From the IMG/VR virus record IMGVR_UViG_3300008267_012114, positions 1 through 23,480 of that record: a stretch of DNA of 23,480 bases; one strand, 5' to 3'. Below are positions 1 to 23,480 of this stretch, one piece after another. Numbering within the stretch: the first letter of the stretch is position 1; each line of letters begins with the position of its first letter. The stretch comes from a virus. Made by a program: the position numbers and the translations under genes. Below the pieces are notes generated by a model. The model did not search any database, was not told the DNA's origin, and was given only the letters and a program-made list of their open reading frames with translations.

Positions 1-500
1 GAAGATAGTTTAGGAGAAGTTGTAAACGATACGCTGCACCCGATATCAAACCACTCCTTATCAGGCATAATAGTACCGTTGGTTTCAAAATCGATTTTTA
101 ATACAGAGGCCTCTGGCAAAGGTACCATAAGGTCATGACTAGACATATCATAAAAGCCCCAGCGATCTCTAATAAACTTTACAAACTCAATGAGATTCTT
201 CTGCTGAATAAAAGGCTCACCACCAGTCAGCTTAAGAATAGCTCCTTGCTTAAGCTTTTCATGATAGTCGTTCTTTTCGAACAACCGAGCAATTTCTTCA
301 AATGTCATCCTGTTCTTCTTAGACCAGCTTACATAGCTATCACAACCAAAGGGAGCATCTTCACTCTTAAAACCTATACAGGTGAGATTGCACATTGACA
401 ATCTCATAAAGACTGAAGGCCAGCCGATAAAGCGGCCTTCGCCCTCGAGAGTGTAAAAGACGAAGTCGTCTGAAAGAAATAAAGTTTTATCGGCGCTCAT
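1..500 (-). CDS. queE: 7-carboxy-7-deazaguanine synthase QueE, radical SAM (3' end outside window)
   Basis: QueE converts 6-carboxytetrahydropterin to 7-carboxy-7-deazaguanine, the ring-contracting step of preQ0 synthesis. The visible 166 residues begin MSADKTLFLS and contain FYTLEGEGRFIGWPS (15-29), typical of the QueE N-terminus, and a KLTGGEPF motif (90-97), the radical-SAM GGEP element that contacts SAM. Cysteines lie at 37, 41 and 53 (CNLTC ... GCDS), giving CX3CX11C rather than the usual CX3CX2C. Some QueE proteins carry an insertion inside the cluster loop, and this looks like such a variant. The start codon overlaps the queD stop by ATGA (497-500), so the pair is translationally coupled. 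The gene continues beyond base 1. The family call is strong; the cluster geometry is inferred. Confidence 0.88.
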   Translation of the reverse strand, partial: MSADKTLFLSDDFVFYTLEGEGRFIGWPSVFMRLSMCNLTCIGFKSEDAPFGCDSYVSWSKKNRMTFEEIARLFEKNDYHEKLKQGAILKLTGGEPFIQQKNLIEFVKFIRDRWGFYDMSSHDLMVPLPEASVLKIDFETNGTIMPDKEWFDIGCSVSFTTSPKLS

Positions 501-955
501 GACATATTATTAGTATACTTTTGATAAATTGCACTGTTTTGTTCGTGTTCCCAAACTTCTACCTTTTCACACCAGCATCTATTTTGAGTAATTGCTTTAA
601 CGTGTCCGTCTGCTGTCTCGCAGCAGAGCTCAGCAAAACGCTCAATACCTACCCCGTTCGGAAGTTCAACAAGCTCAATCATACCTCGTTTTTCCATCTC
701 TCTAAATATATCAATATCCGGGTCTTTTTTCCAAACTACAGTCTTATGATCGAAAGTGTTTTCAAGTACTCTCTTCAGCTCTTTAAGACCGCCGAAATCA
801 ACGACCCAGTTGTTCTTATCTAGTTCATTACAAGTAAACCAGAACTTAGCTTGTAGCCGATAGCCGTGAACAAACTTGCAATGGCTAGTCGCATAAGGTT
901 GACGGAACGCGCATGACCCTAGCGGGATCACTTTAGTAGAATAAAATTTACCCAT
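497..955 (-). CDS. queD: 6-carboxytetrahydropterin synthase QueD-like (PTPS family)
   Basis: A 152-residue member of the 6-pyruvoyl/6-carboxytetrahydropterin synthase family, which converts dihydroneopterin triphosphate to 6-carboxytetrahydropterin on the way to preQ0. Visible landmarks are SHCKFVHGYRL (24-34), corresponding to the CxxxHGH catalytic Cys/zinc element; NWVVDFGGLK (49-58), the conserved VxDFxxLK strand; FDHKTV (68-73), matching LDHxxLN; and a late VEVWEHEQNSA segment (132-142). Two zinc-site features differ from textbook QueD: HGH is HGY, and the early FSAAH histidine is not evident (CAFRQ instead). The length is slightly above that of bacterial QueD. It lies just upstream of queE with an ATGA overlap. 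An AT-rich TTAAATA box lies 23 nt upstream of its ATG. Confidence 0.87.
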   Translation of the reverse strand: MGKFYSTKVIPLGSCAFRQPYATSHCKFVHGYRLQAKFWFTCNELDKNNWVVDFGGLKELKRVLENTFDHKTVVWKKDPDIDIFREMEKRGMIELVELPNGVGIERFAELCCETADGHVKAITQNRCWCEKVEVWEHEQNSAIYQKYTNNMS

Positions 956-957
956 AT

Positions 958-985
958 TACTATAGTAGGGTAAATGATTATTTAA
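958..985 (-). promoter_or_regulatory. Possible late-type promoter box upstream of queD
   Basis: In the short gap between queD and the next gene, the - strand reads ATTAAATAATC (979-985 is the TTAAATA core), 23 nt before the queD ATG. The core matches 6 of 8 bases of the T4 late consensus TATAAATA when read as ATTAAATA. A 10-bp palindrome, TACTATAGTA (958-967), lies just upstream of the start codon. A gp55-type late sigma factor is encoded in this window, which makes a late-promoter reading plausible, but the match is weak and AT-rich sequence gives such matches by chance. Confidence 0.3.
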
Positions 986-992
986 TCAACAG

Positions 993-1346
993 TTATTTTA
1001 GCCATTCAATATAATTTTCTAACCATATTTCTAGGGAGTTTTCACTTATATCCGGCGGGCTACATAAAAATGCGTTACTGTCTTCTGGATTAAAAAAAAT
1101 GCTTTTTTGTAAATGTTTTTTCTCTAAAATTTCATCAAAGGATATATAGATACCCGCTCTTTTATCTTTTATTACAGTATTACCGGCTAATATTACATAT
1201 ACTGAGGGTACCCTTTTAAATTCTTTTATTAATGAATTATTAGCTAAAAAATCTATAAATTCATTCTTATTAGCAATTTCTTTAAAGTAAAAAAATAAAG
1301 GTAAATCCGTACTACTATAAATTTTATTACGGTATTTTACCTTCAT
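993..1346 (-). CDS. Hypothetical protein, 117 aa
   Basis: I do not recognise this protein. It starts MKVKYRNKIYSS, is rich in Lys, Ile, Phe and Asn, and ends in the acidic-aromatic tail LENYIEWLK. There is no signal peptide, membrane helix or obvious catalytic motif; alternating hydrophobic stretches such as SVYVILAGNTVI (48-59) suggest a small alpha/beta fold. It lies upstream of queD/queE on the same strand with a 37-bp gap. It is divergent from the lysozyme-like gene and shares a palindromic promoter region with it. The frame is judged coding from its length, its clean tiling with neighbours and the absence of a better frame. Confidence 0.7.
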   Translation of the reverse strand: MKVKYRNKIYSSTDLPLFFYFKEIANKNEFIDFLANNSLIKEFKRVPSVYVILAGNTVIKDKRAGIYISFDEILEKKHLQKSIFFNPEDSNAFLCSPPDISENSLEIWLENYIEWLK

Positions 1347-1347
1347 T

Positions 1348-1374
1348 TTATTATTTAGTAAAACTAAATAATAA
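1348..1374. promoter_or_regulatory. 12-bp inverted repeat carrying divergent TAAATA boxes
   Basis: TTATTATTTAGT (1348-1359), spacer AAA, then ACTAAATAATAA (1363-1374) form a perfect 12-bp inverted repeat that nearly fills the 31-bp gap between two divergent start codons (1346 on -, 1378 on +). Each arm reads ACTAAATA toward its gene, 6 of 8 bases of the T4 late element TATAAATA. The boxes lie 5 and 7 nt from the respective ATGs, so a transcript starting a few bases downstream would be almost leaderless. No Shine-Dalgarno site fits in the gap. Alternatively it could be an operator for a dimeric regulator. Confidence 0.5.
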
Positions 1375-1377
1375 CAT

Positions 1378-2007
1378 ATGGGGCCAGCAAGAAAACTAAA
1401 TATTGAGGTGGGGCCGATAACAGTTAATATTCCGCCACCGTTGCCAACGCACGTGCATACTGTGGCAGCTCAGCAACCCACGGCTGGTTCTAATTTTAAA
1501 GATTTTTATCAAAGCAGCATAAAGTCGTTTAATAAACCAGATTTACAACAACACTCTTTAATTGTTAAAGCTGCGGATTATATAAAGCGTAATGAAGGGG
1601 TGAGAAATACTCTTTATAAAGATTCTAAGGGCTATTGGACTATTGGTATAGGTCATTTAGTTACTCCAGAAGAGTATAAAAATTTTAAAGGTAGAACGCT
1701 TTCTGAACAGGAAGTATTAAATTTATTCCAAAAAGACTTAAACAAAAAAATGTCTTTAGTAAGATCTCACTTTGGCCCGGTATTTGATAGTTTTTCTCAA
1801 AACCTACAAATAGCTATTTTAGATGGATATTTTAGAGGGGATTTAGCGGGTTCCCCGAGGACACGCAAATTGCTTTTAAGTAACAATTTTAAAGCAGCTG
1901 CAAAAGAGTATCTCAATAATAATGAGTATAAAGCGGCTTTAGCTTCAGGGTCCGGAGTGGCTAAACGTATGCAACGAAACGCTGCAATAATAGCTGCAGA
2001 AAACTAA
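1378..2007 (+). CDS. GH24 lysozyme (T4 lysozyme-type muramidase) with proline-rich N-terminal extension
   Basis: The protein is predicted to cleave the MurNAc-GlcNAc bond of peptidoglycan. The catalytic triad of the T4 lysozyme family is readable with exact T4 spacing: E73 (RNEGV), D82 (YKDSKGY) and T88 (WTIGIGH), that is 9 and 6 residues apart as in E11/D20/T26 of T4. The lysozyme domain spans roughly 60-209. Residues 1-55 are an extension containing IPPPLPT and a Gln/Pro/Ala stretch, with no signal peptide and no transmembrane segment. The extension suggests a virion-associated or baseplate lysozyme rather than a plain endolysin, but that is inference. It is the only + strand gene in the left part. 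Its stop codon abuts the stop of the convergent gene at 2008 with no terminator between them. Confidence 0.85.
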   Translation: MGPARKLNIEVGPITVNIPPPLPTHVHTVAAQQPTAGSNFKDFYQSSIKSFNKPDLQQHSLIVKAADYIKRNEGVRNTLYKDSKGYWTIGIGHLVTPEEYKNFKGRTLSEQEVLNLFQKDLNKKMSLVRSHFGPVFDSFSQNLQIAILDGYFRGDLAGSPRTRKLLLSNNFKAAAKEYLNNNEYKAALASGSGVAKRMQRNAAIIAAEN

Positions 2008-2388
2008 TTATTCTATTTTAGACGGATTAAGTCTATTAATTATACTGACTAGTTTCTTTTCTACCTCAGCAGCATTTTCAATAGTTACTTCATCATCTGC
2101 AAATACCCCAGTATCGGCATCATCTAAAGATTTAGGATCTATTTCTAGCGCTCTACGTATTAAGTCTACTAAAAATGCACGACCCGGGGCTGTTAAGCGA
2201 CGGGGTTCTTGCTCTGGTGCCGGTTCCGGTGCTGGGGCTGGAGCCGCAGGGGCAGGTACAACCGGTGCACCTCCAGCCGGCTGGGCTTGGGGTCCACCGG
2301 TTTGATCTAAACCTGGGGCAGGAGGCTGCTCTTGTTCAGATAACAAATTAGTAAAAACTTTATTAACTACTAAATCGAATTTTTTCAT
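2008..2388 (-). CDS. Small Ala/Pro-rich protein, possible prohead/internal protein
   Basis: This 126-residue protein is of unknown function. Residues 1-20 (MKKFDLVVNKVFTNLLSEQE) form a basic, amphipathic leader; 21-64 is a low-complexity linker of Pro, Ala, Gly, Gln and Glu; 65-126 is a compact charged helical domain (FLVDLIRRALEIDP, then VEKKLVSIINRL). The leader contains L16-S17-E18, which fits the (L/I)xE cleavage rule of the T4 gp21 prohead protease. T4 internal proteins have similar MK...F...LxE capsid-targeting leaders. A packaged internal protein is therefore possible but is inference. The gene overlaps the upstream - strand gene by one base (TAATG). The linker is noticeably more GC-rich than its neighbours, as expected from Ala/Pro/Gly codons. 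Confidence 0.7.
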   Translation of the reverse strand: MKKFDLVVNKVFTNLLSEQEQPPAPGLDQTGGPQAQPAGGAPVVPAPAAPAPAPEPAPEQEPRRLTAPGRAFLVDLIRRALEIDPKSLDDADTGVFADDEVTIENAAEVEKKLVSIINRLNPSKIE

Positions 2389-2750
2389 TATAGTGGGCTT
2401 GCTGCGCTCATTTTGCCAGCATTTTTAATTGTTGTCTGTAAAGCTTTAATTCTATCTGCTACTGCTTTTTGCTGACTAGGTATATCTTTAGCTACTTTTT
2501 GCAAATTAGTTAATTCGGCCTTAGCAGCGTCTGCTTGCGCTTTTTGAGCTTTTTGCTGCGCTATTTTTTGAGCTGCAATTACCTTAGGGTCCATTCCACC
2601 AGTAGTTGTACCTGCTTGAGGTACTACAGGAAGCGTACCTGGGTTAGCTCCGGACATAGTGGCTGTTGTCGGGTCACCACTCATGTTGTATTGTTCGAGC
2701 ATTTTAAAAAATTTACTCTTGGCTTTTACTTTGCTGTATACATCTTCCAT
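2388..2750 (-). CDS. Small Gln/Ala/Lys-rich coiled-coil protein, hypothetical
   Basis: This 120-residue protein is not recognised. After the basic N-terminus MEDVYSKVKAKSKFFKMLEQ comes a Gly/Thr/Pro-rich segment (24-53), then a long Ala/Lys/Gln helix (about 58-112, with AQQKAQKAQADAAKAEL) likely to form a coiled coil, ending SAASPL. A (M/L)xE-type site at M17-L18-E19 resembles, weakly, prohead-protease sites. It is followed by the gene at 2008-2388 with a TAATG junction, so the two are probably co-expressed and perhaps both virion-associated. The start is the first ATG after an AT-rich 218-bp gap; AAAGG about 14 nt upstream is the only candidate ribosome site. Confidence 0.68.
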   Translation of the reverse strand: MEDVYSKVKAKSKFFKMLEQYNMSGDPTTATMSGANPGTLPVVPQAGTTTGGMDPKVIAAQKIAQQKAQKAQADAAKAELTNLQKVAKDIPSQQKAVADRIKALQTTIKNAGKMSAASPL

Positions 2751-2968
2751 ACGAATATTTACAACCTTTCAATTAATTTAAAATACTTTAGTTGATTTTT
2801 TAGCATTAACTGATTAAAATCTCCTAGGAGAGAAAGGCGTACTCCATATACATAGTTATGTATATTATAGTTTATGGTGGTTTCTATTTGTATCATACTT
2901 TTTAGGCTCACTTCGTTCGCCTTATATACCTATATATAATATATATCTAGTCGGATTTATTAATGTTA
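2751..2968. promoter_or_regulatory. Dyad-rich noncoding gap with candidate promoter
   Basis: This is the longest gap in the window and probably drives the two - strand genes below it. It holds a 10-bp palindrome CTCCTAGGAG (2821-2830), a dyad ATATACATA-GT-TATGTATAT (2846-2865), a hairpin AGGC...GCCT (2904-2922), and alternating AT runs (about 2923-2947). On the - strand, TATAATATACAT (2858-2869) matches a -10 element but has no clear -35. A 15-codon ORF (2759-2806, -) lies between the palindrome, which contains AGGAG, and the gene start at 2750. It may be a leader peptide, but the 14-nt spacing from AGGAG is long. No tRNA-like fold was seen. Confidence 0.4.
2858..2869 (-). promoter_or_regulatory. 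TATAATATACAT promoter-like box, copy 1
   Basis: On the - strand this 12-mer includes a perfect -10 hexamer TATAAT. An identical 12-mer lies directly upstream of the - strand gene at 3961-4221. Neither copy has a TTGACA-like -35 at 17 bp, which suggests an activator or phage factor, or chance in AT-rich DNA. This copy is about 107 nt from the ATG at 2750 and overlaps the dyad at 2846-2865. Confidence 0.35.
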
Positions 2969-3409
2969 TTAAATCTGAATTTTATATTTCTGTATGAATG
3001 CATCCCGTCGCCGCGGGCTAAATTTACTGTAATCAAAATTAAAACGGATACTTTTTATATTTTCTAAAAGCTCTTTACTCTCTCCAGACGATTCGTTTAA
3101 ACAGTTAAAATCCGAATTATTATAAAACACTATAAAAGGAAAGTATTTGGTCAGAATGTCTAGATATAGTTTTGGAGACTCTGAAGAAACATAAAAAATT
3201 ATATTCCGATCGTTATTGTTTTTAAGTATAGCTTCAGTTATTATTTTGTAATAATGAAACAGTTTAAGTTTCAATTTTTCCTTGCTCTTAAGGGTTTCCT
3301 CTAAAACACCCCACTCCTTTAATTGATTTAAATAATGCTTTTCAGCTAACTGTTGTAAGTCTGTAAAGTCAACTATAATTAAATTAAGAGCAGTTTTGTG
3401 GGAACGCAT
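2969..3409 (-). CDS. Hypothetical protein, about 146 aa
   Basis: No family is recognised. From M at 3409 it reads MRSHKTALNLIIVDFTDL, a first beta strand followed by a charged helix. A second strand, NIIFYVSSES, and a third, FPFIVFYNN, suggest an alpha/beta fold with repeating strand-helix units, perhaps nucleotide-binding-like, but no catalytic motif is clear. The C-terminus is basic (SPRRRDAFIQKYKIQI). Longer in-frame starts exist (ATG at 3436, TTG at 3445) but overlap the upstream nuclease gene by 53-62 bp; the 3409 start gives a 26-bp overlap, matching the largest overlaps elsewhere in the window. Co-transcription with the nuclease is likely. Confidence 0.62.
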   Translation of the reverse strand: MRSHKTALNLIIVDFTDLQQLAEKHYLNQLKEWGVLEETLKSKEKLKLKLFHYYKIITEAILKNNNDRNIIFYVSSESPKLYLDILTKYFPFIVFYNNSDFNCLNESSGESKELLENIKSIRFNFDYSKFSPRRRDAFIQKYKIQI

Positions 3410-3947
3410 CGCAATAGAGTCTATAGTTTTCTTCATTAAGAGCAACTATTGCGTTTTTATTTTTTTCAAAAAAGCCTTCCATTTTAACTATTACATAGCA
3501 CCCAATAGCGGGACTGTCTTTTTTAGTAACCCAATAATTTAAGTGGCTGCCTTCTATATTTAGTTTCTCTTTAATCCCTGCAGGAAAAACCACAAACCCG
3601 CCTTTATGATTAATTTTAAACAATACAAACGGTATTTTTCCTGCTACAGAAGCTTGCTCTATCCAACCATCAAGTTGTTGATTGTTTATAAGTAAACTCT
3701 CAAAATTAAAATCCTTATAAAATTTACCTTCGAGAGTAATATGAGATAAAAATCTAGGTAATATAATATCCCCTGAGGCTAGCAATAGTTGTTCAGGCGT
3801 TAAACTAGCTATGCGGCTTGCATTGAACCCCCCTACAAACGCGCCACTATTAGGCACTCTCTGAAAATTAACTCCATATATAGCAGTAAGATGTTTTGCT
3901 ATTTCTCTTTCCCACGACTTACCTTTGTTCTTACTTGCATTAGCCAT
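3384..3947 (-). CDS. PD-(D/E)XK family endonuclease, Holliday-junction-resolvase-like
   Basis: This 187-residue protein has the layout of a small restriction-fold nuclease: an N-terminal helix with E13 (NKGKSWEREIAKHL), a basic loop FQRVPNSGAFVGG (28-40), D60 in SGDII (58-62), and E73-G-K75 in ITLEGKFYKDF (70-80). E...D...ExK is the PD-(D/E)XK metal-binding signature. Downstream strands FVLFKINHKGGFVVFP (102-117) complete the core. In T4-like phages such nucleases process branched DNA or act in repair; the exact substrate cannot be read here. It follows the gene at 3961-4221 with a 13-bp gap that contains a TAAATA box, and overlaps the next gene downstream. Confidence 0.7.
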   Translation of the reverse strand: MANASKNKGKSWEREIAKHLTAIYGVNFQRVPNSGAFVGGFNASRIASLTPEQLLLASGDIILPRFLSHITLEGKFYKDFNFESLLINNQQLDGWIEQASVAGKIPFVLFKINHKGGFVVFPAGIKEKLNIEGSHLNYWVTKKDSPAIGCYVIVKMEGFFEKNKNAIVALNEENYRLYCDAFPQNCS

Positions 3948-3954
3948 TTACAAC

Positions 3955-3962
3955 TATTTATT
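3955..3962 (-). promoter_or_regulatory. AATAAATA late-promoter-like box before the nuclease gene
   Basis: On the - strand AATAAATA differs from the T4 late element TATAAATA at one position. It lies 7 nt upstream of the nuclease ATG (3947), the same spacing as the box before the lysozyme gene. It overlaps the stop codon of the upstream gene. With gp55 encoded nearby, this is a reasonable late promoter candidate, predicting a nearly leaderless mRNA. Confidence 0.4.
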
Positions 3963-4221
3963 ACATACCCGGAAATGTTCTACGTATTACCTTGCCCTTC
4001 TTAAAACCTGGCGGTTTAAATTTGGTATTTTTTTTCTTCTTGCTACTTTTAGCGCCGAATAAATTTCGGGTGTCACCGGGTGCATAAAAATCCCCGCTTT
4101 TACCAATTTGGGCTGAATGCCCTTGATTTGGCCCTAAAGCAGAAGAGGTGGTATTACCCATATCTGCTGCCATTTCACCGTCTTCCATTATTTGATAGTA
4201 TCTTTTATTAAACTTCTTCAT
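3961..4221 (-). CDS. Small basic protein with possible prohead-targeting leader, hypothetical
   Basis: An 86-residue protein of unknown function. It starts MKKFNKRYYQIMEDGE, where I11-M12-E13 fits the (L/I)xE rule of the T4 prohead protease. The middle (20-55) is Gly/Ser/Asn-rich and probably disordered, and the C-terminal third is very basic (SSKKKKNTKFKPPGFKKGK, 59-77), as expected for a DNA-associated or packaged protein. The MKKF start resembles that of the protein at 2008-2388. It is divergent from the uvsY-like gene across a 36-bp gap containing a -10-like box. Confidence 0.68.
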   Translation of the reverse strand: MKKFNKRYYQIMEDGEMAADMGNTTSSALGPNQGHSAQIGKSGDFYAPGDTRNLFGAKSSKKKKNTKFKPPGFKKGKVIRRTFPGM

Positions 4222-4229
4222 GTTGATTA

Positions 4230-4241
4230 ATGTATATTATA
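4230..4241 (-). promoter_or_regulatory. TATAATATACAT promoter-like box, copy 2
   Basis: On the - strand this is identical over 12 bases to the box at 2858-2869. It ends 8 nt before the ATG at 4221, so initiation at the usual distance would give a nearly leaderless transcript. No -35 is evident. A dyad GTATAT/ATATAC (4232-4237 and 4244-4249) overlaps it, and the same 36-bp gap must also serve the divergent + strand operon that begins at 4258, where no Shine-Dalgarno site precedes the ATG. Confidence 0.4.
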
Positions 4242-4257
4242 CCATATACTTATATAT

Positions 4258-4659
4258 ATGGAGCCCCAGGTTTTAGATTCTCTTTTCGAAACTTATCAAA
4301 AAGAGATAGCTGAAGATATAAAAGTAGATGAATTATCCTTAAAGGATAAAGCTATGCTGGTACCCACTATTAAACACAAGTGGGTCGGGCGTTTAATGAC
4401 TCATAAAGTACAATTAAAAAAATTAAACGAGGCTAAGAAGAAAATTTACAAAAAAATTTCAGCTGATTCCCCTATACCTCTTTCGAAAGCAACCCTCGAT
4501 CAGGCGGCAAGCAATAATGATAGTGTATCAAAGATACAGGAAAGTATAGATCGTTTAGAGGTAATAATAGAGTATCTTGAAAAAGTAGAAAAATTAACCA
4601 GCTCTCTTACCTGGGACTGTAAGAATCTAATAGATTTACAGAAATTAGAAACGACGTAA
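4258..4659 (+). CDS. uvsY: UvsY-like recombination mediator
   Basis: In T4, UvsY loads the UvsX recombinase onto gp32-covered single-stranded DNA. This 133-residue protein has the UvsY size (137 aa in T4), is almost wholly helical and charged, and shows a family-like pattern: an acidic N-terminus (AEDIKVDELSLKDKA), a KHKW segment (40-43) followed by a Lys-rich helix (QLKKLNEAKKKIYKKI), and a C-terminal heptad-like helix (IDRLEVIIEYLEKVEKL) ending in LTWDCKNLIDLQKLE. No enzymatic motif is present, as expected. It precedes uvsW with a TAATG junction, and uvsY and uvsW are near neighbours in T4. The assignment rests on size, pattern and position rather than a decisive motif. Confidence 0.68.
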   Translation: MEPQVLDSLFETYQKEIAEDIKVDELSLKDKAMLVPTIKHKWVGRLMTHKVQLKKLNEAKKKIYKKISADSPIPLSKATLDQAASNNDSVSKIQESIDRLEVIIEYLEKVEKLTSSLTWDCKNLIDLQKLETT

Positions 4660-6122
4660 TGAGAGTTGAATTTAATTACGACCCTAAAAGAAAAGAAATA
4701 AAAATTGTTTCTGATTATTTCAGCAACATAAGAGAATATTTTTCTGTAAAAAACCCAGGCGCGCGGTTTAATAGATTTAATCGCTTTATACCGCAGCGCA
4801 TATATGCGATAACACCTGCTGGGTATTGCGGGGTAGGCTTAATTCCGGAAATAATAAAATACCTTAAAACACTTGCAATACCTTACGAAGCGGTGTTTAA
4901 CGGGGACCTAATTAAGTTATATGATAGTTTACCATTTCGCGTACCGACCGGGCACCCGGAAATAAAAGAATTAGTAAGCGAGTATCAACTTAGAGATTAT
5001 CAAAGAGACGCGGTTAATACTGCTCTTCGAATAGGTTACGGTATTATTGAGCTTGCGACCGGTGGTGGTAAGACTTTTATTATTGCTAATTTAGTACACA
5101 GTACACTGCAGTTTTTAGCTGCTAATGAAAAAGTACTAATAATAGTGCCAGATATAGGGCTAGTAGAACAGACTTATAAAGATTTTGTCAATTATAATTT
5201 TCCCATGGATCAGGTAACGAAGTGGTCCGGTAATAATATTCTCAATTTAAATGCCCGGGTCGTAATTGCTAATTTAGGTATATTACAAAGCGAAAAATCT
5301 GATTTAAGCTGGTTTAATGAAGTAGGTCTGTTAATAGTTGACGAATGCCACAAATTACGTAGAGGTAATAAAGTTAATAAACTTATTGACAAGATCCCCA
5401 CTTTACGTCGTTTTGGTTTCACCGGTACCCTGCCAGAAGACGATATTGATACATGGAACATATATAATTTTATAGGTTCGGTTATTTTTAAGAAAACCAC
5501 CACCGATTTAAGAGAAGCAGCAGGGGGCGAGTATATAGCCAACGCGCAAGCTCTGTCTCTACATTTAGAGTATGATTTTAAACCTGATTATACTGCGGTT
5601 GGTGCAATGCAACGGTACATGTTAGAATTAGACTTTATACATAATAGCCCGTTTAGATATAAGGTTATAAAAAGTGTGGTGAGTAAATTGTCTAATAATT
5701 GTTTGATATTAGTCGATCATATCGCTCACGGAGACAATATGTATAGAGAGCTTTTTAGTATCCCGGGTAAGCAAGTATATTTTATACAAGGTAGTGTAGA
5801 GGTAGAAGAAAGAAAGCGCATACAGGACTTAATGGAGAAAGACAATAACATTATTTGTATAGCCATTAGTAAGATATTTTCTACCGGTATTTCTATTAAA
5901 AATATACACTATATTATGTTCGCCGCCGGCGGTAAATCCAAGATTAAAGTCTTACAGTCTATAGGTAGAGGGCTACGAGTACATCAAAATAAAAATATAC
6001 TCACATTAATAGATATAGTAGATGAATTAGTATATGGCGGTAAGCATTTTGCAAAACGCAAACAATTTTACGATAATGAAAAAATCAAAATTACCAAAAA
6101 AACAATTACCGAAAGTGTATAA
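4659..6122 (+). CDS. uvsW: UvsW-like SF2 DNA/RNA helicase
   Basis: UvsW in T4 unwinds branched DNA and R-loops, drives branch migration, and helps switch from origin- to recombination-dependent replication. The 487-residue protein shows ordered SF2 motifs: YQLRDYQRDAV (Q-motif-like, 109-119), ATGGGKT (Walker A, 133-139, K138), VDECHK (DECH box, 227-232), FTGT (254-257), an IQGSV segment near 377-381, and QSIGRGLR (motif VI, 433-440, arginine fingers). Residues 1-95 form an N-terminal domain preceding the helicase core, as in UvsW. The length is about 100 residues below T4 UvsW (587), mostly at the C-terminus. It overlaps uvsY by one base and the gp55 gene by 47 bp. Confidence 0.92.
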   Translation: MRVEFNYDPKRKEIKIVSDYFSNIREYFSVKNPGARFNRFNRFIPQRIYAITPAGYCGVGLIPEIIKYLKTLAIPYEAVFNGDLIKLYDSLPFRVPTGHPEIKELVSEYQLRDYQRDAVNTALRIGYGIIELATGGGKTFIIANLVHSTLQFLAANEKVLIIVPDIGLVEQTYKDFVNYNFPMDQVTKWSGNNILNLNARVVIANLGILQSEKSDLSWFNEVGLLIVDECHKLRRGNKVNKLIDKIPTLRRFGFTGTLPEDDIDTWNIYNFIGSVIFKKTTTDLREAAGGEYIANAQALSLHLEYDFKPDYTAVGAMQRYMLELDFIHNSPFRYKVIKSVVSKLSNNCLILVDHIAHGDNMYRELFSIPGKQVYFIQGSVEVEERKRIQDLMEKDNNIICIAISKIFSTGISIKNIHYIMFAAGGKSKIKVLQSIGRGLRVHQNKNILTLIDIVDELVYGGKHFAKRKQFYDNEKIKITKKTITESV

Positions 6123-6576
6123 AGAAGTGCCTAAAAAGCCTAAGAAGCTAAGCGCATCCGCGCAAGCTAAAAAAATATATTATGTAAACCCTAAAGAATT
6201 TACGGATGAGCTTAAACTTTATTACGAGAGTAATGTTATTACTGATAAGCTTGCGTTGATGATAAAAAACATAGCCTACGGGCTAGCACACGCTCCAAAT
6301 TTTATTAATTATACTTTTAAAGAAGAGGCTATAGGGGATTCTTTAATTAACATGTTTAATGCAATTAAAGAGAAGAAGTACAAATTTGATCGTGGCTTTA
6401 ATCCTTTTTCATACTTTAATTCTATAGCGTTTAATTGTTGGCGTTCTCGTATAAAAAAAGAAAAAAGAATGAGAGACACACTAGCAGCTTATCAAGAAGA
6501 AGTATATAGTATAATCGGGCCGCAAGTTGGTATTGATGACCCGATTAATCCTTTGCATAAAAATAATGACACTTAA
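6076..6576 (+). CDS. 55: Late-transcription RNA polymerase sigma factor gp55
   Basis: gp55 replaces the host sigma factor and recognises the TATAAATA late promoter box. The 166-residue protein has a Lys-rich N-terminus (MKKSKLPKKQ) and the gp55 core: YYVNPKEFTDELKLYYE, then LALMIKNIAYGLAHAPNFINYTF, and the sigma region-2-like helix FNPFSYFNSIAFNCWRSRIKKEKR, which matches the T4 pattern of an NPxxY(F/I) segment followed by RIKKE. I chose the ATG at 6076; an in-frame ATG at 6034 lies deeper in uvsW. The C-terminus (DDPINPLHKNNDT) lacks the hydrophobic clamp-binding tail known from T4 gp55. It overlaps gene 47 by 11 bp. The presence of gp55 supports the late-box calls in this window. Confidence 0.88.
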   Translation: MKKSKLPKKQLPKVYKEVPKKPKKLSASAQAKKIYYVNPKEFTDELKLYYESNVITDKLALMIKNIAYGLAHAPNFINYTFKEEAIGDSLINMFNAIKEKKYKFDRGFNPFSYFNSIAFNCWRSRIKKEKRMRDTLAAYQEEVYSIIGPQVGIDDPINPLHKNNDT

Positions 6577-7624
6577 ATTAAAAAACTCGGAAGTCGGAAT
6601 TTTTTCAGACCCTCATTACGGGGTTCACCGTAACTCGGAAGTATGGCACAAGATTGCATTAGACCACGCTAAATGGGCTAAGGAAGAATTCAAACAACGA
6701 GGAATACAAGATATAATTATACCCGGAGATATTTTTCATGATCGCAACGACATTGCTGTTAACACTCTTCATGTTGCTACTGACATATTCGATATATTAC
6801 GTGACTTCAATATCATTATTACAGTCGGTAATCACGACGCTTATTATCGTGACAACTCTAGCGTTAATTCCGTCTCCATTCTTAGAGGCTGGTCTAATAT
6901 TACTGTTGTTGACGTTCTTCAAGTTGTTGACCTCCAGGGAAAGAAAATAGCTTTTTGCCCTTGGGGGCAAAATATAGAAGAGGTACCAAAATGTGATTTA
7001 ATAGTTGGACATTTTGAAATTAATAGTTTTAAAATGAATACATTTAAGACCTGTACAAACGGTCTTAAATCGAAAGACTTTACGAGCCGAGCCCCCCTTA
7101 CTATTTCCGGACACTTTCACCATAGAGAAGAAAGAAAATATAACGAAGGGACTATACTTTACGTAGGTTGCCCGTACCAGCAAGATTGGGGAGATTTTAA
7201 CACTACTAAAGGTCTTTATATTTTAGATATAGAAACTCTTAAGTACGAGTTTGTTGAAAACAAAATCTCCCCTAGATATAATAAGATTTATTATTCTGAA
7301 ATTTCTTCAGGTAAACTTACAGCGCCGGATATAAAGCAAATTATAGCAGATAACATAGTTAAACTAGTAATAGACCAACGTATTGAGCCAAATGTAGTAG
7401 ATGCCGTTGTACGTAAGTTGGTCTCTGTAAAACCAGTAGAATTTACTATAGATTATGACTATACTGAACTTAGCAAAGTAAATGATGAGCTTGCCAATAC
7501 TAAAAATTTTAGTATTAGCGTTGAAAATTCAATTTCAGAATTTATTGATTTATTGGAGATAAAGGATAAAGATAAGGTGAAGACATACGTCACAGATCTA
7601 TATCATAGAGCACTTAAAATATGA
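6566..7624 (+). CDS. 47: Recombination nuclease subunit gp47 (Mre11/SbcD-like)
   Basis: gp47 with gp46 forms the Mre11/Rad50-type complex that resects DNA ends for recombination-dependent replication and degrades host DNA. From the ATG at 6566 (352 aa; T4 339) all phosphoesterase motifs are present: SDPHYG (D15, H17), GDIFHD (D55, D59), GNHD (88-91), VGHFE (H149) and SGHFHH (H183, H185). A Leu/Lys-rich C-terminal region (about 240-352) would contact gp46. An upstream in-frame ATG at 6527 would add residues lying inside gene 55 that do not resemble the family. In T4 only small ORFs separate genes 47 and 46; here the next gene overlaps by ATGA and begins the sugar cassette. Confidence 0.94.
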   Translation: MTLKLKNSEVGIFSDPHYGVHRNSEVWHKIALDHAKWAKEEFKQRGIQDIIIPGDIFHDRNDIAVNTLHVATDIFDILRDFNIIITVGNHDAYYRDNSSVNSVSILRGWSNITVVDVLQVVDLQGKKIAFCPWGQNIEEVPKCDLIVGHFEINSFKMNTFKTCTNGLKSKDFTSRAPLTISGHFHHREERKYNEGTILYVGCPYQQDWGDFNTTKGLYILDIETLKYEFVENKISPRYNKIYYSEISSGKLTAPDIKQIIADNIVKLVIDQRIEPNVVDAVVRKLVSVKPVEFTIDYDYTELSKVNDELANTKNFSISVENSISEFIDLLEIKDKDKVKTYVTDLYHRALKI

Positions 7625-8415
7625 AAATCGGAGCAGCCATTATCGCATGCGATAGAACAGAATATACTAATAAATGTATAGATAGTTTACTTCTTAATAA
7701 AAGAGACCTGAATGAAATTATTGTAATAAATGACGGTAAGCCTTGGTCTAATAATAAAGAAATTGAAATTATTAATAATACACCTCCCTACCGTACAGTG
7801 GGGGTGGCTAAGAATAACGCAATAAAAGAATTAATTAAAAGAGGTTGTGACCAGTTATTTTTAATTGAAAACGATATAATTATTAAAAGCCCAGAGGTAT
7901 TTAAAACATACATTGAAGCAAGACAGATTACCGGTATAACTCATTTAAATTTCGGTTATCATGGTCCTGCTAATAGAACTCAAGACTATAAATTACCTAA
8001 AGCAAGGTATATAGTGGAGTACCCAAAAAATATTAAAATAGCACTAAATATGCATTCAGTTGGTGCATTTTCTTATTTTGATAAGCGTTACATTGAAGAA
8101 GTAGGGGTGCACGACACATACTTTAAAAATGCCTGGGAGCATGTTGAACTCTGCCAGCGAGGCGTTAAAAAAGGGCTTATACCCGCGTTTTGGTGGTTTC
8201 CAGACGTAGAGGGTAGTAATGAATTGCTAGAAGAGATTCCTGGGTCTATTCAAAATAGTTCTATAACACATACTCAGGAATGGACTGATAATATGAAGAA
8301 AGGCGCTGAATATTACCAAAAACTGCACGGGTGGATACCTATTCATTCACCAGATATGCCTTTGCAGCTAGTACTAGATAACCTCAAGGTAATTTATAAA
8401 AAATATAAACTATGA
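7621..8415 (+). CDS. Glycosyltransferase family 2-like (GT-A fold)
   Basis: A 264-residue putative inverting glycosyltransferase. It opens with the GT-A nucleotide-binding strand MKIGAAIIACDR and an INDGK motif (36-40), then GVAKNNAIKE (61-70), the usual GT2 N/A-rich helix, and an FLIENDIII strand (80-88) in which END stands where the metal-binding DxD is normally found. Later elements include HSVGAFSYFDKRYIEEVG and AWEHVELCQRG, matching the acceptor-side (E/D)xxxxxR region of GT2 enzymes. No membrane segment is seen, so it is probably soluble and acts in the infected cell. Donor and acceptor cannot be predicted. It overlaps gene 47 and the next gene by ATGA. Confidence 0.78.
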   Translation: MKIGAAIIACDRTEYTNKCIDSLLLNKRDLNEIIVINDGKPWSNNKEIEIINNTPPYRTVGVAKNNAIKELIKRGCDQLFLIENDIIIKSPEVFKTYIEARQITGITHLNFGYHGPANRTQDYKLPKARYIVEYPKNIKIALNMHSVGAFSYFDKRYIEEVGVHDTYFKNAWEHVELCQRGVKKGLIPAFWWFPDVEGSNELLEEIPGSIQNSSITHTQEWTDNMKKGAEYYQKLHGWIPIHSPDMPLQLVLDNLKVIYKKYKL

Positions 8416-9218
8416 TAACTTTTTCTCGTTTAGGACGCTACGGTAACCTAGGCAATTCTATGTTTCAATTAGCAGCAACCTTAGGTATAGCTGCTAAATT
8501 AAATTATTCCGTAAAATTTCCACGGAACCCTACGTACTTTGATACTAACTATAATTGTAATAATATTTCTTTATTTGATGGTTTTGAAATAGATAACCCA
8601 GTGTTAGTAAACGAGGACTACGCAGCAATAAAAAACCATTACACTGAACCGCATTTTCATTACGACCCTAATGCTTTTAATATATCAGATAATACCGATA
8701 TTGCTGGTTACTTTCAAAGCGAAAAGTATTTTAGTCATGCAAGAGACATAGTTACAAAAGCTTTTACTTTTAAAAAAGAGTATATTGAAAAAGGTAATTC
8801 ATTATTTAGCAAATACTCTATCTCGCCACATGAAACTACTTCTTTGCACGTCAGAAGAGGAGATTATGTAGTTAAACAGGTATACCACCCTCTTCAAGAA
8901 AATGCCTACTATGAAGCAGCGTTTAAAAAAGCAAAGCTTAAAAATGTATTGGTTTTTTCAGATGATATAGAGTGGTGTAAACAAAACATAGTAGGTAATA
9001 ATATATTCTATAGTGATACTAATAACTCTTTTGCCGATATGTATGCTATGTCTTTATGTAAGAATAATATTATTGTTAATAGTACTTTTGGCTGGTGGGG
9101 AGCGTGGTTAAATAGCCATACAGACAAAGTAGTGGTTGCACCAAGTAAATGGTTTGGACCGGCTTACAGTAATGTTGTTACTACAGATATAATACCCTCT
9201 CAATGGACAATAATATGA
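8412..9218 (+). CDS. GT11 alpha-1,2-fucosyltransferase-like glycosyltransferase
   Basis: GT11 enzymes transfer L-fucose, or in some O-antigen clusters colitose, from the GDP-sugar. This 268-residue protein carries the family motifs in order: GRYGNLGNSMFQLA (8-21), IAGYFQSEKYF (97-107), the HVRRGDY signature (146-152, GDP-binding), VFSDDIEWCKQN (181-192), and NSTFGWWGAWLN (223-234). Length is typical of bacterial GT11 (about 270-300). With the GDP-fucose-synthase-like enzyme and the GT10-like protein in the same operon, GDP-fucose or GDP-colitose as donor is a strong inference. No signal peptide or membrane segment is visible. Confidence 0.9.
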   Translation: MITFSRLGRYGNLGNSMFQLAATLGIAAKLNYSVKFPRNPTYFDTNYNCNNISLFDGFEIDNPVLVNEDYAAIKNHYTEPHFHYDPNAFNISDNTDIAGYFQSEKYFSHARDIVTKAFTFKKEYIEKGNSLFSKYSISPHETTSLHVRRGDYVVKQVYHPLQENAYYEAAFKKAKLKNVLVFSDDIEWCKQNIVGNNIFYSDTNNSFADMYAMSLCKNNIIVNSTFGWWGAWLNSHTDKVVVAPSKWFGPAYSNVVTTDIIPSQWTII

Positions 9219-10024
9219 TAAAAATTTCGTTAAAAGACCGCTCTTTCAGTCATTGCATTTTTAGTAATAATCCCTTACCGCCTACGTCTTTTGCAAAATA
9301 CATAGAGTGGGACAGAGAAACTATAAACAATAATACTGTTTATACAGATCTTTGTATCAATGAGGCGCCAAACGGGGCAACAGTATGGCTAATAGAGCCT
9401 AGAGAATTAATTGCAGGTATATATGAGTTTGTAGAAAAAAACGCAGCAAAATATAAAAGCATCTGGACCCACGATAAAGACATTTTAAATAAATTTAGTA
9501 ATGCAGTGTTCGTACCCCTCGGGGGGTGCTGGATAAAAGAAGAAGATAGAAAAATCTACGAAAAAACAAAAAACTTTTCTATAATAGCTTCTTCTAAACA
9601 GCATCTACCTGGACATAGATTAAGACACGAACTTATAAAAGCAGCAGAAAATCATATAGATGTTTACGGAAACGGGTATACCTATATACCCTACAAATTA
9701 GACGGTTTGAAAGATTATAGGTACCACTTTACTATAGAAAATACTAAGAGAGATTTTTGGTTTACAGAAAAACTTATCGATTGTTTACAGACCGGTACAA
9801 TGCCTATATATTGGGGATGCCCTTCCATAAGTAAATATTTCAATTTAGAAGGCTTTATTATCTTTAATGAACTTTCTGAACTCAAAGAAAAACTTAAGCT
9901 TTGTACACCCCAATACTATGAAAGTAAGAAAGATGCTATAAAAGAAAACTTTGAACTCTCTAAAAAATTTATTTTAGCAGAAGACTGGTTATACGAAAAT
10001 GATATTTATATCACACAGAGGTAA
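9215..10024 (+). CDS. GT10-like (alpha-1,3/4-fucosyltransferase superfamily) glycosyltransferase
   Basis: The C-terminal half holds the GT10 donor-binding signature: YHFTIENTKRDFWFTEKL (170-187, with the ENxxxxx(Y/F)xTEK pattern) followed by GTMPIYWG (194-201). In GT10 the Glu-Asn and Lys residues bind GDP-fucose. The N-terminal half (1-120) is divergent but contains ATVWLIEPRELI and IWTHDKDIL, compatible with a GT-B acceptor domain. I place the start at 9215 because it gives the ATGA overlap with the previous stop (9216-9218); an ATG four codons earlier also exists. Together with the upstream GT11 gene, it suggests two successive deoxysugar additions. Confidence 0.78.
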   Translation: MIKISLKDRSFSHCIFSNNPLPPTSFAKYIEWDRETINNNTVYTDLCINEAPNGATVWLIEPRELIAGIYEFVEKNAAKYKSIWTHDKDILNKFSNAVFVPLGGCWIKEEDRKIYEKTKNFSIIASSKQHLPGHRLRHELIKAAENHIDVYGNGYTYIPYKLDGLKDYRYHFTIENTKRDFWFTEKLIDCLQTGTMPIYWGCPSISKYFNLEGFIIFNELSELKEKLKLCTPQYYESKKDAIKENFELSKKFILAEDWLYENDIYITQR

Positions 10025-10469
10025 TTTAGAAGGTAAAAGCTTACTAGAAAATCATCCCGACCGAATCAATTATTGTTTAGACCAGGGCTTTGATGTTGAA
10101 ATAGACGTTTGGTGTAACGATGGAGATTTTTTTCTCGGTCATGATTACGGTCAGTACAAAATTAAGTTTGAATTTTTATTAAACAAAAAACTTTGGGTAC
10201 ATTGCAAAAACGTTGCAGCTTTAGCAGCCTTAAAGGGGCCGTTTTATAATATTAATTGTTTTTTTATAGATAAAGATGACTGTGTACTGACTAGCAAAGG
10301 TAATATATGGCTCAGCCCTACTTATAAAAAATCTTTTAAAAATGCTATTTGCGTAATGCCTGAAGACCCTAGGTGGGAATTTCAAACGAAAGAACTTCTA
10401 GATTTTAGTGGAATTTGTACAGATAACATATACCATTACACGCGCTATGTTACTGATCTTAGACGTTGA
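9999..10469 (+). CDS. GDPD/PI-PLC-like phosphodiesterase, short form
   Basis: The N-terminus matches glycerophosphodiester phosphodiesterases: SHRGNLEG (5-12, with H6 and R7), ENHPDRI (17-23), FDVEIDVW (31-38, metal ligands E34 and D36), then FLGHD (45-49, catalytic H48). These are the GDPD active-site His, Glu, Asp and His. At 156 residues it lacks much of the usual 240-300-residue barrel, though strands LWVHCKNV and CFFIDKDD are recognisable. Short proteins of this kind can occur in polysaccharide clusters. A phosphodiester-containing sugar or glycerol phosphate is a possible substrate, but this is inference. It overlaps its neighbours by 26 and 23 bp. Confidence 0.72.
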   Translation: MIFISHRGNLEGKSLLENHPDRINYCLDQGFDVEIDVWCNDGDFFLGHDYGQYKIKFEFLLNKKLWVHCKNVAALAALKGPFYNINCFFIDKDDCVLTSKGNIWLSPTYKKSFKNAICVMPEDPRWEFQTKELLDFSGICTDNIYHYTRYVTDLRR

Positions 10470-10968
10470 CGGGGTACTCACAGACGGTAAAAAATATTAT
10501 GATAAAACCGGGAAAGCAGTACTAAAGACATTTTGCGACAGAGACTTTACCGCAATTAAAAAATTTAAAGCAGCTGGTTGGCATGTTGTTTTTTTATCTG
10601 GAGACTCGAATGTAAATGAAGCAGTCGCTAAAAACCGCAATATACCATTTTACTGTAACCGCGTTAACGGGGAAATGATAAATAAAGTAAAGTTTTTAGA
10701 TCGACTCTGCAAAGAATTTAAAACTGATATAAACAACACGGGTTATATTGGGGATGATATTTTTGATATAGATATACTTAAAGCAGTGAAGTGGCCGTTT
10801 TGCCCAGCTAACGCGGACAGCGCTGTAAAGAAAATAGCTATAAATTTAAACGCCAAAAGCGGGGAATGTTGTATTTCTGAGTTGCACGATTTTTTTAGTA
10901 GTTCAAATCTGGTTAAGCCGGTAACGCTGGAACAAATAGAAGCTTTAGATCGGAATGAACGCTTTTGA
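10447..10968 (+). CDS. KdsC-like HAD phosphatase (C0 type)
   Basis: KdsC-type enzymes dephosphorylate 3-deoxyoctulosonate 8-phosphate or related nonulosonate phosphates. The 173-residue protein begins directly at the catalytic strand MLLILDVDGVLTDG (D6 nucleophile, D8 acid/base), followed by FLSGDSN (49-55, motif II), a Lys at about 80-82, and GYIGDDIFDIDIL (99-111, motif IV with D103, D104, D107). The C-terminal segment SGECCISEL aligns with the KdsC tail GGxGAVRE. The absence of a cap domain agrees with the C0 family. An upstream ATG at 10408 would add 13 residues inside the previous gene and is less likely. No KdsA or CMP-Kdo synthetase is visible, so the substrate may be a different sugar phosphate. 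Confidence 0.82.
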   Translation: MLLILDVDGVLTDGKKYYDKTGKAVLKTFCDRDFTAIKKFKAAGWHVVFLSGDSNVNEAVAKNRNIPFYCNRVNGEMINKVKFLDRLCKEFKTDINNTGYIGDDIFDIDILKAVKWPFCPANADSAVKKIAINLNAKSGECCISELHDFFSSSNLVKPVTLEQIEALDRNERF

Positions 10969-11632
10969 TATAGCCATTTATGGTCATTTGAGTTTTGATA
11001 ACATATATCAAGGCTTTAATTATAAGACCTCTGTAGGTTGCATGGGTAATGTTTGGAATCATTTAAAATACATAAATCCAGATTTAAAGGTAAAATTAGA
11101 ACCAACCGATATAGGCGAATCTCTAGTAATAGTAGACGTAGAACATAATAAACGCACTAGTATATCCCGTTTATCTTTAAAAACTAACAAACCTACTATA
11201 CATAACGCAAACGTGAGCCATATAATGTATTTGAATGAATTATCCGATTATAGCTTTATAAAAGATATAAAAGGGTATGTAGTAGCAGATACATGTAATG
11301 GAAAGCCTTTACGGCTCAATTCAAGTGTATTAGAGAATATTGATTTATTATTAATTTCTGAAGAAGACCTGACTGTAAATGTTTTAGATATAGCTTCTTT
11401 AGTAAGAGGGCATGTTTTGGTGCATTACCCAGCTGGTAGTACCCTATATTATAAAGATATTCAACTAACCCCTTTTCAAGCAGAATTTGTATCAGGTATA
11501 AATGTATTAGGGGCGGGGGATAAACTAGCATCGTACATTCTTGCCGGTCTGGACAATTACCACAGTCTAGATAAAGTAATACAACAGGCTCATAATAGCT
11601 TGACTGATTACTTTAAAAATGAAAAAATATAA
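10955..11632 (+). CDS. Short PfkB/ribokinase-family sugar kinase
   Basis: A 225-residue protein with the landmarks of a PfkB carbohydrate kinase: an opening strand with IYGHLSFDNI (8-17), a GCMGNVWNHLKY segment (28-39, the GGxxxNvA substrate-binding motif), central ADTCNGKP (111-118, the D-x-N-x region), LLLISEEDL (131-139), and NVLGAGDKLASYILAG (183-198) with the GAGD anion hole and catalytic Asp189. Family members are usually about 300 residues; the lid region appears reduced. The neighbours (KdsC-like phosphatase, nucleotidyltransferase-isomerase fusion) suggest it phosphorylates a sugar before nucleotide activation, as HldE does for heptose, but heptose itself is only one option. Confidence 0.8.
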   Translation: MNAFDIAIYGHLSFDNIYQGFNYKTSVGCMGNVWNHLKYINPDLKVKLEPTDIGESLVIVDVEHNKRTSISRLSLKTNKPTIHNANVSHIMYLNELSDYSFIKDIKGYVVADTCNGKPLRLNSSVLENIDLLLISEEDLTVNVLDIASLVRGHVLVHYPAGSTLYYKDIQLTPFQAEFVSGINVLGAGDKLASYILAGLDNYHSLDKVIQQAHNSLTDYFKNEKI

Positions 11633-12788
11633 TCTTTTAGTTCCGCTTGCTGGAAGAGGTCAACGCTTTGTTGACGAGGGGTATGTAGTGCCCAAATACA
11701 TGATTACAGCCCGAGATAAGCATCTGATCGACTGGGCACTTAGTTCAATTGACACCCATGAGTGTAATCTTATTTTCTGTTTACGGCAGGACCACATAAA
11801 TAATTTCGGAGTAGATGAAATATTTCGCAAAAAATTTGGCGAAAATATAAAAATAGTAATAATAGATAAAATTACTGACGGTAGTGTTTCGACATGTTTA
11901 TTAGCTAAAGAATATATAGATAACGAGTTACCGCTTTATATCTATACAGTTGATGTGTATTTTCAGAAACGATTTAAGCCTCATTCAATGGAAGGCACGT
12001 CAGGGCAAGTATTAACCTTTAAAAGTAATAATCCAGCATATAGTTATGTCAAGACAGATAACCAAGGAAACGCTATACTAACAGCAGAAAAAGAAGTTAT
12101 TAGTAATAATGCATGCGTAGGGGTTTATGGATTCGCAACAGGAAAATTGTTTGTAGAGTATGCGCAAAAAATGATTGCAATGAATTTGCGCACACGTAAT
12201 GAATTTTATATTACCCCGTTATATAACTTAATGATACAGGATAACTGTAAGATTAATATACAGGAAGTAGAACGCATGTACATTATGGGTACACCTGAAG
12301 AATATAAATTCTTTACTACCCGGGTGTTAAACCCATTTGCATTAAAGCCTATTGCTTTAGTGAGCGATCACAGCGGTTATAAACTTAAAGAAGAAGCTAA
12401 GGAAGTAATAATTGCACACGGCTTAAAATATATAGACTTAGGTTGCTATACAGATAAAGATTGCGACCAATTTGATTATGTATCCCAAGCTATAACTTTT
12501 ATTAAAAATGGTACGTGCAGCCACGCAATAGGATTTTGTTGTACCGGGCAAGCAGTCAATATAGCCGCAAATAAAACTGATGGTATAAGAGCAGCACTAA
12601 TTTATGATGCGTATAGTGCTGAATACGCTATAAAGCATAATTGTTGTAACTTTTTTTCTATTCCGTCAAGAATAACCACTAGTTCTGATCTTAGCCAGTA
12701 TCTAAGTCTATGGCTATCTACGGACTTTGAGGGTGGTAGACACTGTGCGAGAATACAAAAAATAGAAAACAGCTATGGACGTCTATAA
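11619..12788 (+). CDS. Bifunctional protein: sugar nucleotidyltransferase fused to RpiB/LacAB-type isomerase
   Basis: Two domains share one continuous 389-residue frame. Residues 1-235 form a sugar-phosphate nucleotidyltransferase: LVPLAGRGQRF (7-17, nucleotide-binding G-rich loop), VPKYMI (24-29, K26), TVDVYF (110-115), and a closing EVERMYIMGTPEEYK. Residues 245-389 match ribose-5-phosphate isomerase B/LacAB: ALVSDHSGYKLKEEA (246-260), IGFCCTGQAVNIAANK (304-319, C307 at the catalytic Cys position and T309-G310 of the anion hole), GIRAALIYDAYSAEYA (322-337), KHN (339-341) and FEGGRH (370-375). RpiB proteins are normally stand-alone at about 150 residues. The fusion implies that isomerisation and nucleotide activation act on the same sugar phosphate. 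I know of no characterised protein with this architecture. Confidence 0.85.
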   Translation: MKKYNLLVPLAGRGQRFVDEGYVVPKYMITARDKHLIDWALSSIDTHECNLIFCLRQDHINNFGVDEIFRKKFGENIKIVIIDKITDGSVSTCLLAKEYIDNELPLYIYTVDVYFQKRFKPHSMEGTSGQVLTFKSNNPAYSYVKTDNQGNAILTAEKEVISNNACVGVYGFATGKLFVEYAQKMIAMNLRTRNEFYITPLYNLMIQDNCKINIQEVERMYIMGTPEEYKFFTTRVLNPFALKPIALVSDHSGYKLKEEAKEVIIAHGLKYIDLGCYTDKDCDQFDYVSQAITFIKNGTCSHAIGFCCTGQAVNIAANKTDGIRAALIYDAYSAEYAIKHNCCNFFSIPSRITTSSDLSQYLSLWLSTDFEGGRHCARIQKIENSYGRL

Positions 12789-13095
12789 TATAAAAAATTT
12801 CACCAATGGATGGTTTATAGGAGATTTTGCTCCGGCGGTTTTTAAAAACTGTTTTTTTGAAGTAGCGCATCATAAGCATAAAAAGGGCTACATTGGGCAG
12901 TTACACTTTCACAAAATAGCTACAGAAGTTACCTATATAGTTAAAGGCAAACTTATAGCAGACGGTAAGACCTTATCAGATGGTGATATGTTTGTATATA
13001 GTCCAAAAGAAATCTCTAATGTACAGTTTTTAGAAGATACCGACCTTATCGTAATTAAATGGCCCTCAGTACCTTCTGACAAATACAATGTATAA
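12775..13095 (+). CDS. Cupin-domain protein
   Basis: A 106-residue single-domain cupin. Motif 1 is readable as GQLHFHKIATEVTYIVKG (41-58: H44, H46, E51, G58), the G(x)nHxH...E...G metal-binding pattern, followed by LSDGDMFVYSPKEI (67-80), the turn into motif 2, though the second motif's His is not evident. It overlaps the fusion gene by 14 bp and the methyltransferase gene by 8 bp. Small cupins in nucleotide-sugar clusters can be epimerases or isomerases, or sense a ligand; which applies here cannot be decided. The C-terminus (WPSVPSDKYNV) matches no characterised motif I know. Confidence 0.75.
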   Translation: MDVYNIKNFTNGWFIGDFAPAVFKNCFFEVAHHKHKKGYIGQLHFHKIATEVTYIVKGKLIADGKTLSDGDMFVYSPKEISNVQFLEDTDLIVIKWPSVPSDKYNV

Positions 13096-13741
13096 TAACG
13101 ATTATAGTAGATATGTCACTTGGGTTGAAACAACTTTGAAAGGTATTAAAGCATACCCCCAACTTTCTAATGGTCTCGGTCAGTACGATTCTCCTATTCA
13201 AATTTGCGAAAAATTTATTAATATTATTAAAGATGTAACAGGTAACAGGCAATTTTCAGACGCTAACAAAAAAACCATAGTAAAATTACTTAAAAATAAC
13301 CCACAAATAAAATGTATTGTAGAAATTGGTACAGCTAGTTCTTATACAGATAGTTCTACTCAAACGTTTATACAATATAAATCCCCTGATACGCTTTTTA
13401 TTACTATAGATATTGATAATAAATCTGCAGCACTAGGAAGTAACTCTTTAAGGGAAAAAATATTAGTATTACAAAGCGACTCAGTAAATGTCGACCTTAA
13501 GAAGCATTTTACCAATGCTAGTATAGATTTACTTTTTATAGACGGGGATCACAGTGTAGATAGAGTTTTTAAGGAGTACGAATTTTATTTACCCCTTATG
13601 AGTAAAAATGGAATAATTGTGTTGCACGATACCACGTTGCACCCGGGTCCATATTTGTTTATGGAAGCAGTAGATGAAAATGTTTACAAAAAAGAAAAAC
13701 TACATCTAAACGATTACGGATTGGGTATTATTTATTTATAA
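13088..13741 (+). CDS. Class I SAM-dependent methyltransferase (Methyltransf_24/CmcI-like)
   Basis: A 217-residue protein with the Rossmann-type methyltransferase layout: CIVEIGTASSYTDSS (76-90, motif I glycine loop, although E-I-G-T lacks the full GxGxG), LFITIDIDN (103-111, motif II acidic residue D108 or D110), VLQSDSV (127-133), LLFIDGDHSVD (148-158, motif IV) and IIVLHDTTLHPGP (176-188). IDGDHS followed by hDxxxH is typical of the CmcI/Methyltransf_24 group, which often methylates sugars in polysaccharide and antibiotic clusters; metal-assisted O-methylation using D152/H155 is possible. In this operon it most likely modifies the glycan product. Confidence 0.83.
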   Translation: MYNNDYSRYVTWVETTLKGIKAYPQLSNGLGQYDSPIQICEKFINIIKDVTGNRQFSDANKKTIVKLLKNNPQIKCIVEIGTASSYTDSSTQTFIQYKSPDTLFITIDIDNKSAALGSNSLREKILVLQSDSVNVDLKKHFTNASIDLLFIDGDHSVDRVFKEYEFYLPLMSKNGIIVLHDTTLHPGPYLFMEAVDENVYKKEKLHLNDYGLGIIYL

Positions 13742-14397
13742 TGAAAAAAGCTATTTCATTTTCAGGTCAGTGTCGTTTTGTAAAAGAGGGTATTAAATCT
13801 CTTAAACGTAATTTACACGATTTTGAAAATTATGATATCTTTATACATGCCTGGGACGGTCCCTTAGCTAAAGATTGTGAAATTTATAAGCCTAAAAAAT
13901 TAAAAATTGAACCTCAGAAAAACGTAATACCTAATATTGTAAAAGAATATACCCCGGCTCATTTCGTGCATTTTAGTATGTTTTATACTATGAAAGAAAG
14001 CTTAGACCTAAAAAGCGAGTATGAAAAGGAACACGGTTTTAAGTATGATTTAGTTATAAGAACTCGTTTTGATATAAGCCTAGAAACATATATTTCCCCT
14101 GAACATTATAATTTAAGGGCTGGGGTATACTCACCAGATGTTTGTGTAAACCCAGCAGTTATATCAGATTGGTTTAATTTTTCTGATTCTAAAACAATTG
14201 ATTTATATAAAAATATCTACGGCAATATAGTTAACTACCATAAACAAGGGGTTATGATAACCTCAGGGGAAGAAATAATAACTCATATGTTAAAAACCGA
14301 AAATATTTCTATAAATAAAATATTTTGCGCCCTCTACCTCTTAAGAGATCGAGGTATACACTCTCAACTTTCTACGTACTGGAAATATGCAAACTAA
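13741..14397 (+). CDS. Putative GT-A-like polysaccharide biosynthesis protein (WavE-like)
   Basis: This 218-residue protein begins ISFSGQCRFVKEGIKSLKRNL (5-25), has YDIFIHAWDG (31-40) and then YDLVIRTRFDI (102-112). The pattern of SGQ-R, DxFxHxW and R(T/A)RFD is known from lipopolysaccharide-associated proteins such as the WavE-type family, where RxRxD may replace the DxD of a GT-A glycosyltransferase. No metal site or catalytic base can be assigned with certainty, and there is no membrane segment. Its position among glycan genes supports a transferase role. The start overlaps the preceding stop by one base (TAATG). Confidence 0.6.
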   Translation: MKKAISFSGQCRFVKEGIKSLKRNLHDFENYDIFIHAWDGPLAKDCEIYKPKKLKIEPQKNVIPNIVKEYTPAHFVHFSMFYTMKESLDLKSEYEKEHGFKYDLVIRTRFDISLETYISPEHYNLRAGVYSPDVCVNPAVISDWFNFSDSKTIDLYKNIYGNIVNYHKQGVMITSGEEIITHMLKTENISINKIFCALYLLRDRGIHSQLSTYWKYAN

Positions 14398-15319
14398 AAT
14401 TTTAGTAACTGGGGGTACTGGAATGGTTGGCCGACATTTAAAGGATCTAGGTCTGCAAGCAATATATGCAAGTAGTAAGATGTGTGATTTAACTGATTCG
14501 AGTCAAGTAAAAGATTTTTTTGAAGCTACAAGGCCTAATATAGTTGTACATTTAGCTGCTAAAGTCGGGGGTATAATGGATAATATTAAAAACCCGGTTG
14601 GTTTTTTTGAAGATAATGTCCTTATCAATACTAACGTGGTAAAATATGCTAAACAATACGGCTGCACCCGGTTTATAGGTATATTAAGTACTTGTATATA
14701 CCCTGATAAGCTTGATGATAGTCTTTACCCCCTTAAAGAGGAGACTCTACATATCGGCCCCCCAACCCAGACTAATTTTTCTTACGGATACGCAAAACGA
14801 TGTTTGGCAGTACAGCTAGAATGTTACAGAAAGCAGCATTTATCGTTTTATAGTAGTATTATACCGTGTAATTTATATTCTGAATATGATCACTTCGAAG
14901 GAGATAAATCCCATTTTGTAACAAGTTTAATTCGTAAAATTTATGAAGCAAAAACAATAAATGCTCCCTCTATACAGCTATTTGGCACAGGAACCCCGTT
15001 GAGACAATTTATGTATGCTGAAGATTTAGCTAGAGCGATTATTGATTATATATATAAAGGAATATATGCAGACTTAAATGTAGCTACAGACGAAGTATAC
15101 ACGATTAAGCAAATAGCGGAAATAGCTCTAGACGCTTGCGATGCTAAGCATTTAACTATAAATTGGGATATTAGCAAGCCTGATGGTCAGTACAGAAAAG
15201 ACGTATCTGATGCATTATTTAAAAAACATTTACCAGGCTTTAAATATACCACCTTAAAAGATGGCATAAAAAAGACTTACGATAATTATTCACATGGCCT
15301 GGCTATTAAACGAATCTAA
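14387..15319 (+). CDS. fcl: GDP-L-fucose synthase-like epimerase/reductase (Fcl/WcaG; or ColC)
   Basis: Fcl turns GDP-4-keto-6-deoxymannose into GDP-L-fucose through 3,5-epimerisation and NADPH reduction. The 310-residue SDR protein has TGGTGMVGRHL (8-18, NADP loop), HLAAKVGGIMDN (55-66), LSTCIYPD (100-107, S101 and C103), YGYAK (133-137, catalytic Tyr133 and Lys137), IIPCNLYSEYDHF (158-170) and SH (175-176, His176). Cys103 and His176 are the epimerase acid/base pair of WcaG. Length matches the family (about 310-320). The adjacent ColD-like gene means this could equally be the related GDP-colitose synthase ColC. No GDP-mannose 4,6-dehydratase lies in the window, so the substrate must come from the host or elsewhere in the genome. 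Confidence 0.87.
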   Translation: MQTKILVTGGTGMVGRHLKDLGLQAIYASSKMCDLTDSSQVKDFFEATRPNIVVHLAAKVGGIMDNIKNPVGFFEDNVLINTNVVKYAKQYGCTRFIGILSTCIYPDKLDDSLYPLKEETLHIGPPTQTNFSYGYAKRCLAVQLECYRKQHLSFYSSIIPCNLYSEYDHFEGDKSHFVTSLIRKIYEAKTINAPSIQLFGTGTPLRQFMYAEDLARAIIDYIYKGIYADLNVATDEVYTIKQIAEIALDACDAKHLTINWDISKPDGQYRKDVSDALFKKHLPGFKYTTLKDGIKKTYDNYSHGLAIKRI

Positions 15320-16436
15320 TTTTACCTGGAAAGACCGCTTAAAAATTTGTTCTTTTTTTCTTAATAAAGAAAAATTTTGGACAATGACAGATGAGGTTGC
15401 TAAGTTCGAAGAGAAGATGGCTCAGTATACTGGTACGAAGTATGCTGTATTCGTTTCAAGCGGGTCAACGGCAAATACATTACTTGCCATGTATCTTAAA
15501 GATCAGTTAAAAGATTCGGTAAAAAACACTATAGTATTTCCGTCTACTACTTGGATAACATCAGTATCTCCATTTTTACGGGAAGGTTTTATACCGCAAT
15601 TTATAGATATTACTCTAGATTCTTTAAGTCTAGATTTAGATAAACTAGAAAATTATTTAAAAGATAATAAGCATAAAGTAGCCTGTGTTTTTATTACATC
15701 TTTACTGGGTTTTAGTCCCAATATAGATAGATTAAAATATCTTAGAAAAAAATACCAGGTAAAGATAATGTTAGATAATTGTGAAAGTACATTTACAAAA
15801 TGGAACGGTCGTAATATTTCTTCATACTTTACATCTACAACGAGTACATACTTTGGTCATTTGCTTCAAAGTGTAGAAGGTGGTTTTATTTTTACAAACA
15901 GTCAATATGAATACGAGTATTTTATTATGGCTCGTAATCACGGTATGACACGAGGATTAACAAATAATAAAGAATACTACTTAAACAAACAAGTAGACTC
16001 TCGTTTCGACTTCAACATATTGGGTAATAATTTTAGAAATACTAATATAAACGCTTTTATAGGGCAGTTAGATTTTGAAAGAATTTCTGAATATACCGAT
16101 AAAAGATGCTTATTATATGATATATTTCATAGTCTTTGTCAAGAGAGCTCAACAGTTACTACTTTTCCTAGAAAATTTGAAGATGTACCGTTTTGTCTGC
16201 CGTTCGTACTCCCTACCATACAAGATAGACATAGAGTGCAAGAGTACTGCCAAAAATTAAACATCGAAACAAGACCGATAGTTTCAGGCAATCTTTTGCG
16301 TCAAACTAGCCTTAAAAAATACGGAAACCCAGAAGAATTTGAAAATAGTGATATATTGCATCATAATGGTCTGTATGTAGGTTTACATAGTAGAGTAAAA
16401 GAAACTGATATTAAAAAACTAGCCAGACAATTATGA
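15294..16436 (+). CDS. ColD-like PLP-dependent sugar 3-dehydratase (DegT/DnrJ/EryC1 fold, Lys replaced by His)
   Basis: A 380-residue DegT-family protein. The aspartate that pairs with the PLP pyridine is seen in LDNCEST (160-166). At the position where aminotransferases have the PLP-binding Lys there is His189 (TYFGHLLQSVEGG, 185-197). ColD (GDP-4-keto-6-deoxymannose 3-dehydratase) and the E1 dehydratase RfbH share this Lys-to-His change, and ColD's His is known to make it a dehydratase rather than a transaminase. Further ColD-like segments are SSGSTANTLL (55-64), ARNHGMTRGL (213-222), RPIVSGN and HHNGLYVGLH. It overlaps the Fcl-like gene by 26 bp. Together the two enzymes could make GDP-colitose. 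Confidence 0.83.
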   Translation: MAWLLNESNFTWKDRLKICSFFLNKEKFWTMTDEVAKFEEKMAQYTGTKYAVFVSSGSTANTLLAMYLKDQLKDSVKNTIVFPSTTWITSVSPFLREGFIPQFIDITLDSLSLDLDKLENYLKDNKHKVACVFITSLLGFSPNIDRLKYLRKKYQVKIMLDNCESTFTKWNGRNISSYFTSTTSTYFGHLLQSVEGGFIFTNSQYEYEYFIMARNHGMTRGLTNNKEYYLNKQVDSRFDFNILGNNFRNTNINAFIGQLDFERISEYTDKRCLLYDIFHSLCQESSTVTTFPRKFEDVPFCLPFVLPTIQDRHRVQEYCQKLNIETRPIVSGNLLRQTSLKKYGNPEEFENSDILHHNGLYVGLHSRVKETDIKKLARQL

Positions 16437-17188
16437 AACACGATTTAACTGATATTACTTTCACTATACCAGTCAGAATAGATAGCCAACAAAGATACAA
16501 TAATTTAAGTTATATTTTAGCTTATCTTAAGCATAATTTTAATACTAATATTATTGTGTACGAAAACGGCCCGGTTCAAAAAGTATCCCTAGATAGTAGT
16601 ATAAATTACACTTTTACCAAAAATAACAGCTCTTTTCATCGTACTAAGTATCTTAATGACATGGCAAAAGTAGTAAAAACTACTTTTATAGCGAACTACG
16701 ACTGCGATGTGTTTTTTCCGGTTAAACAGATATTAAAAGCTTACTCGTTATTAAAAGATAATAAAATAGATTTTATTTACCCCTATGACGGGCTGTTTGT
16801 TAATATTGGTAGAGAATTTATAGATAGAGAAGTAAAAGACTATGACCCGGTTAATTTAAACCCAGAAGGCCTTCCTAATTTTGGAAGAAGTTCTATGGGA
16901 GGCGCTTTACTTTGGAACAAAAACGCGTTTATGCAAGGGGGTATGGAAAATGAAAAATTCGTATCGTGGGGCTGCGAAGACTGGGAAAGGTACCACAGGT
17001 TTACTAAGCTTAGCTATCGGGTCGGTAGAATAAAAGGACCGCTGTATCATATTGACCACGCTCGTACTCAAGAAAGTAATGAAACTAATCCTTTTTATCA
17101 GCAAAATTTAATTGAATTTCAAAAAATTGATAAAATGAATGTGGATCAGTTAAAAGAGTATATAAAAACTTGGCCTTGGCTTTGCTAA
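16433..17188 (+). CDS. Glycosyltransferase, GT2/galactosyltransferase-C-like
   Basis: A 251-residue GT-A protein. It shows FTIPVRIDSQQRYNNL (10-25) at the N-terminus, the metal-binding DCD (90-92) within FIANYDCDVFF, and an acceptor region SMGGALLWNKNAFMQGGMENE (154-174) followed by WGCEDWERYHR (179-189). The GGAL...F...GG.NE...WG.ED...R pattern is that of the galactosyltransferase family C-terminal domain, where the ED pair holds the catalytic base. It is the last gene of the sugar cassette, overlapping the ColD-like gene by ATGA and ending 21 bp before gene 46. Donor sugar unknown; galactose or N-acetylgalactosamine would fit the family. Confidence 0.8.
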   Translation: MKHDLTDITFTIPVRIDSQQRYNNLSYILAYLKHNFNTNIIVYENGPVQKVSLDSSINYTFTKNNSSFHRTKYLNDMAKVVKTTFIANYDCDVFFPVKQILKAYSLLKDNKIDFIYPYDGLFVNIGREFIDREVKDYDPVNLNPEGLPNFGRSSMGGALLWNKNAFMQGGMENEKFVSWGCEDWERYHRFTKLSYRVGRIKGPLYHIDHARTQESNETNPFYQQNLIEFQKIDKMNVDQLKEYIKTWPWLC

Positions 17189-17197
17189 ATTAGAGAC

Positions 17198-17205
17198 TAT
17201 AATAA
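17198..17205 (+). promoter_or_regulatory. TATAATAA box just upstream of gene 46
   Basis: The 21-bp gap before gene 46 contains ACTATAATAACTGA; TATAATAA ends 4 nt before the ATG. It contains a perfect -10 hexamer and resembles the TATAATA boxes before the - strand genes. This is one of few gaps in the + strand operon and would allow separate expression of gene 46 from the sugar cassette. No -35 and no Shine-Dalgarno site are evident. Confidence 0.3.
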
Positions 17206-17209
17206 CTGA

Positions 17210-19033
17210 ATGCGGTATATTCATTTTAAGAGGCTTAAGGCGTCTAATTTTCTTTCAATAGGTAAAAAGTCCGTAGAAGTATCATTTAGACCGGGTCTCA
17301 ATATCATTACTGGCCGCAATTTCGATAAGGCAGATCGAGCCAATGGGGTAGGCAAATCAACTATAGCTGATGCAATGCATTTTGCATTGTATGGTAGTTC
17401 TATTAGAGATTTAAAGAAAGAAAATATAGTCAATGATCAAGCCCCGGATAGTTTATGTGAAGTAGAGCTGGAATTTGTTTGTGTTCAAAACGATACCCAA
17501 ACTAATTATAAGATTGTAAGAACACTTAATCCAACTAAGTGCTTTCTTTTCATGAATGACCAGGACATAACACGTTCTGGAGTACCACAGACTACTGAAC
17601 TAATAACTAGTATTATTAAGACTTCTTCTGAAGTATTTCAAAATAGCGTTGTAATGACGATTAATAATACTGTGCCGTTTATGGCGCAAAAAAAAGTAGA
17701 AAAGCGCAAATTTATTGAAGGTATTTTAGGTTTAGAAGTGTTCGGCAATATGCTTCTTTTTGTACGTCATGATTATAACGAAAACAAACGTAATCTGGAT
17801 GTTGAAACAACTAAATTTGATGAAATTAATAGGTCCCTACAAGACAATATTAAGCAGAAAGAACTTTACGATGTTAACAAGCAAAAACGCATGGATATTC
17901 TTAAGAACCGGCAAACTAATAATACAGATGAACTTGCCACCCTTAAGAAAAAACTTGATAAACTAGATCCGGTTGATGAAGATGCAAAAGAAAAGATAGA
18001 AAAAGAAATTAAGGCTTTAAACGGAGCCGAAAAAGTTTTGTCTGAAAAAATTACTGAAATTGAAAAAATAATTACAGTTGCAAGTACTCATATTAAAATC
18101 AGTACAGAGCGTCTTAAGAAATTAAAAAAAGTTGATAGTAAGTGCCCCCATTGCGGTAAAGATTTAGCTGAAGCTGCTAATCTTCAGTATGAAAAAGAAC
18201 AAAATGAGTGCGGAAAAGAAATAGAAAAATATAAAGAATCCTTAAAAATAAATGAACCTAGACTTAAGGAGCTAAATGAAAAGAATAATAAAATTGAAGA
18301 TGCTATACAAAAGATGCGCATTAAGCAGAGCGAATTTGCTTTGCGTAAAAAAGAAGTAGAAAATATTAATACTAGAATTAATCAGCTAGAAGGATGGCAG
18401 CAGCAATTAATTATAGATATAGATAATTTAAATAAAGACTCTAACGATTTTGAAAAAATTATAGGAGAAATTAATACCCGGGTTGAAGAAGTAAAAACCA
18501 TTATAAAATCATTACAGACTCAAATAGAAATTATTGAAAATGCAAAATTAATAGTTTCTGAAGAAGGGGTAAAATCTTATATAGTTAAAAAAATCATCGA
18601 AGTACTTAATACGAGACTTGCATACTATCTTAAAAAGCTTGAGAGTAACAGTATAGTTCGTTTTAATGAATATTTCGAAGAGATTATTACTAACGAACGC
18701 GGTAAAGAATGTAGTTATTTTAATTTCTCTGGCGCTGAACGTAAGGCTATAGATCTAGCTATGTTATTTACATTTCAAGATATACGACGCGCCCAAGCGG
18801 ATGTTTGTCTTAATCTATCTATGTTTGACGAGCTTTTTGATTCATCATTAGATGAAAAAGGCATCGAGCTTGTACTTGATATTCTTAGAGATAGAGTAGA
18901 TAACTATAATGAAGCTATTTATATTATCTCTCACCGTAAAGAAAGTATGAAATATTGTATCGGTGGAGAAATAGTATATCTTGAAAAGAAAAACGGCATA
19001 ACCACAAGAACTACAAACTATGATGTATCCTAA
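17210..19033 (+). CDS. 46: Recombination nuclease ATPase subunit gp46 (Rad50/SbcC-like)
   Basis: gp46 is the ABC-type ATPase partner of gp47. The 607-residue protein (T4 560) has an N-terminal ATPase half with RANGVGKST (Walker A, 43-51, K49), a Q-loop-like EVFQNSVVM (141-149), a long coiled coil (about 190-305), the zinc hook CPHC (312-315), a returning coiled coil (about 322-450), and a C-terminal half with the signature FSGAERKAIDLA (506-517), Walker B LSMFDELFD (536-544) and the switch His in IISHR (572-576). All catalytic elements are intact. It is separated from its partner gene 47 by the whole sugar cassette. The next gene's ATG overlaps its 3' end by 14 bp. Confidence 0.94.
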   Translation: MRYIHFKRLKASNFLSIGKKSVEVSFRPGLNIITGRNFDKADRANGVGKSTIADAMHFALYGSSIRDLKKENIVNDQAPDSLCEVELEFVCVQNDTQTNYKIVRTLNPTKCFLFMNDQDITRSGVPQTTELITSIIKTSSEVFQNSVVMTINNTVPFMAQKKVEKRKFIEGILGLEVFGNMLLFVRHDYNENKRNLDVETTKFDEINRSLQDNIKQKELYDVNKQKRMDILKNRQTNNTDELATLKKKLDKLDPVDEDAKEKIEKEIKALNGAEKVLSEKITEIEKIITVASTHIKISTERLKKLKKVDSKCPHCGKDLAEAANLQYEKEQNECGKEIEKYKESLKINEPRLKELNEKNNKIEDAIQKMRIKQSEFALRKKEVENINTRINQLEGWQQQLIIDIDNLNKDSNDFEKIIGEINTRVEEVKTIIKSLQTQIEIIENAKLIVSEEGVKSYIVKKIIEVLNTRLAYYLKKLESNSIVRFNEYFEEIITNERGKECSYFNFSGAERKAIDLAMLFTFQDIRRAQADVCLNLSMFDELFDSSLDEKGIELVLDILRDRVDNYNEAIYIISHRKESMKYCIGGEIVYLEKKNGITTRTTNYDVS

Positions 19034-20189
19034 TTTTAACGGAATAATTGGAGCCCCGGCATTTCCAACTGGTATGCCTGTTATTGGCTCTCCTTTAGCT
19101 GGCCCTGTACAACCTAAGATGGATGTTTCAGGTTCTCTGCCTACTCACAGGGCATTGAGTTATGCTGCAGATCACCAAGGCTGTGGTTTTTGGAGAATAC
19201 ACTGGCCGGAAAGTATTATAAACGGCAATCAATTAGGAATTATTAGTAATAATAATTTTATGATATTGCAGGAGAATTTTTATCAAGGCATCAAGAGCGT
19301 TCGTATACAACGACAGGTAACACCCACGCAATTGCAATTTGTAAGATTTTTAAGAGAGCTTTCAAACAAAACTAATAATTTTAAACTTTATTACGAAATC
19401 GACGATGTTATCTTTTCTGATGATATTCCGATTTACAATAAAGCTAGAGAAGCATTTACTGACCCTGCTATAGCGGCAACTGCTATAGAGATTATGAAGC
19501 TCTGCGACGCAATAACTACACCTACTAAGTATATGTCAGAGTATTATACAGCTAAAACCGGGGTAAAAAGTATAACGATCCCTAACTACATGCCTAAGTT
19601 CTGGATGGATAGATACTATAATAAGGAAAAAATAGTTAATAACTACGAAAAAAATAAAAAAAGACCAAGAGTGGGATATGTAGGTAGCCCGACGCATTTT
19701 AATATAGGAAACGTACCCGGGGCTAAAGATGATTTTGCCGATGTACTCAAAGTTATAATTAAAACTATTAAAGACTTTAAATGGGTCATTATGGGCGGGT
19801 TACCTGCAGAGTTAATAAGTTACGTGAGAGAAGGACATATTGAATATAAGCCGTGGGCTAGAATATACGATTACCCGCAAGTTTATAATGATTTAAATCT
19901 TAATATTGCCATTGCACCGCTTCAAAATAACCCCTTCAATCTTGCAAAAGCTAATATAAAATACATAGAAGCCGGGGCCTTAGGGGTGCCTTGTATTTGC
20001 CAAGATCTAGAGCCTTATAAATGCGCGTCTCACCGCTTTAACACAGGGGACGAACTTATAGATCAAATTAAAAAAGTAACATCTGATCGTAGACGCTATT
20101 TAACTGAGTCGGACAATGTTCGCAAATTTGCCTGCGAATATTGGCTTGAAGATCATATAAATGAGTTTGCACAGCTATATTTTGCTTGA
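19020..20189 (+). CDS. GT-B glycosyltransferase (GT4-like) embedded in the replication module
   Basis: A 389-residue putative glycosyltransferase. Residues 1-45 are Pro/Gly-rich and atypical. The core has LYYEIDDVIFSDD (123-135), a strand-turn common in phage and spore-coat GT4-like enzymes, then RVGYVGSPTHF (at about 216-226, opening the C-terminal nucleotide-sugar domain), WVIMGG, and NLAKANIKYIEAGALGVPCICQD (about 309-331), the K...E...G.P element that binds the donor in GT-B enzymes. It lies between gp46 and the DNA polymerase, not in the sugar cassette, which raises the possibility that it glucosylates a modified DNA base. A structural-protein or lipid acceptor is equally open. Two adjacent ATGs (19020, 19023) can serve as starts. 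Confidence 0.75.
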   Translation: MMYPNFNGIIGAPAFPTGMPVIGSPLAGPVQPKMDVSGSLPTHRALSYAADHQGCGFWRIHWPESIINGNQLGIISNNNFMILQENFYQGIKSVRIQRQVTPTQLQFVRFLRELSNKTNNFKLYYEIDDVIFSDDIPIYNKAREAFTDPAIAATAIEIMKLCDAITTPTKYMSEYYTAKTGVKSITIPNYMPKFWMDRYYNKEKIVNNYEKNKKRPRVGYVGSPTHFNIGNVPGAKDDFADVLKVIIKTIKDFKWVIMGGLPAELISYVREGHIEYKPWARIYDYPQVYNDLNLNIAIAPLQNNPFNLAKANIKYIEAGALGVPCICQDLEPYKCASHRFNTGDELIDQIKKVTSDRRRYLTESDNVRKFACEYWLEDHINEFAQLYFA

Positions 20190-20199
20190 TAAAAAAGTA

Positions 20200-20221
20200 A
20201 GGCCATACGACAATATGGCTT
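20200..20221 (+). promoter_or_regulatory. Hairpin directly upstream of the DNA polymerase start: candidate autogenous translational operator
   Basis: AGGCCATA (20200-20207) pairs with TATGGCTT (20214-20221) in RNA, giving eight pairs including one G-U, with a six-base loop CGACAA. The stem ends at the base before the polymerase AUG (20222). The 5' arm includes AGG of the only Shine-Dalgarno-like sequence (TAAGG, 20198-20202). T4 and RB69 gp43 repress their own translation by binding a hairpin at this very place, so a similar operator is plausible. The gap of 32 bp before the gene is itself unusual in this compact operon. Confidence 0.55.
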
Positions 20222-22786
20222 ATGTATCGTAACGTTTACTATAGTTCTCGAGATGGACTGATTCATCTTTTTACGTGGAACGAAAAAGGAGAACGCGTAA
20301 TCAAAAAGATGGCGTTTCAGCCGTATTTCTATGTTGAGACTAATTCAGATAATGTTGATGCAGTTTCTATCTTTAATACTAAATTAAAGAAAAAGGTGTT
20401 TCGGAACGGTTTTGAACGCAATAAAGCTGCACAAGACGGTGCCATCAAGCGGTTATATCATAATATTCAAGTTGAGCAGCAATTTCTGATAGACCAGTAT
20501 AGCGAATTTTATGATAAGCCTGAATTTAGCAATAATCCTATTAAGGTTTGTTTCTTAGATATCGAGGTATTTAGCCCGGACGAGTTTCCTGAAGCTAAGG
20601 ATGCGAAGCATCCTATCAATCTAATCACTATATATGACAATTTGTCTAAGACGTTTTATACCTGGGGCACTAAGCCATATAAGTCTAAACGAGACAACGT
20701 CGTATACACAGAATGTATTAGTGAGCATGACCTACTAAATAAATTTTTAGAGTTCTGGGAGAGAGATTATTTTCCAGATGTACTTTCAGGATGGAATACG
20801 GATTTTTTCGATTTCCCGTATTTAATTAACCGTATTAGTAATATACTAGGGGAAGATGACGCTAAGCGTTTGTCGCCTCTTAAGAGCCTATGGTGTCGCA
20901 AGGGTATTTTCGTTAAAGGGCAGCAATTAGACCGTTGGTACATACACGGTATTGCAGCTATGGACTACCTTGAAGTGTATAGAGGGTTTGCCCGGGGGCT
21001 TTTAGAGTCTTACGCACTCAATTTTGTTGCGCAGCATGAACTTGGTGAGGGTAAATTAGCTATTAATGCTACTAATTTAGCCACACTTTCTGAAACTGAT
21101 TGGCAAAACTTTGTAGACTATAATATCCAGGACGTTGACCTATTGGTACGTATGGAGAATAAACTGCAGTTTTTTAAGATTATACGTATGTTAGCATACA
21201 AAGGCTTAACTAACTTTGAAAGCGCATTAGGTAAAGTCTCTATAGTAACTGGTTGTGTTGCGCTCGAGGCGCGTAAACACGGTATGGTTATTCCGACTTT
21301 TGTTGAGGGTCCCACTAGAGAGGCGATCGAAGGAGGTTATGTAAGAGATCCAGAAAGAGGGCTTAAAACAGCAGTAGTTAGCTATGATGCTAATTCACTA
21401 TACCCTAACACGATTATTACTCTCAATATCTCGCCCGAGACTAAAGTGGGTAAGATTACACATAAAAACGAAGAATTTACCAACATACTTTTGACGAGTG
21501 GTAAAGAGTACAAACTACCTAACGATAAATTTGAACAATTTGTAGCAGTGGAGAAACTGGCTATTTCTAAAGCTAATGTTCTGTACACTCAAAAGAGGAA
21601 AGGTGTTGTGCCGTCATTAATTGACGGTCTTTACGCAGAACGGGTAGCTAATAAAAATCAGTATGTAGAATATAAAAAGAAATTAAGTAAGTTAATACCG
21701 GATACTGATGATTATACAACGTGCAAAGCCAGTATGGAGCGTGCGGATACTATCCAGTATGTTATCAAAATTTTGCTCAATTCTATTTACGGTGTTTTCG
21801 CTAATAAATTTAGCCCTATATGTGATAGCGATCATGCTGGTAGCATCACTCTCACTGGTCAGTCAGTGGTCAAGCAGGCAAGCGTCATCCTTGACGAATA
21901 TGCTAGATCTAGACACGGTATTGGGGCTTCTCTTACTATTTACGGCGATACTGACAGCACTCATATCACTATACAGCCTATCCTGAATAAGTTAGGTCTT
22001 AATATTTTTGAAGGAGGTAAAGTTACTGCTGCAGGTCTAGATCTTATCGATAAAGATATGGGCACGTATTTAAATAATGAAATTAAAAAATGGTCTGCTT
22101 CTGAGTTTAAATCTGTAGACCCTCGTTATTTCTTTAAAAGAGAGTCAATTTGTGATGTAGGGGTATACCTAGAAAAGAAGCGGTATATTATTCATGTACT
22201 TAATGACGAAGGGGCAGATATAAATAAATTCAAATACGTAGGGGTGGAGATTGCCCGCTCCACTACCCCTAAAAAGGCTAAAGAACTAATCAAAAAGGTA
22301 ATCGAAACTTCCTTAGTAATACAAGATCAAATTAAAGCTAATAATCTTTATAAGGATACATACGAAAGCTTTAAAAAGCTTCCTGTAGACGATGTAGCTA
22401 TTAGAGGCGGTCTAAGTGATTTAGAAAAATACGACAATAAATGCGAGTACCCATTTAAAATTGCTAAGGGTACACCTAATCACGTAAAAGGAGCAATCTA
22501 CTTTAATCATCTTCTTAAGAAAATGGGACTCGAGACAAAATACGAAAAGATTACGTCCGGGGGTAAGGTCAAAAAAATATACGTTGCACCTAATAGGTAT
22601 CAAATTGATACTCTTTGCTATACAGGTACATACCCAGTAGAGTTTACTGATTTTCAAGTAGATTATGTTGAAATGTTTGATACACTTATTAAACCGCCCA
22701 TTGAAGCAGTTTATGAAGCTATCGGCTGGCGGTTACCTGATGTAATTAACGAAACTGAAACTGATTTGTTTTCTCTTTTTTCATGA
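20222..22786 (+). CDS. 43: Family B DNA polymerase gp43 with 3'-5' exonuclease
   Basis: The replicative DNA polymerase, 854 residues in one frame (T4 898). Exonuclease motifs are intact: FLDIEVF (111-117, D113 and E115), SGWNTDFFDFPYLINR (189-204), and DYNIQDVDLL (299-308, D304). Polymerase motifs: VSYDANSLYPN (386-396, D389), KILLNSIYG (516-524) and IYGDTDST (573-580, D576 and D578). The KKRY segment (about 655) fits the family. The last residues TDLFSLFS resemble a sliding-clamp-binding tail, as in T4 gp43, which ends in a hydrophobic clamp peptide. No intein or split is seen. Start fixed at 20222; the ATG at 20215 hits a stop after five codons. Its stop overlaps the next ATG (ATGA). Confidence 0.96.
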   Translation: MYRNVYYSSRDGLIHLFTWNEKGERVIKKMAFQPYFYVETNSDNVDAVSIFNTKLKKKVFRNGFERNKAAQDGAIKRLYHNIQVEQQFLIDQYSEFYDKPEFSNNPIKVCFLDIEVFSPDEFPEAKDAKHPINLITIYDNLSKTFYTWGTKPYKSKRDNVVYTECISEHDLLNKFLEFWERDYFPDVLSGWNTDFFDFPYLINRISNILGEDDAKRLSPLKSLWCRKGIFVKGQQLDRWYIHGIAAMDYLEVYRGFARGLLESYALNFVAQHELGEGKLAINATNLATLSETDWQNFVDYNIQDVDLLVRMENKLQFFKIIRMLAYKGLTNFESALGKVSIVTGCVALEARKHGMVIPTFVEGPTREAIEGGYVRDPERGLKTAVVSYDANSLYPNTIITLNISPETKVGKITHKNEEFTNILLTSGKEYKLPNDKFEQFVAVEKLAISKANVLYTQKRKGVVPSLIDGLYAERVANKNQYVEYKKKLSKLIPDTDDYTTCKASMERADTIQYVIKILLNSIYGVFANKFSPICDSDHAGSITLTGQSVVKQASVILDEYARSRHGIGASLTIYGDTDSTHITIQPILNKLGLNIFEGGKVTAAGLDLIDKDMGTYLNNEIKKWSASEFKSVDPRYFFKRESICDVGVYLEKKRYIIHVLNDEGADINKFKYVGVEIARSTTPKKAKELIKKVIETSLVIQDQIKANNLYKDTYESFKKLPVDDVAIRGGLSDLEKYDNKCEYPFKIAKGTPNHVKGAIYFNHLLKKMGLETKYEKITSGGKVKKIYVAPNRYQIDTLCYTGTYPVEFTDFQVDYVEMFDTLIKPPIEAVYEAIGWRLPDVINETETDLFSLFS

Positions 22787-23480
22787 TTAAAATATCTCAC
22801 GAATCTCCTTTAAGTATGCTCGAGATCTCTCGTACATACAACGATTACGACTACGCTCTGGTACATCTTTTTGAGAAGCACCCTAGCTACTTTGAGTTTT
22901 TTAAGGAAAGTCTTCGTCTAGGCCGGGATGTATTGCTTGATAACTCTATTTTCGAGCTTGGTACAGCTTTTGATAGTCATAAATACATGGACTGGATCAA
23001 TAAGCTTAACCCGTCAGAATATATTGTTCCAGATGCTCTTGAAGATTGCGATGAAACTATTGCTAAAGCTAAATCTTGGATGGGTTACAATGCTTACCAT
23101 ATTACCGCTCAATCTAAAAGAATCGGGGTTGTGCAGGGTACAAATTACGGGGAACTCGTGAAGTGTTATACTGCTCTAGATAAGCTAGGCTTTGATAAGA
23201 TTGCTATTTCTTTTGATTATTCTTATTATTTAAGTGTATTTCCGTACGCTAATAATTGGGTTAGTTACGCTATGGGCAGAGTATTGACTTTGCAGCGGTT
23301 AATGGATGATGGGGTAATTAATCTCGATAAGCCTCATCATTTGCTAGGCTGCGCGCACCCTAGAGAATTTAGTTTTTATAATAGACCCGAATTTAGTTGG
23401 ATTGAATCTCTTGATACTTCTTCCCCCATAGTGCATGGTATTAAGAAAGTAAGCTATGGAGATAAAATCGCCACTTGGTA
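22783..23480 (+). CDS. TGT/DpdA-like transglycosylase (3' end outside window)
   Basis: The first 232 residues are visible, running off the right edge. The fold landmarks of tRNA-guanine transglycosylase and DpdA proteins can be followed: LLDNSIFELG (51-60, parallel to the VDSGGFQ loop with the base-binding Asp), SEYIVPDALEDCDETI (78-93, like (I/V)xPDxxxD...T), IGVVQGTNY (114-122, the GxVQGG base-recognition strand), HHLLGCAHP (185-193) and SWIESLDTSSP (205-215), where Asp211 sits where the catalytic nucleophile Asp is expected. DpdA exchanges guanine in DNA for a 7-deazaguanine. With queD and queE in the same window, DNA rather than tRNA as substrate is a reasonable inference. The overlap with the polymerase gene is ATGA. 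Confidence 0.68.
   Translation, partial: MIKISHESPLSMLEISRTYNDYDYALVHLFEKHPSYFEFFKESLRLGRDVLLDNSIFELGTAFDSHKYMDWINKLNPSEYIVPDALEDCDETIAKAKSWMGYNAYHITAQSKRIGVVQGTNYGELVKCYTALDKLGFDKIAISFDYSYYLSVFPYANNWVSYAMGRVLTLQRLMDDGVINLDKPHHLLGCAHPREFSFYNRPEFSWIESLDTSSPIVHGIKKVSYGDKIATW

Follow-up and report, generated by a model that had tools for sequence, protein, structure and literature searches.

Several described systems resemble parts of the locus considered here. The GDP-L-colitose pathway, which consists of GMD, ColD and ColC, belongs to E. coli O55/O111-type O-antigens, and both colitose and L-fucose occur as O-antigen sugars; the NDP-heptose pathway consists of GmhA, HldE and GmhB. Virion glycosylation, with the glycan on a capsid or tail protein, is known in mycobacteriophages. 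Phage T4 glucosylates the hydroxymethylcytosine of its DNA, and its a-gt gene adjoins gene 47. LPS-type clusters of cyanophages and pelagimyophages, including those of Bellamy and SynMITS9220M01, hold glycosyltransferases, epimerases, cupins, PfkB kinases and nucleotidyltransferases, and are interpreted in two reports (PMC7824862; PMC7029224) as changing the host O-chain.

The window (the whole stretch of DNA that was analysed, 23,480 nucleotides of the IMG/VR record IMGVR_UViG_3300008267_012114) derives from a T4-like aquatic phage, and a 13-gene sugar cassette (genes A to M, positions 7621-17188) between intact gp47 and gp46 genes was confirmed. Like the phage-encoded clusters above, it combines several glycosyltransferases with nucleotide-sugar enzymes. 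All 13 ORFs reported in the earlier note were found on a single strand (plus, as for all features given below), each cassette gene overlapping the next by 1-26 nt. The left border is the SbcD-like nuclease subunit gp47 (6566..7624; phrog_100, E 2.4e-67; PF00149), which overlaps gene A by 4 nt, and the right border is the SbcC-like nuclease subunit gp46 (17210..19033; phrog_77, E 1.6e-86), the start of which follows the last cassette gene, M, by 21 nt; both are complete. Homologues of uvsY, uvsW, sigma 55, 47, 46 and 43 are in T4-like core order. The arrangement is no assembly artefact, since an independent contig (L001) is 100% identical from the lysozyme gene across gp47 and A to within gene B, and the M/gp46 junction was seen again in many other contigs.

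The interval between genes 47 and 46 of T4 holds small ORFs only, as the earlier note had stated, namely 46.1 and 46.2, and gp47 and gp46 are adjacent or nearly so in T4, P-HM2, C48C1, Bellamy and other T4-like records. The interval was covered in full by 46 loci of related viruses (27 of them distinct), in which its length was 3.2-10.6 kb; it was never empty and always contained glycosyltransferases. A relative of gene A was present in every interval examined, and gene M was often the last. Genes D-H plus J were present all-or-none in the 27 loci, with at least four changes on the gp47 tree, and genes K-L likewise, with at least two changes. The proposal of an accessory hotspot is thus borne out by block-wise gain and loss, by the range of lengths and by the empty or nearly empty interval outside the lineage; the content is variable rather than invariant, but glycan genes are always there. 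Because the interval is never empty within the lineage, with A always present and M often last, it is a resident locus with exchangeable modules and not a chance insertion: an old, lineage-specific glycan locus, the content of which turns over in blocks.

The high turnover between relatives would also fit a recent host-derived insertion of little function at a site tolerant of DNA, an explanation that is improbable given that the GC and GC3 values of the cassette match those of the phage core, that the blocks move as units, that nearly the complete set is found again in other phages, that no cellular homologue of the activation module described below was found in the collections searched, and that the genes keep open reading frames and their catalytic residues. 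A foreign base composition of the cassette was not seen. Regarding marks of insertion, the flanking direct and inverted repeats were just short, degenerate ones, as chance predicts, and neither a tRNA integration site nor a structured RNA was found. The counts of internal promoters and terminators equalled those in shuffled sequences, and the late-promoter-like motifs TATAAATA and CTAAATA were no commoner than in shuffles. Early or middle expression, which the earlier note had argued from joint expression with recombination genes, is plausible in view of the gene overlaps.

Genes D-H are unlike deoxysugar genes and look like a separate sugar-phosphate activation module. Gene D (9999..10469) encodes a short GDPD-like phosphodiesterase fold with the HRG/EN/EID/GHD residues kept (H6, R7, E17, N18, E34, D36 and H48 invariant in profile A7); the match to PDB 7e0v was weak, and the top Foldseek match of its AF2 model (pLDDT 92.7) was GDPD 2o55 (E 1e-3, TMq 0.57). 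Gene E (10447..10968) encodes a KdsC-like HAD sugar phosphatase, the profile of which (A3) matched 2p9j (E 6e-26) as well as KdsC structures; it scored E 5e-21 with TIGR01670, under that model's cut-off, and only E 9e-4 with the GmhB model. Gene F (10955..11632) encodes a compact PfkB/ribokinase-family kinase with a GAGD motif (profile versus 3h49, E 2e-5), and its AF2 model (pLDDT 91), for which one row from an annotated phage record was left out of the input alignment, matched ribokinase 1vm7 (E 3e-11). The product of gene G (11619..12788) is an RmlA-type nucleotidyltransferase (residues about 1-238) fused to an RpiB-type isomerase (about 240-389; PF02502, E 1.5e-35), with structure matches to 4evw (E 1e-29) and 1o1x (E 3e-33); the fusion was present in 73/73 viral loci covering both halves. 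Gene H (12775..13095) encodes a small cupin with an HxH...E metal motif (H44, H46 and E51 invariant in profile A4) and matched KdgF/cupin structures at E about 1e-3.

In the reaction order that we infer, a ketose-phosphate would first be isomerised by the RpiB half of G. Kinase F would phosphorylate the resulting aldose-phosphate at C1 (the PfkB fold is matched, the C1 specificity presumed), phosphatase E would remove the phosphate at the distal end, and the other half of G, the nucleotidyltransferase, would then yield an NDP-sugar. Cupin H may epimerise this product; genes D and J lie near the E-F-G-H module, and the roles given to D and H are guesses. An isomerase, a PfkB kinase, a HAD phosphatase and a nucleotidyltransferase in one set, with the same proposed step order, are shared with the NDP-heptose pathway, whereas the isomerase is RpiB-type and not SIS-type (GmhA), the phosphatase is KdsC-like and not GmhB, and the nucleotidyltransferase is RmlA-type and fused to the isomerase. 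By analogy, E-F-G-H would work like NDP-heptose synthesis without being a member of that pathway. The nucleotidyltransferase also differs from the HIGH-type enzyme of the cyanophage and pelagimyophage clusters, as far as the accessible portions of the reports describe them, and those portions do not spell out the nucleotidyltransferase-RpiB fusion or the fixed four-gene order (PMC7824862; PMC7029224).

About 80 viral contigs carry the genes E, F, G and H in this order and overlapping. Bellamy and SynMITS9220M01 have E-F-G-H(-J) in clusters with another genomic address, gp47 and gp46 being adjacent there. Nearly the whole gene set was found together, away from gp47/gp46 and with a GMD gene, in five further contigs (L120, L122-L124 and L126), which argues that the genes serve one product. 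A bacterial origin of the module was rejected: the one genome match (L090) is itself matched by a 15,998-base contig classed as viral in IMG/VR (L158), kinase F was found in 0/295 other genomes of the same phylum, and the number of plasmids with the module was 0. A motif scan of about 85,000 genomes yielded no cellular copy of the fused G protein. A tentative, rather doubtful proposal is that E-F-G-H forms a sugar-nucleotide pathway peculiar to viruses, with no counterpart in cells; it would make an NDP-sugar not known from bacteria and be exchanged among phages of several lineages to mark particles or host surfaces with a viral sugar.

Genes K and L form a putative dideoxy-sugar branch. K (14387..15319) encodes a GDP-L-fucose-synthase/ColC-like epimerase-reductase (4b8w, E 2e-61; NF047922, E 4.5e-59, under the cut-off); it matches GDP-L-fucose synthases, from which ColC is inseparable by sequence here. 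L (15294..16436) encodes a ColD-like 3-dehydratase with ColD 2gms as best structure match (E 2e-38). His189 replaces the PLP-binding Lys, aligns with the residue mutated in 3b8x and is invariant among relatives. Such a His where aminotransferases have Lys is the diagnostic feature of ColD-like enzymes; from the Lys-to-His change together with the ColD match, L as a perosamine-type aminotransferase was rejected. The diagnostic His, a neighbouring ColC/GDP-fucose-synthase-like reductase and the GT11 and GT10 transferases are shared with the GDP-L-colitose pathway; the differences are the phage-borne location, the ambiguity of ColC and the cassette's lack of GMD. No gene for GDP-mannose 4,6-dehydratase (GMD) was found in the window or in a relative of 120 kb, and in relatives carrying K-L the sole PF16363 match was K itself; GMD is present in L090 and L119-L126. 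The predicted route is that L and then K would convert host-made GDP-4-keto-6-deoxymannose to GDP-L-colitose. Since the window lacks GMD, so that a host intermediate would be needed, and D-H are not deoxysugar-like, the "full deoxysugar pathway" of the earlier note is too strong, whereas a ColC/ColD-type 3,6-dideoxy-sugar branch is partly supported.

Regarding transfer, the glycan may be assembled by at least five soluble glycosyltransferases (A, B, C, J and M, plus N beyond gp46). A (7621..8415) is GT2-like (phrog_2456, E 4e-18; PF00535 weak). B (8412..9218; PF01531, E 1e-22; phrog_2644, E 1e-72) and C (9203..10024; PF00852, E 6e-7) belong to the fucosyltransferase families GT11 and GT10, respectively, and would add fucose-like (colitose) residues. 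J (13741..14397) is DUF7796-like and probably a glycosyltransferase (PF25072, E 2e-5, below cut-off; phrog_13607, E 1.5e-21; co-segregation with D-H). M (16433..17188) is GT7C-type (PF02709, E 2e-7; phrog_15655, E 4e-55). The GT4-like N (19020..20189; phrog_7162, E 1e-23), between gp46 and gp43, was kept in every relative whose contig reaches that far. I (13088..13741; PF13578, E 1e-11; PF04989, E 1e-7), a SAM methyltransferase found in few relatives, may be an occasional O-methyltransferase.

The earlier note suggested that the product may coat the virion, the DNA or the host surface. These acceptors can be ranked tentatively, with virion protein as the likeliest, the host O-chain second and DNA the least likely. 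No membrane protein, initiating transferase, flippase or polymerase is encoded in the cassette, so a soluble acceptor is the simplest, and the finished oligosaccharide would most likely be attached to virion protein in the cytoplasm. Alternatively, the same enzymes could build the glycan on host lipid-linked intermediates, so that infection would alter the O-chain or capsule of the host and block other phages. This is possible, although not the expected case: colitose and L-fucose are O-antigen sugars, close relatives differ in content as expected if it is host-matched, and O-chain modification is favoured for similar clusters in PMC7824862 and PMC7029224, but the host would have to lend the machinery that the cassette lacks. 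Decoration of phage DNA as in T4 is very unlikely. The cassette sits in the replication-recombination cluster, and the sugar-transfer gene a-gt of T4 lies in this same early cluster; however, many enzymes are involved instead of one, from other glycosyltransferase families, none of which matches the T-even DNA glucosyltransferases, and no hydroxymethylcytosine synthesis gene was found, with none of 13 related records, all possibly fragments and up to 123 kb long (among them relatives of 120 and 123 kb), giving an above-cut-off match to the thymidylate-synthase/dCMP-hydroxymethylase family (PF00303). With confidence evenly divided, the locus is regarded as a resident modular glycan locus with an activation module, a dideoxy-sugar branch and soluble glycosyltransferases, the oligosaccharide most likely being placed on virion protein.

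Phage glycan clusters are already known as a general kind, to which three new details are added here: the genomic address, the predicted colitose route and an activation module found only in viruses. Exchangeable glycan pathways can use a conserved replication-recombination operon as their fixed docking site, and phage genes here predict a colitose-type 3,6-dideoxy sugar. A widespread viral module for sugar activation has also come to light, for which no cellular home was found. A virus-only sugar, if true, would provide a handle to trace phage glycans and to ask what they protect against.

The window spans a whole virus record of 23,480 bases, and the 13 cassette genes (A to M, 7621-17188, + strand) were confirmed to lie on one strand with, and between, two intact subunits of the recombination nuclease, gp47 (6566-7624) and gp46 (17210-19033), both complete. 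Gene A (GT2-like) is overlapped by gp47 by 4 nt, adjacent cassette genes overlap by 1-26 nt, and 21 nt separate the end of gene M (GT7C-type) from the start of gp46. The left junction is no assembly error, since an independent contig, L001, matches the window at 100% identity from the lysozyme gene, across gp47 and gene A, to within gene B (GT11); the M-gp46 junction was found again in independent contigs. Cassette and core did not differ in base composition, and neither convincing flanking repeats around the cassette nor a tRNA in the window were found. A RusA-like Holliday junction resolvase gene (3384-3947, - strand, phrog_244) lies near the recombination genes and is read in the opposite direction.

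Loci were gathered via relatives of gp47 (70) and via the fusion protein G (a further 14); 46 loci span the gp47-gp46 interval, 27 of them distinct (window included). The interval measures 3.2-10.6 kb in the 46 spanning loci, and glycosyltransferase-like genes and a relative of gene A occur in every one, the 27 distinct loci included. Even in L065, which represents the remotest relatives, with about 40% identity in gp47, it is full of glycosyltransferase-like and methyltransferase-like genes, as read from the sequence directly rather than by a library run. Phages outside this lineage have little or nothing in the interval: only two small ORFs in T4, in agreement with the earlier note, one in P-HM2 and none in C48C1; in Bellamy, SynMITS9220M01 and five more T4-like records, which carry the activation module elsewhere, the two nuclease genes either overlap or are at most about 320 bases apart. 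As the interval is variable and filled within the lineage and small or empty outside it, the idea of an accessory hotspot holds, with the correction that the interval is a long-standing, resident locus in the lineage. In three close core relatives (L007, L008, L009) the orientation of the GT11-like and GT7C-like genes is opposite to that of the remaining interval, a sign of local rearrangement. A GT4-like gene between gp46 and gp43 (19020-20222) is present in every relative reaching that far; the clamp and clamp-loader genes, located between 46 and 43 in T4, are absent from this stretch.

Across the 27 distinct loci, genes D, E, F, G, H and J (DUF7796-like) are all present or all absent, with at least four state changes on the gp47 tree; K is never found without L or L without K, and this pair changes state at least twice. 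Compared with the related locus L071, identity is 93% for K, 90% for L and 89% for G versus 73% for gp47 and 71% for gp46, whereas compared with L008, where D-H are missing, it is 85% for gp47 and 80% for gp46 versus 71% for K and 63% for L. K and L are usually less conserved than the core (58% versus 77% for gp47 in L073), and the discordant identities thus point to recombination between phages.

The best structure match of L was ColD (E 2e-38), with perosamine synthetase, a true sugar aminotransferase, far behind (1e-13). L has His in place of the PLP-binding lysine; the same residue differs in the ColD variant 3b8x, and every ColD-like sequence that extends to this position retains the His. 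K matched GDP-L-fucose synthase (E 2e-61), and because ColC is a homologue of that enzyme, the two assignments are inseparable here. No GDP-mannose 4,6-dehydratase (GMD) gene was found in the window or in a 120 kb relative; L090 and L119-L126 do have such a gene, close to ColD in those records that contain ColD. Judged from these matches, K-L likely converts GDP-4-keto-6-deoxymannose supplied by the host into GDP-L-colitose, or alternatively yields L-fucose; B and C (GT10), both of fucosyltransferase families, could use either sugar.

Within the D-H activation module, E is KdsC-like, F is a compact protein of ribokinase fold (AF2 pLDDT 91; top Foldseek hit E 3e-11), G is an RmlA-type nucleotidyltransferase fused to an RpiB isomerase, H is a small cupin, and D, the less well supported member, is a short protein with a GDPD-like fold. 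RpiB-type motifs in G are retained (DHSG and the HN histidine each in 72/72, GGRH in 70/72). The Cys-x-Thr-Gly loop reads FCxTG in 60/72, and Arg, Tyr or Cys replaces the Gly of E. coli RpiB, so that the substrate of this half may differ from that of the E. coli enzyme. Following the NDP-heptose pathway, the order would be isomerase, C1 kinase, distal phosphatase and nucleotidyltransferase; as three of these four activities come from other families in the phage module, it would resemble that pathway in its working but not belong to it.

Of 88 viral loci detected with F, 80 were retained; all 80 have E, G is fused in all 73 covering both halves, and consecutive module genes usually overlap by 1-14 nt. 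In L013/L083, gene G appears as two tblastn pieces in different frames (frameshift or sequencing error). F occurred in no phage records other than Bellamy and SynMITS9220M01. When about 85,000 genomes of bacteria and archaea were scanned with two peptide patterns (sensitivity 62/71 viral copies), the sole match was L090 (PACT01000001.1, 15,998 bases), a contig assigned to a Crocinitomicaceae genome assembly. This contig probably stems from a virus and was binned with bacterial sequence, since IMG/VR lists a viral contig of the same size (L158). F was absent from the other 295 genomes in the phylum of that assembly and from plasmids. L090 carries GMD-ColD-ColC plus E-F-G-H in a single run.

A QueD-like gene lies at 497-955 (- strand, phrog_2389), and QueC-family genes occur in six of seven long relatives; a TGT-family match was not found, and DpdA may be too divergent for the TGT model. 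7-Deazaguanine chemistry, separate from the sugar cassette, is possible in this lineage. Three CTAAATA motifs (1352-1402) at the divergent junction of an ORF (993-1346, - strand) and the lysozyme gene (1378, + strand) could be late promoters; the CTAAATA total in the window is not above that of shuffles.

In L120, L122-L124 and L126, genes M, B, C, K, ColD, GMD, D-H and J (mostly with A) occur together, and the stretch examined contains neither gp47 nor gp46; the longest record, L124 (47 kb), has gp46 and gp47 next to each other, at least about 16 kb from the gene set. This near-complete set, found together away from gp47 and gp46, suggests that the cassette genes serve one product. The earlier note had left virion, DNA or host surface as its destination. 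Hydropathy gave no membrane-spanning segment in the cassette proteins, and the cassette holds no initiating transferase, flippase or polymerase, which favours an acceptor in the cytoplasm, the simplest candidate being a virion protein, a reading we regard as about evenly balanced between right and wrong. Its main rival, diversion of the host O-chain, is how similar phage glycan clusters are interpreted in two published accounts (PMC7824862; PMC7029224); we consider it plausible at a clearly lower level. DNA is the least likely acceptor, because no dCMP hydroxymethylase-family gene passed the cut-off in related records, all of them possibly fragments.

Glycan clusters in phages are known as a kind; the novel features are the constant location between gp47 and gp46, the prediction of ColC and ColD, and a fused activation module that is apparently restricted to viruses.

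Follow-up and report, generated by a model that had tools for sequence, protein, structure and literature searches.

A nucleotidyltransferase–RpiB fusion in a conserved cassette of T4-like phages as a candidate bifunctional enzyme of NDP-sugar synthesis

Activated heptose is made in four steps, with an isomerase (GmhA), a 1-kinase (HldA or HddA), a phosphatase (GmhB) and a nucleotidyltransferase (HddC) acting in that order, and the bifunctional protein HldE joins two non-adjacent steps of the route. T4-like phages are known to carry genes directed at activated pentoses. In RB69, a nucleotidyltransferase gene adjoins a gene for a SIS-fold, arabinose-5-phosphate isomerase-like protein, and synthesis of UDP-arabinose for DNA arabinosylation has been proposed (PMC6024577); TH1_063 of phage Thanatos is a UDP-xylose pyrophosphorylase (PMC12838424). 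Jumbo cyanophages carry clusters of sugar and LPS genes that encode epimerases, cupins, PfkB kinases, nucleotidyltransferases and glycosyltransferases, for which a change of the surface polysaccharide has been proposed; that paper cites nucleotidyltransferases of the HIGH superfamily, and RpiB does not occur in its text (PMC7824862).

The locus described here lies in a stretch of viral DNA of 23,480 nucleotides (the window), in which a single protein combines a nucleotidyltransferase with an RpiB-type sugar-phosphate isomerase. The predicted chemistry of its cassette (isomerase, 1-kinase, phosphatase, nucleotidyltransferase) resembles that of heptose activation, but the isomerase has an RpiB rather than a SIS fold (GmhA), the phosphatase is of the KdsC type rather than GmhB, and the nucleotidyltransferase is not HddC: HddC models gave no match at E 0.01, and GmhB models matched only far below their cut-offs. 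The RB69 arabinose module (ORF053/052c and ORF055c) is similar in being a set of activated-pentose genes of a T4-like phage and in coupling a nucleotidyltransferase to a pentose-phosphate isomerase-like protein; it differs in that the isomerase has a SIS fold and the kinase-like partner resembles APH and fructosamine kinases, neither type being present in the window cassette. Homology between the two modules was rejected, as BLAST found no relation and the nucleotidyltransferases are alike at the level of the fold only.

Five genes of the window (for a GDPD-like protein, a KdsC-type phosphatase, a compact PfkB kinase, the fusion and a cupin) overlap head to tail (Table 1). The sequence-only reading had placed a PfkB-type kinase and a KdsC-type phosphatase next to the fusion, and both assignments were confirmed. 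The phosphatase matched NCBIfam NF058599 (E=5e-22) and TIGR01670 (E=5e-21), in each case below the curated cut-off; its PDB matches are 2p9j, 3e8m and KdsC chains of the 1k1e type, and its nearest relatives are KDN-9-phosphate and Kdo-8-phosphate phosphatases. The kinase keeps the GAGD motif, including the catalytic aspartate, and its AlphaFold model (pLDDT 89.9) predicts a ribokinase fold. The best 50 Foldseek PDB matches listed for it belong to the ribokinase superfamily, at E-values of about 1e-10 to 5e-12 and with no preferred substrate; no equivalog-level match was found for the kinase, and PF00294 matched the orthologue from phage Bellamy only below the Pfam cut-off. The GDPD-like protein is a ‘phosphodiesterase’ homologue by a weak BLAST match only (35% over 49 amino acids). 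The cupin has a homologue in bacterial plasmids, where it is encoded next to members of this nucleotidyltransferase family. The cassette lies within a glycan island flanked by homologues of T4-type genes 47 and 46, and the GT11- and GT10-type glycosyltransferases encoded there are possible users of activated sugars. The island, 9.5 kb in length (7621–17188), separates the two flanking homologues, whose counterparts lie close together in RB69. The window phage has a DNA polymerase that shares only about 30% identity with those of known phages, cyanophages among these.

Table 1. Positions of the fusion, its cassette and the surrounding island in the window, and of the fusion in sequenced phages
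Feature	Position	Strand	Remarks
T4-type gene 47 homologue	6527..7624		flanks island
GT11- and GT10-type glycosyltransferases	8412..10024	+	Pfam PF01531, PF00852
Short GDPD-like protein	9999..10469	+	HRG, EIDVW, GHD motifs; overlaps phosphatase start
KdsC/KDN-9-phosphatase-type HAD-IIIA phosphatase	10447..10968	+	start ATG 10447 likely
Compact PfkB/ribokinase-fold kinase, 225 aa	10955..11632	+	G28xxxN32, NVLGAGD189; overlaps fusion start by 14 bases
Fusion protein, 389 aa	11619..12788	+	one frame, ATG to stop
Fusion, N-terminal nucleotidyltransferase domain	11619..12332	+	residues 1–238; motifs, fold, 4evw match
Fusion, C-terminal RpiB/LacAB domain	12351..12770	+	residues 245–384; Pfam PF02502
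Small single-domain cupin, 106 aa	12775..13095	+	overlaps fusion stop
Rest of island: methyltransferase, DUF7796-like, GDP-fucose-synthase-like SDR, DegT aminotransferase, GT7C-type glycosyltransferase	13088..17188	+	
T4-type gene 46 homologue	17210..19033		flanks island
Fusion in sequenced phages	MF351863.1 gp206 (Bellamy); MT408532.1 gene 192 (SynMITS9220M01)		annotated ‘phosphatase’

The claim that one frame encodes both a nucleotidyltransferase and an RpiB domain held at exactly the proposed boundaries, with both domains matched, and every motif that had been named from the sequence (AGRGQRF, VPK, SDHSG, CCTG as part of FCCTG, and FEGGRH) was found in the window protein. An AlphaFold model of the fusion, built from an alignment of 17 viral homologues (mean pLDDT 81, pTM 0.73), was searched against the PDB with Foldseek. 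The two predicted halves agreed with the assignment, the N-terminal half matching best to 4evw and the C-terminal half to RpiB enzymes, and the two domains occurred together in none of the best 50 PDB matches listed.

The N-terminal half resembles 4evw, a solved NDP-sugar pyrophosphorylase from V. cholerae, and bacterial surface-polysaccharide genes annotated as ‘glycosyltransferase family 2’ over its whole sequence and predicted fold, and shares with them the GxGxRF-PK, D112, EK and NEFYxxPxYN motifs. The match to 4evw spans residues 6–233 of the fusion (E=5.8e-18), and the same structure ranks first in Foldseek for the modelled half (TM 0.80 on the target). In the model, the fold resembles sugar-1-phosphate enzymes best, and the family also has weak matches to IspD. 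With Pfam, the N-terminal half of the window protein stays below threshold, with no match to NTP_transferase (PF00483) at E 0.01, while the orthologues from Bellamy and from contig L129 exceed the cut-off of that family (24.1 and 28.8 bits vs 21.2). The motifs G12xGxR16F, P25K26, D112, E157K158 and N194-E195-F-Y-I-x-P-x-Y-N203 are invariant or nearly so across 18 homologues (G12, R16, F17, P25, K26, D112, E157, K158, E195 and N203 invariant), so that the GxGxRF...PK signature and the metal-binding Asp (D112) of sugar nucleotidyltransferases are present. The second metal-ligand Asp of RmlA/LicC-type enzymes, which precedes the GTP loop and was placed here by motif rather than by structure superposition, is replaced by Ile or Val. 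Because this residue is also missing in 4evw, its absence characterises the subfamily and does not mark the window copy as damaged, and the nucleotidyltransferase activity of the whole subfamily is a prediction.

The RpiB domain, previously called near-complete, covers the full Pfam profile (1–138/138): LacAB_rpiB (PF02502) matches residues 245–382 with E=1.5e-35 and 122.6 bits against a cut-off of 24.7. The domain also exceeds the curated cut-off of TIGR00689 (113.1 vs 88.3 bits) and falls under that of the rpiB equivalog TIGR01120 (103.3 vs 138.65 bits), and the modelled half superposes on the T. maritima protein 1o1x with a TM of 0.90 on the target. It shares with RpiB/LacAB_rpiB isomerases such as E. 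coli RpiB/AlsI and 1o1x the full domain, the predicted fold, the catalytic Cys and His and the phosphate-binding Arg and His, which in the window protein fall among D250-H251, the catalytic C307, T309, H340, R374 and R378. In E. coli RpiB numbering, Asp9, His10, Cys66, Thr/Ser68 and His99 are kept in 72/72 distinct fusions compared, and Arg133 in 71/71 that reach that far; Cys66 equates to the reactive cysteine that serves as catalytic base in RpiB (PMC3212906). Inactive residues in one of the domains had been named in advance as an observation against the assignment, and the catalytic residues of the RpiB half proved to be kept in every fusion having those positions. Two other positions near the active site set the fusions apart from stand-alone RpiB, in addition to the nucleotidyltransferase partner and the TIGR01120 score. 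At Gly67, the first glycine in the CGTG loop and neighbour of the catalytic Cys, 72/72 distinct fusions have Arg, Cys or Tyr and 14/14 stand-alone relatives have Gly; at Asp101, 72/72 distinct fusions have Cys and 14/14 stand-alone relatives have Asn or Asp. The CGTG loop is a typical rather than strict feature of the family, and LacAB_rpiB membership is kept despite the change. From the residues we infer that the RpiB half remains an intact isomerase but has an altered substrate pocket; given the family-specific changes at both positions, ribulose-5-phosphate may not be its substrate.

A scan of IMG/VR gave 70 loci, and further loci came from a second scan based on the neighbouring kinase. 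Together, these scans gave 126 full-length fusion ORFs, of which 76 are distinct, with the same junction throughout; a later, larger set, obtained with a slightly different filter, contains 87 distinct fusions. The Synechococcus phages Bellamy and SynMITS9220M01 encode full-length fusions that are 51–52% identical, and Pfam found no phosphatase domain in the Bellamy protein. PHROG 3980 spans the fusion end to end. The 76 distinct copies, their common junction and the two copies in sequenced phage genomes rule out a fusion created by artefact, frameshift or assembly error. In one contig (L067:6001-7163), a frameshift splits the fusion into frames of 186 and 202 amino acids, probably a sequencing or assembly error. 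Seven close pairs gave dN values of 0.04–0.21 for both halves, with dS above 1 in each pair that yielded a dS; both halves are held by purifying selection. These ratios and the kept catalytic residues rule out a degenerate domain.

The fusion is carried by T4-like phages of lakes and oceans. A search of 84,980 cellular species genomes with two narrow peptide patterns, shallow outside Bacteroidota, gave one match, PACT01000001.1 from a Crocinitomicaceae MAG. As this contig (L076) carries the same phage cassette and agrees in length with the IMG/VR contig IMGVR_UViG_2825980227_000005, the match is taken as viral, probably a viral contig inside the MAG bin. No other full fusion was found in 148 Bacteroidota genomes, and none of 284 plasmid records covered 80% of the fusion protein. 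The nucleotidyltransferase relatives in bacterial plasmids adjoin the same cupin, a HAD phosphatase and a phosphodiesterase-like gene in surface-polysaccharide loci but are without the RpiB fusion. In bacterial plasmids L077, L098, L099 and L102, a module recurs that draws its members from phosphodiesterase-like, HAD, nucleotidyltransferase, cupin, second nucleotidyltransferase and WavE-type genes.

The neighbourhood of the fusion was then compared among the 76 distinct copies. Wherever the contig leaves room, the PfkB kinase (75/75) and the KdsC-like phosphatase (74/74) adjoin the fusion, which bears out the proposal that the three are functionally tied; the cupin adjoins it in 61 of 74 cases with room, and 65 of the 76 have the GDPD-like gene nearby. 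Seven related cassettes contain a split transketolase (PF00456 and PF02779), encoded by two genes for proteins of about 212 and 160 amino acids. Two of the seven also have the fusion, namely L016 (transketolase pair at 7159–8275), in the order KdsC-PfkB-fusion-TktN-TktC, and L152 (transketolase pair at 6388–7498), where both types of nucleotidyltransferase occur in one run. Four others (L119, L150, L163 and L172) read KdsC-PfkB-NTase-TktN-TktC without RpiB, and in L169 the transketolase pair precedes the cassette. Contigs L118, L120 and L148 have KdsC-PfkB-NTase only, with neither RpiB nor transketolase. No replacement isomerase (SIS or RpiB) was found on the contigs with RpiB-less cassettes, which are incomplete, and no SIS protein in 12 related records.

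RpiB had been described as normally separate, which holds for RpiB itself but not for its partner, as this nucleotidyltransferase family has several fusion partners in phages. In phages B23 and S-8S53 and in many contigs the partner is a HAD phosphatase, and elsewhere it is a second nucleotidyltransferase, a copy of the first. HAD phosphatase–nucleotidyltransferase fusions are common in phage contigs (L004:7347-8720, L005:7347-8732 and others, about 89 distinct ORFs, of which Pfam confirmed four). A full RibB (3,4-dihydroxy-2-butanone-4-phosphate synthase) is fused to the same family in phage S-SKS1 (L183:3498-4925) and in L265–L271 and L274; the RibB domain of the S-SKS1 type matches PF00926 with E=5e-65, and RibB uses ribulose-5-phosphate.

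We consider it probable, though well short of certain, that the fusion has both activities and belongs to a phage-encoded route to an NDP-activated aldose, be it a pentose, a hexose or a heptose. The domains, the degree to which they and their key residues are kept, the cassette and the purifying selection on both halves are observed; each reaction and its place in the order, as well as the sugar, the nucleotide used and the destination of the product, are predictions. The RpiB half would interconvert a ketose phosphate and an aldose phosphate, drawing on the infected cell's pool of pentose phosphates, with ribulose-5-phosphate as the most natural substrate and sedoheptulose-7-phosphate the next. 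The compact PfkB kinase would phosphorylate the anomeric carbon, the KdsC-like phosphatase would strip the original terminal phosphate, and the N-terminal half of the fusion would transfer a nucleotide to the resulting sugar-1-phosphate. The product would be consumed by the glycosyltransferases of the island for a glycan of the cell surface, the virion or the DNA. Transketolase produces ketose phosphates of the pentose-phosphate pathway, which counts for this reading, and the transketolase, RibB and RpiB partners all indicate that the starting sugar comes from this pool. A pentose is favoured by the usual substrate of RpiB, the RibB fusion and the T4-like precedents, and a heptose by the bisphosphate route and the transketolase. 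Against the reading, known members of the KdsC family act on sugar acids, and the RpiB-less cassettes without an isomerase imply that this step is supplied by the host or dispensable there.

The sequence-only reading had proposed substrate channeling from the isomerised sugar phosphate to the NDP-sugar. If each neighbour has the activity typical of its family, a kinase and a phosphatase step intervene between the fused activities, which would be steps 1 and 4 of the route, and direct channeling is not expected. By analogy with HldE, the fusion more likely serves co-expression and co-localisation than a hand-over between the two sites.

The most serious alternative, a special case of the favoured route and in our estimate unlikely in this specific form, is that the product is an NDP-heptose: a transketolase of host or phage would give sedoheptulose-7-phosphate, RpiB would convert it to an aldoheptose-7-phosphate, and kinase, phosphatase and nucleotidyltransferase would follow. 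The four-step logic is the same as in heptose activation, the detour through a bisphosphate normally occurs only where no phosphomutase exists, and the split transketolase genes are found in seven related cassettes. RpiB-fold isomerases yield the 2R aldose, so that a gluco rather than a manno configuration would be expected. On the other side, the phosphate-binding residues of the RpiB half are those of enzymes acting on 5- and 6-phosphates. A manno-heptose would also be redundant, as the Bellamy island has HddA- and HddC-like genes in addition to the cassette and SynMITS9220M01 is annotated with a D,D-heptose-7-phosphate kinase, a phosphoheptose isomerase and a heptose epimerase (PMC7378029). 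These separate heptose genes in the two phages disfavour plain GDP-manno-heptose synthesis and suggest a cassette product other than GDP-D-glycero-D-manno-heptose. Cyanobacterial LPS is mostly without heptose (PMC4515613).

An improbable alternative is that the fused halves catalyse consecutive steps, the nucleotidyltransferase activating the terminal phosphate of the aldose phosphate made by RpiB, as IspD and CDP-ribitol enzymes do. Channeling would then be allowed, and the kinase and phosphatase would belong to another branch. The weak IspD matches of the family fit this order of events, as does the RibB partner in S-SKS1, which gives a product with no anomeric carbon to activate; the predicted fold, however, fits sugar-1-phosphate enzymes best, and a kinase and a phosphatase that accompany every fusion with room look like parts of the same route. 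Genes of the pentose-phosphate pathway, talC, zwf and gnd among them, occur in cyanophages (PMC7378029), so the RpiB half might instead be a metabolic helper, merely physically attached, that supplies ribose-5-phosphate for nucleotide synthesis during infection; this is very unlikely, as in the loci examined the domain always lies inside the sugar cassette and the family-specific changes at G67 and D101 argue for a changed substrate. Least likely of all is a catalytically dead RpiB half that dimerises the nucleotidyltransferase or senses sugar phosphates for it, an idea that draws on the replacement of Gly67 in all 72 distinct fusions and runs against the retention of Asp9, His10, Cys66, Thr/Ser68, His99 and Arg133 wherever the residue is present and against the low dN/dS.

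With these alternatives weighed, the route from the pentose-phosphate pool to an NDP-activated aldose remains our preferred reading of the cassette. The expectation that the fusion is not widely described with a known function was upheld within a limited search of the literature, many subscription papers lying outside its scope, in which we found no report of a nucleotidyltransferase–RpiB fusion and no function for one. The fusion thus seems to be a new domain architecture, and the cassette probably brings known enzyme families together in a new way for the synthesis of an NDP-sugar. A broader version of the route, which we put forward tentatively and with somewhat less than even confidence, is a virus-specific pathway in which a phage transketolase acts with RpiB, PfkB, the KdsC-type phosphatase and the fused nucleotidyltransferase to give an NDP-sugar that the host does not make, and in which the nucleotidyltransferase has been re-fused to RpiB, RibB or a HAD phosphatase from phage to phage, giving different activated sugars. 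For cyanophage islands in general, it has been proposed that an altered surface polysaccharide blocks other phages (PMC7824862), and glycosylation of DNA or of the virion are alternative fates of the product.

The annotations of the fusion as ‘phosphatase’ in Bellamy and SynMITS9220M01 and as ‘unknown function’ for PHROG 3980 are corrected by these results. Cyanophage sugar islands are large, and a constant cassette with a bifunctional isomerase–nucleotidyltransferase offers a defined, clonable route within them. If the cassette does make a new NDP-sugar, viruses would be shown to draw on the pentose-phosphate pool for activated sugars, the pentose-phosphate auxiliary genes of cyanophages would be linked to glycan synthesis, and a new enzyme would be at hand for the synthesis of rare NDP-sugars.

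Follow-up and report, generated by a model that had tools for sequence, protein, structure and literature searches.

A probable GDP-colitose-type gene pair in a viral DNA fragment: a ColD-like dehydratase beside a reductase of a mainly viral lineage

The locus and its ColD-like dehydratase

The window analysed here is the entire IMG/VR record IMGVR_UViG_3300008267_012114, a linear fragment of 23,480 bases. The DNA polymerase it encodes shares about 30-32% identity with those of T4-like phages, cyanomyoviruses among them. The fragment further contains SbcC-like and late-sigma-like genes, together with genes for a PfkB-like kinase, a KdsC-like phosphatase and a nucleotidyltransferase-RpiB fusion. 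The features relevant to this study are as follows.

8412..9218, plus strand: putative glycosyltransferase of family GT11 (Pfam PF01531, E 1.4e-22; phrog_2644, glycosyltransferase)
9203..10024, plus strand: GT10-like glycosyltransferase (Pfam PF00852, E 6.1e-7, 29.7 bits against a cut-off of 23.9)
14387..15319, plus strand: SDR of the Fcl/ColC family, 310 aa (Pfam Epimerase, E 2.8e-49), proposed GDP-4-keto-3,6-dideoxy-mannose C5-epimerase/C4-reductase
15294..16436, plus strand: predicted ColD-like PMP-dependent sugar-nucleotide 3-dehydratase of the DegT fold, 380 aa
15858..15860, plus strand: codon of His189, the catalytic-base position (Lys in aminotransferases), from the translation and its alignment with ColD His188

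The GT11 family enzyme is a possible fucosyl- or colitosyltransferase. The SDR and DegT open reading frames are both intact and overlap by 26 bases, and the corresponding proteins of one other contig (L001) are about 90-93% identical to those of the window. Between the two contigs dN/dS is approximately 0.043 for the SDR and 0.045 for the DegT protein, compared with 0.053 for the DNA polymerase; these low, polymerase-like values indicate that both genes are under strong purifying selection.

The DegT protein carries His189 exactly at the position of the aminotransferase cofactor lysine, where the phmmer alignment pairs it with ColD His188, just as the original prediction had read it. That prediction had also named a true PLP lysine elsewhere in the alignment as the finding that would speak against it; no lysine occurs between K169 and K226, the two nearest to residue 189, and no alternative PLP lysine therefore lies nearby. 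An identity as aminotransferase was rejected on this ground. The segments ARNHGMTR and RPIVSGN, previously described as ColD-like, begin at residues 213 and 327.

Among solved structures, the best match of the DegT protein has an E-value of 2e-38, and in the phmmer search of the PDB ColD scored 135 bits, E1 77 and the best aminotransferase 61. All 12 of the ColD positions that we compared, which we take to be active-site positions (G56, S57, W88, D159, E162, S183, H188, H215, R219, N248, R250 and R331), are identical in the window protein, while the residues flanking the catalytic histidine differ, Ser187 and His189 of ColD being replaced by Gly and Leu. An AlphaFold2 model of the protein (mean pLDDT 92) retrieved ColD in all of the top 12 Foldseek rows. 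The VIA-align Z score was 46.5 for ColD and 43.9 for PseC, the best non-ColD entry, a modest advantage in a family whose members share one fold. The sequence scores, the active-site residues and the Foldseek ranking all bear out the assignment as a ColD-like dehydratase.

According to a review (PMC8987622), E1, ColD and SpnQ all have histidine in place of the lysine, a [2Fe-2S] cluster is bound by E1 and SpnQ and not by ColD, and ColD regenerates its PMP with glutamate. The four-cysteine [2Fe-2S] motif of E1 (CxC...C) is absent from the window protein, whose cysteines lie at 19, 131, 163, 272, 282, 301 and 319; the motif is present in all 19 of the proteins classed as E1-type, a class that is itself defined by that motif or by PAHH. 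With a histidine for the lysine and no Fe-S cysteines, the window protein is thus ColD-like on the points of the review.

A phylogeny of DegT proteins (near-copies removed at 80% identity, reducing 217 to 119 sequences, and then to 91 rows) places the window in a His-type, ColD-like branch of 70 rows (SH-aLRT 99), separate from E1 and from the lysine-type enzymes. Given this position and the missing Fe-S cysteines, an E1/RfbH identity was rejected. Within the ColD-like branch of this quick tree, the window protein belongs to a viral subgroup, and the bacterial ColD clade does not include it. The window protein and its relatives L001, L174 and L175 group together, set off by a long stem of 1.26 changes per column, with 14 positions in states absent from the 31 other aligned ColD-like proteins, in which these positions are mostly conserved. 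Some of the group-specific states (T183, N245, N251 and L364) adjoin active-site residues. The long stem and these private states suggest that the substrate of the group may have shifted.

A reductase lineage linked to C3-dehydratases

Residues Cys103, Tyr133, Lys137 and His176 of the SDR occupy the positions of Cys109, Tyr136, Lys140 and His179 of E. coli Fcl, which we take to be its catalytic residues; the epimerase Cys/His pair claimed for this protein is therefore in place. By sequence the closest solved structure is human GDP-L-fucose synthase (E 2e-61), again the best Foldseek match of the SDR model (pLDDT 95). Given such E-values for both proteins (2e-38 for the DegT protein) and the low dN/dS, the resemblances are not due to chance. 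Against NF047922, the equivalog model of Fcl, the SDR scored 200 bits, below the curated threshold of 500; on the same scale ColC of Y. similis reaches 315 bits and cyanophage SDRs 420-462. Three otherwise constant Fcl residues are changed in the window SDR (Val180 to Phe, Trp202 to Phe and Glu210 to Gln).

A phylogeny with Fcl and ColC had been proposed as a check in the original prediction. In our tree of 114 rows (283 sequences reduced to 200 by removing near-copies at 82% identity, and then to 114), the bacterial ColC proteins form a separate clade of their own, and the window SDR lies instead in a mostly viral clade of 22 rows (SH-aLRT 100) that adjoins human GDP-fucose synthase and phage SDRs mostly accompanied by gmd only. 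Under a better model with 46 rows, both the ColC clade and the window SDR clade were supported at 100. Forcing the two together lowered the log-likelihood by 47 and was rejected by the AU test (p-AU 0.0005; 13 of the 22 window-clade rows among the 46), so that membership in the ColC clade can be dismissed. The residues shared just by the window SDR clade and ColC are few (4 sites not found in Fcl, against 2 in a control pairing), and we place no weight on them. The earlier description of an Fcl/ColC-like reductase consequently holds for the family and the catalytic residues and fails for ColC proper. Judged by these trees, the SDR is a separate, mainly viral branch on the side of the eukaryote-type GDP-fucose synthases rather than a descendant of ColC; it looks like an independently evolved ColC, one that would have taken over the role of that enzyme.

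This lineage is closely associated with C3-dehydratases. A neighbour of C3-dehydratase type was found within 2.5 kb in 20 of the 22 rows of the window SDR clade (15 ColD-like, including that of the window, 4 E1-type and 1 bacterial ColD), compared with 5 of the 20 viral rows of the sister clade (Fisher p 2e-5, counted over related rows that are not independent). As for the other two rows, the record of L178 has an E1-type gene elsewhere, and the 20-kb record of L191, a contig that begins just before L191 itself, contains no C3-dehydratase. That the SDR stays constant while the dehydratase alternates between ColD-like and E1-type is expected if the SDR acts on their shared 3-deoxy-4-keto product. 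A search of whole records for DegT proteins (22 records) matched 4 of 20 control records, one match being of the His/E1 kind; because these controls had been chosen for showing no DegT neighbour the comparison is unfair, and the neighbour count on the tree is the fairer one.

A natural comparison is offered by the bacterium Marinomonas arctica (L011), where the order of genes is ugd (a name read tentatively from the sequence), gmd, the window-like SDR, another SDR and ColD, the last being 74% identical to E. coli ColD. In this genome the window-like SDR, at 145 bits, is the only strong match to the Fcl model, the next scoring 70 bits. The second SDR, between the window-like SDR and ColD, could be the reductase, and some doubt remains. 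Across the 23 loci obtained by adding the near-copies L184 and L187 to the window clade and leaving out the window, 15 have GT10 or GT11 matches.

No gmd occurs within the 23,480-base window. When 16 whole records with window-type SDRs were examined, 12 contained a Gmd match of more than 300 bits, 1 contained a match truncated at the contig end, and the records of L001 (21.7 kb), L175 (51 kb) and L187 (160 kb) had none. In the record of L186 the gmd is located about 70 kb from the SDR, and a gmd missing from a 23-kb fragment is therefore not evidence of its absence. The nearest relative with an adjacent gmd-like gene is L174, in which SDR, DegT and gmd stand in tandem, the first two encoding proteins 62% and 57% identical to those of the window. 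The product of that gmd-like gene shares 42% identity with E. coli Gmd, compared with 26-28% for the divergent Gmd-like proteins encoded in the ColD loci of Campylobacter/Helicobacter. For the gmd-like proteins of L174, L176, L178 and L185 together, the corresponding ranges are 39-58% and 25-32%.

Distribution in phages and bacteria

A scan of IMG/VR with an alignment from four phages yielded 144 relatives of the dehydratase; we examined 80 of them. All 80 have histidine at the PLP position. In the flanks, 66 have an Fcl/ColC-like SDR, 68 a gmd-like gene and 62 both, and GT10 or GT11 matches were found in the fetched flanks of 47. In bacteria, the top 80 of 249 ColD loci include 78 with a flanking Fcl/ColC-like SDR and 72 with a flanking gmd.

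Among 50,697 phage records 57 matched, including 45 of ACG-2014f and 4 of S-CAM7 that are ColD-like (RefSeq copies counted, and assigned by identity to two sequences read directly). NC_026927 has consecutive genes for gmd, SDR, DegT and a GT11-like protein, with the annotations 'nucleotide-sugar epimerase', 'aminotransferase' and 'glycosyltransferase'; KU686213 (S-CAM7) lists GMD, 'GDP-L-fucose synthetase', 'putative CDP-4-keto-6-deoxy-D-glucose-3-dehydrase' and GT11. In PHROGs the family of these DegT proteins (phrog_3139) is labelled 'aminotransferase'. Phages with such pairs are thus already on record, annotated as 'aminotransferase' or 'GDP-L-fucose synthase', and the rarity that the original prediction expected was not borne out, since many viral contigs carry the pair, as do sequenced cyanophages. 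A search of titles and abstract openings, with subscription papers on ColD and ColC outside its scope, returned no report of colitose made by a phage; the papers listed on colitose and phage name no cyanophage in their titles or abstract openings. New relative to the original prediction are the independent, mainly viral lineage of the SDR, the wide occurrence of the pair in phages and the finding that an E1-type enzyme can replace the dehydratase.

The proposed pathway and comparison with known systems

From homology, catalytic residues, selection and gene partnership, all established above, we infer the substrate, the stereochemistry and the role of the pair. A predicted C3-dehydration paired with an epimerase/reductase is well supported, and the two genes probably supply the enzymes for the final two steps of a GDP-colitose-type pathway. 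GDP-4-keto-6-deoxy-D-mannose would be supplied by a GDP-mannose 4,6-dehydratase encoded outside the fragment or by the host. The ColD-like enzyme, with PMP as cofactor and His189 as base, would remove the C3 hydroxyl of this substrate, after which the enamine would be hydrolysed and PMP restored by glutamate. The SDR would then invert C5 through Cys103/His176 and reduce C4 with NADPH through Tyr133/Lys137, giving GDP-L-colitose or a close stereoisomer, and the GT11 and GT10-like enzymes may pass the sugar to a host or virion glycan. Enzymes of GT10 and GT11 point to a donor of L-fuco type, and their genes, in the window and in 15 of the 23 clade loci, fit such an L-fucose-like donor. In a study of C. 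jejuni (PMC10440746), the 3-deoxy substrate is also taken by a general C3/C5-epimerase and by C4-reductases; this illustrates a way in which recruitment of an Fcl-type enzyme could come about.

GDP-L-colitose appears to be the most likely product and is the simplest reading; where the original prediction had left the choice between fucose and colitose, the second is favoured and fucose alone is disfavoured by the 20 of 22 rows of the SDR clade that have a C3-dehydratase. Most of the doubt in the colitose-type reading falls on the exact sugar. The same chemistry might yield another 3,6-dideoxy sugar, such as a C4 or C5 isomer of colitose or a GDP-3,6-dideoxy-heptose of the Campylobacter kind, and we regard this as unlikely without dismissing it: homologues of ColD in C. 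jejuni, 62-67% identical to it, make 3,6-dideoxy-heptoses (PMC10440746). A divergent Gmd is present in the ColD loci of Campylobacter and Helicobacter, the DegT group of the window has its own substitutions, and the PfkB-like kinase, KdsC-like phosphatase and nucleotidyltransferase-RpiB fusion of the window have no assigned product. However, the gmd-like genes compared (L174, L176, L178 and L185) are nearer to E. coli Gmd than to the divergent type, which lowers the heptose reading, and the GT10 and GT11 genes that accompany the pair suggest an L-fuco-type donor.

It is more improbable still that the SDR makes plain GDP-L-fucose for the GT11 and GT10-like enzymes and that the DegT protein serves a separate pathway. 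Human GDP-L-fucose synthase is indeed the best solved-structure match of the SDR, and cyanophages have closely related Fcl-type SDRs, with and without a ColD-like neighbour, that keep Fcl-like residues. The window SDR, however, belongs to a clade tied to C3-dehydratases (20/22), reaches 200 bits where the Fcl model demands 500 and has replaced the otherwise constant Val180, Trp202 and Glu210, and the window lacks another Fcl-like SDR that could serve a separate pathway. Finally, to read the DegT protein as a sugar aminotransferase resembling, for instance, GDP-perosamine synthase, as the PHROGs name of phrog_3139 would have it, or as an inactive relic is hardly credible in view of the missing lysine near residue 189, the histidine in 80 of 80 viral relatives, the title of PDB 3gr9, which gives the ColD double change S187N/H188K (reportedly made to obtain an aminotransferase), and a dN/dS of 0.045 that speaks against a relic.

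Beyond the colitose-type pathway itself, we tentatively raise the possibility of a widespread 3,6-dideoxyhexose system of the phages' own on the GDP-mannose route, in which the synthase, derived from a fucose synthase of eukaryote type, arrived at the ColC reaction independently and uses either a ColD-like or an iron-sulphur E1-like dehydratase, with differing cofactor needs; the long-branch dehydratase group of the window may even make an undescribed dideoxy sugar. On bacterial surfaces, 3,6-dideoxyhexoses are strong determinants of antigenicity and of phage reception; colitose is rare and has until now been known chiefly from the coats of bacteria. A phage that makes a 3,6-dideoxyhexose during infection could hide the receptor from rival phages or decorate its own particle. 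A 2010 comparison (PMC3037559) left undecided whether the sugar genes of large cyanophages are working or 'stuffer DNA'; purifying selection in the window lineage and the repeated retention of a 3-dehydratase beside the SDR argue for function. For annotation, the label 'aminotransferase' in PHROGs (phrog_3139) and in phage genomes can conceal 3-dehydratases, and fucose synthase should not be the default reading of an SDR that adjoins one.

The DegT protein shares with ColD (WbdK; E. coli O55:H7/Yersinia) the histidine for lysine, the active-site residues, the fold, the lack of Fe-S cysteines and an Fcl/ColC-type SDR as adjoining gene, but it is only 27-28% identical, lies on a separate viral branch, has Gly/Leu around the histidine where ColD has Ser187/His189, and comes from a fragment with no gmd. 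With ColC the window SDR has in common its family, the catalytic Cys/Tyr/Lys/His and a gene position beside a 3-dehydratase, yet it stands outside the ColC clade (p-AU 0.0005). Fcl/TSTA3, in the form of human GDP-L-fucose synthase, is its closest solved relative in fold and sequence, whereas its score (200 against 500 bits with NF047922) and its own C3-dehydratase-linked clade set it apart. E1/RfbH likewise has histidine for lysine and takes the place of a ColD-like partner in four members of the window SDR clade, but the four-cysteine [2Fe-2S] motif is missing from the window protein. Although the cyanophage cassettes of ACG-2014f and S-CAM7 have SDRs that the tree puts on the side of bacterial Fcl and DegT proteins 33-34% identical to that of the window, they are alike in arrangement, with gmd, SDR and a His-type DegT gene in succession and GT11 downstream.

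Variation around the proposed dideoxy-sugar genes

The window and L001, a related viral contig, each carry a GT11 transferase gene:
window 8412-9218, GT11 gene
L001 1759-2565, GT11 gene

The two are 37% identical; the same pair of sequences shares 90-93% identity over the Fcl/ColC-family reductase (SDR) and the ColD-like 3-dehydratase. The GT11 transferase looks to have been swapped. The rest of L001 is mostly collinear with the window, but it lacks a gene that the window has:
window 13088-13741, CmcI-like methyltransferase

Three consecutive genes are present in L001 and in a second related contig, L175, as well as in the window:
window 10408-12788, KdsC-like HAD phosphatase, short PfkB-like kinase, and nucleotidyltransferase/RpiB-like isomerase fusion

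These may possibly represent an additional nucleotide-sugar or polyol pathway.

E1-type dehydratases in other phages

In two marine phages, L007 (Synechococcus phage S-H68) and L006, RfbB-like genes adjoin an E1/RfbH-type 3-dehydratase, which suggests that marine phages make other dideoxy sugars too. Four further E1/RfbH-type genes, all with the Fe-S cysteine motif, adjoin SDRs of the mostly viral clade that holds the window's SDR:
L177, 6680
L182, 5931
L192, 4893
L194, 4884

A gmd-like gene lies close by in three of these four loci. The usual context of E1/RfbH is the CDP-glucose pathway, whereas here the genes adjoin window-type SDRs instead.
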